DNA of 54,328 nucleotides, from positions 1-54,328 of the forward strand of contig JAJRWY010000016.1 of the NCBI GenBank assembly GCA_024276575.1, read 5' to 3'. Origin of the DNA: Candidatus Binatota bacterium. Lineage in GTDB: Bacteria; Desulfobacterota; Binatia; UBA1149; CAITLU01. The position numbers and the translations under genes are program-made. Of this stretch, positions 1 to 54,328 are shown piece after piece. The number at the start of each line of letters is the position of its first letter. Position 1 is the stretch's first letter. Under the pieces are notes generated by a model that ran no database searches, had not been told where the DNA came from, and saw only the letters and a list, made by a program, of their open reading frames with translations.

Positions 1-139
1 CCCGTGAGATCGGCCCAAGCGCAGCGATGAGGCCCGCAGGCGTACTAACAGTACGTCGAGGGCCGAAAAGCGAGCACGGGCCGAGATTGCGGGCGATTGA
101 GGCTCGTAGCAGAGGTTTCATGAATAATGCGGGCTAGGC
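1..139 (+). repeat. Family A intergenic palindromic element, copy 1 (left end cut by window)
   Basis: The right terminal segment (about 104-139) contains CTCGTAGCAGAG followed by TTCATGAATAATGCGGGCTA, the right-end signature shared by the other copies. The interior holds a hairpin: GGCCC (31-35) pairs with GGGCC (60-64), and CGTAC (41-45) with GTACG (51-55) around a TAACA loop. The same interior recurs at about 44376-44420 and, inverted, at about 54155-54184. Nothing in it looks coding. Confidence 0.8.
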
Positions 140-195
140 ATTCCAGCGCCGAGTTCCAACCAAAACTGCTATGGGGCACCATCTTCAGCTTCTGC

Positions 196-477
196 TTATG
201 CGGTCCGTCGCACCTTTACGTGGGCTTCCAGCCCCGCGGCGTCCACCAGACGCAGGATGCGGTCGATGGTCACTCGCTGGAGGCTGCCGGACAGAACTCC
301 GGTAACCGCACTGCGAGCGAGTCCGGAACGCTTCGCCAATTCGGCGTGTGTAATCCCGGCACGATCTATTTCCTGAAGAACGGCTGAAATGAGTTCGGCC
401 TTCACGATGGCTTCCATTGTGCGGCTCTTGGGCAGGCCCAGGTCTTCGGCAAGGCGGGCAGGTATTGTTCTTTTCAT
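196..477 (-). CDS. XRE-family antitoxin (HigA-like)
   Basis: This 93-residue protein has a helix-turn-helix typical of XRE/HTH_37 antitoxins, around residues 35-75 (ITHAELAKRSGLARSAVTGV, then an SLQRVTIDRIL helix). It probably neutralises the toxin encoded just upstream and represses the shared promoter. Its ATG overlaps the toxin stop codon by 4 bp, so the two are translationally coupled. The order is toxin first, antitoxin second, as in higBA. The family assignment is by motif recognition; the activity is inferred from family and context. Confidence 0.85.
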   Translation of the reverse strand: MKRTIPARLAEDLGLPKSRTMEAIVKAELISAVLQEIDRAGITHAELAKRSGLARSAVTGVLSGSLQRVTIDRILRLVDAAGLEAHVKVRRTA

Positions 478-791
478 CGTTCGATTTCCTTCAGCCGTCG
501 CTGGGCTAGCTCAATGTTCTTCCGAGGTGTCGCCCGGGCGGTCTTCTTGAATCCATGGACGACATAGACCGTCCTGGCCGTTCGCAGCGCGTAGATGGTG
601 CGATATGCGCCGGAACGGTCTTTGAGTCTCAACTCATGCACGCCCGCGCCAATCGCCGTCATCGGACGTGACAGCGGCATCGAAAGCGTGTGGCCCTCAT
701 CCAGGCGCGCCAATGCATCAGCGAGATCCTCTCGTATCGATCGAGGCATTCGCTGGATCTCCCGCTTGCAGGGATCGAGGATCACGATCAC
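474..791 (-). CDS. RelE/HigB-type toxin (Gp49-like)
   Basis: This 105-residue protein has the pattern of the phage Gp49/HigB branch of the RelE superfamily: a central HELRLKDRSGAYRTIYAL strand pair, then VYVVHGFKKTARATP and a C-terminal helix (IELAQRRLKEIER). Such proteins are usually ribosome-dependent mRNA interferases. The start is a GTG at 791. The only nearby ATG upstream (799) runs into a stop at once. No clear Shine-Dalgarno is visible, so the message may have a very short leader. Two overlapping palindromes (801-825) lie directly upstream as likely antitoxin operators. A transposase remnant begins about 60 bp away. Confidence 0.85.
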   Translation of the reverse strand: MIVILDPCKREIQRMPRSIREDLADALARLDEGHTLSMPLSRPMTAIGAGVHELRLKDRSGAYRTIYALRTARTVYVVHGFKKTARATPRKNIELAQRRLKEIER

Positions 792-800
792 GGCCGCATA

Positions 801-825
801 GTCTCATAAGTGAGACGTCACGTCT
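801..825 (-). promoter_or_regulatory. Two overlapping palindromes upstream of the toxin-antitoxin pair
   Basis: GTCTCA-N4-TGAGAC (801-816) overlaps AGACGT-C-ACGTCT (813-825). They sit 10 bp upstream of the toxin start, where a HigA-type antitoxin usually binds its own promoter. The symmetry is seen directly; the operator role is inferred. Confidence 0.5.
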
Positions 826-849
826 AGTGCAGGATCGACGGCGGGCAGC

Positions 850-1149
850 ACGCGCGCTATGCGGACTCATTCGGCCAAAAACGAGGAGGCCCGCAAGTGC
901 ATCGGCTACGTCGAGGAAAACCGTGCCCGGATGCGTTGCGCTGAGTTCCGGGCGGCAGGGTTGTGCACCTCGACCGGGGTCGTTGAGGCCGGCTGCCAGG
1001 TGGTTATCGGAACTCGCTGCAAGCGTGCCGGAATGCACTGGAGTGTGGAGGGAGCCGATGCGATCATCGCCCTGCGCTGCTGCAAGCTCAGCGGTCGTTT
1101 CGAGGACTTCTGGGAGCGTTGCTCAGCCTCCCGCGAGGCGTTCGGATGA
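850..1149 (+). pseudogene. ISKra4-like transposase, C-terminal remnant
   Basis: An open stretch of about 96 codons matches, from memory, the C-terminal signature of ISKra4-family transposases: YVEENRARMR, then EFRAAGL, GVVEAGC (likely the catalytic Glu region), GMHWSVEGADAIIALRC and LSGRFEDFWE. Full transposases of this family are several hundred residues, so most of the N-terminal part is missing and the ATG at 859 is fortuitous. Upstream the sequence changes abruptly into the toxin-antitoxin promoter. It is a decayed insertion, not a working gene. Confidence 0.8.
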
Positions 1150-1413
1150 ACTCCTCTCACAAATTTGTAGTGCGCCCACTTTACCCCGGAATCGGCGGAT
1201 ATTTTTGTCGGAATCTGCAGGCGTTTCCGTGCTCTGCTCCATGTGTTAGTCAAAGTGCGAAAATCAGCCGTTGTACGATTCAAGACGTGTCCCGTTCGCA
1301 GTGAGAAAAACCGTTAGATGATCCAGGCTGTGCATCGGCCGAAATTGCGGAAATCTCAGTCGAGCCAGGGTGGTTCTAGTTGCCCGGGAGCGCTGTGAAG
1401 GCCGGAGGGGAGA

Positions 1414-3087
1414 ATGGAAGAAAGAGTTTGGCACAAAGCCTATGATGCGGAGGTTCCCCCCTCCATTGATTACAAGGAAATAGTTTTGCCCGAGGCTCTT
1501 CGCCGTAGTGCGCGCGATTACGGCGACGTTGCCGCGTTGGTGATGATGGGCAAGAAGATCGGCTACCGTGAACTCGATGGGATGGTCGATGCTTTTGCCT
1601 CATCCTTGTTAGAACTCGGCGTGCAGCAAGGCGATAGGGTCGCGCTGATAATGCCGAACATTCCACAGATAGTCATTGCTGCTTTTGCCGTGATGCGCTT
1701 GGGCGCAGTGGTGGTGATGCACAATCCACTTTATACGGAGAGCGAACTCGAGCATCAGCTCAACGATTCAGGCTGCAAGTTGGCTGTGTGCCTCGATCTC
1801 CTGGTCCCACGCTTGTTGTCCTTGCGGGAGAAAACCGGAGTCGAGAAGATCATAACCTGCCATATTCGCGACTACCTTCCGTTCATTTCCAAACAACTGT
1901 TCCCTTTGCTCAAGCGCGACATGCATCGCAAGACTCCTGCCGCTGAAGAGGTGATCGAATTCACCGGCTTGGCGGGCCGCCGGCGGGGCGAGCTGCCACC
2001 GGTTGACGTTGCTTTCGACGACCTAGCCTGTCTTCAGTACACCGGTGGCACTACCGGCGTGTCCAAGGGAGTGATGCTCAGCCATCGCAACTTGAGCTGC
2101 AACGTACAACAGCTCATGGCTTGGATGTTCGACGTTCGTGGCGGCAAAGAGAGCATCCTGGCGGTATTCCCCTTCTTCCATACGGCGGGATTCATGGCGG
2201 TGATGAGCCATTCGGTGTTTCGCGGCCTCACCAATATCTTGGTTCCGCGTCCCGAGCCCGCTACGGTTCTGGATCTTACCCTGAAGTACAAGCCGGTTTA
2301 CTTCCCCTGCGTACCCAGCATCTTCGTCGGCCTTCTGAACGATGAGCGCTTGGCCGGCGCGGACTTGTCTTTCATCAAAGGTTGTATGTCGGGCGCGGCG
2401 CCGCTTGCGTTGGAAACCATCCGCTCATGGAAGGAGACGGTGGGGCACGACATTGTCGAAGTTTATGGCCTTACCGAAACCTCGCCTCTCTGCCATGCCA
2501 ATCCATGGCGGGGGGTGCAGAAAGCGGGCAGTGCGGGTATCCCGGTCTCCGATACGGACTGCCGTATCGTAGATGTCGAAAGCGGAGAGCAGGAACTGCC
2601 GATGGGCGAGTCCGGGGAGATACTGATCAAGGGGCCGCAGGTCACTAGAGGCTATTACGGCCGCCCGGAGGCGACCGCGGAGACCATTCGCGACGGTTGG
2701 CTCTACACCGGCGATATCGGTTACATGGACGACGAGGGCTACCTCTTCATCGTCGACCGCAAGAAGGACATGATAATCGCCGGTGGCTACAATATCTACC
2801 CGCGTGACATCGACGAAGTACTCTACCAGCATCCCAAGATCCAGGAAGCTTGCGCAGTGGGCATCCCGCATGAGTATCGCGGCGAGACGGTGAAGGCTTT
2901 CGTCGTGCTGCGGCCCGGGGAAAGCCTGAGCGAGCAGGAACTCGATGCCTTCTGTCGTGAGAAGCTGGCGGCTTACAAGGTTCCGAAACTCTATGAGTTT
3001 CTGGATGAACTTCCCAAGAGTGCGGTCGGCAAGATGTTGCGCAGGGAATTACGCGACCGGGAGATGAAAGCCACGAAGGAATCTTGA
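1414..3087 (+). CDS. Long-chain fatty acid--CoA ligase (AMP-binding)
   Basis: This 557-residue enzyme activates a carboxylic acid, probably a medium or long-chain fatty acid, to its CoA thioester via an acyl-adenylate. The P-loop YTGGTTGVSKG lies near residues 209-219, the VYGLTETSP adenine-binding motif near 350, the YTGDIGY aspartate near 433, the hinge and linker DRKKDMIIAGGYNIYP near 446-461, and the catalytic lysine of the A10 motif (PKSAVGKMLRRELR) near the C-terminus. The ATG is preceded by GGAGGGGAGA. Length and motifs match the FadD/FadK-like class. No operon partner is obvious; a degenerate family A repeat follows the stop codon. Confidence 0.93.
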   Translation: MEERVWHKAYDAEVPPSIDYKEIVLPEALRRSARDYGDVAALVMMGKKIGYRELDGMVDAFASSLLELGVQQGDRVALIMPNIPQIVIAAFAVMRLGAVVVMHNPLYTESELEHQLNDSGCKLAVCLDLLVPRLLSLREKTGVEKIITCHIRDYLPFISKQLFPLLKRDMHRKTPAAEEVIEFTGLAGRRRGELPPVDVAFDDLACLQYTGGTTGVSKGVMLSHRNLSCNVQQLMAWMFDVRGGKESILAVFPFFHTAGFMAVMSHSVFRGLTNILVPRPEPATVLDLTLKYKPVYFPCVPSIFVGLLNDERLAGADLSFIKGCMSGAAPLALETIRSWKETVGHDIVEVYGLTETSPLCHANPWRGVQKAGSAGIPVSDTDCRIVDVESGEQELPMGESGEILIKGPQVTRGYYGRPEATAETIRDGWLYTGDIGYMDDEGYLFIVDRKKDMIIAGGYNIYPRDIDEVLYQHPKIQEACAVGIPHEYRGETVKAFVVLRPGESLSEQELDAFCREKLAAYKVPKLYEFLDELPKSAVGKMLRRELRDREMKATKES

Positions 3088-3091
3088 GGCC

Positions 3092-3206
3092 GCGAATTCA
3101 TGCGACGACTTACACTCGAGCCTGCGCGCCGCGAGTGGCGGACGGATCGAGGCTGCTCGCGCTTGCCGGCTCGCAGCCGGGCGCTTATTGACAATATAGG
3201 CTACAG
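3092..3206 (+). repeat. Family A element, degenerate copy
   Basis: The left edge GCGAATTCATGCGACG starts 5 bp after the acyl-CoA ligase stop. The right edge (GGCTCGCAGCCGGGCGCTTA, then ATATAGGCTA) resembles the copy at 44313-44484. It lies between two convergent genes, and its right end overlaps the stop codon of the minus-strand gene at 3201. Confidence 0.5.
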
Positions 3207-4130
3207 ATTACGGTCGACTTTGGGAGCCAGGAAATAGGGGTAGCTTCGCCGTCTTACTTTGCGCTGCCAGCAGCGGTCTGCCCGGCGCAACGACTGCATC
3301 AATGCGTAGGTGCGAGCGTCTTTGTGGTAGTAGCTGTCTACTTCGGCGCGGGTGATGGGCGGATCGAAGCTGAACTCGCAATTGGCCAGTTCCATCAAGG
3401 CCGGGGTCAGGCGCTCCAACCGTTCCTTGGTGAGATTCCCCAGGAAGTCCACGATCTGCCCGCGCAGGCTGTGGTAGTTGTCGATGATGTCGTGCAACAG
3501 TTTTCCACGTACCAACGGCCGTATCAGCGGAGGAAGAGCCGAGATCTGATGGCCCCAATCGAGTAGCGAGTTGCCCCGCTCGTCGCGCAGGAAAGGCGAG
3601 CCGATGTCGAGATAGAAGATATCGCCTTCGATGAAGGACCAGTTCGACAGTTGACCGTCGGGAGCGATGGTCGCATCCACGCTCTTGTTCATCAATTCGA
3701 AGATACGCCGGGTGGCTTCGACGGTCTCGTCGAGTTCGAGGGTGGCAAAGTAGTCGGGGCCCAAGCTCCCCGGGGGTAGCACCGGCTGTATGCAGTACAG
3801 CGAGAAACTACGATCCTGCGACTCGACGATAGCGAGTTCGGTGGGGACCACACGGATTCCGCGTTGTCCCAGCCGCTCTATATAGAGTCCGATCAGACCG
3901 GCGTACTTATCGGCTGCCTTGCGGCTAGGTAGGCGCGGGATTCGTTTACATGCCAGCGGCCCGGCCGCCGCATCCATGCGCAAAACCGTCGAGACTTCTC
4001 CGTACCCGAGTACGGGTATTTCGTACTCGCGGCCTTCGTTCAGGGCCGACGACACTCGATGTTCGAAAGCGGCCAGCTCTTCCTCGCTGAATTCTATTTC
4101 CAACAAAGCTCTTCTCCAGGCTCGGGGCAT
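3201..4130 (-). CDS. Uncharacterised protein, possibly DUF6206-like with a kinase-type fold
   Basis: This is a 309-residue soluble protein with no signal peptide. The layout suggests a protein-kinase/APH-like fold: a small lobe with VLGYGEVSTVLRM and a possible ATP-contact lysine in AGPLACKRIPRLP (about residues 41-66), a SLYCIQPVLP hinge near 109-119, and ATIAPDGQLSNW then FYLDIGSPF around 155-180, where a catalytic loop and metal-binding Asp would lie. It reminds me of DUF6206 proteins, but I cannot confirm this. The ATG at 4130 has no ribosome binding site and abuts a long hairpin; a TTG at 4106 or 4103 preceded by GGAGAAG is the better start. Substrate unknown. Confidence 0.7.
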   Translation of the reverse strand: MPRAWRRALLEIEFSEEELAAFEHRVSSALNEGREYEIPVLGYGEVSTVLRMDAAAGPLACKRIPRLPSRKAADKYAGLIGLYIERLGQRGIRVVPTELAIVESQDRSFSLYCIQPVLPPGSLGPDYFATLELDETVEATRRIFELMNKSVDATIAPDGQLSNWSFIEGDIFYLDIGSPFLRDERGNSLLDWGHQISALPPLIRPLVRGKLLHDIIDNYHSLRGQIVDFLGNLTKERLERLTPALMELANCEFSFDPPITRAEVDSYYHKDARTYALMQSLRRADRCWQRKVRRRSYPYFLAPKVDRNL

Positions 4131-4193
4131 GATCGATAGAAAGACACGGCTCAGCGTCGGCCGGCACTCGTCCGGCCTTGCCGTGTTTCGATC
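4131..4193 (-). other. Long imperfect hairpin upstream of the unknown kinase-like gene
   Basis: Nested arms are visible: GATCGA (4131-4136) with TCGATC (4188-4193), ACACGGC (4144-4150) with GCCGTGT (4180-4186), and GGCCGG (4159-4164) with CCGGCC (4172-4177) around a 7-nt loop. It ends exactly at the nominal ATG of the gene at 3201-4130. There is no T-run, so it is not a plain terminator. A leader structure or a palindromic repeat are the likely options. Confidence 0.55.
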
Positions 4194-4272
4194 AAGCGTT
4201 GCGCCTACAGGGTAACGTTTGGGTGGACTCTAGACCGTATGCAGCAAAGAGGCGACCGGCTCCGTTTTGCGA

Positions 4273-4298
4273 TACCGAGGGCATTCAGAATAACCCCG
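4273..4298 (+). repeat. Possible remnant of a family A right end
   Basis: TTCAGAATAACCCCGGCTAA resembles the right terminus of family A (TTCATGAATAATGCGGGCTA) and, like other copies, sits next to a stop codon (hydrolase gene ending at 4300). The match is short, so this is tentative. Confidence 0.3.
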
Positions 4299-4299
4299 G

Positions 4300-5214
4300 C
4301 TAAGCATGGGACGTGCCGGCTGTCGTGCGCAACAGTCTCATGTAGTTGCTCTGGGAGTTGCGGGCTTCCGCCGTGGAATCGATGAAGTCGCTGAGCGCGG
4401 CGGCAAACCTTTCGGGGGACTCGCAGTGCGGGTAGTGCCCAGCGCTTTCGAAGACGTCCAGGCGGCTACCGGCTAACGACTCGTGTGTTTGGTGGGCGTG
4501 CTCCACTGGGATGATAGCGTCGTGGCTGCCCCAGACGATCAGCATGGGGACTTGCGCGGTCAGGTAGAACCGGTCGCGAGCACTTATCGACTGGCCCCGG
4601 GAATCGATTACCGCGCGCAAGGTGCGGAAGAACGCTGCACGGCGGGCCGCGTCGGACAGCGACTCGTAGCTGCGCCAGATCTGCTCGATCTCGGGAGAAA
4701 CGCGTAAACCGGCGGCGCCGAGCCAAGATGCCAAGTTTCGTCCGATCTCGCACAGCTTATGCGAGCATAGCAGCGGAAACAGTTGCTCTGCGCCGGGAAG
4801 TGCAAGCACTCGGAGCAGCCGGTTGACCTCCGGTCCGAGCCCCCCGCTGCCGACCAGAACGATTCGTTCGCACAGGCCGGGGAATTGATAAGCCAACTGC
4901 ATCGCCACTCCACCGCCGTAGGAATGTCCGACCAAAGTGGCGCGTTCATGGCCGAGTGCCAGCAAGAAGTCCCGCAGTATGTTGGTGTGCGCGCCTAGCG
5001 AGTATTCGGTGGCCGGTGTTGCCGAATTACCGTGGCCCAGAAGATCGGGCGCGACCACGGTGAATCGTCGCGAGAGCACAGGGAAGACGCGGTCCCAGGT
5101 ATAGGAGTCCCCGGCCATACCGTGGAGCATCAGCACTACGGGACCGCTTCCGGCGCAGTGATATGCGATCGTGAGGCCGTGGATCGTTATCTGTCGTTGC
5201 CGACGAGCCATCAT
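4300..5214 (-). CDS. Alpha/beta hydrolase
   Basis: This 304-residue protein has the alpha/beta-hydrolase fold: oxyanion motif LHGMAGDSYTWDRV (about residues 30-43), nucleophile elbow GHSYGG (Ser near 97), acid in VWGSHDAIIP (about 229-238) and catalytic histidine in SAGHYPHCE near 262. No signal peptide is seen, so it is probably cytosolic. Substrate unknown; the family includes esterases, epoxide hydrolases and C-C hydrolases. Its ATG overlaps the stop of the upstream ribbon-helix-helix/zinc-ribbon gene by 4 bp, so the two form an operon and are probably controlled together from the operator at 5918-5945. Confidence 0.9.
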   Translation of the reverse strand: MMARRQRQITIHGLTIAYHCAGSGPVVLMLHGMAGDSYTWDRVFPVLSRRFTVVAPDLLGHGNSATPATEYSLGAHTNILRDFLLALGHERATLVGHSYGGGVAMQLAYQFPGLCERIVLVGSGGLGPEVNRLLRVLALPGAEQLFPLLCSHKLCEIGRNLASWLGAAGLRVSPEIEQIWRSYESLSDAARRAAFFRTLRAVIDSRGQSISARDRFYLTAQVPMLIVWGSHDAIIPVEHAHQTHESLAGSRLDVFESAGHYPHCESPERFAAALSDFIDSTAEARNSQSNYMRLLRTTAGTSHA

Positions 5215-5882
5215 CGACCGGGACCTCGCTGTTTAGGGCTGTCGTTGCCGGGTCTGTTGCCCGGCCTGTCGTTTTCGCCGCCATCGCCGCCATCGGCAGT
5301 GATTGCCTCCAGGCAATCGCTACAGATCACCGTGTGCGGTTCGGAGGCCTCCGAGATTCCCACTGCTGCGCGGGCGCCCTTGGCGAGAATGGTGTTGCAG
5401 CGATCGCACACCGCGTTGAGGTTCAGAATCAGCTCTTGCCAGCCGATAATGTATTCGCGGCCCGGCGTGTCCCGGACGGGCCGCCGCGTCCTTCGGGTTG
5501 TGCGAGGCAAAGGCTCGTCTCCGCCCGTTGGCTTTTCCTCGTGGTCTCCTGCGATCGATAACGCGACGTTGGTGCTGTCGTTGACGATGTCCTCCACCAA
5601 ATCGAAGGTATGGAGCAACACGTTGCGCACCACGGTCGAAACCGACATGCCCAAACCACGCGCCCGTCGTTTTATTTCACGATCCAGCGACGGGGAGATT
5701 CGCGTGTGTAGCACTTTTTCGTTTCTCTCGAGTTTCTCGTCCCCGTGCGTGTCATCCCTACGCTCGTCATTTTCGCGCTCGTTGTTCCTGCGCTCGGTTT
5801 TCCTGCGTTTGTGGTGCCCGTGCTCGTCGTCTCTGCGCGTGTCATCCCTGCGCTCGTGGTGCCTCTGCTCGTCGTCACTCAT
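5211..5882 (-). CDS. Ribbon-helix-helix / zinc-ribbon protein with pentapeptide-repeat N-terminus
   Basis: This 223-residue protein has three parts. Residues 1-50 are a highly charged low-complexity tract of 5-residue units ending mostly in ERR or DDE/HHE. Residues about 57-100 look like a ribbon-helix-helix DNA-binding domain (KVLHTRISPSLDREIKRRA, then a SVSTVVRNVL helix). Around 155-190 there is a zinc-ribbon-like CDRCNTI...CSDCLEAI. The 45-residue C-terminal tail is Gly/Asp/Arg-rich. It probably regulates its own operon with the hydrolase: GGAGGT lies 9 nt before the ATG, and a palindrome overlaps the likely promoter. The repeats are encoded by a 15-bp DNA array (5744-5878). No exact family is recognised. 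Confidence 0.75.
   Translation of the reverse strand: MSDDEQRHHERRDDTRRDDEHGHHKRRKTERRNNERENDERRDDTHGDEKLERNEKVLHTRISPSLDREIKRRARGLGMSVSTVVRNVLLHTFDLVEDIVNDSTNVALSIAGDHEEKPTGGDEPLPRTTRRTRRPVRDTPGREYIIGWQELILNLNAVCDRCNTILAKGARAAVGISEASEPHTVICSDCLEAITADGGDGGENDRPGNRPGNDSPKQRGPGR
5744..5878. repeat. Nine 15-bp tandem repeats inside the RHH gene
   Basis: Nine imperfect units of the type TGCGCTCGTNGTNCC (plus strand) run without gaps from 5744 to 5878. The 15-bp period equals five codons, so copy-number change would keep the frame and only lengthen or shorten the charged N-terminal tract. Confidence 0.85.
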
Positions 5883-5906
5883 AACAAGAGTACCTCCGCC
5901 TCACGG

Positions 5907-5945
5907 TGTAGTGAATTGTGATACAATAGTCAAGAAATGTATCAC
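5907..5945 (-). promoter_or_regulatory. Promoter and operator of the RHH-hydrolase operon
   Basis: GTGATACA (5918-5925) and TGTATCAC (5938-5945) form a perfect 8-bp inverted repeat with a 12-bp spacer. On the minus strand a TTGACT (-35, 5934-5929) lies in that spacer, followed after 17 bp by a weak -10, TACACC (5911-5906). The operator thus overlaps the -35 of the gene starting at 5882, as expected for an autoregulated ribbon-helix-helix repressor. Symmetry seen; function inferred. Confidence 0.6.
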
Positions 5946-6020
5946 TCAATATTTAAGGGGATGCCGTTTAGCAGTTCACTCATCCGCTACACGGCGGCTA
6001 CAACCACCTGTTTTTACGAA

Positions 6021-6170
6021 GAAAGAGCTGGCGCCGAAAGAGTTTGCACCGAAGGGGCTTGCGCCGAAAGAGCTTGCGCCGAAAGAGTTTGCACCGAACG
6101 GGCTTGCGCCGAAAGGGTTTGCAATGAAAGGGCTTGGGATGAAAGAGCTTGCACGGAAAGAGCTTGCGAT
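6021..6170. repeat. Ten 15-bp tandem repeats, intergenic
   Basis: Ten units of the type GAAAGAGCTTGCGCC run from 6021 to 6170, between the RHH promoter and the 3' end of the amidohydrolase gene. Several frames stay open only because of the repetition, giving pentapeptide translations such as KELAP or ERACA, but no start with a ribosome binding site is seen. I treat it as a noncoding minisatellite with the same period as the array at 5744-5878. The gene-free stretch 5883-6203 otherwise holds only the operator and promoter. Confidence 0.85.
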
Positions 6171-6203
6171 GAAACGCAGGCTCCGGTGACGGCATCAATG
6201 TGG

Positions 6204-8606
6204 CTAGAAGCCGGGGGCGCGGTATTGTTCGGTACCGCCTAGTAGCGTTAGCAAGACCTTGGTGCTCGAGATCTTGTTTGTGGGGATGTCGAGGATGTTC
6301 TTGTTGACGACGATCAGGTCGGCGAGTTTTCCGACTTCGATCGATCCGGTTCGCTCCTCCTGCCGCATGACGTAAGCGGCGTCGAGTGTGTAGGCTCGAA
6401 TCGCCGCTTCGATGCCGGGAAGGCTGTGCTGGGCGCGCTTCAGGGAGTGCTCCATGCCGAGGAACGGAGAGATCTCACTGACGTCGTAATCGCTACTGAG
6501 AGTCATCCTTGCCGCGCTGTCATAAATGCTGCGCACCGGCATCTGTTCGAAGGCCCGGTTCCCTAGCAGCGGAACTTCGTAGCTCCAACTCGCAGGCAGG
6601 GTGAAATAGCCGGCGAGTTGGAAGTCGGCGACTACGCCGAGTTGGGCGAAGCGGCTGCGGTCGGCGCTGTCCACCAGTTCCACATGTGTCAATCGATGGC
6701 GGCGATCCATCGGGCCGTTGGCCGCCATGGCGGATTCGATTGCGTTGAGCGCCTCTCTTACGGCACGGTCGCCGATAGCGTGAATGAAAATGTCGAAGCC
6801 GGCGCGTTCGAGTTGGGTAGTGTAATCGGCAAGACGGGTCTCACTGAAGTAGTTCATACCGGTGGGACCGGTGATGCCGAGGTCTTGGTCGTAGGGCGCG
6901 AGTAGCGCCGCCGTGCCGTTTTGTAACAGGCCGTCACTGTAGAGCTTGACCTGCGAGATTCGCAGCAGGCTGCTTGGGTCGTTGTCGTAGAGCGCGACTA
7001 GGTCGGCGATCTGCGTGGCATCGTCGAAGTGCGGGTAGGCCCACAGAGCGAGGATGGTGCGAACGCCGAGAGTGCCCTCGGCGAGGGCTCGCCGATAGAC
7101 CGCGATGTCATTGCGGGTACGGTAAACGCGGGCATCCACGACCGAGGTGATACCGTTGCGGGCGAGTAAGGCCATGGCGTCGAGCAACCCGTTGTATTTG
7201 AGGTTGTCGAGTTGGGGCGTCGGTTGCAGTGCGGCCTCGAAGGCGAGTTCGCCCGCGTTTTCGAACAACAGCCCGTTGGGCTGGCCGGAAGCGTTCTTTC
7301 CGATGATGCCCCCGATCGGGTCCGGACTGCCGGCACTGATGCCCAACGCGGCTAGTGCGGCTGAGTTGACCCACGCCGAGTGCGAGGTCTCCTCGAGCAT
7401 CGCAGCGGGACGGCCGGGGATGGCGTCGTCAAGTATGTCGACCGGATCGCGGCCGGTGGCTAGCATCGAGCCGATCGAGTAGCCGAATCCGAGTACCCAG
7501 TTGCTGCCGGTCTGAGCCGGTGCACAGTTGCGCAGTATCGGGATCAAGAACTCGGGGTTGGTGTCAGGCACTAATTCGCAAGTTTGGGCTGCGGGATTCA
7601 TGGCCTCGACCGAGTGCTGGTGGACGTCGTGCATTCCGGGTAGCGCGAGCTTGCCTCGTAGCTCTATGGTGCGGGTGTTGGGTCCGTACCAGGCGTCGAC
7701 ACCCGCGTTCGAGCCGACGTAGACGAACTTCCCAGCGCGGATTGCGACCGCCTCGGCGGCTGGGTTGGCCTGGTCGACCGTGTAGATGAGGCCTCCGCGC
7801 ACTACCAGATCCGCGGGGTTGGCAATCAGCGGTAGCGGCGGGAAAACGGCGTCGAAGGCGGCGCCGGCGTGGGTAGCGGCTGCTTGCACGACACAGTCCT
7901 GAAGTCCGGAGACGGTGGCGGAGCAGCTTGCCAATTCTGCTGCGTAGGCGTCACTTGCACAGCGGCCGGCGGCGGCGACTGCTTTCTGCTCGGCCGTCTG
8001 GATCTTTTGCCGGAGATCGGCGGTGAGGCAATCGGATGAAGCCGCCGGGTCGAGACCTCGGAGCTTGTCTACCTGGCAGGCCTGTTGTTCGCGAATTCGC
8101 GTGTCCATACTGCCGCGCAACGCGCGGCTGACCCCCGAGAAGCATCGCATAGCGGCCAGATCGCTTGCCGGCGCGGCGGGTGATCCGAAAGCTGCGACGC
8201 TTGCCAGACGCGACTGTTCGCTGATTACGCAGGCGAGGCAATCGCCCACCCTGCTGTAGTCGGTGACGGCGATCGTATCGCAGGGCGTTGGACAGCCCAG
8301 GTAACCGAGGACGTTCGGAGCCGAGACGCGGGCCGGGTTGCACTTCGCCATTGCCAAAGCCGCGAGTTTCTTCTTGGCAGTAGCAATCTTCGACGAGGCC
8401 CTGGAATCGAGTTGGGCGAGGTCGTTACAGTCCGTGGCTGCGGGAATGTGGCCGGCCTGCCGTTGGCTATGGCACTTCGCAGTGGCCCTGACCACGGTGC
8501 TTGCGAGCTTACGAACGCCTTTACCCAGACTCTTCTGGCATTTGACGTTTCGATTGTGGATCTGCGTGGGTAGGGCAGCTACGGACAGTGCAGGCGCACC
8601 CAGCAA
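6204..8606 (-). CDS. Secreted amidohydrolase (YtcJ-like) with Cys-rich N-terminal domain
   Basis: The C-terminal 530 residues are an Amidohydro_3/YtcJ-type metal-dependent hydrolase. The HxH pair is in PGMHDVHQHS (near 323-332), the bridging Lys in QVKLYSDGLL, the metal histidines in FIHAIGDRAV and THVELV, and the late Asp in LSSDYDVSE. Residues about 25-265 form a separate helical domain with many regularly spaced Cys residues, suggesting disulfides outside the cytoplasm. A signal peptide (RLAGLSLASAILLGAPALSV) is only partly included if the TTG at 8606 is the start: the open frame continues upstream to about 8650, but no ATG, GTG or TTG lies there in frame. The upstream SGNH gene ends 51 bp earlier, so the two probably form an operon. 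Substrate unknown. Confidence 0.85.
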   Translation of the reverse strand: MLGAPALSVAALPTQIHNRNVKCQKSLGKGVRKLASTVVRATAKCHSQRQAGHIPAATDCNDLAQLDSRASSKIATAKKKLAALAMAKCNPARVSAPNVLGYLGCPTPCDTIAVTDYSRVGDCLACVISEQSRLASVAAFGSPAAPASDLAAMRCFSGVSRALRGSMDTRIREQQACQVDKLRGLDPAASSDCLTADLRQKIQTAEQKAVAAAGRCASDAYAAELASCSATVSGLQDCVVQAAATHAGAAFDAVFPPLPLIANPADLVVRGGLIYTVDQANPAAEAVAIRAGKFVYVGSNAGVDAWYGPNTRTIELRGKLALPGMHDVHQHSVEAMNPAAQTCELVPDTNPEFLIPILRNCAPAQTGSNWVLGFGYSIGSMLATGRDPVDILDDAIPGRPAAMLEETSHSAWVNSAALAALGISAGSPDPIGGIIGKNASGQPNGLLFENAGELAFEAALQPTPQLDNLKYNGLLDAMALLARNGITSVVDARVYRTRNDIAVYRRALAEGTLGVRTILALWAYPHFDDATQIADLVALYDNDPSSLLRISQVKLYSDGLLQNGTAALLAPYDQDLGITGPTGMNYFSETRLADYTTQLERAGFDIFIHAIGDRAVREALNAIESAMAANGPMDRRHRLTHVELVDSADRSRFAQLGVVADFQLAGYFTLPASWSYEVPLLGNRAFEQMPVRSIYDSAARMTLSSDYDVSEISPFLGMEHSLKRAQHSLPGIEAAIRAYTLDAAYVMRQEERTGSIEVGKLADLIVVNKNILDIPTNKISSTKVLLTLLGGTEQYRAPGF

Positions 8607-8656
8607 TATTGCGGAGGCGAGCGATAGGCCTGCTAGTCGAGCGTTGATGCCATCCC

Positions 8657-10009
8657 TCAGGGTAGGTATTCGATCTGCAGTCTGGGTGCCAAGCTGGGGC
8701 GCACGTCATAGGACTTCACCGTGCGTGCCGCGCTGCTACCGAGGTCGGAGACAAGTAGCGTAATCGCGTTGCCGGGACTCCAGCCGGGCCTGTCGATCAG
8801 TTCTTGGATGAGGGGTGCGAGGTCGCCGCTCGCATTGTAGCTGCCGCTTTCGTAAGCCGGCGGGGCTTCAACGAGCGAGTTCGAGCCGGTGCTCAGCGAA
8901 CTCAGGGACCAGTTGGCCGTATTCAGTGGCGGGGCCGAATCGGCGGACACCGCTTGGTATAGGAGAGTGATAGGATTTACGCGGCCGGAACCCGGAGCAA
9001 CCTCCAATTGCGCTGCGATTACGGTTGCACCGCGTGGAACGGCGATATTGCGGAAGCGCAGAGCATTGATCTTGCCGGCACCGAAAGAAAGAGATCCCGC
9101 GGAACTCACTTGTCCGTTAGTGAGACTTTCCATCGCGTCATCTGCGCTGCCGCTTACCGCTACCTGCACGGCGGGCAAGGGCGGCGGAGCAACGGTTACG
9201 TTCCAGACATCCGCTTCTGTAAAAACCGTCTCCGCGGCCAAGCTTTGGTAATAGGAGGCTTCGGCAGGGTCGAGGCTACCCGGCGCCCATAGACCCTCAG
9301 GACTCTTGCCGAAGACGCTGGCATAGATAACGCAGGCCGCGAGATAGCGCCCGGCGCTTCCGGCATGGTGCGCATCCTTGGCCCAGAGGCCGGTGTATAG
9401 ACCGCGCTCGACCACATTGCGGAAAGCCCACCCGATAGGCGCCAGCGGCGCGCCGAGTTCCGTGGCAATGGGCACATAGCCGACCTCACCCCCGGGAACG
9501 CCGCGCAGCGAGTCGTAGGCGGTCAAGGCATCATCGCGGTCGCGCCAAGTCATGAAAAACATGGACTGGGAGCCGTTGGCCGCTATGTAAGCGTCGAGTG
9601 TTCTCGCAGCCGGATAGCGGACATTGAAGATGCCGAGGCTTTGTTCCTGCAGGAGCACATAGTCCCAGGGCTCCGAGGAGATTCGAGACAAGGTGGTGGC
9701 CGAGGAAACATGGCTGGCCAAAGTTGCCCCGTTCTTGGCTACGGATTTGATGAGCGGGTTGCCACCGGCCGAACGAATGAGGGATTTTAGCCGCGGTTTC
9801 AGGCCGCGGCTGAAGCTATTTCCGATCAGCAGAATGCGTGAATCGATCGGCCGCCGTGCGTAGGCCGGCTCGGCCTCGACGAACTCCACGAAAGCGGTAG
9901 CGAGAAGGGCTGCCAATGCAGCCAAAAGAAAACGGCGTGACCCGGACCACCACGCCGTCTTCGTCTTCACAGCAAGAAGAAAGTAGTTACGCGTCAATGT
10001 ATGCGACAT
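8657..10009 (-). CDS. Exported SGNH-hydrolase-like protein (DUF4886-like)
   Basis: This 450-residue protein has an N-terminal membrane/signal segment (FLLAALAALLATAFVEF, ending near AEPAYA). Residues about 57-260 resemble SGNH hydrolases: block I with ILLIGNSFSRG (nucleophile Ser), an SVAKNGATL segment, and a block V candidate AKDAHHAGSAGRYLAA (Asp-x-His). The remaining 190 residues form a beta-rich region (FRNIAVPRGATVIAAQLEVA, then YDVRPSLAPRLQIEYLP), possibly carbohydrate-binding. I chose the ATG at 10009 because it puts the signal segment near the N-terminus; an upstream GTG or ATG at 10063 would add 18 residues. Function is probably a secreted esterase or deacetylase, not proven. Confidence 0.75.
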   Translation of the reverse strand: MSHTLTRNYFLLAVKTKTAWWSGSRRFLLAALAALLATAFVEFVEAEPAYARRPIDSRILLIGNSFSRGLKPRLKSLIRSAGGNPLIKSVAKNGATLASHVSSATTLSRISSEPWDYVLLQEQSLGIFNVRYPAARTLDAYIAANGSQSMFFMTWRDRDDALTAYDSLRGVPGGEVGYVPIATELGAPLAPIGWAFRNVVERGLYTGLWAKDAHHAGSAGRYLAACVIYASVFGKSPEGLWAPGSLDPAEASYYQSLAAETVFTEADVWNVTVAPPPLPAVQVAVSGSADDAMESLTNGQVSSAGSLSFGAGKINALRFRNIAVPRGATVIAAQLEVAPGSGRVNPITLLYQAVSADSAPPLNTANWSLSSLSTGSNSLVEAPPAYESGSYNASGDLAPLIQELIDRPGWSPGNAITLLVSDLGSSAARTVKSYDVRPSLAPRLQIEYLP

Positions 10010-10178
10010 TTCTCTCAGGTGACCCTCTATCCCAAGAGCAACGCGCAACTCCGATTGATCCACGGCGCTAGCCGCGGATCAGGGCAAGTATACCTAGATG
10101 AGTTTGCAATTAACAAGGGATATCGCGTGGAGACTGCTCCGGGTGTGATTGGCTGTTGATTCGTATTAGCGTTCCCGC

Positions 10179-11102
10179 GTGTCGAGCCCTTACGTATTTT
10201 CTGGAAACCCCCTGGATCGTGCGGCCAATCGCAGGGGGGATGAGCAGTGGCTGGCGTCGCTCGAGCGCGACGAGAGTTCGCGCTTTCTCCCGCTGTGGCG
10301 GCTTAACGTATTGATAAAAAAGGGAGACCCTCCGACTCTTGGATGGGCTCGCGGGAATATTCGTGCATCGATGGATGCCGACGTTGGTGCGATCTTGCTC
10401 GGTCTCGATGATGGGGTAGCGCACTTCGCGGTCGACCTTTCGCACTTGCCGGATGCCGAGGCTGCTTTAGGCCTGTCCGGGGCGGCTGAATTCGAGGATG
10501 TGCGTACCGCATTGGTACGCTGCCCCGGGGAACCATGGGGGATAGTCGCGCAGGCCCGCTCCTTGGTGGATTGGCATTCCACCCATCGTTTTTGTGCGAA
10601 ATGCGGGGCCAAGACCGCCTCCGAGTCCGGCGGCGGATTGCGGCGCTGCCCGGCCTGCGACGCCGAACATTTTCCGCGTGTCAATCCGGTAGTGATCATG
10701 CTGGTCACTCGTGGCGAGCGTTGCCTGCTCGGGCGCCAGCAGGGCTGGCCGCGAGGCATGTTCTCGGCCTTGGCCGGTTTCGTGGAGGCAGGGGAGACCG
10801 TAGAGGAGGCGGTGAGGCGCGAAGTGTTCGAGGAGTCCGGCGTGAAAGTGGGGGCGGTTCGTTACCACTCCAGCCAACCGTGGCCGTTTCCTTCATCACT
10901 GATGATCGGGTGCATGGCCGAAGCGCAAAGCGAAGATATAGTCATGGATGACCGCGAAATGGAGGACGTACGTTGGTTCGAGCGCGGGCATGTGCTCGCC
11001 ACCCTCGACGGCAACAGCTTCGCGGGAGCCGAACCCGGACGGCTGCTGTTGCCGTCGTCTCTTGCTTTGGCCTACTACCTCATCGAGGCTTGGGCGCGGT
11101 GA
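10179..11102 (+). CDS. nudC: NAD+ diphosphatase / RNA deNADding enzyme NudC
   Basis: This 307-residue protein has the full NudC layout: an N-terminal domain, a zinc ribbon (FCAKCGAKT...CPACDAEHFPR, about residues 138-168), a Nudix box (GFVEAGETVEEAVRREVFEE, near 201-220) and the NudC-specific SQPWPFPSSLM near 232-242. NudC hydrolyses NAD(H) to NMN(H) and AMP and removes NAD caps from RNA. The start is a GTG at 10179. It overlaps the next gene by GTGA (11099-11102), so the two are coupled. Confidence 0.95.
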   Translation: MSSPYVFSGNPLDRAANRRGDEQWLASLERDESSRFLPLWRLNVLIKKGDPPTLGWARGNIRASMDADVGAILLGLDDGVAHFAVDLSHLPDAEAALGLSGAAEFEDVRTALVRCPGEPWGIVAQARSLVDWHSTHRFCAKCGAKTASESGGGLRRCPACDAEHFPRVNPVVIMLVTRGERCLLGRQQGWPRGMFSALAGFVEAGETVEEAVRREVFEESGVKVGAVRYHSSQPWPFPSSLMIGCMAEAQSEDIVMDDREMEDVRWFERGHVLATLDGNSFAGAEPGRLLLPSSLALAYYLIEAWAR

Positions 11103-11902
11103 GCGCCGCTTGCGAAGATCTTGCCGCCGACCTGGCCTGTTCCGCCGGCAAGCTGCTGCTCTCCTACAGAGGGCATGCGCAGCTAAAGGCTAGGCTAAAG
11201 GACGACCATTCCTTGGTCACGGCCGCCGATTTGGCCTGCGACGAGTTGATTCATACCCGTCTGGCCGCGGAGCGTCCGGGGGATTTCGTGTTGAGCGAGG
11301 AGATACAGACCGTTTACGAAGGCGGAGCGGAGCCGGTGTGGGTGGTCGATCCACTCGACGGAACCACCAACTTTTCGGTAGGTCTTCGCTACTGGGGGGT
11401 TTCCATTGCCCGGGTCGAACACGGACAGGTGGCGGTTGCAGCTCTTTACTTCCCGATGCTCGACGAGCTTTATACCGCTACTCGCGGCGGCGGGGCGCGG
11501 TTCAACGGCGAACCACTGGTTAGCGGTCGGGAAAGTGGCTGCGGTGCGGCCGCTGTGATGACCTGCTGTTCCCGCACTTTGAGGAGTTATGACTGGGACC
11601 TTGGCTTGAAGACCCGCCTGCTGGGCTCGGCCGCTTACAGTCTGTGCTCGGTTGCTGCCGGGACCTCGGCCGTGGCTTTCGAAGCGACTGCGAAGATTTG
11701 GGATCTTGCGGCAGCCTGGCTGCTGATCGAAGAAGCAGGGGCTAGTGTTTTCTCTTTGGCCGGCGGCGAGCCCTTCCCCTTGCAGCCCGGTACGGATTAC
11801 TCCCGCAAAAGCTACGGCATCGCGGCCGCTGCCACGACTCAGTGGGCTACACGGGCTCGTGAGGGCATCCGTCTTGCGTCTCGCAAACATCGCTCGAAAT
11901 GA
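11099..11902 (+). CDS. Inositol monophosphatase family protein
   Basis: This 267-residue Mg-dependent phosphatase has the IMPase metal motifs: LSEEIQTV near residue 65, VVDPLDGTTNFSVG near 82-95, and KIWDLAAAWLLIEEAG near 202-217. Substrates in this family include inositol-1-phosphate, 3'-phosphoadenosine 5'-phosphate (CysQ) and fructose-1,6-bisphosphate, and the sequence alone does not decide between them. The pairing with nudC, which produces nucleotides, makes a nucleotide or PAP substrate possible. The start is the GTG overlapping the nudC stop (GTGA). A likely terminator follows. Confidence 0.88.
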   Translation: MSAACEDLAADLACSAGKLLLSYRGHAQLKARLKDDHSLVTAADLACDELIHTRLAAERPGDFVLSEEIQTVYEGGAEPVWVVDPLDGTTNFSVGLRYWGVSIARVEHGQVAVAALYFPMLDELYTATRGGGARFNGEPLVSGRESGCGAAAVMTCCSRTLRSYDWDLGLKTRLLGSAAYSLCSVAAGTSAVAFEATAKIWDLAAAWLLIEEAGASVFSLAGGEPFPLQPGTDYSRKSYGIAAAATTQWATRAREGIRLASRKHRSK

Positions 11903-11929
11903 TAAGAACAAAGTGACATGAGAACTCGT

Positions 11930-11966
11930 CCAACCGGGCGGGAGTGCCCATTTGGTCTCTTTTTTT
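11930..11966 (+). terminator. Hairpin plus T-run between the IMPase gene and metH
   Basis: CCAA (11930-11933) pairs with TTGG (11952-11955) and GGGC (11936-11939) with GCCC (11946-11949), with a small internal loop. TCTC and seven Ts (11960-11966) follow. It would end the nudC-IMPase transcript, but the metH start is only about 20-36 bp downstream, so it may instead act as an attenuator in a metH leader. Confidence 0.6.
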
Positions 11967-11986
11967 AAGCTCACACCGAAACCCCG

Positions 11987-14900
11987 TTGGAATCCACTGC
12001 GTTGAATACCCACAGCATCGATAAACAGCTTCGCGAACTACTCGCCCGGCGGATCCTCTTCCTGGACGGTGCCATGGGTACCATGATTCAGGACTACCGG
12101 CTCGAAGAGGCGGATTACCGGGGCGAGCGGTTTACGGACTGGCGCAGCGATCTCAAGGGCAACAACGATTTGTTGTCGCTTACGCGCCCGAAGATCATAA
12201 AAGATATTCATCGCGCCTATCTCGAGGCGGGGGCGGATATCGTCGAGACCAACACTTTCAACTCGACGGCGATTTCTCTGGCGGACTACGGGATGGAGGA
12301 CCTTGCCTACGAACTCAATCGCCGTTCGGCCGAGCTTGCACGCGAGGCTGTCGAGGAGTTTGCCTCCGCCCACACGGATGGCGGGACTCGCTTTGTCGCC
12401 GGCGTCCTGGGGCCGACCAATCGCACGGCTTCCATGTCGCCCGACGTCAACGATCCCGCGGCGCGCAACGTAGACTTCGATGCACTGGTCGAGTCCTACA
12501 GCGAAGCGTTACGCGGCCTGCTCGACGGCGGTGCCGACCTGATCTTGATCGAGACGGTATTCGACACGCTCAATGCGAAAGCGGCGATTTATGCCGCGCA
12601 TTCCTACTTCGACGGGGCCGGATCGCGCCTGCCTTTGGCGGTCTCGGGCACCATAACCGACCGTAGTGGGCGTACGCTTTCCGGCCAGACCACCGAGGCC
12701 TTCTGGAACTCGGTGGCCCACGCCGAGCCCTTGTGGGTAGGGTTGAACTGTGCCCTTGGAGCCGAAGACCTGCGGCCCTACGTCCAGGAGCTTTCGCGTG
12801 TAGCCGAGGTTGCGGTCAGCGTCCACCCCAACGCCGGCCTCCCCAACCAGTTCGGTGAATATGACGATACGCCGGAGCATATGGCCGCTGTCCTCGCGGA
12901 GTTTGCGGAGTCCGGGTTGGTCAACATAGTGGGCGGTTGTTGCGGCACTACGCCTGCGCATATTGCGGCGATAAGGGCGGCGGTCGTGCCGCACGCAGCG
13001 CGTGAGATACCTAAGCTGCCGCTGCGATGCCGTTTGAGCGGCTTGGAGGCCTTCAACATCAGTCCGGATTCTTTGTTCGTGAATATCGGGGAGCGCACCA
13101 ACGTAAGTGGGTCCGCGAAGTTCGCCAGGCTCATTCGCACGGGGGATTTCGAGGCGGCGCTCGAGGTAGCCCGGCAGCAAGTCGACAACGGCGCCCAACT
13201 GATCGACGTGAACATGGACGAAGCCTTGCTCGACTCGGAAGCATCCATGTCGCGTTTCCTTAACCTGCTGGCTTGCGAGCCCGATATCAGCCGCGTTCCG
13301 CTAGTCATAGACTCATCGAAATGGAGCGTGATCGAAGCCGGGCTGAAATGCGTTCAAGGCAAGCCGGTGGTCAACTCGATCAGCCTGAAGGAGGGCAGTG
13401 AAGAGTTCGTCCGCCGGGCCAAAGAGATCCGGCGTTACGGTGCGGCGGTGATCGTAATGGCCTTCGATGAACAGGGGCAAGCCGACAGTAAGGATCGCAA
13501 GGTCGAGATCTGTACGCGTTGCTATCGTATCCTCGTCGACGAAGTCGGTCTCCCGCCTGAAGACATAATTTTCGATCCCAACATCTTTGCGATCGCCACC
13601 GGTATCGAAGAGCATAACTCCTACGCGGTCGATTTCATCGAGGCCACGCGTGAGATCCGCGCTACGCTACCCGCTTGCTTGGTCAGCGGAGGGGTCAGCA
13701 ACGTCTCGTTTTCGTTCCGCGGCAACAACGCTTTACGTGAAGCGATCCACTCGGTGTTCCTTTACCACGCCATCCGCGCAGGCCTCAGCATGGGTATCGT
13801 CAACGCTGGGGCTCTTACGGTTTACGAAGACATCGATCCCGAGCTGCTCGAAAGGGTGGAAGATGTGGTCCTGAACCGTCGCAGCGATGGGACCGAGCGC
13901 TTGCTGGAGGTGGCCGATAAGTTCAGTGGCGGGGGGTCGCGGGATGAGGGAGATCCCGAGTGGCGCGACCGTCCGCTGCGCGAGCGTGTCATACATGCCC
14001 TGGTCCACGGTGTGGCCGAATACATAGAAGAGGATACCGAGGAGCTACGCGCGCAGTCCGAGCGGGCTTTACACGTCATCGAAGGTCCCTTGATGGACGG
14101 CATGAAACAAGTCGGCGAGTTGTTCGGCGCCGGCAAGATGTTCCTTCCCCAAGTGGTAAAGAGCGCGCGGGTGATGAAGAAGGCTGTGGCCTACCTGATT
14201 CCCTTCATAGAAGAGGAGAAACAAGTCGGGGAGGTGCACAGCAAGGGTAAGGTGGTGCTGGCCACGGTCAAGGGCGACGTTCACGATATCGGCAAGAACA
14301 TCGTCGGGGTGGTCTTGCAGTGCAACAATTTCGATGTGGTCGATCTCGGGGTGATGGTTCCCTGCGAGCGAATACTCGAAGCCGCGCAACAAGAGGGTGC
14401 CGACATCATCGGCTTGAGCGGCCTAATCACGCCTTCACTCGAAGAGATGGCGCATGTGGCGACCGAGTTAGAGCGTAAGGGTTCGACGCTTCCGCTGCTG
14501 ATCGGTGGGGCCACCACTTCGCGAGTGCACACCGCTGTCAAGATAGAACCGGCTTATAGCGGGGCCACCGTATATGTTCCCGATGCTTCACTGGCCGTGG
14601 GTGTGGTTTCCGCGCTGACGTCGGAAGACCGCCGCGAAAGCTTCGCCGCCGATACTCGCAAAGAGTATGGGCAGTTGCGTGTGCGCTACGGCGAGCGGCG
14701 CTCCTCGGCGCGGCGCTACACCATAGAACAGGCCCGTGAACATGCCTTCGACGGGCAATGGGACTCCTATTCGCCTCCGCCTCCACGCCTGCTCGGCTTG
14801 CAGGTGTTCGGCGACTACCCGCTCGAGGAGCTGCTGGAGCGCATCGATTGGACTCCGTTTTTTTCTACCTGGGAACTGCCCGGCAAGTATCCGGCGATCT

Positions 14901-15697
14901 TGCACGACGCCGCCGTAGGCGAAGCGGCCAATCAGCTTTTCGCAGATGCGCAGGCGATGCTGGAGAGAATCGTTGCGGAGCGCTGGCTGCGTGCTCGTGG
15001 AGTATTCGCGTTGTGGCCGGCGAATTCCTGCGGCGATGACGTTGAAATCTATGTCTCGGAGTCCCGGCAAGAGCCGGTATGCACCATGCATTTTCTCCGC
15101 CAGCAATTAGTCAAAGCTCCGGGACGCTCTAATTACTGCCTTGCCGATTTCGTAGCGCCCAAGGACCGTGGGGTGGCCGACTACATCGGCGCCTTTGCCG
15201 TGGCTTGCGGCCAGGGCCTGGAAGCGCGGCTGGCATTGTACGAACGAGACCACGACGACTATTCCTCGATAATGCTCAAGGCGCTGGCCGACCGGTTGGC
15301 AGAAGCGTTTGCCGAGCGGCTTCACGAGCGGGTGCGCAGGGAATACTGGGCTTATGCACCCGAGGAATCATTGGACAACGACGCCCTAGTGGGCGAAGCC
15401 TACCGCGGCATCAGGCCCGCGCCCGGCTATCCTGCCTGTCCGGACCACTCGGAGAAACAAGCCTTGTTCTCGCTGCTGAAGGCCGGGGAAAACGCCGGGA
15501 TGAGTCTTACCGAGAGTTTTGCGATGCTGCCTGCTGCCTCCGTGTGTGGCTACTACTTCTCACATCCGCAGGCTGCATATTTCGGCCTGGGCAAGATAGA
15601 CCGCGACCAAGCCGTCGACTATGCACGCCGCAAGGGAGTCTCCCTCGAGCAAGTCGAGAGCTGGCTGGCGTCGAATCTCGCGTACGATCCATCCTGA
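11987..15697 (+). CDS. metH: Cobalamin-dependent methionine synthase
   Basis: At 1236 residues this matches full-length MetH (about 1220-1260), which transfers the methyl group of methyl-tetrahydrofolate via cobalamin to homocysteine. Visible modules are the homocysteine-binding barrel (residues about 15-330) with zinc ligands in VGLNCALG and VGGCCGTTP, the pterin-binding domain (about 360-625, starting [11 protein letters not shown]), the B12 cap and binding domains (about 660-880) with the histidine-on motif [13 protein letters not shown], and the reactivation domain (about 895-1236). No good ribosome binding site is seen. The start is a TTG at 11987 or 12002. MetX-MetW and MetY elsewhere in the window complete homocysteine synthesis. 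Confidence 0.96.
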
Positions 15698-15766
15698 GTA
15701 CGCCTTGGGCCGGACTCCCGCTTCGACCCCCGGCCTAGTAGCGTATGCGCCTCTGCGGCACCATCA

Positions 15767-15833
15767 ACCTTGATCGGACAATAATTCGCGAGCCGGAGGC
15801 GATTTGCGCCGTGAATTATTGTCCGATCAAGGT
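15767..15833. repeat. Family B element, palindromic copy with 21-bp arms
   Basis: A perfect 21-bp inverted repeat (15767-15787 with 15813-15833; arm core CTTGATCGGACAATAATTC) encloses a 25-nt loop. Read on the minus strand, arm plus loop match the first 50 bp of the elements at 26591 and 54192. The stem could fold strongly in RNA, but no T-run follows. The flanking 15834-15982 holds degenerate GAGCYGACG-like repeats and no gene. Confidence 0.85.
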
Positions 15834-15982
15834 AGCTACGTGCCTCACGCACGGTCCGAGCTGACGACAACTGCGATCCGGCGCGCGCTACTGCGAGCCG
15901 ACGTGTGCCCCGAGCCGACGCATGCTGCGAGCTAGCGCATAGCGCACGCTGCAGACCTCTTCGCTCTTCCTGCCGGCGCATC

Positions 15983-16024
15983 TTGACATAGAATCGCTAA
16001 AACGTATGATTCAATCGAACGTTT
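15983..16024 (+). promoter_or_regulatory. Promoter and putative TetR operator of the efflux operon
   Basis: TTGACA (15983-15988), a 16-bp spacer and TATGAT (16005-16010) form a strong sigma-70-type promoter. AAACGT (16000-16005) and ACGTTT (16019-16024) form an inverted repeat around the -10 and start site, and GAATC/GATTC form a second weaker one. This is the usual place for an autoregulating TetR operator. Confidence 0.7.
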
Positions 16025-16037
16025 GAAAGAGGTTCCG

Positions 16038-16841
16038 ATGCCGAAAGCCGATACCAAACAAAGAATTCTGGATTCCGCCGAGAGATTGTTTGCCGAGCAA
16101 GGCTTTGCGGCAACGTCGCTGCGCTCGGTAATCAACGCTGCCGAGGTGAATCTGGCGGCGGTTCATTATCATTTCGGCTCTAAAGAAGGGCTGATCCGCG
16201 CAGTGTTCGCCCGCCGCCTGGACCCTATGAACCGGGAGCGATTGCGACTTCTCGATGCTGCAGAGGCCGCGGCCGGGGGTGAAGCGCCGCCTATCGAGGA
16301 AATACTGCAGAGTTTCATAGGGCCGGTTCTCGACCTGGCGCGAACCCGGGTGAACGGCCACTCGTTGATGGGGGCTCTTTTCGGGCGTGTGCATACCGAG
16401 CCCGGCTTGCACGTAAAGGAGATGCTGATCGAGCAGTTCTCGGAAGTGATCCGGCGTTATACGGCGGTGTTGGCAAAGGCCCGGCCGGAGCTTCCGCCGG
16501 CGGAATTGATAGCGCGTTTTCACTTCGTCATCGGTGCAATGGCCGCTACCTTCGCTGATCCCGGTAGGTTGCATCAGATTCATGGCGGGGCCGGCGGCCA
16601 AGCCGTTGATCTCGACACGCTGGCTGTTTACCTAGTGCAGTTTCTAGCCGGGGGTTTGCGTTCTTCACCTACCGATTTGTCGAAATACGACATGCGGAAA
16701 ACGCAGGGAGTGGCTGGGCGCGCCAAGAAGAAGAGTCTCGGCCGTGGCCGGGGCGCCGTTGCCAAGCCTGGTCGCGGGGCAATCTCAAAGGAGAAGGTGG
16801 GCGTGGCCGGCGGTTCCAAGATTCGGGAAGGAAAGCGATGA
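16038..16841 (+). CDS. TetR/AcrR-family repressor of the efflux operon
   Basis: This 267-residue protein has an N-terminal TetR helix-turn-helix (TKQRILDSAERLFAEQGF, then NLAAVHYHFGSKEGLIRAVF, residues about 6-58) and a helical ligand domain of the CecR/YbiH-like type. An unusual basic tail from about residue 222 (GRAKKKSLGRGRGAVAKPGR) may add nonspecific DNA binding. The ATG at 16038 has AAAGAGG upstream; the TTG at 16023 would overlap the operator. It is the first gene of a four-gene operon and overlaps the next by 4 bp, so it probably represses the pump until a drug or lipid ligand binds. Confidence 0.9.
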   Translation: MPKADTKQRILDSAERLFAEQGFAATSLRSVINAAEVNLAAVHYHFGSKEGLIRAVFARRLDPMNRERLRLLDAAEAAAGGEAPPIEEILQSFIGPVLDLARTRVNGHSLMGALFGRVHTEPGLHVKEMLIEQFSEVIRRYTAVLAKARPELPPAELIARFHFVIGAMAATFADPGRLHQIHGGAGGQAVDLDTLAVYLVQFLAGGLRSSPTDLSKYDMRKTQGVAGRAKKKSLGRGRGAVAKPGRGAISKEKVGVAGGSKIREGKR

Positions 16842-18277
16842 GATCGCTCTTGTCCATGATCTCCTTGGCCTTGGCGCTCAGCTCCTGCACTGCGGCCGTG
16901 GCACCGGTGCCGCAAACGAGTGTGGAGGCGCCTTCTTCCTGGTCCGGCGGTGTAGGTAGCGAGGGCCGCATTAGTGAGACTTGGTGGAAAGATTTTGGCG
17001 ACCCGGTCCTCGAGTCGTTGATCGCCGAGGCGTTGGAGCACAACCACGATCTCGCCCAGGCTGCAGCCAATCTCGACGCTGCACTTGCGGTCGCGCGCCA
17101 GGCCGGGGCGGATTTGTATCCCCAACTCGGTGTTGGGCTCGACGGATGGCGTAGGAAGCAAAACTTTGCAGGGTTCAGTGGGCTCACGCCTTCGGGGGAG
17201 GACGCCCCTCTGATCGTTTCGACGAGCAACTTGTTCGGAGTGTCTCTCGATCTCAGTTGGGAACTCGATTTGTGGGGGCGGTTGAAAGCCGGCCGCGATG
17301 CTGCGTTGGCGGACGCGGAAGCAGCGCGGGATGTATTCGAAGGCGCACGGATCTCCATTGCCGGACAGGTTGGAAAAGCGTGGTTCGCTTTGCTCGAGGC
17401 CGGCGAGCAACTGGAACTGGCCCGGCAGACGGTTGCGAGCTATGAGGAATCGGTGGAGCAAGTGTCGGCTCGTTACGAGCGAGGCGTAAGGCCGGCCTTG
17501 GACCTGCGGCTTGCTCTGGCCGAATTTTCGCGAGCCTCGGCGTTGGTGGAACGTCGTGAAGCTGCGCGTGACGCGGTTGCCCGGCAGTTGGAGATTCTGT
17601 TGGGACGCTATCCGGCGGCTGAGTTGGAAGCGGTTGCTCGACTGTCCGATCCTCCCCCTGCGATTCCGGCCGGCTTGCCTGCGGACTTGGTGTCGCGCCG
17701 GCCCGATGTGGCTGCGGCGGAGAGAAGTTTCGCCGCCAGCGCCTACCGTGCACGGCAGGCGCGCAAAGCCTTGTACCCGAGCTTCTCGTTGAGCGGTAGT
17801 AGCGGAACTTCGAGCGATGAATTCAAGAGTCTTCTCAACGGTGATTTCAGTATCTGGGGTCTCGCTGCCGGCATAGTTCAACCGGTGTTCCAGGGTGGGC
17901 GTTTGCGCGCCGCCGCTTCTGCTGCCGCTTCGCAGCAAGACGCCGAGTTGGCAGCCTACGTATCGAAGCTGCTTATCGCATATCGTGAGGTCGAGATCGC
18001 TATGAGAGCTGAAGGATTGCTCGAGCGGCAAGGCAGGCATCTCTCGGCGGCAGCCGAGCAATCGTGGGCGGCACAGGCTCTTGCCGAAGAGCGTTATCGC
18101 TTGGGGCTTGACGATTATGTGACGGTGCTCACTGCGCAACGCAGGGCGCTTGAAGCCCGTTCCACTTTCATCGAGCTACGCCGGGAAAGATTGCAGAACC
18201 GGGTGGATCTATACCTTGCGCTGGGTGGCGGGTTCAGCCTTGCCGAGGGAAATGAGGGCGGAGGCCGGTCACTATGA
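16838..18277 (+). CDS. Outer-membrane efflux lipoprotein (NodT/OprM family)
   Basis: This 479-residue protein starts with a lipoprotein signal (LALALSSC, Cys17), then two outer-membrane-factor repeats. It has the family's opening ISETWWKDFGDPVLESLI and the repeated PAAELEAVARL and PAGLPADLVSRRPDVAAAER segments typical of NodT/OprM. It forms the outer-membrane channel for the RND pump encoded by the next two genes. Its ATG overlaps the tetR stop, and it overlaps the adaptor gene by 4 bp. Confidence 0.93.
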   Translation: MRSLLSMISLALALSSCTAAVAPVPQTSVEAPSSWSGGVGSEGRISETWWKDFGDPVLESLIAEALEHNHDLAQAAANLDAALAVARQAGADLYPQLGVGLDGWRRKQNFAGFSGLTPSGEDAPLIVSTSNLFGVSLDLSWELDLWGRLKAGRDAALADAEAARDVFEGARISIAGQVGKAWFALLEAGEQLELARQTVASYEESVEQVSARYERGVRPALDLRLALAEFSRASALVERREAARDAVARQLEILLGRYPAAELEAVARLSDPPPAIPAGLPADLVSRRPDVAAAERSFAASAYRARQARKALYPSFSLSGSSGTSSDEFKSLLNGDFSIWGLAAGIVQPVFQGGRLRAAASAAASQQDAELAAYVSKLLIAYREVEIAMRAEGLLERQGRHLSAAAEQSWAAQALAEERYRLGLDDYVTVLTAQRRALEARSTFIELRRERLQNRVDLYLALGGGFSLAEGNEGGGRSL

Positions 18278-19446
18278 CGCGCATGAAACTGATACTTCCT
18301 TTGCTGGTCCTCGGCGTCGGATTTGCCGTTGCCGTATTGATCGTAATCGCCCGTCCGGAAGCGAAGCCGCAGGTCCGGCATTCCCCGGTTCCGTTGGTAC
18401 GCGTCGTGCGTGTCGAACGCCGGGACTTTTCGCTGCTCGTTAGCACTCAAGGCAGTGTTTATCCCGCTGCGGAGATCGAGTTGGTCCCTGAAGTGGCGGG
18501 CCGGGTGGTTTACGTTTCCGAGGATATGACTACCGGGGGGTTTTTCGAAGAGAATCAAGTGTTGCTTCGCATCGACCCGCGCGACTACGAACTTGCGGTG
18601 AAGTCGGCGCAGGCATCGGTAGCGCAAGCTCGGGTAGCTTTGGCACGAGAAGAAGCTGAAGCCGAAGTTGCACGCGGGGAATGGGAGAGCTTGCGCGGTG
18701 GCGTGGCTCCTTCGTTGGTTTTGCGCGAGCCTCAGTTGGCTGAAGCGCGAGCGGCGGTCGCAGCGGCCGAGGCGCAACGTGAGCGAGCCGAACTCGATCT
18801 CGAACGCAGCGTCATACGGGCGCCTTTTCGCGGTCGTGTACGCCGGGAGAATGTAGACAAGGGGCAGTTTCTTTCGCGCGGGGTGCCGGTTGCATCATTG
18901 TATTCGGTGGACTTTGCGGAGGTCAGGCTGCCGTTGCCGGATGATCAGTTGGCCTATCTGAACCTGCCCCTGGGCTATCGCGGTCCCGGCGAGAAGGAAG
19001 CCGGTCCTAGAGTCGAGTTGTCGGCGATGTTCGCCGGCAAACGCTACACCTGGCAGGGGCGTATTGTTCGCACCGAAGGCGAGTTGGACCCAGCCAGCCG
19101 TATGGTTCACGCGATTGCCCGGGTTCGTGACCCTTATGCGCGCGGTAACGACCCGGACAGGCCTCCTCTGGCGGTGGGAATGTTCGTCGAAGCCGAGATC
19201 CAGGGCCGCCGTGTCACCGGAGGTTTCAGCATTCCCCGTATCGCGATGCGCGGTAGCGGAAAAGTGATGGTGGTTGATGACGAAGGCAAACTTCGTTTCA
19301 AAAACGTAGAGGTCGTGCGTTCGGAATCCGACCGGGTGATCGTCTCCTCGGGCTTGGCGAACGGCGACCGGGTGTGCGTATCACCGCTCGAGGTGGCGGT
19401 AGACGGTATGGCGGTGCGTGTTGCAGAGCCGGAGGCCGGCGCGTGA
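18274..19446 (+). CDS. RND efflux periplasmic adaptor (MFP)
   Basis: This 390-residue protein has an N-terminal membrane anchor (LILPLLVLGVGFAVAVLIVI), then the split lipoyl motif (VPEVAGRVVYVSEDMTTGGF, and IRAPFRGRVRRENVDKGQF), a helical hairpin at about 110-180 and beta-barrel and membrane-proximal domains. It joins the inner-membrane RND transporter to the outer-membrane factor. It is coupled at both ends by overlapping codons (ATGA before, GTGA after), so the stoichiometry of the complex is likely set by translational coupling. Confidence 0.93.
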   Translation: MTRMKLILPLLVLGVGFAVAVLIVIARPEAKPQVRHSPVPLVRVVRVERRDFSLLVSTQGSVYPAAEIELVPEVAGRVVYVSEDMTTGGFFEENQVLLRIDPRDYELAVKSAQASVAQARVALAREEAEAEVARGEWESLRGGVAPSLVLREPQLAEARAAVAAAEAQRERAELDLERSVIRAPFRGRVRRENVDKGQFLSRGVPVASLYSVDFAEVRLPLPDDQLAYLNLPLGYRGPGEKEAGPRVELSAMFAGKRYTWQGRIVRTEGELDPASRMVHAIARVRDPYARGNDPDRPPLAVGMFVEAEIQGRRVTGGFSIPRIAMRGSGKVMVVDDEGKLRFKNVEVVRSESDRVIVSSGLANGDRVCVSPLEVAVDGMAVRVAEPEAGA

Positions 19447-22400
19447 AAGCTCTCATAGCATGGTTTGCCGATAACTCGGTTGCTGCCAATTTGTTGATGC
19501 TGATTATCGTAGTCGGTGGCGCGCTGACCGTACCGGTTATCAAAAAAGAGGTGTTCCCCGAGATAAATGCCGATATCGTCAATGTCTCGGTGCTGTATCC
19601 CGGAGCCTCACCGGAGGAAGTCGAAGAAGCGATCAACGTCCGTATCGAAGAGAAAATCGCCGGGCTCGAGGGTGTCAAGCAGATCTCATCCACAGCGGCC
19701 GAGGGAGTGGGCGCGGTAACCATCGAAGCCATGTTGGGCACTGACGTCGGAGAGTTGCTCGACGATGTCAAATCTCAGGTCGATACTATCGATACCTTCC
19801 CCGAGGAGGCCGAGGAGGCGGTGGTAAGCCAAGTCACCATTCGCCGCCACGTGCTCTCGGTGGCGGTGTACGGCGACGCCGGCGAGTTGACTCTTAAGCG
19901 TTTCGCCGAGCGCGTGCGCGACGAGTTGACCAGCCTGCCAGGTATTACGCTGGTGGAGTTGAGCAATGCCCGCCCCTACGAGGTCTCCATCGAAGTGCCG
20001 GAGTCGTCTTTGCGGCGCTTTGGTTTGAGTTTCGACCAGGTTGCAGACGCTGTGCGCCGCTCTTCGTTGGATCTACCCGCAGGCTCGGTCCGCACCGAAG
20101 CGGCCGAGATCATGCTGCGCACGAAGGGACAAGCTTATACCGGCCGGGATTTCGAACGCTTGGTGCTGCTTAGCAGGCCGGATGGTACCAGGCTGTACTT
20201 GTCGGATGTGGCGACCGTCGTTGACGGATTCGCGGAGACCGATCAAAGCGCGCGTTTCAACGGCAAGCCCGCGGTGATGGTCCAGGTCTTCAGGGTCGGC
20301 CAGCAAAGTGCTCTCGAGGTGGCGGAGGCGGTCAAGAAATATGTAAGGGAGGCCCGGCCGGATCTTCCGAACGGCATTTACCTGGATACTTGGCGCGATA
20401 GTTCCCGGGTTCTGCGCGGGCGCCTCGATACTCTTCTTCGCAACGGTGGCCAGGGCTTGCTGCTGGTGTTCATCTGTTTGGCTCTGTTTCTACAGTTTCG
20501 TCTGGCTCTGTGGGTAACCATGGGGATCCCGCTGTCTTTTCTCGGTGCCCTGTGGATGTTTCCGTCGCTTGGAGTCTCGATCAACGTACTGTCGCTGTTT
20601 TGTTTTATTTTGGTGCTTGGAATCGTTGTCGATGACGCGATCGTGGTCGGCGAGAACGTTTACCGCACGCGGCAACGCGGAGAGACCGGCCTCGACGCGG
20701 TGGTCAAAGGTACGCAGGAAGTCGCGATCCCGGTGGTTTTCGGTGTACTGACTACGGTCGCTGCTTTCTTGCCGATGCTTTTTCTGCCCGGGTCGACTGG
20801 CAAGATGATGCGTTTGTTTCCGCTGGCCGTCATTCCCTCTTTGCTGTTCTCGTTGCTCGAATCCCAACTGATTTTACCCTCCCATTTGAAACACGTGGTG
20901 GTGAACGGCGACGCGCCTGCCCGCGGGGTGAGGGGTGCATGGAAACGTTTCCAAAGGAAGTTCAGCGGCGGCTTGGAGACCTTTATAGACAAAGTCTACG
21001 GACCCGTTTTAGGCCGGGCTTTGCGTTGGCGATACCTTTCCTTGAGCACGGCAGTTTCTTTCCTCGTCATCACTGTAGCGATGGCATGGAGCGGGTGGGT
21101 GAGTTTTACGTTTTTCCCTAAAGCCGAAGCGGATGCGGTGGTTGCCGAGTTGACGATGCCTCAGGGTACTCCCAAGGAAGCGACCGCTAGCGCGGTGGCT
21201 CAACTCGAAGCCTCCGCGCAAGAGTTGAAGCGAGTACTCGAGTCTAAGTACGGCCCGAAGTCCGAAGGCGGCGAAGGTGGCTATCGGGGCGGGGCCGTAC
21301 GCCACATAGTTGCGTCGGTCGGTGAACAGCCTTACCGGTCGGCACAAACCCACAACGGTGGGCGGGTCGGCAGTAGTTTCAGTGGCGCGCATCTGGGCGA
21401 GGTATATATCGAGCTGGCGCCTTCCGAAGAGCGTAGCTTCGACAGCGAAAGTGCGGCGCGGCGTTGGCGGGAACTCAATGGATCTGTGCCGGATGCTGTA
21501 GAGCTGACCTACTCAGCGTCGCTTTTCAGTGCCGGGGCGCCGATCGATGTACGTTTCGCGGGACCCAGCATAGAGGACTTGAGCGAGGCGGCTAAACGTT
21601 TGAAAACAGCGCTTTCTGCTTACCCCGGTGTGTTTGACGTCAGCGACTCGTTCCGGCCCGGCAAAGAAGAGATCAAACTCAACATCAAGCCTCGAGCGGA
21701 GGCTTTGGGTTTGTCGTTGGCTGATCTTGCCAAGCAGGTGCGCCAAGGCTTTTACGGTGAGGAAGCACAGCGTGTGCAACGCGGCCGCGAAGATTTGAAG
21801 GTGATGGTTCGTTACCCGGAAAGCGAGCGCCGCTCGCTGGCTACGCTCGAGAACATGCGCATTCGTCTCCCCGGCTTGCCTGGGCAAGCGCCTTCCGAAT
21901 TGCCTTTCTCTTCGGTAGCCACGGTCGACGTGGGACGTGGTTACGCTTCGATACAACGGGCCAACCGGCAGCGTGTCGTCGACGTGACTTCCGAGGTGGA
22001 TCCGGCGCTCGGCAATGCCAACCGCATAGTGGAGGATCTGAAAGCCGAGGTGCTGCCCGCTATTGTCGCTGATTATCCGGGCCTGCACTATTCGCTGGAA
22101 GGAGAGCAACGCGAGCAACGCGAAACGCTGGGATCGTTGGCCCGAGGCTTCCTTATAGCCTTGTTCGTAATCTATGCATTGATGGCAATACCACTGCGGT
22201 CGTATTTACATCCTCTCATCGTCATGTCGGCTATACCCTTTGGAGTTGCCGGGGCGGTATGGGCGCATTTTCTACTGGGCTTTGACGTCAGTTTTCTTTC
22301 GATCTTCGGTATCGTGGCTTTAGTCGGAGTAGTAGTGAACGATAGTCTTGTCCTCGTTGACTACATCAACCGTCATCGCGACGCAGGCGAGGACCTGCTA

Positions 22401-22679
22401 GAGGTGGTCAATCAGGTCGGCAAGGTTCGCTTCCGGCCGATTCTTCTTACTTCGCTCACTACTTTCGCGGGGCTTACCCCCTTGCTTTTGGAACGCAGCC
22501 TGCAAGCTCAGTTTCTGGTTCCGATGGCGGTATCTCTCGGTTTCGGAGTGATTTTCGCCACCGGAGTGTCGCTGATCCTGGTGCCGTGCCTCTATTTGAT
22601 TCTCGAGGATATGAAACTGAATCTCGCGGGTCTCCGGCAATCATCTCCTAGGATTCTAGGTTCCGAAGCCGAGCAGTAG
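19443..22679 (+). CDS. RND multidrug efflux transporter, inner-membrane permease
   Basis: This 1078-residue protein has the RND repeat layout: a TM1 segment (AANLLMLIIVVGGALTVPVI), a first large periplasmic loop, TM2-6 with the proton-relay aspartates in LGIVVDDAIVVGEN, a second loop and TM8-12 (FLIALFVIYALMAIPLRSYL, then VGVVVNDSLVLVDYINRH). Length and motifs fit the HAE1/AcrB-like superfamily; substrates unknown. The GTG start overlaps the adaptor stop (GTGA). Its 3' end overlaps the convergent feoB gene by 24 bp. Confidence 0.95.
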   Translation: MKALIAWFADNSVAANLLMLIIVVGGALTVPVIKKEVFPEINADIVNVSVLYPGASPEEVEEAINVRIEEKIAGLEGVKQISSTAAEGVGAVTIEAMLGTDVGELLDDVKSQVDTIDTFPEEAEEAVVSQVTIRRHVLSVAVYGDAGELTLKRFAERVRDELTSLPGITLVELSNARPYEVSIEVPESSLRRFGLSFDQVADAVRRSSLDLPAGSVRTEAAEIMLRTKGQAYTGRDFERLVLLSRPDGTRLYLSDVATVVDGFAETDQSARFNGKPAVMVQVFRVGQQSALEVAEAVKKYVREARPDLPNGIYLDTWRDSSRVLRGRLDTLLRNGGQGLLLVFICLALFLQFRLALWVTMGIPLSFLGALWMFPSLGVSINVLSLFCFILVLGIVVDDAIVVGENVYRTRQRGETGLDAVVKGTQEVAIPVVFGVLTTVAAFLPMLFLPGSTGKMMRLFPLAVIPSLLFSLLESQLILPSHLKHVVVNGDAPARGVRGAWKRFQRKFSGGLETFIDKVYGPVLGRALRWRYLSLSTAVSFLVITVAMAWSGWVSFTFFPKAEADAVVAELTMPQGTPKEATASAVAQLEASAQELKRVLESKYGPKSEGGEGGYRGGAVRHIVASVGEQPYRSAQTHNGGRVGSSFSGAHLGEVYIELAPSEERSFDSESAARRWRELNGSVPDAVELTYSASLFSAGAPIDVRFAGPSIEDLSEAAKRLKTALSAYPGVFDVSDSFRPGKEEIKLNIKPRAEALGLSLADLAKQVRQGFYGEEAQRVQRGREDLKVMVRYPESERRSLATLENMRIRLPGLPGQAPSELPFSSVATVDVGRGYASIQRANRQRVVDVTSEVDPALGNANRIVEDLKAEVLPAIVADYPGLHYSLEGEQREQRETLGSLARGFLIALFVIYALMAIPLRSYLHPLIVMSAIPFGVAGAVWAHFLLGFDVSFLSIFGIVALVGVVVNDSLVLVDYINRHRDAGEDLLEVVNQVGKVRFRPILLTSLTTFAGLTPLLLERSLQAQFLVPMAVSLGFGVIFATGVSLILVPCLYLILEDMKLNLAGLRQSSPRILGSEAEQ

Positions 22680-24821
22680 ACCGCCTTGGTAGACTGCGAA
22701 GGCGCTGCACCAGGCTAATACGGACATGTAGGCGAACAGGAACGCGGGCCAGCGCCAGCCTCCGGTTTCGCGTTTCACCACGGCGAGGGTGCTCGTGCAT
22801 TGGCAGGCCAGTGCAAAGAACACCATCAGAGTCAGTCCCACCAAGGGGGTGTATACAGGCCTCCCGTCGTGGTGTTTGTCGTCGCGCATCCTGTCGCGTA
22901 GTGACACGCTTTCTTCGCTGGCGTCGCCACCGACGCCGTAAATCAAACCCATGGTGGAGACGAAAACCTCGCGTGCGGTGAACGCTCCAATAAGTCCGAC
23001 GCCGATCTTCCAATCGAAACCGAGCGGGGCGATGGCCGGTTCGATCGCTTTGCCGATCCTACCACCGATGCTGTATTCCATCGAGGCCGCCTTCCTTTCC
23101 ACCGTGGACATGCCCGCTGTCGCGGGGCTGTCTTGCGGCAATTGGGGGAAGTTGAGCAATGCCCACAGCACAACGGTGCTCAGCAGTATGATGGTCCCCG
23201 CTTCGGATAGAAAAAGCCGGGACCGTTGCCACATCATCCTTGCTACCGTTTGCAGTACCGGCATTCTGTAGGGCGGCAACTCCAGGATCAGTGGCACCGT
23301 AGGGCCTTTGAAAACCGTGCGTCCCAGGACTCCGGCTGCTATCAACGCCACGGTTGTCGAGAAAAGATACATCCCCACCATCAGCAAACCCTGCACCGGC
23401 ACCCAGCCGAAAATCGTCGAAGGCGGGAACAACGAGGCGATGATCAGCGTGTAGACGGGCAGTCGCGCGGAGCAGGTCATCAAAGGAATCACCATCATGG
23501 TGAGCATGCGGTCGCGGTGCCGTTCCATGGTGCGTGTGGCCATTATCGCGGGTATCGCGCAGGCATAGCCGGATAGCATAGGAACGAACGCGCGTCCGTG
23601 AAGGCCGAGGGATCGCATGATGCGGTCCATTAAGTAGGCAACGCGGGCCATGTATCCAGAATCTTCCATCAAACCAAGGAGGAAGAAGAGCAGCAGTATC
23701 TGGGGAAGGAATACCACGACGTTCCCCACTCCGCCGATGATCCCGTCTACCAGTAGATCGGTAAGAAAGCCGCCCGGCAAAGTTCTCGAGATGATCGATC
23801 CGAGCGCTCCGAAGATATGCTCTATTGCTGCAATGGCCGGGTCCGCCCAGGCAAACAGCGCCTGGAAAGTTATACCCATCAGCGCCAGAAAGATCACGAA
23901 GCCGAATACCGGATGTAACAGCACCCGGTCCAGCCTTTCGGTAGGTTTGTTCGGTGGGGTAGGGCGGTGGAACTCTTTGGCACTTCTGTCGAGGAACGCG
24001 TAGCGAGTGGTTATTATCTCAGTGTCGATATCGCCTTTGCCCTTGCCGCGGCGCAGGCCGAGTACGCATTCGCGCAGTTCACCGGGGATATCGTCTAGTT
24101 CGTCGTCTTCATCGATGCTGGTGAGGGCCCACAGTGCCAGCGCCGTGTCGTCATGGCGGTGGCCGGGAGTGGAACGCCAAGTTTCCGGTAGTACGCGGCG
24201 TACCTGTGAGGCATCTTCGTCGACCGATTGCGGATAGCGCAAACCGACTTTGCCGATAGGGGGGTGGAGCAACGCGTTTCCGATGGTGCGCCGCAATTCA
24301 TCAAGGCCTTCACCACTCTTGGCGCTGATGGCGACGCATGGCACTTTGAACAGAGCCGATATTTTCTGATGATCGGGAGCGCTCCCCCTGACTTCATCGA
24401 TCATATTGAGGGCCAGCACCGTGGGCACGCCGAGTTCGATGACCTGTAGAGCTAGGTAGAGATTGCGGATCAGTTGAGTGGCGTCGAGGACCAGTACCGC
24501 CAGGCGCGGTTGCGGATTGCCGCCCATGCCCAGCAACGAGTCGATGGCGACTTTCTCCTCCGCCGAGCGTGCCGATAGGGAATAGGCACCGGGAACGTCG
24601 AGCAGTTCGGCCTCTACTATACGCCCCTCGGTCTCGAAGCTTGCTCGCGCTGTGCGGCGTTCCACCGTCATGCCGGGATAGTTTCCTACCCGGGCATTCT
24701 GACCAGTCAGGCGGTTGAATAAGGTGGTCTTGCCCGTGTTGGGATTGCCGATAAGGGCGATGATTGGAACGTTCGCGGAATCGAGTCGCTTACGTTTCAG
24801 CCCCCGGCAACGCAGACTCAC
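22656..24821 (-). CDS. feoB: Ferrous iron transport protein B
   Basis: This 721-residue protein has an N-terminal GTPase domain with G1 GNPNTGKT (residues 26-33), G3 DVPG and G4 NMID, a helical spacer, and a C-terminal membrane region with the two Gate (nucleoside-recognition) repeats and FeoB_C helices. It imports Fe2+ across the inner membrane. I place the start at the GTG (24821), which lies 1 bp after the feoA stop and gives a normal FeoB N-terminus; the open frame continues upstream through feoA but is not needed. It is convergent and overlapping with the RND gene. Confidence 0.94.
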   Translation of the reverse strand: MSLRCRGLKRKRLDSANVPIIALIGNPNTGKTTLFNRLTGQNARVGNYPGMTVERRTARASFETEGRIVEAELLDVPGAYSLSARSAEEKVAIDSLLGMGGNPQPRLAVLVLDATQLIRNLYLALQVIELGVPTVLALNMIDEVRGSAPDHQKISALFKVPCVAISAKSGEGLDELRRTIGNALLHPPIGKVGLRYPQSVDEDASQVRRVLPETWRSTPGHRHDDTALALWALTSIDEDDELDDIPGELRECVLGLRRGKGKGDIDTEIITTRYAFLDRSAKEFHRPTPPNKPTERLDRVLLHPVFGFVIFLALMGITFQALFAWADPAIAAIEHIFGALGSIISRTLPGGFLTDLLVDGIIGGVGNVVVFLPQILLLFFLLGLMEDSGYMARVAYLMDRIMRSLGLHGRAFVPMLSGYACAIPAIMATRTMERHRDRMLTMMVIPLMTCSARLPVYTLIIASLFPPSTIFGWVPVQGLLMVGMYLFSTTVALIAAGVLGRTVFKGPTVPLILELPPYRMPVLQTVARMMWQRSRLFLSEAGTIILLSTVVLWALLNFPQLPQDSPATAGMSTVERKAASMEYSIGGRIGKAIEPAIAPLGFDWKIGVGLIGAFTAREVFVSTMGLIYGVGGDASEESVSLRDRMRDDKHHDGRPVYTPLVGLTLMVFFALACQCTSTLAVVKRETGGWRWPAFLFAYMSVLAWCSAFAVYQGGLLLGFGT

Positions 24822-24822
24822 G

Positions 24823-25182
24823 CTAGTACCTAGTTTGGCGGATTCGCACTTCTTCGGCTTCCGACCGGCGTATGGAGATACGGCAACCGCGAACGAGTAG
24901 ATGCAGAGGGCCACCAAGGGGAGCAGTGCTTAGAACCTCGATTTCGGTGCCGGGGACCAAGCCGAGTTCGAGCAGTCGCCGCCGGAACGCACGCGAACCC
25001 CCGACCTCCACGATGATGGCGGGGGTTCTTGTTTCCAACTCGCTCAACAGCGAGATGCCGGTGTCATCGGCCGGAGAGTACCCCGCCCATAGTGCTTGGC
25101 AAGACGCCGAGCAGGAAACCGGTTCATCGCAAGCCTGGAGTCTTTGGAGGCGGGCGGTGCTTGGTTTGAATACTCTCATCAT
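24823..25182 (-). CDS. feoA: Ferrous iron transport protein A, with Cys-containing N-terminal extension
   Basis: The C-terminal 80 residues form a FeoA/SH3-like domain (VVEVGGSRAFRRRLLELGLV, PGTEIEVL, GGPLHLLVRGCRISIRRSEA). FeoA normally has about 75-85 residues; here about 35 more precede it and contain ACDEPVSCSASC (C-x5-C-x3-C), which could bind metal. The ATG at 25182 (a second at 25179) places the start downstream of the Fur-like box; an upstream ATG at 25254 would put that box inside the gene. feoB follows after 1 bp. Confidence 0.87.
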   Translation of the reverse strand: MMRVFKPSTARLQRLQACDEPVSCSASCQALWAGYSPADDTGISLLSELETRTPAIIVEVGGSRAFRRRLLELGLVPGTEIEVLSTAPLGGPLHLLVRGCRISIRRSEAEEVRIRQTRY

Positions 25183-25208
25183 GCGGTGTTTCGGGTGCGC
25201 GGGGTTTT

Positions 25209-25227
25209 GAAAATGATTGTCACAATC
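25209..25227 (-). promoter_or_regulatory. Fur-like box upstream of feoAB
   Basis: GAAAATGATTGTCACAATC agrees with the 19-bp E. coli Fur consensus (GATAATGATAATCATTATC) at 14 of 19 positions by direct comparison. It has an inner palindrome GATTGT-C-ACAATC and lies 27 bp upstream of the feoA ATG. Iron-dependent repression of feoAB is the natural inference. Confidence 0.7.
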
Positions 25228-25312
25228 GGTACAGCTTTGGCGCTCCCGTGTCAAGTAAGAGTGTCCAACAGTGAGAGTTTCCTGTAAGGCCGCGTAGAGT
25301 AGCCTGCCTTGT

Positions 25313-25357
25313 CCTTGAAAGCTCGTAGCAGAAGTCTCCTCCCGAATTGCGCAGGTT
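25313..25357 (+). repeat. Family A solo right-end remnant
   Basis: AAGCTCGTAGCAGAAG followed by GAATTGCGCAGGTTCGG resembles the right terminus of family A. No matching left end is found, so this looks like a decayed or solo end in the feoA-srkA intergenic region, where nothing else is recognised apart from the Fur-like box. Confidence 0.45.
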
Positions 25358-25529
25358 CGGCTCTATTGCAGCGATTGACGGGCGTGGGTTAGCCGTCTCC
25401 GCTGCTCCTGTGTAGGCTGCGGGTCGCGGCAGAGGGCGGAACACAGAGAGCGGGCTGTTGGAAAGTGTGTTGGCGCTGCCGAAGACATCGACAGTAAGGA
25501 CGCTCGTCCCAGGTCTGCAAGAGAGGCAT

Positions 25530-26570
25530 GTGAACAAAATCGCAATGAGCGCATGGGGAGGGGCGGAAACTCGCTACTTCTACGAACTTACTCCCGACCG
25601 TATTCTGGACGCTGTTGAAGCGGCCGGACTGCGATGTACCGGACGATGCTTCGCGCTAAACAGTATGGAGAACCGGGTCTATCAGGTCGAGGTCGAACGG
25701 GGCGAAGCCGATGGGGAGGTCTCGACCTCCCATCTGATAGTGAAGTTCTACCGCCCAGGGCGCTGGAGCCGCGAGCAGATTCTTGACGAACATCGTTTTC
25801 TCTTTGACCTTGCCGGCTATGAGATCCCCGTTGTCGCACCGCTCGAACTCGAATCCGGCGGCACGGTTGCCGTGGCTGAGGACCTGGGCATTTTCTATTC
25901 ACTCTTTCCACGCGTGGGCGGGCGGGCTCCTAGTGAACTCGATGACGAGACCACGCTGCGGCTCGGCAGGTTACTTGGGCGTCTGCACAATGTCGGTGCA
26001 TCGGATCCGGCTCCGTCGCGCCTACGGTTGGACTGCGAAAGTTATGGACTGGCGAACCTCGACTTCTTGCTCGAATCTACGTCGATTCCCGAATCGATGC
26101 GCGATCGTTATGCGATGCTGGCCGACAGCATCTGCGAAACCGCCCGGCCGTGGTTTGATGCGGCCAGCTATCAAAGAATCCATGGAGACTGCCACCTTGG
26201 CAACGTGCTGTTGTCTGAGCAAGGCCTATGCTTAGTTGATTTCGACGATATGCTGAACGGGCCGTGCGTGCAGGATTTCTGGCTCTTACTTCCGGGAAAG
26301 GATGCTGCCGCCCAAGCGCGTCTGCGTTTGCTTTTGGAGGGCTACGAGCAATTTAGAAGCTTCGACTACAGTTCTTTACGATTGATAGAGGCGTTGCGGG
26401 CCTTGCGCTACATACATTTTTGCGCGTGGATAGCGCGTCGTTGGGAAGATCCTTCCTTCAAGCGAGTGTTCCCGGATTTCGACAGTGAGCGTTATTGGTA
26501 TGAACAGACCGCTGCTCTGCAGGAACAAGCCGGTGTCTTGCGCGAAGACGTCTGGTCGGTATCTCGTTAG
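25530..26570 (+). CDS. srkA: Stress response kinase A (YihE/RdoA family)
   Basis: This protein of about 346 residues strongly resembles E. coli SrkA, a Ser/Thr kinase of the APH fold that limits stress-induced cell death. Matching segments are LNSMENRVYQVEV, HLIVKFYRPGRWSREQILDE, the FPRVGGRAP turn, the catalytic loop QRIHGDCHLGNVLL, the metal motif LVDFDDMLNGPCVQDFW and the C-terminal LRYIHFCAWIARRWEDPSF. The start is uncertain: the GTG at 25530 has GAGAGG close upstream and the ATG at 25545 is an alternative; an earlier ATG at 25458 adds a tail not seen in the family. Confidence 0.92.
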   Translation: MNKIAMSAWGGAETRYFYELTPDRILDAVEAAGLRCTGRCFALNSMENRVYQVEVERGEADGEVSTSHLIVKFYRPGRWSREQILDEHRFLFDLAGYEIPVVAPLELESGGTVAVAEDLGIFYSLFPRVGGRAPSELDDETTLRLGRLLGRLHNVGASDPAPSRLRLDCESYGLANLDFLLESTSIPESMRDRYAMLADSICETARPWFDAASYQRIHGDCHLGNVLLSEQGLCLVDFDDMLNGPCVQDFWLLLPGKDAAAQARLRLLLEGYEQFRSFDYSSLRLIEALRALRYIHFCAWIARRWEDPSFKRVFPDFDSERYWYEQTAALQEQAGVLREDVWSVSR

Positions 26571-26590
26571 TGCATCGCCACTGAGCTAGA

Positions 26591-26676
26591 CTTGATCGGA
26601 CAATAATTCACGGTGCAAATCGTCTCCGGCTTGCGCTGGAGCAACGCCATCCGCGGCCGTACTCGCGCCTGCCGAT
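26591..26676 (+). repeat. Family B element, one-ended copy
   Basis: It begins CTTGATCGGACAATAATTC and is nearly identical over about 85 bp to the copy at 54192-54276, ending near CTCGCGCCTGCCGAT. An internal small hairpin (GGTG...CGTC here, GGCG...CGCC in the other copies) keeps pairing through G-T wobbles. The rest of the intergenic region to 26790 shows nothing recognisable. Confidence 0.75.
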
Positions 26677-26790
26677 AAACGGCATGATGTTGACACTATT
26701 GTGCATACTCCTGGCGTTGCGGCAGAGCGGGGCAGAGCCGTTTGCCGGGCAACCGGCCAGCGCCTTCAACCGCGGCTACTTGATCTCGTC

Positions 26791-27090
26791 TCAGTAGCAG
26801 ACCCTACCCTCTAGGCGTCCGCTCTTGGTTCTGACCACTACTAGTCGAGTCATGCAGGGCATACAGTAGACTTTGTCGCCCTCGCGTAGTTCCTGCGTTG
26901 ATCTCACCACTAGACGGCAAACCGGGCACAACACCTCGTTAGGGGCCAATTCATCACTGCGCCCTCGATAGCGGCGATAGAATCTCCGGTACTTCTTGGG
27001 GACTTCGTCAAAACCCGTTTCCGAAAGCTCGTAACGTTTGCGAGATTCCTCCGTCGCGGCCGGGTTCTGCTCCATCAAGGTGTCCGTCAT
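26791..27090 (-). CDS. Small zinc-ribbon protein
   Basis: This 99-residue protein has a charged N-terminal half (KKYRRFYRRYRGRSDELAP) and a C-terminal four-Cys zinc ribbon (NEVLCPVCRLVV, then VYCMPCMTRLVVV). No known family is recognised. The ATG overlaps the stop of the ferritin-like gene by 4 bp (ATGA, 27087-27090), so the two are made together and may work together, for example as a metal-binding or nucleic-acid-binding partner. That role is inference only. Confidence 0.75.
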   Translation of the reverse strand: MTDTLMEQNPAATEESRKRYELSETGFDEVPKKYRRFYRRYRGRSDELAPNEVLCPVCRLVVRSTQELREGDKVYCMPCMTRLVVVRTKSGRLEGRVCY

Positions 27091-27863
27091 TTCATGAAAC
27101 CTAGGCGCGAAACCGCGGCGAGATACATCTTCCCTAGTTTCGGTTGTTCGGCCCCAGGAGCGCCTCGTTGGGCTGACGCTTCCGTGAAACTGTTGAGAAC
27201 CAAGGGGTCGAGTTCGCGGCGCAGGGCGCTCAGACGCCCGGCTAGTTGCGGATCTTGCGCCAAGCGCCGTCCGAGATCGTTCTCGCCGAAGCCCATGTGA
27301 CGTCTTTCGTCGGCCACGATGCCGCGGAGAATTTCAGCAGTTATCGGGTCGGCTTGTTCAGCGTGATGCTCGAAGACCGCGAACTCCATGGCTTCCAAGA
27401 TCACGTTCTGGGCGAACAACGCAGCTGCCCAATCTCCCGCGTCCACAAGCTCGAGAAGTCTGTTCTTGAACAGCAAGAGGCTCTTGCCTGCTCTACGTTC
27501 GATTTCCCGCTCGGTGTCTTCGACTCCTAGTTCGTGCAGGCGGTAGAGGAGAACCTCGAGGTGCCGGGCCTCGTCTACCGCTTGGGTTGCCAAGAAAACC
27601 TTCGCCTGATGATTGGGAGCTAGTCTGACCATCGCACTCGACCCCTCGAGTGCGGCAGATTCCCCTATGCAATAGTTACACAAGGAAGTAATAAGGGTAT
27701 CGCGCTCGCCTTCATCCAACTCCGGGTGTGAACCGGGCGAGCGGCCATAGGGGCGCTCGTTCAAGTATCCCTCGACGGCCTGAAACCAGAACTCGAAGGA
27801 ATGGACCTCTTCGATAAATTCGTTCCGTCCCAGCAGGTGGGGCTCGATATCGTCGTGCTTCAT
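27087..27863 (-). CDS. Ferritin-like diiron protein, uncharacterised
   Basis: This 258-residue all-helical protein has the ligand pattern of diiron ferritin-like/ribonucleotide-reductase-like enzymes: Glu in CIGESAALEGSS, Asp/Glu-x2-His in AVDEARHLEVLLY, Glu in ILEAMEFAVFEHH and Glu-x2-His in IVADERRHMGFGENDLG. Such proteins carry out oxygen-dependent oxidations or oxidise iron; the substrate is unknown. The ATG at 27863 follows GAGGAG, and I prefer it over an upstream in-frame ATG at 28205, because the extra 114 codons run through a family A repeat. The zinc-ribbon gene overlaps its stop codon. Confidence 0.85.
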   Translation of the reverse strand: MKHDDIEPHLLGRNEFIEEVHSFEFWFQAVEGYLNERPYGRSPGSHPELDEGERDTLITSLCNYCIGESAALEGSSAMVRLAPNHQAKVFLATQAVDEARHLEVLLYRLHELGVEDTEREIERRAGKSLLLFKNRLLELVDAGDWAAALFAQNVILEAMEFAVFEHHAEQADPITAEILRGIVADERRHMGFGENDLGRRLAQDPQLAGRLSALRRELDPLVLNSFTEASAQRGAPGAEQPKLGKMYLAAVSRLGFMK

Positions 27864-27927
27864 TGTGCTCCTCGAGGAAGGGTGGCGCGAAGGCCGGGTT
27901 GAATCAAGGTTTGGGGTTTGACCTCTG

Positions 27928-28081
27928 GAGCCGGCATTCTTAATGAAGCCTCGTCTCGGGAGCCGCAAGCGCTTGCGAGATTGGCCCAAGCGCAGTGTTG
28001 AGGCGCGCCGGAGTTGCTGCCGCACTGTGGCTCCTAGGCGAGGACCATTCCTCCGGCAGCGCTTCATCCGGCAACGCTGTC
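27928..28081 (+). repeat. Family A element between two minus-strand genes
   Basis: The left end GCCGGCATTCTTAATGAAGC starts near 27929. The interior (TTGGCCCAAGCGCAG, then TGAGGCGCGCC) matches other copies. The right end (about 28058-28081, GCGCTTCATCCGGCAACGC) is degenerate and overlaps the last codons and stop of the PLP-enzyme gene. Confidence 0.65.
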
Positions 28082-29176
28082 CGGCAAGGTGCGATCGAGC
28101 GCTTGAACATTGCTTTCGAAATATACGTGAAAGCAGGCCGGTAGCCGGTGATAGTCGAGTTCTGAGGTCGATTCCGCAAGCGGCTGGGAATTGTAAGTGT
28201 TCCACAACAGGACGGATTTATTCGCAAGCACGCCTCTTGCGGCATCGCGCTCGAGCGCCGCCAAGGTCTTCCCGGTGTAGGTGCCGTCGAGGGTGACGCC
28301 CTCGAGGTCTTTCATTCGTCTAACCGCTGTCATCCCTTCCTCGGTGAAGTGAGCGTAGCCGGGGCCCAAGCAGTCGTCGATGATGTGGTAGCGATCCTTC
28401 GTAAGCGGTTTAAGTGGGAAGCCCGGATCGAGTTTCTCGAGTAGCCGCCCGGTTTGCCGGTAGAGGCGCCGAAGTTTCCTTTCGTTTACATACTTTGGCT
28501 CGGCGACCTGTACTGCGCAAAGCTCGGTCTTTGCTCCGAGGGCGTTTAGCCCGAGAAGGAGTCCGGCGGCGGTTCCCCCGCTGCCGAAAGCGACGTAGAT
28601 GAGGTCGGGAGCCGGTTGCCCCTCGAGCTGTCGTGCGAGTTCGAATGCGGCGCCTACGAAGCCGGTGCAGCCCAAGGGGGAAGAGCCCCCTGGAGGGATG
28701 AGCATCGGGGCCCCGCGTCTCGAAAGTATGCGGCGGCAGACTGTGGCGGCCGTTGCGGCTGCAATACCCGCCGCCGAGTTTCGTTGCTGCAGTTCGGCGC
28801 CCGCGTTCATGCTCGTCAGCAGATTGGGACCCACGTAGGCGGCGTTGGGTTGGGGCATCAACATCGAGATGCTGGACATCCCCAGCCGCCGCGCGAACAC
28901 CGCAGTGGCTGCCGCATGGTTGGATCCGGCGAATCCGAAGGTAAGTACCTCGCGTACTTTGCGGCGCCTAGCTTCTCCGAGGAGCAACTCGAGCTTACGA
29001 ACCTTATTGCCACCGTAGTCGGCGGAACTCAGCCCGTCGTTTTTCAAGTAAAGCGAGCCGACTCCGAGGAGCTTCCCGAGTTCTCGCAGTTCAACCAACG
29101 GGGTCGGGAAATCTCCCAAGCCGATGTACGGGAGTCCTCGCTCGATGAGGGGATAACGCTCGAACAGGGCTTGCAT
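28064..29176 (-). CDS. 1-aminocyclopropane-1-carboxylate deaminase / D-cysteine desulfhydrase family PLP enzyme
   Basis: This 370-residue fold-type II PLP enzyme has the opening DFPTPLVELRELGK, the lysine motif DYGGNKVRKLELLLG, a GFAGSNHAAATA phosphate/active-site loop, the VAFGSGGTAAGLLLG glycine loop, and GVTLDGTYTGKTLAAL near the end. Family members deaminate ACC or desulfurate D-cysteine, and residues separating these are not decisive here. I chose the ATG at 29176 because the upstream extension would overlap the neighbour. The last residues and the stop codon lie in a degenerate family A end, so the C-terminus may be altered. Confidence 0.88.
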   Translation of the reverse strand: MQALFERYPLIERGLPYIGLGDFPTPLVELRELGKLLGVGSLYLKNDGLSSADYGGNKVRKLELLLGEARRRKVREVLTFGFAGSNHAAATAVFARRLGMSSISMLMPQPNAAYVGPNLLTSMNAGAELQQRNSAAGIAAATAATVCRRILSRRGAPMLIPPGGSSPLGCTGFVGAAFELARQLEGQPAPDLIYVAFGSGGTAAGLLLGLNALGAKTELCAVQVAEPKYVNERKLRRLYRQTGRLLEKLDPGFPLKPLTKDRYHIIDDCLGPGYAHFTEEGMTAVRRMKDLEGVTLDGTYTGKTLAALERDAARGVLANKSVLLWNTYNSQPLAESTSELDYHRLPACFHVYFESNVQALDRTLPDSVAG

Positions 29177-29201
29177 CAAGCCGTAACTCGCAAGGGCCAA
29201 G

Positions 29202-29235
29202 CGGACTGGGCAGTCCGGCTGTCCCGGCGAGGGAC
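29202..29235 (-). other. Hairpins downstream of the secreted Cys-rich gene
   Basis: CGGACT-N4-AGTCCG (29202-29217) and GTCCC-N5-GGGAC (29220-29234) lie between the stop at 29244 and the next start at 29176. There is no T-run, so a Rho-independent terminator is possible but weak. Confidence 0.35.
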
Positions 29236-29243
29236 TCCCGCAC

Positions 29244-32200
29244 TCAGGGGACGAAAGTTGAACAGTCTGTTGATGGCCTGCCGCACTGAGTCTGCAAAGT
29301 CGAGCAATCGTCGGTCTTGGGTGCATAGACCCAATCTGCTATGCGGGTTGCGTTTTCGAAGCTGAAGTCGCTGTGGACCTTCTCCAGGTTGCGAAGATTG
29401 AGATCCTGGCGCCGTGCACCTGCCCATTTCACGACTGAAAGTGCGAGCGCAAGGTAACCCAAGGGCTTGGGATGTATGCCGTCCATGGTCAGAGTGCCGA
29501 GGCCGGCGTTGCCGGCGCGTGAGTTTTCGGAGTATACCGAACAGGTGTCGTCGTTCCAGGGAACGACATCTGCCTGCTCTGCGGCCGCAATCTCGGCCAG
29601 CACTTGGTTGTGGACGGAGTAGTTGCAAGCGTTCGTATATACGCGGCAGCCTCCGCGGTCTCCGGGCCCCTCGTCTAAAGGTGGCGTGGTTGCGACCGCG
29701 AAATTTGCGAAGGGAAGAACGGCTCGCGCCGACCGTAGTGTTTCCGTGACGCCGTCTTGAAAGCGGTGGTTACTCAGACGCAATGCGCGGCCCGCGTCGG
29801 AAAAGATCACCCAGTCGTAACTTTGGCCCTGCAAGGTGCCGCCTATTCTTCGCGCATAGCGTCCGTAGTGGGATCCACGACGGCCGAAGGCCGTAACCTC
29901 GAGCGATGCGTAGTCACAGTAGGTGTCTGCGAGGATATCGCGCGCTAAGTTGCCGTAGTGATAGCGGACCTTTCCGCCGGCGGTCAGGCTGTCCCCGTAA
30001 AAGAATACTCGGTCGTTAGGTTGCAGGCGCATGTCGAGAGGAGGTTTTAGAGCCGTGTCGCACAAGGATATGCACGACCCTGTGTCTAGAGTGCATGAGC
30101 CGGTGCAAGCCAGTTGCCCGTCGGTGAAGCCAAGCGAAACGCAACTTAGTCCGCCGAGGTCCGCGGCATCGCACTGCTCGACCGGGTCTTTGATGCCGTC
30201 ACTGCAGAAAGGCGGAACACATGTATTCCGGCAGCCGTCGAAATTGTCGGTGTTCCCGTCGTCGCACTCTTCTCCAAAATCGATCAACGCATTACCGCAA
30301 CGAGGAATTATACAGTCCCGGCGGCAGCCGTCGATATTATTGTCGTTTCCGTCGTCGCACTCTTCTCCCGGGTCGACGATGCCGTCGCCGCAACTCGGTA
30401 GCGTGCAGTCGTTGCGGCATGTGTCATTGTTGATCGAGTTCCCGTCGTCACAGGCATCGGCACTGTCGACCACGCCGTCACCGCATCTTGCTGTCGAGCA
30501 GTCGCTTCGACAAGCATCGGCGAGCACATCGCTGTTCGCGACTCCATCGTCACAGGCTTCTACGCCGGCGTAGACGAAGCCGTCTCCACAACTGGCTACC
30601 AAGCAGTTATTCAGGCAAGCGTCGAGATTCGACAAGTTTCCATCATCACAAGCTTCGCCGGGCTGAAGGATGCCATCGCCGCAGCGGGCGAGCGTGCAAT
30701 CGTTCCTACAATTGTCGGTGTCGATTGCGTTGCCGTCATCGCAGGCTTCACTAGAGTCCTTCACCCCGTCGCCGCATCTTGCGAGCGAGCAGTCACTTCG
30801 GCAGGCGTCGGCCAGGACGTCACTGTTTGCGGCTCCATTGTCACAAGCTTCGACGCCGGCTTGCACGAACCCGTCTCCGCAAGAAGCGTTAGTGCAAGTG
30901 TCGAGGCAAGCGTCTGTATTGTCGGCGTTCCCGTCGTCGCATTGCTCCACTCCGGCAAACACGAAACTGTCTCCGCATGATGCGAGGCTGCAGTTGCTCA
31001 AGCACGAGTCGGTCTCGATAGTGTTGCCGTCGTCGCAAGCCTCGCCCAGGCTTACGATACCGTCCCCGCAGGTGGGTAAGCCGCAGTCATTCCCACAGGC
31101 ATCGGTATCTATGTTGTTGCCGTCGTCACAGCTTTCTCCGGTGTCGACCACGCCGTCTCCACAGCGCGGAAGCGTGCAATCGCTTCTGCAGGTGTCGGCC
31201 GCTACATCACTGTTGGAGGTGCCCTGGTCGCATGCCTCTACGCCGCTTAGTAGGTAGCCATCTCCACAGGCCGCGAGTTTACAGTTTGATAGGCAGCTGT
31301 CGGTGTTGTCGGCGTTGCCGTCGTCGCATTCTTCGCCGACTTCCACCACCGCGTTGCCGCAGCCGCCGGCGATCGTGCAACTCGAGTTGGCGGTCCCGTC
31401 GTCGTAGACGTCGCAATCAGCCAGCACTGAGTTGGATTCGTTGACTATACGGCACATGCGGCAACGTACTTGCTGGGCGACGCACGTGGTCAGGTCCGCA
31501 CTGCCCGCGCAGAGTCCGGGGAACAAGGCATCGGTATCGAGTCCCAAACCGGTACACTTGAGTTCAATGGCTTGCGACAGCCGGCCCAAAGCCCACGCGA
31601 TGCGAGAATCCGTTTCCGGTTGCAGGCTCAACAGGCATGACTCTATGTCGCGCGCAGAAGTTACCGTGCCACGTCGCAGGCCGCCTTTCTTGCAGGTATA
31701 AAACTGCCGGAAACTGTTCTCCAGGAAGCGGTCATAAGCCGCTACGAAAGCTTCCTGGCATACTGCGTTTTTCTTGTCTTGGGTGATGGGGACGATGCTC
31801 GCTGCGATGTCGTTGCCGAAGAAGTCGGGAACCAGGGCGAGATCGTTGGAAATAGTGGCCGAATGCATGGCGGCCGCTCCCGCGTAACCAAAGGGCGGCG
31901 GTGTCGAACAATAACGAGCATCTTCGGCCGATGATCGCGACAACACCGACGCGATGCGTCCGTCGTTATCCGCAGTAAGGCACTGGTCGAGTGTTTGTCC
32001 GCTGATTAGGGAATCCCGCCGTGCTTGTCGCAGGCAGACACGTGAGTCGAAAAGCTGGGCTTTCAAAAGGGTGGCTTGGTTTCTATCAATTCTGACCAGA
32101 CAGCGCTGAGAATCGAAATCGACTGTGGCCGCGGCGGGGGCCGGCGGCAACGCCAGCGAAACGATAGAAATTATCGCTGCAGCCAGAGGCACTAGGCGCG

Positions 32201-32258
32201 CGGCGACGGATATCGAGTTGCCATCTAGAGCGGGTGTTGTCATGTTCTTTGCAAACAT
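29244..32258 (-). CDS. Secreted Cys-rich (DUF4215-type) repeat protein with C-terminal SGNH hydrolase domain
   Basis: This 1004-residue protein has a signal peptide (LVPLAAAIISIVSLALPPAP, residues about 23-45), a Cys-containing helical domain (about 47-275), a tandem array of 12 Myxococcus-type Cys-rich repeats plus one degenerate unit (about 290-705; unit CGDGxxxxGExCDDGNxxxxD, then CxxxC), and a C-terminal SGNH/GDSL domain (about 735-960) with block I VFFYGDSLTAGGK and block V TMDGIHPKPLGYLAL. It is probably exported, possibly surface-attached, with the repeats as a stalk presenting an esterase or deacetylase. It starts at the ATG at 32258, or at 32243. Confidence 0.88.
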   Translation of the reverse strand: MFAKNMTTPALDGNSISVAARLVPLAAAIISIVSLALPPAPAAATVDFDSQRCLVRIDRNQATLLKAQLFDSRVCLRQARRDSLISGQTLDQCLTADNDGRIASVLSRSSAEDARYCSTPPPFGYAGAAAMHSATISNDLALVPDFFGNDIAASIVPITQDKKNAVCQEAFVAAYDRFLENSFRQFYTCKKGGLRRGTVTSARDIESCLLSLQPETDSRIAWALGRLSQAIELKCTGLGLDTDALFPGLCAGSADLTTCVAQQVRCRMCRIVNESNSVLADCDVYDDGTANSSCTIAGGCGNAVVEVGEECDDGNADNTDSCLSNCKLAACGDGYLLSGVEACDQGTSNSDVAADTCRSDCTLPRCGDGVVDTGESCDDGNNIDTDACGNDCGLPTCGDGIVSLGEACDDGNTIETDSCLSNCSLASCGDSFVFAGVEQCDDGNADNTDACLDTCTNASCGDGFVQAGVEACDNGAANSDVLADACRSDCSLARCGDGVKDSSEACDDGNAIDTDNCRNDCTLARCGDGILQPGEACDDGNLSNLDACLNNCLVASCGDGFVYAGVEACDDGVANSDVLADACRSDCSTARCGDGVVDSADACDDGNSINNDTCRNDCTLPSCGDGIVDPGEECDDGNDNNIDGCRRDCIIPRCGNALIDFGEECDDGNTDNFDGCRNTCVPPFCSDGIKDPVEQCDAADLGGLSCVSLGFTDGQLACTGSCTLDTGSCISLCDTALKPPLDMRLQPNDRVFFYGDSLTAGGKVRYHYGNLARDILADTYCDYASLEVTAFGRRGSHYGRYARRIGGTLQGQSYDWVIFSDAGRALRLSNHRFQDGVTETLRSARAVLPFANFAVATTPPLDEGPGDRGGCRVYTNACNYSVHNQVLAEIAAAEQADVVPWNDDTCSVYSENSRAGNAGLGTLTMDGIHPKPLGYLALALSVVKWAGARRQDLNLRNLEKVHSDFSFENATRIADWVYAPKTDDCSTLQTQCGRPSTDCSTFVP

Positions 32259-32658
32259 TGCCGAAAGCTCTCTTCCTTCACTCTCGAAGCTGAAGCGTTT
32301 CTTCGCGGGTCAACTGCCGTTTTTGTCGACCACGCAGGAGTCGCACTTAGCTTTCACCTTCCCGGCTACCCCGAGTCCGAGAATCAAACTCCCCCTGTGG
32401 TTTCGTCCGTGTCCGGTTACGGATCTTTTGTAATGTCGGCGTGGTCCCGGCTCAGCAGCCAAGAGCCTTGGCCGCCGGATGTATAACCATGGTCCCGGTT
32501 GGCCACTGCTCGGTGCTGGCCGATAGCGGACCGCGCCGTTTCCCGGTTCAATATTAATACTGTGTTGATACCGACTTTGTTAGCGCATTTACGCAGTGAG
32601 TACCCTATAATAGCTGCTACATCATAGGCGGTGTCAAGGCTGCGGGCTCAGTCGGCGC
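32259..32658. other. Intergenic region without a recognised gene
   Basis: This 400-bp gap lies between two minus-strand genes. I see a short perfect hairpin GCCAAG-AGC-CTTGGC (32458-32472), a CTATAATAG that could be a -10 on the plus strand near 32607, and a short minus-strand frame ending at 32310 with two Cys residues, but no convincing gene. Confidence 0.5.
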
Positions 32659-33879
32659 TTATAAATCCACTTGGGTGTCAACGGCAAGGGCTGTTGCTTC
32701 GCCTCCACCGATGCAGAGCGAGGCGACGCCCCGTCTCAGCCCGCGCGTTCTCAATGCGGCTAGCAGCGTGACGACGATGCGAGCACCGGAGGCTCCGATC
32801 GGGTGGCCTAGGGCACAAGCGCCGCCATGGGGGTTCACTTTCTCTGGGTCGAGTTTCAGTTTGGATATAGCCGCGAGCGTGACCATCGCGAAGGCCTCGT
32901 TGATCTCAAAAAGGTCGGTAGTTTGGCTGTTCCAACCGGTTTTGCGGTAAACTAGGTCAATGGCTCCGACGGGAGCCGTCGCGAAACGTGAGGGTGGGCC
33001 GGCGTAGACCGCGTGAGCTTTGATCTGTGCGAGGGGCTTCAGGCCTAGTTCTTTGGCGCAGGAGCGGCGGGTAAGTACCAATGCTGCTGCGCCGTCGGAG
33101 ATCGAACTTGCGTTGGCTGCGGTGACGGTTCCGTTGGGGGAAAACGCCGGTTTCAAAGTAGGGATACGGCCGGCGTTGACCATGAAGGGGGTTTCGTCAC
33201 GGTCAATTCTGGCTCCCGCGTTTCCGCCGCTACCCGAGAGGGCAGCGATTTCTGAGTCGAAACTTCCATTTTCGCAGGCCTTTTTCGCGCGGGCCAGTGA
33301 TGCGAGCGCAAAGTCGTCTTGTTGTTGACGGCTGATGCCCAATTCTCGGGCGGTTTCATCGGCGAAGCTGCCCATCAGCCGGCCGCTTTCGTAAGCGTCC
33401 TCGAGACCATCAAGGAACATGTGGTCTTTTAGCTCGCCATGGCCGAGTCGCTGGCCGGCTCTGGCCTTCAAAAGCAGGTAGGGTGCCCGGGTCATACTTT
33501 CCATTCCAGCAGCGATGACGAAATCTGCGCTACCCGCGAGCAGGGCGTCGTGGGCGCAGATGATGGCCTGCATCCCGGAACCGCACATCTTGTTAATAGT
33601 AATGCACCCGACACTGTCGGGCAGCCCGGCGCCGAGGACGGCCTGGCGGGCCGGTGCCTGCCCCAAACCGGCCGTTAGTACACAGCCGATGAAGGCTTGG
33701 TCAACCCGGCTCGCAACCGGCCCCGCGGCCGCCAGCGCCTGCGCCACGGCAGCAGCACCGAGTTGCGGAGCATTGAACGAAGACAAGGCGCCTTGAAAGG
33801 CGCCAATGGGTGTTCTTGCCGCGCTCAAGATGACCACGCCGTCGCGGTCGGGAGATGAATGATTGCCGGGTTCCGTCAT
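32659..33879 (-). CDS. Acetyl-CoA C-acyltransferase (thiolase)
   Basis: This 406-residue thiolase has all active-site motifs: nucleophilic Cys in INKMCGSGMQAI (near residue 99), the NPHGGACALGHPIGASGAR His motif near 358-376 and the second Cys in SLCIGGGEATALAV near 394. It catalyses reversible condensation or cleavage of acyl-CoA; length and motifs fit both biosynthetic acetyl-CoA acetyltransferases and degradative thiolases. GAGGT lies 8 nt before the ATG. It diverges from the GTPase operon and shares a 270-bp intergenic region with it. Confidence 0.95.
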   Translation of the reverse strand: MTEPGNHSSPDRDGVVILSAARTPIGAFQGALSSFNAPQLGAAAVAQALAAAGPVASRVDQAFIGCVLTAGLGQAPARQAVLGAGLPDSVGCITINKMCGSGMQAIICAHDALLAGSADFVIAAGMESMTRAPYLLLKARAGQRLGHGELKDHMFLDGLEDAYESGRLMGSFADETARELGISRQQQDDFALASLARAKKACENGSFDSEIAALSGSGGNAGARIDRDETPFMVNAGRIPTLKPAFSPNGTVTAANASSISDGAAALVLTRRSCAKELGLKPLAQIKAHAVYAGPPSRFATAPVGAIDLVYRKTGWNSQTTDLFEINEAFAMVTLAAISKLKLDPEKVNPHGGACALGHPIGASGARIVVTLLAALRTRGLRRGVASLCIGGGEATALAVDTQVDL

Positions 33880-33968
33880 GGCATTTTACCTCTATAGTTA
33901 ACTCCCCACGACGCTGGCGGGGGGCTGTTGCTTTCGAGAATTCCGTTCAGACATTCTTGATGGCTGAC

Positions 33969-33986
33969 TATTGCAAAAACGCAATA
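33969..33986. promoter_or_regulatory. Palindrome between thiolase and the GTPase operon
   Basis: TATTGC-N6-GCAATA is a perfect 18-bp interrupted palindrome about 90 bp upstream of the thiolase start, in the divergent intergenic region. It has the size of a dimeric regulator site. Which gene it controls is unknown. Confidence 0.45.
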
Positions 33987-34026
33987 AAAAATAGGGCCCG
34001 ATATGGCATTTTTTTGATGATACCGC

Positions 34027-34056
34027 TTCACAACTCGGACTTTTCGAATCTATACT
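34027..34056 (+). promoter_or_regulatory. Likely promoter of the GTPase operon
   Basis: TTCACA (34027-34032), an 18-bp spacer and TATACT (34051-34056) each match the sigma-70 hexamers at 5 of 6 positions. The predicted leader of about 90 nt contains a 9-bp stem with one bulge (CGTTGA...TCAACG, about 34065-34100) and a small reading frame starting at the ATG at 34140. Confidence 0.55.
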
Positions 34057-34152
34057 ATATATGCCGTTGACGAGGACGCGGAGGACTCTTTCTCTCAACG
34101 GTATCCGTTCGGTTTGGCGGCCTTGTTGCGGGAGAATTAATGGAGATCCTGC

Positions 34153-35073
34153 ATGCATACGGTTATGGGCACCCGGCCGATTGAACCACTAGAGATTCCA
34201 GTTTCGGCGGCTGACGACGAGGCGATGGAGGCGGCGCTTGCTGACCTCGACGCCAAGCTGTCCGCTTGGAGTGAGGCGTTGCTCAGCGCGCGCGAAGCGC
34301 AGGCTCGAGAGCAGGCTGCGCGTGTGGAATCCGTTGCCCAATCGACGAGGGCTACTCGTCCCCCCACGGCTGGCCAGTCTTCGGGAGTTTCGAGGGGAAG
34401 GGCCCCGGCGGATAAGGCCGCAAGCCGTTCCGCAGTCTCACGCAGCCCGGGCCAGGACTCCGGGCCGAGTGTTTCTGCCGCTACGGGCGGGGCCGTGGAT
34501 CCCCCAGTTTCCTCATCTGACAACGGCTTTACTCAGGGGCAGGGGTCGCTCGGCGATGGTGAGATTGATTTTCTTGCGATGGCGTGGCCGGGGACTGTCG
34601 CCGAAGAGGACGCTGACAGCGGCCCAGCCTCCGGGGATGCTGGGGTTCCGGCTCCTGCCGGTGCTTCGCAGTCCGCAGCGCCCACTACGTCTGTGGGTGG
34701 CGGCACATCCTCCTCTTCCACAGGTGTGCTGCGTGAGCGGGCCGGCCGTAAGCGTTCCGCAGTACTCAAGGCGAGACGGCGCGTAGAGCCGGAGGTTGAA
34801 AACCAAAGCGAGGTTGGACAGCACGAGGCCGATGTGACGGACCAGGGGGTGGGGGTTCCCGACAATGCTCTTGCCAAAGATAGAGCGGCGCAGGAACTAA
34901 GCGAGCAGGAGGACTTGCTCGCGGATATGGATGAGGAGGTTGTGAAGAGAGTTCGCATCGCCAGGCGCTTCGATCCGTCGGCGGATTTGAAGGAGCTTAT
35001 CGAAAAAACCCAGGCCAAGGCTTCGCCCGACCGGACGGAGAAGGGCACTTGGTGGCGGAGAAAGAGAAAATGA
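34153..35073 (+). CDS. Low-complexity protein, first gene of the GTPase operon
   Basis: This 306-residue protein matches no family I recognise. Residues about 20-60 form a helical, probably coiled-coil segment (MEAALADLDAKLSAWSEALL). Residues about 65-220 are a Ser/Ala/Pro/Gly-rich disordered region. The C-terminal part is charged and helical (QEDLLADMDEEVVKRVRIAR, then DPSADLKELIEKTQAKA) and ends WWRRKRK. There is no signal peptide. The ATG follows GGAGATCCTGC. Its stop overlaps the next start (ATGA). It may be a scaffold or adaptor for the kinase/phosphatase/GTPase set; this is inferred from position only. Confidence 0.75.
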   Translation: MHTVMGTRPIEPLEIPVSAADDEAMEAALADLDAKLSAWSEALLSAREAQAREQAARVESVAQSTRATRPPTAGQSSGVSRGRAPADKAASRSAVSRSPGQDSGPSVSAATGGAVDPPVSSSDNGFTQGQGSLGDGEIDFLAMAWPGTVAEEDADSGPASGDAGVPAPAGASQSAAPTTSVGGGTSSSSTGVLRERAGRKRSAVLKARRRVEPEVENQSEVGQHEADVTDQGVGVPDNALAKDRAAQELSEQEDLLADMDEEVVKRVRIARRFDPSADLKELIEKTQAKASPDRTEKGTWWRRKRK

Positions 35074-36140
35074 GCGAACAAGCGATGCAGGTAGACAGTA
35101 GCGGGATGGGTGCGGCCGATATAAACGCGGATCCCGCAGTCGAGGTGGTCGGGGAGGACGTTCTCGCTAGCATTCAAGAGGTACGCGAGATGCTGCGGGC
35201 GCGAAGCGAGGCTCTGGAAGCCTGCCGCGTGGCCTTGGCCGAGCAATCGGCCGAGCTGGCGCGACAGCAGCAAGCGTTCGCGGCCGAACAAAACGAATTC
35301 TGCGACGAGTTCGACCGGCGGGAATCGAGTCTTGCCGAACGCGAGCAGCGCGCCGGTGAACTCGCGGCCGAACTCGAGGAAAAGGCCCATCGCTGTGAAG
35401 CTGACCTACAGGAGCTTCGCAAGCAGCAACAAGAAATTGCCACTGCGCTAGAGGCCTCCGATAGGCGCCATGCGGAACTCGATAAGCGGGCCTCCGACGT
35501 GGAGGATCGCGAAGCGCGGCTTGCTGAGAAGACTCGAGGTTTCGAAGATCTGGTGAACGGTGCTGAGAAGGCTCGTGCCGAGGTCGAGTCAGCGCGAGCG
35601 GAGCTGGCTGAGTCGAACGAGCGCCTCGAGCGAGAAAGGGGTGAATGGGAGGCCGAGAAGGCCGAGTTCGCCTCGATGCGGCAGCACTTCGAGAGTGAGC
35701 GTGAACGTTTCGAGCGAGAGAAGGCGGAGTTGACTGCTCAACTCGACAGCGAGCGCGAGCAACTTCGGGAACGTGAACGTGTTCTCGGGGAGCAAGCGGA
35801 GACGCTCGAGCGGCGACAACTCGAACTCGAGCAGCGGATGGCCGATCATGCGCGCGAGCGGCAGGAATGGGAGTTGAGGATCAACGCCTTCAATTCGGCG
35901 GGGCGCCAGTTGGCCGACCTGCGCACCCGGCTGGCCGATGAGGTCGGGACCATCGCTGCCGAGAAAAGCGACCTGCTCGAACGCTACGGCCTTAGTGAAA
36001 AAGATCTCGCCGCCGGCCGGCCGGCCAATGGGAATGTCCCCCTGGTTGACACGACCGCGGCTCCCCAAGTACAGGGGGCGGTGGAACGCTTCCAAAAACT
36101 GCGCAGGGACGCCAAGCGGCGCGCGATGGGCGCGCGTTGA
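35070..36140 (+). CDS. Long coiled-coil protein of the GTPase operon
   Basis: This 356-residue protein is almost entirely heptad-like and Glu/Arg/Ala-rich from about residue 35 to 300 (for example EREQRAGELAAELEEKAHRC and ERERFEREKAELTAQLDSER). It ends with a shorter conserved-looking tail (DLRTRLADEVGTIAAEKSDL, then a basic AMGAR end). No membrane segment or catalytic motif is present. The ATG (35070) overlaps the previous stop; a TTG at 35049 is less likely because GGAGAAAGAGAAA precedes the ATG. Probably a rod-like scaffold or oligomerisation protein. Such low-complexity sequence gives little family information. Confidence 0.8.
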   Translation: MSEQAMQVDSSGMGAADINADPAVEVVGEDVLASIQEVREMLRARSEALEACRVALAEQSAELARQQQAFAAEQNEFCDEFDRRESSLAEREQRAGELAAELEEKAHRCEADLQELRKQQQEIATALEASDRRHAELDKRASDVEDREARLAEKTRGFEDLVNGAEKARAEVESARAELAESNERLERERGEWEAEKAEFASMRQHFESERERFEREKAELTAQLDSEREQLRERERVLGEQAETLERRQLELEQRMADHARERQEWELRINAFNSAGRQLADLRTRLADEVGTIAAEKSDLLERYGLSEKDLAAGRPANGNVPLVDTTAAPQVQGAVERFQKLRRDAKRRAMGAR

Positions 36141-36214
36141 GGATTCGGGCCGAGTCCGGGCGCGCCCCGGAGTGTTAGACGGCGGCTACTTACCGCTGAT
36201 CGAGGAATGACCCC

Positions 36215-37162
36215 ATGGGCTTGAATCTGTTTCGCCGCAAGCAAGAACGCGGCGCTGGTGAGCCGCTAAAGATCGATGCCGATCCGCTTTTGGCTTGCCT
36301 TCAGCAAGGGCGCTATGGACTGGTAGCTTCTCAGCCGGATCCCTGGCGTGACAATCCGAATTTCGAAGAGGTCTACGCAGGAATTCTCGACAAGATCGAT
36401 GAGGCCTTCGCACTGGTTCCGGAGGGGTATGTGTCGATGCCGCGAACGGTCACCGACTACCCCGGCTGTCCGGAAATCGATGTAGAAACGGAGCCATTCC
36501 TCCTCTCGCGCACTTTGATTACCAACGCACAGTTCCAACTCTTCGTCGACGGTGGAGGCTACGAACAGCTCGATTTCTGGCCCGAGGAGATCTGGCCCCA
36601 TCTGGTTGCCTTCAAGGATCAAACGGAATTCCCGGGGCCACGCTACTGGAGCAACGGCCGTTACGATCCGGCCTTGGCTCAGCACCCGGTGGTAGGGGTG
36701 TGCTTTTACGAGGCCTTGGCTTACGCGAATTGGGCGGGATTTCGTCTACCAACGGAGGCCGAATGGCAGATGGCTGCGAGTTGGCGGATTCGCAGTTCGT
36801 CGAGCATGTACCGGCGCTATCCTTGGGGTGAATCTTTTGATGCGGCCCGGTGCAACACCTGGGCGAGCGGTATTGGCTCTACCGTGGAGGTCGGTTCCTA
36901 CGAGAATGGAGCGGCGCCTAACGGGGTCATTCAGTTGATCGGCAATGTTTGGGAATGGACGGCTTCTAACTTCGAGGTCGTCGACGATGAAGGGCGGCCG
37001 GTGGTCGGAGATACTGCCATGAAGAGCGTGCGTGGCGGATCGTTCGATACTTACTTTGCGGCCCAGGCTACCAGCGATTTTCGCACCGGAGTGTGTAGTC
37101 TGTCGCGGCCACGCAATGCAGGGTTCCGCTGTGCTTTGGATGTCGGTTCGGTTGATGGTTGA
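36215..37162 (+). CDS. SUMF1/formylglycine-generating-enzyme-fold protein, probably non-catalytic
   Basis: This 315-residue protein has a charged N-terminal segment (about 1-70) and a SUMF1/FGE-sulfatase domain with the family signatures FLLSRTLITNAQFQLFV, GVCFYEALAYANWAG, FRLPTEAEWQMAA, YPWGESFDAARCN, IGNVWEWTAS, VRGGSF and NAGFRCALD. Catalytic FGEs carry a Cys pair shortly after GGS; here that segment (TYFAAQATSDFRTG) has none, so it is more likely a binding module, as in many bacterial signalling operons. GAGGAA lies 8 nt before the ATG. It probably acts within the GTPase/kinase system. Confidence 0.9.
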   Translation: MGLNLFRRKQERGAGEPLKIDADPLLACLQQGRYGLVASQPDPWRDNPNFEEVYAGILDKIDEAFALVPEGYVSMPRTVTDYPGCPEIDVETEPFLLSRTLITNAQFQLFVDGGGYEQLDFWPEEIWPHLVAFKDQTEFPGPRYWSNGRYDPALAQHPVVGVCFYEALAYANWAGFRLPTEAEWQMAASWRIRSSSSMYRRYPWGESFDAARCNTWASGIGSTVEVGSYENGAAPNGVIQLIGNVWEWTASNFEVVDDEGRPVVGDTAMKSVRGGSFDTYFAAQATSDFRTGVCSLSRPRNAGFRCALDVGSVDG

Positions 37163-37216
37163 TGCACCGCGCTTTGTTCCAAGTGGCAGTGAGGTGCTTG
37201 CCGGGGAGTACAGACG

Positions 37217-38107
37217 ATGACTTTGTGGGTTGAGGACGAACTCGTCGATTGCATGATATGCGAAGCGCCCAATCCGGCGGAAGCGATCCTTTGCGGTAAG
37301 TGTTCGGCCCCGATGGCTCTGGTGCATGATACCGCTGAAGAGAACCGCGAACCGCGAATTATCAGCGTGGTCGGCGAGAGCAACGTCGGCAAGACGGTAT
37401 ATCTGGGTTTTCTTCTCGATATGCTTTCACGCTGTGCGAAGGATTTCGAAGCTGTGCCGAAGGGCCCGTATTCCATCGACCTTCAACAGAATGTGGTTTC
37501 TTACATGAGCAACCGCATGTTCCCGCCAAAAACGCCGATGGAGCCGAATCAATGGTATTGGGCTTACTACAAGACCCGGCGTAAACGGCGCAAATCCAAA
37601 TGGGTGGACCTGGTTATGCCGGACATGGCAGGCGAGGCCTTGGCGGCAGAGGTGGCCACTCCTCAAACATTCACCGTCATCCGTAATCTTCTCAATAAGT
37701 CAGCGGGGACTTTGATGCTGGTCGATGCCGGGTTGGCGGCCAATGGCGCTTCCCGGCCGGACTTTTTTGCGCTGAAAATGCTCAGTTATATAGATGCGAT
37801 GCACTCCAACAATGGCGAGCAGCGGTTGCGAAAGCCGATCGGCGTAGTTTTGTGTAAATCGGACTTTTGTCCGGAATCGTTCGATGATCCACAACGTTTC
37901 GTCGAGGCGAATTTGAATCGTTTGTGGAACTTGTGTCAGAGCCGTTTCGCGAACGTCCGGTTTTTTGCTTGTAGTGCGGTAGGATCTTTGGCCTACGCAA
38001 CTTCCGGCGGTGCCGGTTCCGACAGAGACTATGTTCAGCCTATTCCGCTGCACACGGCCTTGCACGGAATAATGGAGCCGTTCGAGTGGATTATCGACCA
38101 AATCTGA
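37217..38107 (+). CDS. Zinc-ribbon P-loop GTPase (TRAFAC type, DO-GTPase2-like)
   Basis: This 296-residue protein has an N-terminal four-Cys zinc ribbon (CMIC at residues 12-15, CGKC at 26-29) and a GTPase domain: G1 GESNVGKT (53-60), a G3-like DxxG in LVMPDMAGEAL and G4 LCKSD. The G1/G4 set places it with TRAFAC-like GTPases; from memory it resembles the DO-GTPase2 group that accompanies GAP1 proteins. No membrane segment. GGGGAG lies 9 nt before the ATG. The gene for a GAP1-like partner begins at its 3' end, so GTP-driven switching or assembly of the whole operon product set is the likely role. Confidence 0.85.
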   Translation: MTLWVEDELVDCMICEAPNPAEAILCGKCSAPMALVHDTAEENREPRIISVVGESNVGKTVYLGFLLDMLSRCAKDFEAVPKGPYSIDLQQNVVSYMSNRMFPPKTPMEPNQWYWAYYKTRRKRRKSKWVDLVMPDMAGEALAAEVATPQTFTVIRNLLNKSAGTLMLVDAGLAANGASRPDFFALKMLSYIDAMHSNNGEQRLRKPIGVVLCKSDFCPESFDDPQRFVEANLNRLWNLCQSRFANVRFFACSAVGSLAYATSGGAGSDRDYVQPIPLHTALHGIMEPFEWIIDQI

Positions 38108-38142
38108 GCGAATCCCGTACGGTTGCCGCCGGAGAAACCTTG

Positions 38143-39228
38143 GTGCAGGCCGAACAGGCGGTGTTTACCTCGGTGCGCTCTCCCACCGGAGAGGGCTATC
38201 GTATCATCGCCGCCAGTAACGGCGTGCGCGCTGAGGAGAAAGTGGAGATTACCCGCCGCTCTCCTTCGCACGGGAGCCTGGACGATGAGAGCGCCGCGGC
38301 TTTCGGTTTATCGTCTTACCGCTTGGAGAGTGGGCGTTACTGTGTGGCATCGTCGCGATATGCGGGGACGGAGCATACCGCACGCGGCGGCGGGCGGGTA
38401 TATACTCACATAGCAGTCCTCGACGAAGATTCCTTTGTCCGTTTCTTGTGTAATCCTTTTCGTATTTCGGCGGCCGTGGAGGCGCAGAGCGACGGGAACC
38501 CATTGCTGAAGCCTGCTACCGAGCTTGAACCGCTGCACCTCAGCTTCGGCTGGCCTTCGGGTGTCGAGGCGGTCAACGATCCGGCAGACGCCGGGATGGA
38601 TCCGGGGTTCGACGGGATAAGGCGGCTCGTTACGTCTCTCATGGAGCGCAAGCGTTTGGTGGTCGTGGCCGAGCGCAACCGTCTTGCGCTTCTCGAGTGG
38701 AGCCTGTTGTGCTTGCCGATGTTCATCCGCAAGAGGGTTGCGGTCTCTGTCGGACTGAACTTTTCTCCGTCGAGAGAATTCGATGTGACAGTTTTGCCCG
38801 CAAGGGACGTCGGCACGAACCGTGCTATCCGTGGCCATCAGACCGAATGGCTGGACCTGGGCGCTCCGGCCACAGATGCCGATCACTCGGAGGATCCTTG
38901 GTTGCAGCTTCTCGGCGAATGGTGGAAGGCCCGGCGGTTTTCTGAAATCCGCAGTCTTTCGTCGCGGCTCTCTTTACCCGTAGACCGCTCCGCGCTGGGC
39001 CGCATTGCGCATCTATGTTGGGAGTTGGACCGTATCGACGAGGCTTCCGAAGACGAACTGGAGTCTATTCTGGTCCGGCATGCAGGCACTGCCGGCCGCA
39101 ATGATGTCGAAGACGCCCTGCTCGGACAGATCATCGAACTCTCGCGTTGCCGGCTCGCGGCGCTTGATGCGGGGGCTGTTGCCGGGAGCGTTAGTTCTCA
39201 GCGCAACGGGTCCTCGTCTTCGGGTTGA
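38143..39228 (+). CDS. GTPase-associated protein 1 (GAP1-N1-like)
   Basis: This protein of about 361 residues opens with VQAEQAVFTSVRSPTGEGYR and IIAASNGV, continues with YTHIAVLDEDSFVRFLCNPF and then LLEWSLLCLPMFIRKRVAVS and FDVTVLPARD. This is the pattern I remember for the GAP1-N1 domain of GTPase-associated proteins in predicted bacterial conflict systems. The C-terminal 120 residues are helical and less distinctive. I prefer the GTG at 38143 because GGAG lies 8 nt upstream and the domain starts there; a GTG at 38086 would overlap the GTPase gene by 22 bp. It probably binds or regulates the GTPase encoded just upstream. Confidence 0.75.
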   Translation: MQAEQAVFTSVRSPTGEGYRIIAASNGVRAEEKVEITRRSPSHGSLDDESAAAFGLSSYRLESGRYCVASSRYAGTEHTARGGGRVYTHIAVLDEDSFVRFLCNPFRISAAVEAQSDGNPLLKPATELEPLHLSFGWPSGVEAVNDPADAGMDPGFDGIRRLVTSLMERKRLVVVAERNRLALLEWSLLCLPMFIRKRVAVSVGLNFSPSREFDVTVLPARDVGTNRAIRGHQTEWLDLGAPATDADHSEDPWLQLLGEWWKARRFSEIRSLSSRLSLPVDRSALGRIAHLCWELDRIDEASEDELESILVRHAGTAGRNDVEDALLGQIIELSRCRLAALDAGAVAGSVSSQRNGSSSSG

Positions 39229-39250
39229 CGTTTGAGCTGCAGTTAGATCC

Positions 39251-40093
39251 GTGGCCTCGAATGCCGGCGAATTCAGGTTGGACGAGCCGCGGCTCTTTAT
39301 GGCACAGCGAATGGCATCGCCGCTGGCAGTGGCTTTTGCCGGCGGGATAGCGGTAGTGTTTTCAACGCCGAGTCCTGCCAAATCGACCGGGAACGAGGAC
39401 TCCGCGGGTCTGATCCCGACTGCAGAGAATTGCGGAGTCATAGCGGTGGCCGACGGCCTTGGTGGGCGTTCGGGTGGCGCCAGAGCGTCCGCTGCGGCTA
39501 TCCGCTGCCTACAAGACTCGCTCGGTGGGCAACGGCGTGGTCTGCGTGAGGCTGTTCTCGACGGTTTCGAAAACGCCGACCGGGAGATCTCAGCGTTCGG
39601 GATAGGAGCCGCTACGACTGTGGCTGCAGTGACGGTCGTAGGCACTACGGTGCGGCCCTACCACGCCGGCGATTCGATGGTGTTAGTGGTGGGCTCGCAG
39701 GGTAAGTTGAAACTACGGACGCTGTCGCATGCGCCCGTGTCCTACGCGATGGAGTCGGGGTTGATAGACGAACTGCGGGCTCTGCGGCATCCGGAACGGC
39801 ACTTGGTCTCCAATGTGGTGGGCGGCGGCGACATGCGCATAGAAATTGGGGCACCTCTCGAATTGGCGCCGCGTGATACGGTTTTGTTGGCAACCGACGG
39901 ACTGTTCGATAATTTTGAATGCGGGGAGATTGCCGACCTAGTGCGTAGCGGCCCTTTAGACGAGGTTGCCGGCAACTTGGCGTCGCTCAGCGCCGAGCGA
40001 ATGTCGCTGAGGGAAAGCGGCGGGCTTTCGAAACCGGACGATCTGACGTTCGTGCTGTTCAGGGCCGGTCCCAAGGCTGCCACTGAACAATGA
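39251..40093 (+). CDS. PP2C-family serine/threonine phosphatase
   Basis: This 280-residue protein has the PP2C metal and phosphate motifs in order: TGNEDSAG, VIAVADGLGGRSGG, a GIGAATTVAAV strand, YHAGDSMVLVV, LLATDGLFDNFE and KPDDLTFVLF, so it is predicted to be active on phospho-Ser/Thr. It probably reverses phosphorylation by the kinase encoded next, with which it overlaps by 4 bp. The start is a GTG at 39251 with a weak ribosome binding site; the ATG at 39299 is an alternative that still keeps all motifs. Confidence 0.92.
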   Translation: MASNAGEFRLDEPRLFMAQRMASPLAVAFAGGIAVVFSTPSPAKSTGNEDSAGLIPTAENCGVIAVADGLGGRSGGARASAAAIRCLQDSLGGQRRGLREAVLDGFENADREISAFGIGAATTVAAVTVVGTTVRPYHAGDSMVLVVGSQGKLKLRTLSHAPVSYAMESGLIDELRALRHPERHLVSNVVGGGDMRIEIGAPLELAPRDTVLLATDGLFDNFECGEIADLVRSGPLDEVAGNLASLSAERMSLRESGGLSKPDDLTFVLFRAGPKAATEQ

Positions 40094-40854
40094 GTCACGG
40101 TCTCGCTGGGGGAACTGTGATGGCGAGGAGAGTGAGAGTGGCTGACATTGAAAGCTTCAACCTGAAACCGGGACGCAGGCTTGCGCGTAAGTACGTCGTG
40201 GGTGAACTGCTCGGGCGGGGTTGGGAGGGGGAAGTTTACCATGTCGTCGAGGAAGGGACCGGCGTTGAGCGTGCTGCGAAATTTTTCTTCCCGCAGCGTA
40301 ACCCGGGCAACAAGACTTTCAACTTCTATGCACGAAAGTTGGACAAACTTCGCGGCTGTTCGATCCTGATCCAATACCACACGCAGGAGACCTTCCGGCA
40401 CAAGGGTATGGACATCCCATTCATGGTCAGTGAGTACGTCGACGGGGAATTGCTCAGTGAGTTTCTGCAGAGGCAGAGGGGGCGGCGGCTTCATCCTTTC
40501 GAAGCCATGCATCTGCTGTACTCTTTGGCTGAGGGCGTCGAAGAGATACATCGGATGCGCGAGTACCATGGAGATTTGCACTCCGAGAATATAATTGTTC
40601 GCCGCCGTGGTATCGGCTTCCAGGTCAAGCTCGTCGATATGTACCATTGGGGTAGGCCGACGTCGGAGCATTTCAAGGACGACGTGTGCGCGCTGGTCCG
40701 TTGCTTTTACGATGCCGTCGGGGGAGCCGCCCGCTACGCCAAGCAAACGCCGGAAGTCAAGTATATATGCTGCGGCTTGAAACGGTCGCTGATCACCAAG
40801 AAATTCCGCTCCGTGACCGCGCTCAGAGAGCACTTGGAGCGGTTTCGCTGGTAA
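40090..40854 (+). CDS. Atypical Ser/Thr protein kinase
   Basis: This compact kinase of up to 254 residues has a glycine loop (LLGRGWEGEVYHV), the ATP-contact lysine in VERAAKFFFP, the catalytic loop YHGDLHSENIIV (HGD instead of HRD) and KLVDMYHWG where DFG is expected (Asp kept, then Met-Tyr). Lys, catalytic Asp, Asn and metal Asp are all present, so it may be active. There is no membrane segment or sensor domain. The ATG overlaps the phosphatase stop; the ATG at 40120, preceded by GGGGGAA, may be the real start. It ends the seven-gene operon. Confidence 0.88.
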   Translation: MSHGLAGGTVMARRVRVADIESFNLKPGRRLARKYVVGELLGRGWEGEVYHVVEEGTGVERAAKFFFPQRNPGNKTFNFYARKLDKLRGCSILIQYHTQETFRHKGMDIPFMVSEYVDGELLSEFLQRQRGRRLHPFEAMHLLYSLAEGVEEIHRMREYHGDLHSENIIVRRRGIGFQVKLVDMYHWGRPTSEHFKDDVCALVRCFYDAVGGAARYAKQTPEVKYICCGLKRSLITKKFRSVTALREHLERFRW

Positions 40855-41019
40855 GTGGCAGCTTCGAATCGTTGGTTGCGGCCGTTGAGGCTGACGGTGC
40901 GGCCCGGTAAGCTCGAGCCGCTCCACCCGCCGGCCCTTCAGGATTTCGGTGGTAACGGTCGCAGTCTCGGCTCCGCGATTCAGAATTTCGGCGGGCCGGC
41001 TTCCCAAGGCGCCAGCGCG

Positions 41020-42834
41020 TCAGCGCCGGATCACGAAGATGCCTATGTCGGCGTTGAGATTGGGGTCCTCCGTAATCTTGCGCCCCTCCTTGGTATTTAG
41101 GTACAAAGCTCCTTCTATTGCGATGCCTTCGGCGGTACACAGTTCTTGGAAGTCGCGGATCGACGGGAAGCGCCGGTTCGGCGTGTTATGCCATTCGTAG
41201 GAGTAGCCCCCCTCCTGTTTCGGTAACCGGCCTTCGCGGTAGAACATCTCCCGCAGAGGTTTGAATGCGAAGTTCGGGAAACTCACGATTCCCCGGTTGC
41301 CGACCCGGGTGATCTCGCGAAGAGTACCCGAGACGTCTTCTATCGACTGCAGAGTCTGTGACAGAATCACAGTGTCGAAGTGTTTATCATTGAAGGCCGC
41401 CAGCCCCTTGTCGATGTCGAAATGGATTACGGGAAGGCCGCGTGCGATGCACGCCACGACCGCCTTCTCGTCAAGTTCGACACCCATGACCGAGGTGCTA
41501 CCGCGTTCGACCAGGCGGGACATGAGTTCGCCGTTGCCGCATCCAAGGTCCAGGACGCTCGCCCCCTGAGGGACCAGTTTCATTATGATCTCATAGTCGA
41601 GGCGATCTTCGTTGAAGATGCTGGTCGGGCCGTAGCTTCGCTGTTCGGCACATAGATCTTCAGGAGCCGAAGCTTCTCCCGAAACGATGCCGAGAAAGGA
41701 AGCGATCATGGCACCGTAGGAGTCGATGTCGTCCTCGAGTAAGAAACTGTCGTGGCCGCAGTTGGTCTCGACGTTGCAATAGCTGAGCGGTTTGCCTTCG
41801 GCGATCAGTGCATCCACCAAGTCGCGGCTTTGCGACGGGGGGTAGAGCCAGTCGCTGCTGAAGCTGATCAGCAGCCACGCGCAGGTACTGGGAGCCAAGG
41901 CTTTCCGGAGTTTCTCGGGGCTGTCCCCGAAATCGAAAAGATCCATGGCCGTGGATAGCGTAACGTAGCTGTTGGCGTCGAAGCGGTCGACGAACTTGTG
42001 GCCTTGGTGGGCGAGGTATGATCCTACCGAGAACTTTTTCTCGAAGGCGGTAGCGATGTCGCGAGGTTGGTATCGCGTGAGGTTGAATTTTTCCTCCATC
42101 GATTCGACCGAGAGATAGGTTATATGAGCCAGCATACGTGCTATTGCCAAGCCAACCTCAGGCTTGTCTTTGCCGTAGTATTGGCCGTCGGAGAAGAAGG
42201 GGTCGCGGATTATCGCGTTGCGGCCAACGACGTCGAAAGCCAGTGCCTGGTTGGTCAGGCGGGGAGAAGTCGCCAGAGCTATACATCCGGCTACCCGGTC
42301 GGGATGCTTCGTAGCCCACTCCAAGGTTTGAAATCCGCCCAGCGACCCGCCCACCACTGCCAACAGGCGATCGATGCCGAGATGATCGATGAGCTTCGCT
42401 TGAGCCGCAACCATGTCGCCGACGGTTACCACCGGGAAGTCGGCTCCGTAGGGGCGCCCGGTTCCGGGATCCGTAAAATTCGGTCCGGTGCTTCCGCGGC
42501 AGCCGCCGATAACATTGGAGCAGATTACGAAATAGCGGTTGGTGTCTATGGCCCGGCCTGGTCCGACTACGCAATCCCACCATCCGGGCGAGTCCCCGTC
42601 ATCGTGCCTTGCGACATGCGAGTCTCCGCTTATGGCGTGGCAGATAAGTACCGCGTTGTCCCGGGCCGCGTTCAGTTTTCCATAGCTTTCGTAAGCGATG
42701 GTGAGTTGCTCGAGAACGCCGCCGGCTTCCAACTCCACCGGGCGGTCGAGAAGCAAGGTCTGCAGGTGTCGCAGGGGTTCGGCCGAACGCACCGAATCCG
42801 AACTTACGAATTCATTGCCATCGCTTGCTGTCAC
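41020..42834 (-). CDS. metXW: MetX-MetW fusion: homoserine O-acyltransferase plus MetW methyltransferase-like domain
   Basis: Residues about 20-390 are MetX, an alpha/beta-fold homoserine O-acetyl- or succinyltransferase: nucleophile in VVGGSLGGFQTLEW, FSSDWLYPPSQS (Asp) and NCGHDSFLLE (His). Residues about 405-600 are MetW, a SAM-methyltransferase-fold protein (SVLDLGCGNGELMSRLVE, VELDEKAVVACIARG, VSFPNFAFKPLREMFYREGR, YEWHNTPNRRFPSIRDFQ). metX and metW are usually separate adjacent genes, and MetW supports MetX activity; here they are one polypeptide. metY lies 51 bp upstream, so both are probably one operon making homocysteine for MetH. Confidence 0.93.
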   Translation of the reverse strand: MTASDGNEFVSSDSVRSAEPLRHLQTLLLDRPVELEAGGVLEQLTIAYESYGKLNAARDNAVLICHAISGDSHVARHDDGDSPGWWDCVVGPGRAIDTNRYFVICSNVIGGCRGSTGPNFTDPGTGRPYGADFPVVTVGDMVAAQAKLIDHLGIDRLLAVVGGSLGGFQTLEWATKHPDRVAGCIALATSPRLTNQALAFDVVGRNAIIRDPFFSDGQYYGKDKPEVGLAIARMLAHITYLSVESMEEKFNLTRYQPRDIATAFEKKFSVGSYLAHQGHKFVDRFDANSYVTLSTAMDLFDFGDSPEKLRKALAPSTCAWLLISFSSDWLYPPSQSRDLVDALIAEGKPLSYCNVETNCGHDSFLLEDDIDSYGAMIASFLGIVSGEASAPEDLCAEQRSYGPTSIFNEDRLDYEIIMKLVPQGASVLDLGCGNGELMSRLVERGSTSVMGVELDEKAVVACIARGLPVIHFDIDKGLAAFNDKHFDTVILSQTLQSIEDVSGTLREITRVGNRGIVSFPNFAFKPLREMFYREGRLPKQEGGYSYEWHNTPNRRFPSIRDFQELCTAEGIAIEGALYLNTKEGRKITEDPNLNADIGIFVIRR

Positions 42835-42885
42835 CGGGCTTTCCGTGCGGTTTCTCGATTCATCCCCGACCGATTGTGTTTGGAA

Positions 42886-44196
42886 TCACGAAGCGACCGC
42901 GGCCCGCAGTGCTTGGTCGAGATCCGCGACGATATCGCGGACGTCCTCTATGCCGACCGACACCCGGATAAACTCGGGGAAAACTCCGGTTTGTTGCTGT
43001 TCTTCGACGGATAGCTGCGAGTGTGTTGTTGAGGCCGGGTGAATGACCAGAGTCTTGGCGTCTCCGATATTGGCGAGATGGCTCGCTAGGCGGACACTTT
43101 CGATGAACTTTCTACCGGCCTTTTCTCCGCCCTTGATGCCGAATCCCAGTATTGCTCCGCAACCGTTGGGCAGGTAGCGCAAAGCGCGTTGGTAGTCTTT
43201 GTGGTCGGGCAGGCCCGGATAGTTGACCCATTCGACCGCTGAGTGGTCACGCAAGAACTCCGCAATTTCCATCGCATTCTCGCAGTGGCGTGCCATACGT
43301 AGGTGCAAAGTCTCGACGCCCAGCAAGGTAAGGAAACTCGCGAAGGGGCTCATTGCCGCCCCGGTATCGCGCAACCAGTTGGTTCTGATGTGAAGTATGT
43401 AGGCAATGTTGCCCACGGGTCTCAACGCTTCTTCGAACACCATGCCATGGTAGGAAGGGCAGGGTGCGCAAAACTCCGGCCATTTCTCCGGCTGTGCCGC
43501 CCACGGGAACTTCCCACTGTCCACTATGACGCCGCCTAAATGGGTGCCGTGCCCGCCTAGGAACTTCGTGGTGGAATGGATGACGATGTCGACACCATGT
43601 TCGATCGGCCTCAGCAACATCGGCGTCATTACGGTGTTGTCACACAAGGCGGGCAGTCCAAGCGAGTGAGCGGCTTTGGTGATGGCGGCAAAGTCGGGGA
43701 CATCGTTCTTCGGGTTGCCGATGCTTTCGAAGTAGACACATCGAGTGTTTTCATCGGCGAGCTCGGCGATCTGCTCCGGCTTGTCCATGTCGAAGAAACG
43801 CACCTCGATGCCGAGGTTCTTGAAAGTCTGAGAGAACAAGGTCCAAGTGCCACCGTAGAGGCTCGTCGAAGAGATGAAGTTTTGACCGGAGTGGCAGATG
43901 GTGAGAATCGCTGCGGTTATCGCTGACTGTCCCGATGCAAAGGAAAGAGCGGCGGCGCCCCCGTCCATAGCTGCCAGGCGTTTCTCCAAGACGTCGTTGG
44001 TCGGGTTCATCAACCGCGTGTAGATATTGCCGAACTCCGACAAGGCAAAAAGGCTGGCTGCATGATCGGTGTCGTTGAAGACGTAGGAAGTGGTGGCATA
44101 AATCGGTACGGCGCGGGCGTTAGTTGCCGGGTCGGGTTGTTGGCCGGCGTGGAGCGCCATGGTCGCGAGAGATTGCGTTTTCGATTCCTCACTCAT
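42886..44196 (-). CDS. metY: O-acetylhomoserine sulfhydrylase (MetY)
   Basis: This 436-residue PLP enzyme of the Cys/Met-metabolism family has the OAH sulfhydrylase layout: LHAGQQPDPATNARAVPIYA at the start, YTRLMNPTNDVLEKRLAAMD, the PLP lysine in VIHSTTKFLGGHGTHLGG, and PASTTHSQLSVEEQQQTGVF near the end. It condenses O-acyl-homoserine with sulfide to homocysteine, directly following the MetX reaction. GGAG lies 10 nt upstream of the ATG, and a small AGCCT...AGGCT hairpin (44216-44231) lies just before it. Confidence 0.95.
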   Translation of the reverse strand: MSEESKTQSLATMALHAGQQPDPATNARAVPIYATTSYVFNDTDHAASLFALSEFGNIYTRLMNPTNDVLEKRLAAMDGGAAALSFASGQSAITAAILTICHSGQNFISSTSLYGGTWTLFSQTFKNLGIEVRFFDMDKPEQIAELADENTRCVYFESIGNPKNDVPDFAAITKAAHSLGLPALCDNTVMTPMLLRPIEHGVDIVIHSTTKFLGGHGTHLGGVIVDSGKFPWAAQPEKWPEFCAPCPSYHGMVFEEALRPVGNIAYILHIRTNWLRDTGAAMSPFASFLTLLGVETLHLRMARHCENAMEIAEFLRDHSAVEWVNYPGLPDHKDYQRALRYLPNGCGAILGFGIKGGEKAGRKFIESVRLASHLANIGDAKTLVIHPASTTHSQLSVEEQQQTGVFPEFIRVSVGIEDVRDIVADLDQALRAAVAS

Positions 44197-44312
44197 TGTT
44201 TCTCAACTCCTTGCAAGCCTCTACGAAGGCTCGTTCCGTCCGCTGCCGGGAGGGCGTTGGAGGAAACTCTACCGGGGCACCTCTAAATACGAACGCAAGA
44301 TAGCAGTTGCCC

Positions 44313-44484
44313 AGCAACATTCATGAAGGCTCGTCGCGAGAATCACAAGCGTCTGCCAGATCTCTCCAAACGCAGCACTGAGGCCCGCAGGCGTACTAAC
44401 ACTACGTCGAGGGCCGAAAAGCGGTGAGCCGCGATGGCGGACGCTTGCGGCTCGCAGCCGAGCTTCATGAATAATGCAGGTTAA
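44313..44484 (+). repeat. Family A element, well-preserved copy
   Basis: The left end GCAACATTCATGAAGGCTCG and the right end (CGCAGCCGAGCTTCATGAAT, then AATGCAGGTTAAGC) are imperfect inverted repeats of each other. The interior (about 44376-44420) repeats GAGGCCCGCAGGCGTACTAA from copy 1, with CGTAC...CTACG in the loop stem. It fills most of the 390-bp region between two convergently and divergently read transcription units; a hairpin at 44485-44505 (AGCGATT...AATCGCT) follows. Confidence 0.85.
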
Positions 44485-44567
44485 GCGATTAAGCGAAAAT
44501 CGCTGGCCGAACAATCGCCGGGCCGCTGATCCGTGGGGACGGCCGGCAATCGTAGGGGCGCCAAGAC

Positions 44568-44587
44568 GACCGCCAACGCTCGCGGTC
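44568..44587 (-). terminator. Hairpin directly after the SDR stop codon
   Basis: GACCGC-N8-GCGGTC begins at the last base of the SDR stop codon (minus strand). No T-run follows, so termination would need Rho or the structure itself. Confidence 0.4.
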
Positions 44588-45336
44588 TAGGCGTGAGTGC
44601 CACCGTCCACCCTTATGTATTCCCCGTTGATATGGGATCCGTCTTCGGATGCAAGCATCGCGATGACCCCGGCTACATGCTCAGGGCCGGCCATGCCGTT
44701 GGGTGGGGTCACCCGGTCGAGCAGCTTCAGGTCCCCGCCTTCGGGCAAGCGGAACTCGCCGAGCATCGGGGTTGCGACTCCTCCAGGACACACCGCATTG
44801 GCGCGCAAGCCCTGCTTGGCGTAGTCGACTGCGATGTTGTAGGTGAGCGCCAGCACCCCTCCTTTCGAGGCGGCGTATGCGCCGGCCCACGGCTGTCCGG
44901 CCAGTGCCGCAATGGATGCGACGTTGACGATGTTACCCTTGCTTTGCAGCAGGTGGGGGATCGACTCCCGGCAGGTAAGGAAAGTGCCGGTCAGGTTTAC
45001 CGAAAGGACCCGGTTCCAGTCCGCAAGCGAAATCTCGTGTGTGTGATCGAAGCGCAGAATGCCCGCAACGTTGCACAGCACGTCGAGTTTGCCGAAGCGG
45101 TCCAGGCAGGCCTGAATCGCCGCTATCACCGCACTTTCGTCGCTAATGTCGCAACGAAGTGTTTCCACGCAGGCACCCGTGCCGCTCAGCTCGGCCCGAA
45201 GTTCATCCAACGCTTGTTCTTGCAGGTCCAAGCACATGATAGAGGCACCCTCGGAGGCCAGTCTTTGGGCCGCCGCTTTGCCGATGCCGGAGGCTGCGCC
45301 TGTGACGACCGCGACCTTGTTTTCGAAACGCTGCAT
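44587..45336 (-). CDS. SDR-family NAD(P)-dependent oxidoreductase
   Basis: This 249-residue classical short-chain dehydrogenase has the cofactor motif VVTGAASGIGKAA (residues 9-21), LDLQEQALDEL (acidic residue, suggesting NAD preference), NVAGI near 90, the catalytic Ser in NIVNVASIAAL and YAASKGGVLALTYNIA with Tyr and Lys. The C-terminus ends INGEYIRVDGGTHA, common in 3-oxoacyl-ACP-reductase-like SDRs. Substrate unknown. It is transcribed away from the glycyl-radical operon, sharing a 446-bp upstream region with it, so a common pathway is possible but not shown. Confidence 0.92.
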   Translation of the reverse strand: MQRFENKVAVVTGAASGIGKAAAQRLASEGASIMCLDLQEQALDELRAELSGTGACVETLRCDISDESAVIAAIQACLDRFGKLDVLCNVAGILRFDHTHEISLADWNRVLSVNLTGTFLTCRESIPHLLQSKGNIVNVASIAALAGQPWAGAYAASKGGVLALTYNIAVDYAKQGLRANAVCPGGVATPMLGEFRLPEGGDLKLLDRVTPPNGMAGPEHVAGVIAMLASEDGSHINGEYIRVDGGTHA

Positions 45337-45405
45337 ATCGGTATCTCCTTGATCGTTTCTTCACGGTCCGACAGGGCGGAAGGGTTACAACCTATCGCCC
45401 TGGAC

Positions 45406-45609
45406 CGAACCTGGATTACTCATGAAAGCCCGTCGCGGCAGCGCCAAGCGTACTCCGGGCTCGCACGCATGCAGCAATGAGACCCGTAGGCCTGATATGC
45501 GCTACGGCTAGGGCCGAGGATAGCGTGACGTGAGCCGGCGAGCGGCGAACGCCCCGAGATAGCATGCGATCGGCGATCGTTGCGGAACTCTTCATGAAAA
45601 ATCCAGGCC
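45406..45609 (+). repeat. Family A element, long copy
   Basis: The left end ACCTGGATTACTCATGAAAG and the right end (CGGAACTCTTCATGAAAAAT, then CCAGGCC) are inverted repeats. The interior contains GAGACCCGTAGGCC and CTACGGCTAGGGCCGA, related to copy 1. At about 205 bp it is the longest copy, in the divergent region between the SDR and the glycyl-radical enzyme. Confidence 0.7.
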
Positions 45610-45668
45610 AAGTTTACTCGCGGTTGAAGACTTATTGCGCGGGCGCGCATTACACGCAATCTCCAGTC

Positions 45669-45697
45669 TTGCACCGCCCTGCAATAGGGCGTATTCG
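45669..45697 (+). promoter_or_regulatory. Candidate promoter with palindrome in the spacer, glycyl-radical operon
   Basis: TTGCAC (45669-45674) and TATTCG (45692-45697) are separated by exactly 17 bp, and that spacer is the perfect inverted repeat CGCCCT-GCAAT-AGGGCG. The gene start is 86 bp further on. A repressor or MerR-like regulator bound in the spacer is a plausible inference; the hexamers are only moderate matches. Confidence 0.45.
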
Positions 45698-45782
45698 AGT
45701 AGTCTGGGTTCATCGGAATTCGCCGGAATTCACCCAATTCAGCGGCATTGCCACCCCGGCGGCGCCGCGGGAGAGAAAGCCT

Positions 45783-48302
45783 ATGAGCACTGCCGCTGCC
45801 ACACACTTCGACCAAGCGATGAAGACTCCGCATGGTTTATCGCCGCGTATACAGTGGTTACGCGACTATTTTTTTGAAGGGGTGGGCCGCGAATGGAATA
45901 ACGAGTTCAGCTGCTGGACTACCGGTACGCCTTGGGACGTTCTCTACGACGAGATTGCCTACTACATAGTCCCCGAGACCTACGCATTTTTTCAACCGTT
46001 CATATCTTCGACTCTGCAGGCGGCGGAGCCGGTAGAGTTGCATCCCGACTTCTGGGACTGGAGCCTTGTCGAACGTCGGGCTTGGTTCATTCGCAAAGTA
46101 ATGGTTGACTGTGTGCCGCAGGAGATCCTCCCCGGGGATTTATTGGCCGGGGCGCGATTCAATATTCTCGCCTCGCGTTGCTGGAACGAAAAAGAGGCCC
46201 GCGAGCGCAACGAACTCGTGCTCGGCCGCGCCGGATTGCGAGCTGCCGTAAAGTGGTTCCATGACCACGGTTACGGAAACACCGGCCCGACTTCCGGGCA
46301 CCTCATCCCGGACCATGCCCGTCTCTTGAACATCGGCTGGAAGGGAGTCTACGAAGATCTTTCCACGCGTTATTCGCAGCTTTCGGAGAACGACAGGCGC
46401 GGGTCCAAAGGTGAGCAACTCCGTGCCATGATGACGGCGGCGATGATGCCTCGCGATTTGGCCGCCCGCTATTCCAAGCTCTGCGCGCGTGAGGCCGAGG
46501 CGGAACGGGATCTGGAACGCCGCGCGGAACTGGAAAAGATGAGCGTTATGCTTACCCGTATCCCTTGGGAGCCGGCGGAAACGTTCTGGGAAGCGCTGCA
46601 GGCCTTGTGGCTGAACCACATGCTCATCATGAGCGATGAGAACTACCCCGGCCCGGGAGTGAGTTTCGGAAGGGTTGACCAGTATCTATTGCCTTACTGG
46701 CAGCGCTCCCGTGCTGCCGGGATGGACGCCGAGTTCGGCAAAGAGATCCTCAAGTGTTTCTGGGTTCACGCCAATACCGCATACGACGCGATGATAAGAG
46801 TGGGGGGAAACCAAGGAATCACTGCGGGTTTTGGACAGTTGATGACACTGTCGGGGTTGGGCGAAGACGGTCGCGATATGACCAACGTGCTCACCTACAC
46901 GATTTTGGAAGTCATCGATGAAATGGCGCCGATACTCGAACCCAAGCCTAACGTCAGGTTGCATCGCAACTCGCCCGAGCAGCTCCTGGATACCGTGGTG
47001 TCGATGATATCCACGAGCCAGGGTGCGCCCTTCCTACTCAACTTCGATGAAAGGTCGATGGCGGGGATGCTCAGGGAGGCGAAAGAGGCCGGGGTCGAGG
47101 AACTGATCAACGAGAGTAACGTGCACGAGTATGCTCCGGTGGGTTGTCTAGAGAACACCATGGTCGGCAATGACCGCTCCGGCACCGTGGATAGTAATCT
47201 CAACTTGCTGAAAGCCGTAGAATTGGCGCTTAGCGGAGGGAAGGATTTGCTGCCGGCAGTCGACGTTCTGACGGGTGAAGAGTCTCCGCTTACCCAAGAT
47301 GGACCACGCAGCGGCGATGCGACGGCTTTCGAATCCTGGGATCGCTTCATGAGGGCCTACCAAGAACAAACCCGGTACATCGTGGAGAAATGCGTACAGG
47401 TGTACGACCGGGGAGAATCCATCCGTGCGCGTTTCAGTCCCACACCGTATCTGTCCTGTTTGGTTCGCGGCTGTGCAGAGAAAGCACTCGACATTACGCG
47501 CGGCGGGCCCGAACTCAACTTTACCACACTGGAAGCCGTGACTTTCGCGACTACCGTCGACTCTCTGCTCGCCATCAAGTACCTAGTCTTTGACGAGAAG
47601 AAATGCTCTATGGCCGAGCTGCTGCAGGCTCTTCGCGATAACTGGGAAGGCCACGAGACTCTGCAGGCCTGGGCGAAGTTCCGTGCCCCCAAGTACGGAA
47701 GAGACGATGCGGCTGCCGACGAGATGGCTCGCTATGTGATGGAGTTGTGGACCGGAGAGACTTGGAAGCACAGCACTACGGCGACCGGACGGAGGTTCCG
47801 TCCGGGCATGCTCAGTTGGAATTACTGGGTGGGAGACGGATTCATAATGGCGGCCAGTGCCGACGGCCGTCCCCAAGGCCAGTTTTTGTCCAACGCCATC
47901 TGCCCTTCCAACGGGGCAGATATAAACGGACCGACTGCCAACGTTAACTCGGTGGGCAAGGCGCTCGGCGGTCGGGCCGGCGACGGGTTCGGGGATTGGG
48001 GCGAATATCTCAACATGTTGCCCAACGGTGCCAGTCACACCATGACCTTCAATCCCTCTCTTTTGCGTGACGATGAGCACAAGGAGAAGTTCAAGGCTTT
48101 CCTGCGCGCCTACTGTATCAACGGAGGCACGGCTCTGCAGGTCAACATGATCGATGCCGAGATGCTCAAAGACGCCCAGAAACACCCCGAGGATTACCGG
48201 CACCTGCTGGTGCGTGTTACCGGCTACAATGCTTACTTCACTAGCATAGGTCGTGAGCTACAAGACGAGATCATCGCACGAGAGATGCACAACGCGCTCT
48301 AA
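45783..48302 (+). CDS. Glycyl radical enzyme (PFL-like family), uncharacterised
   Basis: This 839-residue protein has the glycyl-radical loop RVTGYNAYF with Gly814 and an active-site Cys455 in YAPVGCLENTMVG, followed by Glu457. Pyruvate formate-lyase has two adjacent Cys residues; this protein has one, and Cys-x-Glu is the arrangement of diol dehydratases, choline TMA-lyase and arylacetate decarboxylases, so C-O, C-N or C-C cleavage of an organic substrate is more likely than PFL activity. The substrate is not recognised. The ATG has GGGAGAG upstream; an earlier open frame from 45564 lies in repeat and promoter sequence. The activase gene follows after a family A repeat. Confidence 0.93.
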   Translation: MSTAAATHFDQAMKTPHGLSPRIQWLRDYFFEGVGREWNNEFSCWTTGTPWDVLYDEIAYYIVPETYAFFQPFISSTLQAAEPVELHPDFWDWSLVERRAWFIRKVMVDCVPQEILPGDLLAGARFNILASRCWNEKEARERNELVLGRAGLRAAVKWFHDHGYGNTGPTSGHLIPDHARLLNIGWKGVYEDLSTRYSQLSENDRRGSKGEQLRAMMTAAMMPRDLAARYSKLCAREAEAERDLERRAELEKMSVMLTRIPWEPAETFWEALQALWLNHMLIMSDENYPGPGVSFGRVDQYLLPYWQRSRAAGMDAEFGKEILKCFWVHANTAYDAMIRVGGNQGITAGFGQLMTLSGLGEDGRDMTNVLTYTILEVIDEMAPILEPKPNVRLHRNSPEQLLDTVVSMISTSQGAPFLLNFDERSMAGMLREAKEAGVEELINESNVHEYAPVGCLENTMVGNDRSGTVDSNLNLLKAVELALSGGKDLLPAVDVLTGEESPLTQDGPRSGDATAFESWDRFMRAYQEQTRYIVEKCVQVYDRGESIRARFSPTPYLSCLVRGCAEKALDITRGGPELNFTTLEAVTFATTVDSLLAIKYLVFDEKKCSMAELLQALRDNWEGHETLQAWAKFRAPKYGRDDAAADEMARYVMELWTGETWKHSTTATGRRFRPGMLSWNYWVGDGFIMAASADGRPQGQFLSNAICPSNGADINGPTANVNSVGKALGGRAGDGFGDWGEYLNMLPNGASHTMTFNPSLLRDDEHKEKFKAFLRAYCINGGTALQVNMIDAEMLKDAQKHPEDYRHLLVRVTGYNAYFTSIGRELQDEIIAREMHNAL

Positions 48303-48435
48303 GCGGCATTGCCCATGAAGAGTTCTGCTACGACCGCCGATTGCACGACATCCCGGGGCCTCGTCGCTGCGCTCGTTCGGAGCTGAAGTGCACGCGGCGT
48401 TTCCACCACGAACTTTCGTGAATATTCTAGGCTAG
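48299..48435 (-). repeat. Family A element between the glycyl-radical enzyme and its activase
   Basis: It begins at the glycyl-radical enzyme stop codon (CTAAGCGGCATTGCCCATGA) and ends with ACTTTCGTGAATATTCTAGG. The left end has the CTGCTACGA signature that is at the right end of other copies, so it is inverted. It forms nearly the whole 151-bp gap between two genes that must work together. Confidence 0.75.
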
Positions 48436-48453
48436 AGACGGAGCAGGCGGCAA

Positions 48454-49479
48454 TTGAGCATTATCGCACAGGCGCAGGCGGGAGTATCTTCGGGTGAATC
48501 CACGGTTCTGAATATACAGCGGATGTCGACCGAGGACGGGCCTGGTCTGAGAACCACAGTGTTTCTCAAAGGCTGCAGCCTGGAATGCGGTTGGTGTCAC
48601 AATCCCGAAGCCGTCAGCGTCAAACCGCAAGTGGTCTGGCATGCCCGCGCCTGCATAGCGTCGCGAGCTTGCGATGCGGCTTGCGGAGATGATGCGATCA
48701 TCCGTACGGACTCTGCTGAGATACGGATTGATTTCTCTCGCTGCACGCTATGTGGAAAGTGCGTCCAGGATTGCCCATCGGCGGCGCTCGAACTCATTGG
48801 TACACAATGGGACGTCGACGATTTGCTGCAAGAAGTCGCCAAGGACGAGAGCTATTTTGAAACCTCCGGTGGAGGAGTAACCATCTCAGGCGGCGAGCCG
48901 GGTCTGTGGCCCAGTTGCGTTACGGCGTTTATCGAGGCGTGCAAGGCACGCGGTTATCATACCGCGGTGGATACGAGTGGCATGTGTTCTCCGGCCGCTT
49001 TGAAGGCCATTGCGTCAAGAGCCGATCTCGTTCTCTACGATTTGAAGCAAATGGATTCCGAGAAGCATCGGGATTTCACTGGACAACCCAATGAGCGGAT
49101 CTTATCGAACCTGCAGCGACTGGCCGTGCAGATGCGCGAGGGGGGCGGTCCCACGGAATTGTGGATTCGCACACCGCTGATTCCCGGAGCGACCGCAGAC
49201 GAGCGCAATATCCGTGCGGTTGGAGAATTCATTTCCGCTCATCTCGAGGGCCTGGTGTCGCGCTGGGAGCTGTGTTCGTTTAACAACCTTGCTGGCGACA
49301 AGTACCGGCGGCTGGGACGTAGTTGGACTTTCGAAGGGACCGGGTTGATGACTCCGGAACAGTTGCTGCGCTGTAAGGATTGGGCCTGCCGATCGCTTCG
49401 GGATGCGTCGATAGTAATCGCTACGGGAAGAACACGAATCGAATGCGCCGGGGACTCGGTGCGGGAATCGTCGAGCTGA
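48454..49479 (+). CDS. Glycyl-radical enzyme activating enzyme (radical SAM)
   Basis: This 341-residue protein has STEDGPGLRTTVFLKG and the radical-SAM triad CSLECGWC (C-x3-C-x2-C) near residues 49-56, then a ferredoxin-like insert. The second cluster is canonical (CTLCGKCVQDCP), while the first is irregular (CIASRACDAAC, C-x5-C-x3-C). Next come the SAM-binding TISGGEP and YHTAVDTSG. It generates the glycyl radical in the upstream enzyme. The start is a TTG with GGAGCAGGCGG upstream, placed right after a family A repeat. The next gene starts 1 bp after its stop. Confidence 0.93.
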   Translation: MSIIAQAQAGVSSGESTVLNIQRMSTEDGPGLRTTVFLKGCSLECGWCHNPEAVSVKPQVVWHARACIASRACDAACGDDAIIRTDSAEIRIDFSRCTLCGKCVQDCPSAALELIGTQWDVDDLLQEVAKDESYFETSGGGVTISGGEPGLWPSCVTAFIEACKARGYHTAVDTSGMCSPAALKAIASRADLVLYDLKQMDSEKHRDFTGQPNERILSNLQRLAVQMREGGGPTELWIRTPLIPGATADERNIRAVGEFISAHLEGLVSRWELCSFNNLAGDKYRRLGRSWTFEGTGLMTPEQLLRCKDWACRSLRDASIVIATGRTRIECAGDSVRESSS

Positions 49480-49480
49480 T

Positions 49481-50323
49481 ATGAACGCCAAGCCTTGTCT
49501 CGACGAATACGCCGTCGAACAGTTCGAGAAGGACGCCAAGATAGGCTTGATCGCCACCGTCGATGCCGGCGGATTGCCGCATTTGAGTCTCATAACATCT
49601 CTGCAGGCCAAGAGTTGCGACAAGCTCATGTTCGGCCAGTTTTGTGAAGGCTGGAGCAAGGATCAACTGCAGAAGAATCCGCGTGCGGCGTTCTGCGTGA
49701 TGAACCAGGATAAGCAACTGTGGCGCGGCCGTTTGCGTTGGACCGGCAAGGCCAAGAGCGGGGAAGACTACGAGTTGTACAACCGCAAGCCGATGTTCCG
49801 CTACAATTCTTATTTCGGTATCCACACGGTTCATTATCTCGACCTTGTCGAAGCCGGAGGTATGGAAACTCTCAAAGTGGCTCCGATCGTTGCCGGCGCG
49901 GTGTTGTTGAGCTTGATCAAGCGCTTCTCCGGTGTCGAAGGCGAAGCTGCCTTGAGACCCTGGGCTGAACACCTAGTCGGAGATAAATCCACGCTGAAGT
50001 TCTTGAGTTGGGTCGGCGAGGACGGCTTTCCGGTGATTGTCCCGGTGGTCCCCGTGACCGTGGCCGGGGCCCGGCGCCTGCTCTTCTCACCCTCGGTCTA
50101 TGCGCATGAATTGAGTTTGCTGCAGGCAGGTACGCCCGTAGCGGTGTTCGCGCTAAATCTTCAAATGGAGAGCGTGTTGATGCGCGGGGCCTTTTCCGGC
50201 TACCGCCGCTTCCTCGCGGTCAAGGCCGGAGTCGTCGACATCGATTGGGTCTACAATAGTATGCCGCCCAAGCACGGGCCCATATACCCGCCGCGGAAGT
50301 CCACCCCCGTGAGGGAATTCTAG
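49481..50323 (+). CDS. Pyridoxamine 5'-phosphate oxidase-like (flavin split-barrel) protein
   Basis: This 280-residue protein begins with EKDAKIGLIATVDAGGLPHL and PRAAFCVMNQDKQLWRGRLR, the pattern of FMN-binding split-barrel proteins, and a second similar half follows (about 165-265: FLSWVGEDGFPVIVPVVPVT, then SLLQAGTPVAVFALNLQMES). This suggests two barrel domains in one chain. The ATG is 1 bp after the activase stop (TGATATG), so it belongs to the glycyl-radical operon. It may be a flavoprotein reductase or a protein that handles the product or oxygen; its role there is unknown. Its stop codon lies in the start of a family A repeat. Confidence 0.8.
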   Translation: MNAKPCLDEYAVEQFEKDAKIGLIATVDAGGLPHLSLITSLQAKSCDKLMFGQFCEGWSKDQLQKNPRAAFCVMNQDKQLWRGRLRWTGKAKSGEDYELYNRKPMFRYNSYFGIHTVHYLDLVEAGGMETLKVAPIVAGAVLLSLIKRFSGVEGEAALRPWAEHLVGDKSTLKFLSWVGEDGFPVIVPVVPVTVAGARRLLFSPSVYAHELSLLQAGTPVAVFALNLQMESVLMRGAFSGYRRFLAVKAGVVDIDWVYNSMPPKHGPIYPPRKSTPVREF

Positions 50324-50461
50324 CCGGCATTATTTCTGAAACCTCGTCGCGATAGTTGTAAGCGTCCGTAAGATCGACCCAAGCGCAAACGGCGAACGAG
50401 CACGGGCGGAGATCTCGGGCGATAGAGGCTTGTAGCAGAGCTTTCATGAATTGACGCGGGC
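50319..50461 (+). repeat. Family A element after the split-barrel gene
   Basis: The left end CTAGCCGGCATTATTTCTGA includes the TAG stop of the previous gene. The right end is TAGCAGAGCTTTCATGAATT followed by GACGCGGGCTT. The ends are inverted repeats of about 30 bp. The interior shares AAGCGT...AAGATCGACCCAAGCG and GGGCGATAGAGGC with other copies. Confidence 0.8.
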
Positions 50462-50580
50462 TTGCCTGCCACATTTCCGATGTCCGGCTACGCTTCGCGT
50501 TTGATCTTGACCATCGCACGCCGGCGTGGCGAGTAAGTGAAGGCAACGGTTCTTGCCCGGCCGCGTTCGATCCCCCGATC

Positions 50581-52554
50581 CTACCAGTGTACCCCCGGCA
50601 CCAGATGTGCGAAGGCGATGGCTTCGGAGGAGACTTCTTCTTCCTGGCCCTGCTTGCCGCCGGCTGCCGCCGACTCGGGGAACAGCTTATAGGCCTGATT
50701 GAGCAGTACGTCGACGGCTTTGGGTGCTGCGGCGTAGGCCACCTCTCCGAAAACTCCGAGCCTCGTACTGATGCGTTTGGGCCGGTCGATCATCCCGTCG
50801 CAGATCATCTCCGCCGCTTCATCGGGGTTTATCGTGGGAAAGGCCCGGTAGATCTTCGTCGGCGCTATCATCTCGGTCTTGACCAAGGGCATGTAGACTG
50901 TCGTTATCGCGATGCCGTCGTCGACCAATTCCGAAGCGGCGCATCGTGAGAACGCGTCCAGCGCGGCTTTGGAAGCCACGTAGGCGGAGAATCTCGGAGG
51001 ATTGGTCTGCGCGCCGATCGACGAGACGTTGATGATATGACCGAGTTTGCGCTCGGTCATGCCCGGCAAGAAACCCAAGATGAGTTTGAGTGCCCCGAAG
51101 TAGTTCAATTGCATGGTGCGCTGGAAGTCGTGGAAGCGATCGCTGGACTGGGCGAGAGATCGCCTTATCGAGCGTCCCGCGTTGTTTACCAGTACGTCTA
51201 CACCGCCGTGTCGTTCGACGATCTCGTGCACCAGTGCGTCGCAACTGTCGTTGTCCGATAAGTCAGCGGTATGGACATGGGCGTTGCCGCCGGCTGCTTC
51301 GATTTCGGTTTGAAGCTCATTGAGCTTGTCGCCCGAGCGGGCGACAAGCAGCACCCGGGCGCCGGCGGCAGCGGCTTTCAAGGCGACCGCACGGCCTATT
51401 CCCGCCGATGCTCCGGTGATGAGAACTCGTTTGCCTTCAACGGCGTGGCGCAGTGAATGATCGCGAAACAAGTCGGGATCCATGTTGCGTTCCCAATAAT
51501 CCCATAATTTGGCCGCATAGCTTTCGAGCGGGGGCACCATTATCGACGTTCCTGCCAGCGCCCGCTCCGTTTCACGGCAGTCGAACTCGGTACGCTGTTC
51601 CGCCAAGCGTAACACTCTTCGCGGCACTCCGATGTCGTCGAGAACGGTGTCGGTAATCTTCCTAATCGGGGGGAGGTTCGATACCGCGCTTCGCACCATG
51701 GGTGGCACTATATTTTTCGCTTTCATCTCAACCCGCACCGCGAACTCTGGAGCGTGGGCGGCACGCGCGAAAATGTTCATGGACTCCCCCACCGTTTTCG
51801 GCTTGGGATCCACGAGATGAAAAGTGCCGCCGTCGAGGTCCGCTTTGTGAGCGATGACATCCATCGCCGCCGCCACGAAATCGACGGGCACGATGTTGAG
51901 GGGGCCGCCTTGTATACCCATCAGCGGTAGCCATGGGGGTAGCGCGTTGCGCAGCTTTTGAATCAGCTTGAAGAAGTAGTAGGGGCCGTCAATCTTGTCC
52001 ATTTCCCCGGTTCCGGAGTGCCCCACCACTACGCCGGGGCGGTAAATTCGCCATGGCACCGCGCACGAAGTCCTCACCAGCCCTTCGGAATCGTGTTTGG
52101 TGCGGAAGTAGGGGTCGTCAAGTTCGGTTGCTTCTTCGAACATGTCTTCGCGAAACAGGCCTCGATAGCGCCCCGCCGCGGCGATAGAGCTGACGTGGTG
52201 GAAGCATCCGGCCTGTACGGCAGACGCGGTTTCGATGGCGTTGCGCGTCCCCTGTATGTTGGCACTTGCCAGAGCTTCGGCATCGGCGGTCATGTCGTAG
52301 AGTGCAGCCAGATGAAACATATGGCGGATGTTTCCCGCCAAGCGCTCGATGTCCTCGTCACTTATGCCCAGGCGCTGCTCTGCGAGGTCGCCGAATACGG
52401 CTTCAACGGGGCCGTCCCATTGTGCCCGCAGTTCGTTGAAGCGGTCGGTCGAAGACCTACGCAGCAGCACGTAAACGGGCTCTCCCCGCTTGGCCAGTAG
52501 CGAGACGAGGTGGCGGCCTATGAAGCCGGTGGCGCCGGTGACGAGATAGCTCAT
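50581..52554 (-). CDS. Fatty acyl-CoA reductase, alcohol-forming (Marinobacter FAR type)
   Basis: This 657-residue two-domain protein closely resembles, from memory, Marinobacter FAR (Maqu_2220, about 661 residues), which reduces acyl-CoA or acyl-ACP through the aldehyde to the fatty alcohol with NADPH. The N-terminal extended SDR domain starts YLVTGATGFIGRHLVSLLAK and has FHHVSSIAAAGRYRGLFRED, PYFRTKHDSE and IYRPGVVVGHSGTGEMDK. The C-terminal classical SDR domain (from about 370) has VLITGASAGIGRA, NAGRSIRRSLAQS, FSAYVASKAALDAFSRC and PLVKTEMIAPTKIY. It suggests fatty alcohol or wax ester synthesis; the acyl-CoA ligase at 1414 could supply substrate, though they are far apart. Confidence 0.93.
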   Translation of the reverse strand: MSYLVTGATGFIGRHLVSLLAKRGEPVYVLLRRSSTDRFNELRAQWDGPVEAVFGDLAEQRLGISDEDIERLAGNIRHMFHLAALYDMTADAEALASANIQGTRNAIETASAVQAGCFHHVSSIAAAGRYRGLFREDMFEEATELDDPYFRTKHDSEGLVRTSCAVPWRIYRPGVVVGHSGTGEMDKIDGPYYFFKLIQKLRNALPPWLPLMGIQGGPLNIVPVDFVAAAMDVIAHKADLDGGTFHLVDPKPKTVGESMNIFARAAHAPEFAVRVEMKAKNIVPPMVRSAVSNLPPIRKITDTVLDDIGVPRRVLRLAEQRTEFDCRETERALAGTSIMVPPLESYAAKLWDYWERNMDPDLFRDHSLRHAVEGKRVLITGASAGIGRAVALKAAAAGARVLLVARSGDKLNELQTEIEAAGGNAHVHTADLSDNDSCDALVHEIVERHGGVDVLVNNAGRSIRRSLAQSSDRFHDFQRTMQLNYFGALKLILGFLPGMTERKLGHIINVSSIGAQTNPPRFSAYVASKAALDAFSRCAASELVDDGIAITTVYMPLVKTEMIAPTKIYRAFPTINPDEAAEMICDGMIDRPKRISTRLGVFGEVAYAAAPKAVDVLLNQAYKLFPESAAAGGKQGQEEEVSSEAIAFAHLVPGVHW

Positions 52555-52671
52555 GAAGTGTCCTCCTGGATCAGATCGTGCAGTGCAAGTGGTTCACAAG
52601 CCGCCCGCAAACGGCCGGCAAATGACCCGCAGTTCTAGCACAGCCGGGAGCAGCGGGACATAGCCAGTAGC

Positions 52672-52756
52672 GCCAGGAAGCCGGAACTGCCAGCAAGCCA
52701 GTACCGCCAGCAAGCCGGAACTGCCAGTAAGCTAGGCCCATCGGTAAGCCGGAACT
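52672..52756. repeat. Five 17-bp tandem repeats
   Basis: Five contiguous 17-bp units, best GCCAGCAAGCCGGAACT, run from 52672 to 52756, with weaker similarity just upstream from about 52636. They lie upstream of the fatty acyl-CoA reductase start, in a 533-bp region without a gene (52555-53087) whose other recognisable content is a family A element. Confidence 0.8.
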
Positions 52757-52925
52757 GCCTCCTCGGACCTACTCGGTAGGCCTCTTATTACCCATATAGC
52801 GGTAATCGGCCCTCCGTTTGGAAAATGCCGGTTGACTCAAGGCGTTCGTGGGAATAGGCAAAACAAGTTTTGCGAAGCGCCGAACGGCGTATGTTGCGTG
52901 TTGAAGAATCAAATGGTGGTCGAGT

Positions 52926-53074
52926 AACCTGCATTCTTAATGAGACCTCGCCGCGAGTGTCGCAAGCGCCCCTAAGATCGGCTAGGTGGTCCTACGCGCA
53001 GCGGGCGAAAGGGCACGTCTCCAGATCGTGGGCGATTGAGGCTCGTAGCAGAGGTGTAATGAATAATGCAGGGT
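52926..53074 (+). repeat. Family A element directly upstream of the E1-alpha gene
   Basis: The left end TAACCTGCATTCTTAATGAG and the right end AGGTGTAATGAATAATGCAG, then GGTAAAG, are inverted repeats (about 27 bp, few mismatches). The interior has AAGATCGGCTAGG and GGGCGATTGAGGCTCGTAGC. The right end stops at the ribosome binding site of the following gene. Confidence 0.85.
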
Positions 53075-53087
53075 AAAGGAGGCGGGT

Positions 53088-54059
53088 GTGGATCTATCCA
53101 CTGAAACTTTGATGGATATGTACCGCAAGATGCGGACTATTCGCATGTTCGAGGACAAGCTTTCGGAGCTGGTCAATACCGGCAAGCTTGCGGGTTTTCT
53201 GCATCTGTGTGCCGGACAGGAGGCCATTGCGGTTGCCGTTTGCGCCCATTTGCGTGACGGGGACGTGGTCAACTCCAATCATCGAGGGCACGGCCACTGC
53301 ATCGCCAAGGGGGTCGATATCGACGGCATGATGGCCGAACTGTTCGGGCGTAGCACCGGCACCTGTAAGGGGAAGGGCGGTTCCATGCATATAGCCGACT
53401 TGGACAAAGGCATGCTGGGCGCCAACGGCATCGTCGGTGCCGGCATTCCTCTTACTGTCGGTGCCGCGCTGACCGCGCAGATCAAAGAGACGGGCGGGGT
53501 TGCTGTCGCGTTCTTCGGTGATGGTGCCACCAACCAGGGACAGTTTCACGAGGGTCTGAATATGGCGGCGGTATGGAACCTTCCGGCCGTATTCGTGGCG
53601 GAGAACAACGGCTACGGCGAGGCCACTCCGACCGAGTTCGTAACCCCCAGCACCGACCTGACCAAGAGAGCCGCTTCTTACTGTATGCGCACGGAATCTG
53701 CCGACGGTATGGATTTCTTTGACGTCTACGAGAAGGCGGGCAGAGCTATCGAAGTGGCCCGCAAGGGTGAGGGGCCGACTCTTCTGGAGTGCAAGACCTA
53801 CCGCTACTACGGGCACTATGTAGGCGATCCGATGACCTATCGTAAGCCGGAAGAAACGGAAGAATGGAAGACCAAGCGCGATCCGCTCGACAAGTTCGAA
53901 GCCGAGGCCGTGTCACGCGGTCTGGTCGAGCAGGGAAATCTTAGACGGATCGACGACGAGGTAAGGGAGTCGATCGAAAAGTCGGTAGCCGCGGCAGAGG
54001 CTGCGCCGTTTCCGTCGGTCGACGAGCTGACCACCGACGTCTACTACGAAAATGACTGA
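53088..54059 (+). CDS. 2-oxoacid (pyruvate/acetoin) dehydrogenase E1 component, alpha subunit
   Basis: This 323-residue thiamine-diphosphate enzyme has the E1-alpha signatures MYRKMRTIRMFEDKL, AGQEAIAVAVCAHLRDGD, the HRGHGHCIAKG active-site histidines, KGGSMHIAD and the TPP motif VAFFGDGATNQGQFHEGLNM through AENNGYGEAT. It is shorter than many PdhA proteins and similar in size to acetoin dehydrogenase alpha (AcoA), so acetoin or pyruvate is the probable substrate. It starts at a GTG (53088) behind a strong AAAGGAGG. The beta subunit is normally next, but only repeats follow here to the window edge. Confidence 0.92.
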   Translation: MDLSTETLMDMYRKMRTIRMFEDKLSELVNTGKLAGFLHLCAGQEAIAVAVCAHLRDGDVVNSNHRGHGHCIAKGVDIDGMMAELFGRSTGTCKGKGGSMHIADLDKGMLGANGIVGAGIPLTVGAALTAQIKETGGVAVAFFGDGATNQGQFHEGLNMAAVWNLPAVFVAENNGYGEATPTEFVTPSTDLTKRAASYCMRTESADGMDFFDVYEKAGRAIEVARKGEGPTLLECKTYRYYGHYVGDPMTYRKPEETEEWKTKRDPLDKFEAEAVSRGLVEQGNLRRIDDEVRESIEKSVAAAEAAPFPSVDELTTDVYYEND

Positions 54060-54190
54060 CCTGGGTCATTCATGAAAGCTCTGCTACGAGTCTCGATCGC
54101 CCGTAAACTCGGCCTGCGCTCGTTCCCCCGCTGCGCTGCTTCGCGGGCCGGCGGCCCGCGACGTAGTGGCACTACGCCTGCGGGTCTTAA
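54056..54190 (-). repeat. Family A element, inverted copy, right side replaced by family B
   Basis: It starts at the E1-alpha stop (TGACCTGGGTCATTCATGAA). AGCTCTGCTACGAG and GATCGCCCGTAAACTCGGCC are the reverse complement of the right half of forward copies. The interior hairpin has CGTAG (54162-54166) with CTACG (54172-54176) and CCCGC (54155-54159) with GCGGG (54180-54184). The far end is missing; a family B element begins at 54191. Confidence 0.8.
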
Positions 54191-54276
54191 CCTTGATCGG
54201 ACAATAATTCACGGCGTAAATCGCCTCTGGCTCACGCTGGAGCACGCCATCCGCGGCCGTACTCGCGCCCGCCGAT
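54191..54276 (+). repeat. Family B element, one-ended copy
   Basis: It begins CCTTGATCGGACAATAATTC and matches the copy at 26591-26676 over about 85 bp. The downstream sequence to the window end has a direct repeat of ACGCTCCGCTCGGC. No coding content is seen. Confidence 0.75.
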
Positions 54277-54328
54277 GCTCACGTACGGTTGGGTACGCTC
54301 CGCTCGGCGAACGCTCCGCTCGGCCACG

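Follow-up and report, generated by a model that had tools for sequence, protein, structure and literature searches.

A conserved five-gene DO-GTPase/GAP1-N2 unit in planctomycetes and a Binatota family, with a GAP1 protein predicted to resemble longin-DENN regulators

Seven co-directional open reading frames, g1 to g7, lie on the plus strand of a 54,328-nucleotide stretch of DNA from a Candidatus Binatota bacterium (the window), with short gaps or overlaps between them. Which of these genes belong together, and what does the resulting unit do? A preliminary description had read them as a seven-gene GTPase-GAP1-kinase-phosphatase operon, forming a candidate undescribed signalling or defence system. 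The seven ORFs with their short spacing are indeed present, between positions 34153 and 40854, and Pfam searches matched all the families called (GTPase, GAP1, FGE, PP2C and kinase); as had also been noted, the operon encodes neither a nuclease nor a pore effector. A weak sigma-70-like promoter match lies upstream of g1 (34027..34056, plus strand), such matches being no more numerous than in shuffles.

Relatives of the locus were found with a GTPase alignment search; a DNA-pattern search with GAP1 alone retrieved none, because GAP1 is too divergent. Across 43 non-redundant loci one gene order is kept with no violations: low-complexity protein (g1), coiled coil (g2), FGE-fold protein (g3), zinc-ribbon DO-GTPase (g4) and GAP1 (g5). 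There is no sixth conserved neighbour and no variable effector component at these loci, the gene content being constant throughout. Five of the seven genes make up the conserved unit: g1 to g5 stay together as first described, g6 and g7 fall outside the unit, and all seven genes occur together at 0/42 other core loci. The 43 loci belong to Planctomycetota (mainly Phycisphaerae) and to the window's own bacterial family. The core GTPase is present in all seven genomes of this family and in none of 111 other relatives. Among 347 sampled genomes of the Phycisphaerae-type class, 62 carry the core in single copy, as do 12/12 checked genomes, and we infer one horizontal transfer.

The most conserved core gene is g4 (37217..38107, 296 aa), with 55-71% identity. 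It matches PF19975/PF19993 (DO-GTPase1 2.6e-12, DO-GTPase2 3.8e-9; 47.1 and 37 bits against a cut-off of 27), and the zinc-ribbon GTPase recognised earlier by its GESNVGKT and CKSD motifs thus holds up. A Cys4 ribbon (C12, C15, C26, C29) is invariant in relatives; the G1/P-loop (residues 53-60, 37373..37396) reads GESNVGKT, or GDSNVGKT in two family members, and G4 is CKSD or CKAD. Glu140 in the Walker B motif DMAGE (37634..37636), which takes the place of Ras Gln61, is invariant in 18 sequences; a Walker B glutamate is a defining feature of DO-GTPases (PMC7159879). The AlphaFold model of g4 matches EngB/Rab/Ras-type GTPases.

The start of g5 (38086..39228, 380 aa) was inferred and gives a 22-nt overlap with g4, which recurs in many core loci. 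The protein had been called GAP1-N1-like; it does belong to the GAP1 family, but Pfam assigns it to type N2 (PF20013, 1.5e-13; 51.4 bits, cut-off 24) and we rejected the N1 assignment. GAP1-N2 was matched in 21/21 relatives, whereas GAP1-M reached only 0.036, in 2/21 of them, and a search for GAP1-M in the window's own genome gave none. GAP1 evolves fast (28-42% identity). One residue, Arg100 (38383..38385), is kept in at least 95% of 38 core GAP1 proteins, in 21/21 sequences of set A3 and in 30/30 GAP1-N2 sequences retrieved by PF20013. The single GAP1-N1 sequence examined (L107) showed no equivalent arginine. No experimental work on any GAP1 protein or DO-GTPase/GAP1 operon was found in the literature.

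What kind of protein GAP1 might be is suggested by its AlphaFold model (pLDDT 87.7, pTM 0.85). The model divides into three parts, with elements in the order b-b-a-b-b-b-a-a, then alpha/beta, then all-alpha, which is the order described for the DENN module (PMC3521125). Searched against the PDB with Foldseek, it ranked the FLCN-FNIP2 complex, DENND1B (highest probability, 0.96), the DENND10 complex and the active FLCN GAP complex first to fourth, albeit at TM-scores of 0.2-0.3, with high rmsd and a best E of 4.6e-4; GATOR1/KICSTOR/SEAC complexes came lower. If the predicted fold is right, Arg100 lies between strands 85-95 and 103-112, in the beta4-beta5 loop, and is a candidate arginine finger; that of eukaryotic DENN GAPs has been proposed to lie between longin beta4 and beta5 (PMC12803157). 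The predicted likeness of GAP1 to longin-DENN regulators is structural only. No DENN or longin Pfam family matched the 21 GAP1 members at E up to 5, a PDB profile search with GAP1 gave no DENN link, and DENN homology at the sequence level was accordingly rejected. A viral structure library yielded no significant match, a longin-type synaptobrevin being second (E 0.02).

Compared with eukaryotic DENN and longin-DENN GAPs and GEFs (FLCN-FNIP2, DENND1B, Avl9, C9orf72-SMCR8), GAP1 is predicted to share the order of longin, alpha/beta and all-alpha parts and the arginine in the longin beta4-beta5 loop; like them it probably works on a Ras-like GTPase, here the product of the adjoining gene. It differs in being bacterial, in the low TM-scores and in having no detected sequence similarity. 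In human cells DENN proteins control the GTPase switches of membrane traffic, and the longin-DENN module is regarded as a eukaryotic invention. We found no prokaryotic DENN module in a search limited to the open literature, with few subscription journals, nor any earlier report of a longin-DENN likeness of GAP1 with a conserved arginine in the predicted beta4-beta5 loop.

TagF of the type VI secretion system, which works with PppA/PpkA, was fifth in the Foldseek ranking, and a PP2C and a kinase adjoin GAP1 in the window. GAP1 has, by contrast, no profile similarity to TagF (hhalign against four TagF ORFs found nothing) and the window's genome has no TagF match; homology to TagF was rejected.

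We propose that g1 to g5 form a self-contained GTPase switch regulated by a DENN-like GAP, a reading to which we give a probability of about one half. At its centre would be g4, a Ras-like zinc-ribbon GTPase. Its dedicated regulator would be g5, whose fold is predicted to be longin-DENN-like and which is most likely a GAP that turns the switch off, Arg100 in the beta4-beta5 loop of its longin-like domain completing the active site of the Glu140-bearing GTPase. GTP-bound g4 may then organise a scaffold of g1 and g2, probably at a membrane surface, and the switch would be cytosolic and membrane-peripheral, serving cell organisation or a stress response rather than phage defence with a killer effector. 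In favour of this reading are the unbroken order without a sixth conserved neighbour, the presence of the GTPase throughout the family, the single copy of the core, the predicted order of parts in GAP1 and its Foldseek ranking, the universal Arg100 of the GAP1-N2 proteins examined, the Ras-like model of the GTPase and, among the partner proteins discussed below, the missing FGE cysteines of g3 and the Trp-basic tail of g1. Against this count the low Foldseek TM-scores, the want of any sequence profile tying GAP1 to DENN, and the rapid divergence of GAP1, which a conflict system would show too.

DENN modules also act as GEFs, and GAP is not the sole option. GAP1 might thus act on the DO-GTPase as a GEF, the role that classical DENN proteins have towards Rabs. 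We consider this unlikely: DENND1B, the Foldseek match of highest probability, is a Rab GEF, but an invariant arginine between beta4 and beta5 is in keeping with the DENN-GAP rule.

A wider and more tentative form of the GAP reading is that GAP1-N2 proteins are bacterial DENN-type GAPs, each working at bacterial membranes with a Ras-like GTPase of its own and a coiled-coil scaffold; the logic of Rab/Arf, DENN and tether would then exist in bacteria such as planctomycetes, where it may also have originated. DO-GTPase/GAP1 operons are widespread. If GAP1 does regulate in the manner of DENN proteins, by way of an arginine finger, the label 'GTPase-associated protein' would turn into an enzymatic function that can be tested across all of GAP1-N2, and a prokaryotic candidate for the origin of DENN modules would be at hand. 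The invariant, effector-free five-gene version is the simplest form in which the idea can be tested.

The system is not undescribed, as had been thought: Kaur et al. 2020 (PMC7159879) had already published the core of GTPase and GAP1-N2 and reported that some planctomycete systems of this type carry FGE-type domains. The earlier recognition of an FGE-fold protein within a DO-GTPase/GAP1 operon was correct, and the five-gene core is a compact variant of the published systems. It has in common with them a zinc-ribbon DO-GTPase with the Walker B glutamate, followed by a GAP1-N2 gene, and, with some planctomycete systems, the FGE-type domain. It differs in being a fixed five-gene cytosolic set without FNIII protein (no FNIII match by Pfam in g1 to g7), TM segments or variable effector, in a GAP1-M domain unrecognised by Pfam, in having one zinc ribbon in g4 where two are usual for N2 GTPases, and in occurring also in a non-planctomycete bacterial family.

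Should the core then be seen as an anti-phage conflict system, the role proposed for every DO-GTPase/GAP1 operon, in which the FGE fold or the coiled coil senses or effects and the GTPase sets a threshold? Membership of the family favours this, as do the listing of the FGE fold among the effectors of planctomycete GAP1-N2 systems (PMC7159879), the fast evolution of GAP1 and the horizontal transfer. A defence role, also suggested in the preliminary description, is nevertheless weakly supported, because the core is single-copy, vertically retained in 7/7 genomes of the family and without a variable effector. Its content is fixed in 43 loci with no FNIII component, and PADLOC gave few matches in 165 flank ORFs (a raw count, without a background rate). 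PADLOC matched none of g3 to g5, and its matches for g2, g6 and g7 were generic coiled-coil, PP2C and kinase models. On balance we consider a conflict system rather unlikely.

The SUMF1-fold call for g3 (36215..37162, 315 aa) was borne out (PF03781, 9.7e-39). Profile matches include SUMF2 (1y4j, 8.5e-18), FGE (6muj, 1.6e-16) and EgtB (4x8b, 1.2e-25), and by sequence g3 has the same fold as human SUMF2-type and bacterial FGE/EgtB proteins. Pfam shows the FGE domain alone, without the iron-binding N-terminal domain of EgtB. Positions 282 and 287, which we take to be the FGE cysteine sites from the register of the alignment and from what is known of SUMF1, carry cysteine in 0/43 sequences, and FGE catalysis was rejected because this pair is missing. 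At the same place lies a signature of its own, DTYFxxQAxxxFR (residues 278-290, 37046..37084), of which D278, T279, Y280, F281, Q284, A285, F289 and R290 are invariant in 43/43. We found no earlier report of an FGE-fold core protein lacking both cysteines. g3 is predicted to be non-catalytic and may be a binding or sensing partner of the switch. That it is instead a new kind of enzyme, neither FGE nor EgtB, modifying g1, g2 or GAP1, would accord with its very strong conservation, including invariant C213 and H157 beside D278-F281 and Q284, but is improbable given the absent FGE cysteines and EgtB domain.

The two remaining core proteins may provide the scaffold or readout. A homologue of g1 (34153..35073, 306 aa) lies upstream of g2 in 31/43 loci; it matches no Pfam family at curated cut-off, and its conserved parts are an N-terminal helix-like stretch and a C-terminal region of ~55 aa ending in the Trp-basic tail TWWRRKRK, a W[WF]-basic tail being found in 25 of the 31. 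With this tail and a probably disordered linker, g1 is a candidate membrane-peripheral adaptor. g2 (35070..36140, 356 aa), whose ATG at 35070 gives an ATGA overlap with g1, has a homologue in 42/43 loci. It matches only SMC/Rad50-type coiled coils, and its conserved basic C-terminal motif is RFQKLRRDAKRRAxG.

The last two genes were correctly identified as a PP2C phosphatase (g6, 39251..40093; PP2C_2 1.5e-9) and a Ser/Thr kinase (g7, 40090..40854; Pkinase 2.4e-13; motifs GRGWEGEV, HGDLHSEN and DMY), but they are chance or recent neighbours, not core members, because they are absent beside the 42 other loci, are paired elsewhere and are missing at the syntenic place in a sister genome (L008) with matching flanks. 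A true seven-gene system, in which kinase and PP2C (de)phosphorylate core proteins and gate the GTPase, is very improbable: the 22-bp gap after g5, the shared strand, the g6-g7 ATGA overlap and the published actinobacterial GAP1-N2 theme of kinase, PP2C and vWA (PMC7159879) speak for it, but the pairing with GTPase/GAP1 occurs here in one genome only and without a vWA gene. The earlier suggestion that phosphorylation controls GTPase-driven assembly finds no comparative support. With members told apart from neighbours, kinase and phosphatase can be omitted when the system is reconstituted. We read them as a regulatory pair in their own right, brought downstream of the core in this genome, perhaps co-transcribed with it but not needed; where the core is missing, in other families of the order, such a pair forms a separate module, and it stands at other places in L008.

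The seven open reading frames that the preliminary description had joined into one operon are all present, co-directional on the forward strand and separated by short gaps or overlaps, but comparison of neighbourhoods supports only g1–g5 as a conserved set, without the PP2C phosphatase g6 and the Ser/Thr kinase g7. This core encodes a low-complexity protein (g1), a coiled coil (g2), an FGE/SUMF1-fold protein (g3), a zinc-ribbon DO-GTPase (g4) and GAP1 (g5). The GTPase was found in all seven genomes of the window's family (the six others at 63–71% identity) and in none of 111 other relatives. The order g1–g5 is identical in all seven, and in the six other family genomes PP2C and kinase genes are absent next to the core. 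Scanning 84,980 species genomes with the GTPase alignment yielded 39 loci, of which 36 lie outside the family, nearly all deposited as Planctomycetota and mostly Phycisphaerae. Every locus of sufficient length contains the coiled coil, FGE-fold protein, GTPase and GAP1, and none contains a PP2C or kinase related to g6 or g7. All-against-all clustering of neighbourhoods found only the five core families to be widely conserved, other clusters consisting of shadow ORFs or of a few closely related sequences, and gene order is unbroken in 43 non-redundant core loci.

Homologues of the kinase (56–70% identity) and the PP2C (41–51%) turn up in further families of the same order, ones without the core, adjoining in either order or apart, amid unrelated genes. 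At three loci there (L057, 6924–8481; L064, 8931–10488; L065, 7713–9309), a kinase–PP2C pair related to g6 and g7 is conserved as a separate module of two genes, whose order varies. In a sister genome, G002, homologues of the window's flanking genes border the core (locus L008) on both sides: that of 28064–29326 upstream, those of the SDR and PFL-like genes downstream. Neither a PP2C nor a kinase lies between them and the core, and this genome's copies of both sit on other contigs. Hence either the pair became a neighbour of the core in the lineage of the window, or the sister lineage lost it from this place.

Within the phylum (395 genomes), the GTPase is restricted to the window's family, a fourth match being a 48-residue fragment (E 5e-4). 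In the class of a Phycisphaerae member, it is present in 62 of 347 sampled genomes, always as one copy and nearly always with E < 1e-115. In a midpoint-rooted tree of the GTPase and FGE-fold protein, the window's family forms one clade (100% ultrafast bootstrap). Because this clade nests within planctomycete sequences, the tree is consistent with a single horizontal transfer into the family followed by vertical descent. One contig deposited as Alphaproteobacteria (L021) carries a Phycisphaerae-type locus very near L022 in the tree, and its label is probably wrong.

Pfam searches bear out the FGE-sulfatase, DO-GTPase (DO-GTPase1/2), PP2C and protein kinase assignments, and place GAP1 in type N2 instead of the N1 originally proposed. 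The g4 protein carries the P-loop GESNVGKT, CKSD and a Cys4 ribbon. A Walker-B glutamate is the defining feature of DO-GTPases; in g4 it is Glu140 of the motif DMAGE, at the position of Ras Gln61. The g7 kinase is probably active, because its glycine loop, HGDLHSEN and DMY are intact. The structure-bearing relatives of g3 include EgtB, FGE and human SUMF2. A role as an FGE was rejected, as neither position aligned with the FGE cysteines holds Cys in any of 43 sequences; an invariant DTYFxxQAxxxFR stands at this site, and we infer from sequence that g3 would be a binding module. The g4 and g5 ORFs commonly overlap by an identical 22 nt among core loci; the g5 start codon there derives from the GTPase codons for a conserved Glu-Trp, which makes the precise start of GAP1 a predicted one.

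The AlphaFold model of g5 is good (pLDDT 87.7, pTM 0.85; 21-sequence alignment). Its N-terminal part follows the longin-domain order (b-b-a-b-b-b-a-a), succeeded by an alpha/beta and then an all-alpha part; a DENN module comprises longin, an alpha/beta three-layer sandwich and all-alpha d-DENN (PMC3521125). The top four Foldseek hits in the PDB were, in order, the FLCN-FNIP2 complex, DENND1B, the DENND10 complex and the active complex of the FLCN GAP, at probabilities of 0.82–0.96 and E-values of 4.6e-4 to 2.2e-3. TagF came fifth, with GATOR1/KICSTOR and SEAC complexes lower. TM-scores are only 0.2–0.3, so the domain arrangement differs from the matched structures; sequence profiles found no DENN or longin likeness. 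Arg100, conserved among core GAP1s and in 30 of 30 GAP1-N2 sequences retrieved with PF20013 (canonical ones of 780–925 residues included), lies in the predicted loop between beta4 (85–95) and beta5 (103–112). A 2026 preprint on Avl9 (PMC12803157) takes as the defining feature of DENN GAPs an arginine finger that the longin subdomain carries between its strands beta4 and beta5; such a finger is seen at work in the C9orf72-SMCR8 structure (PMC8213707). Invariant residues were tabulated before this criterion came in, so the agreement was not fitted.

GTP-bound g4 would engage g1 and g2, and the Trp-basic tail of g1 (25 of 31 sequences) may keep the complex close to the membrane; hydrophobic stretches suggestive of a membrane helix are absent from all five core proteins. 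The g3 protein would sense or recruit, and GAP1 would turn g4 off via Arg100; GAP1 could possibly act as a GEF instead.

DO-GTPase/GAP1-N2 systems, with FGE domains in planctomycete versions, are known (Kaur et al., 2020, PMC7159879), a paper that mentions neither longin nor DENN. FNIII repeats and variable effectors are typical of them, whereas neither was found in the core, which we therefore file as a variant. The present analysis adds the compact five-gene form with its constant gene content, its occurrence in a bacterial lineage beyond the planctomycetes, the absence of the FGE cysteines from g3 and the DENN-like prediction for GAP1. A canonical planctomycete GAP1-N2 operon (L108, 1217–11611) encodes an FHA and DO-GTPase-like protein, a GAP1-N2 with a transmembrane segment and an ExbB/TolQ-like protein. 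PADLOC gave few matches on 165 ORFs flanking the core, as a raw tally without a background rate.

Elsewhere in the window, a long Cys-rich protein (29244–32258, reverse strand) combines DUF4215 repeats with a C-terminal GDSL-lipase domain. A 604-aa ORF (41020–42834, reverse strand) fuses a MetX-like acetyltransferase (alpha/beta hydrolase) to MetW, adjoining an O-acetylhomoserine sulfhydrylase-type gene (42886–44196). The SDR gene, PFL-like glycyl radical enzyme (45564–48302) and radical SAM activase (48454–49479) span 44587–49479, the SDR/PFL pair lying downstream of the core here and in the sister locus alike.
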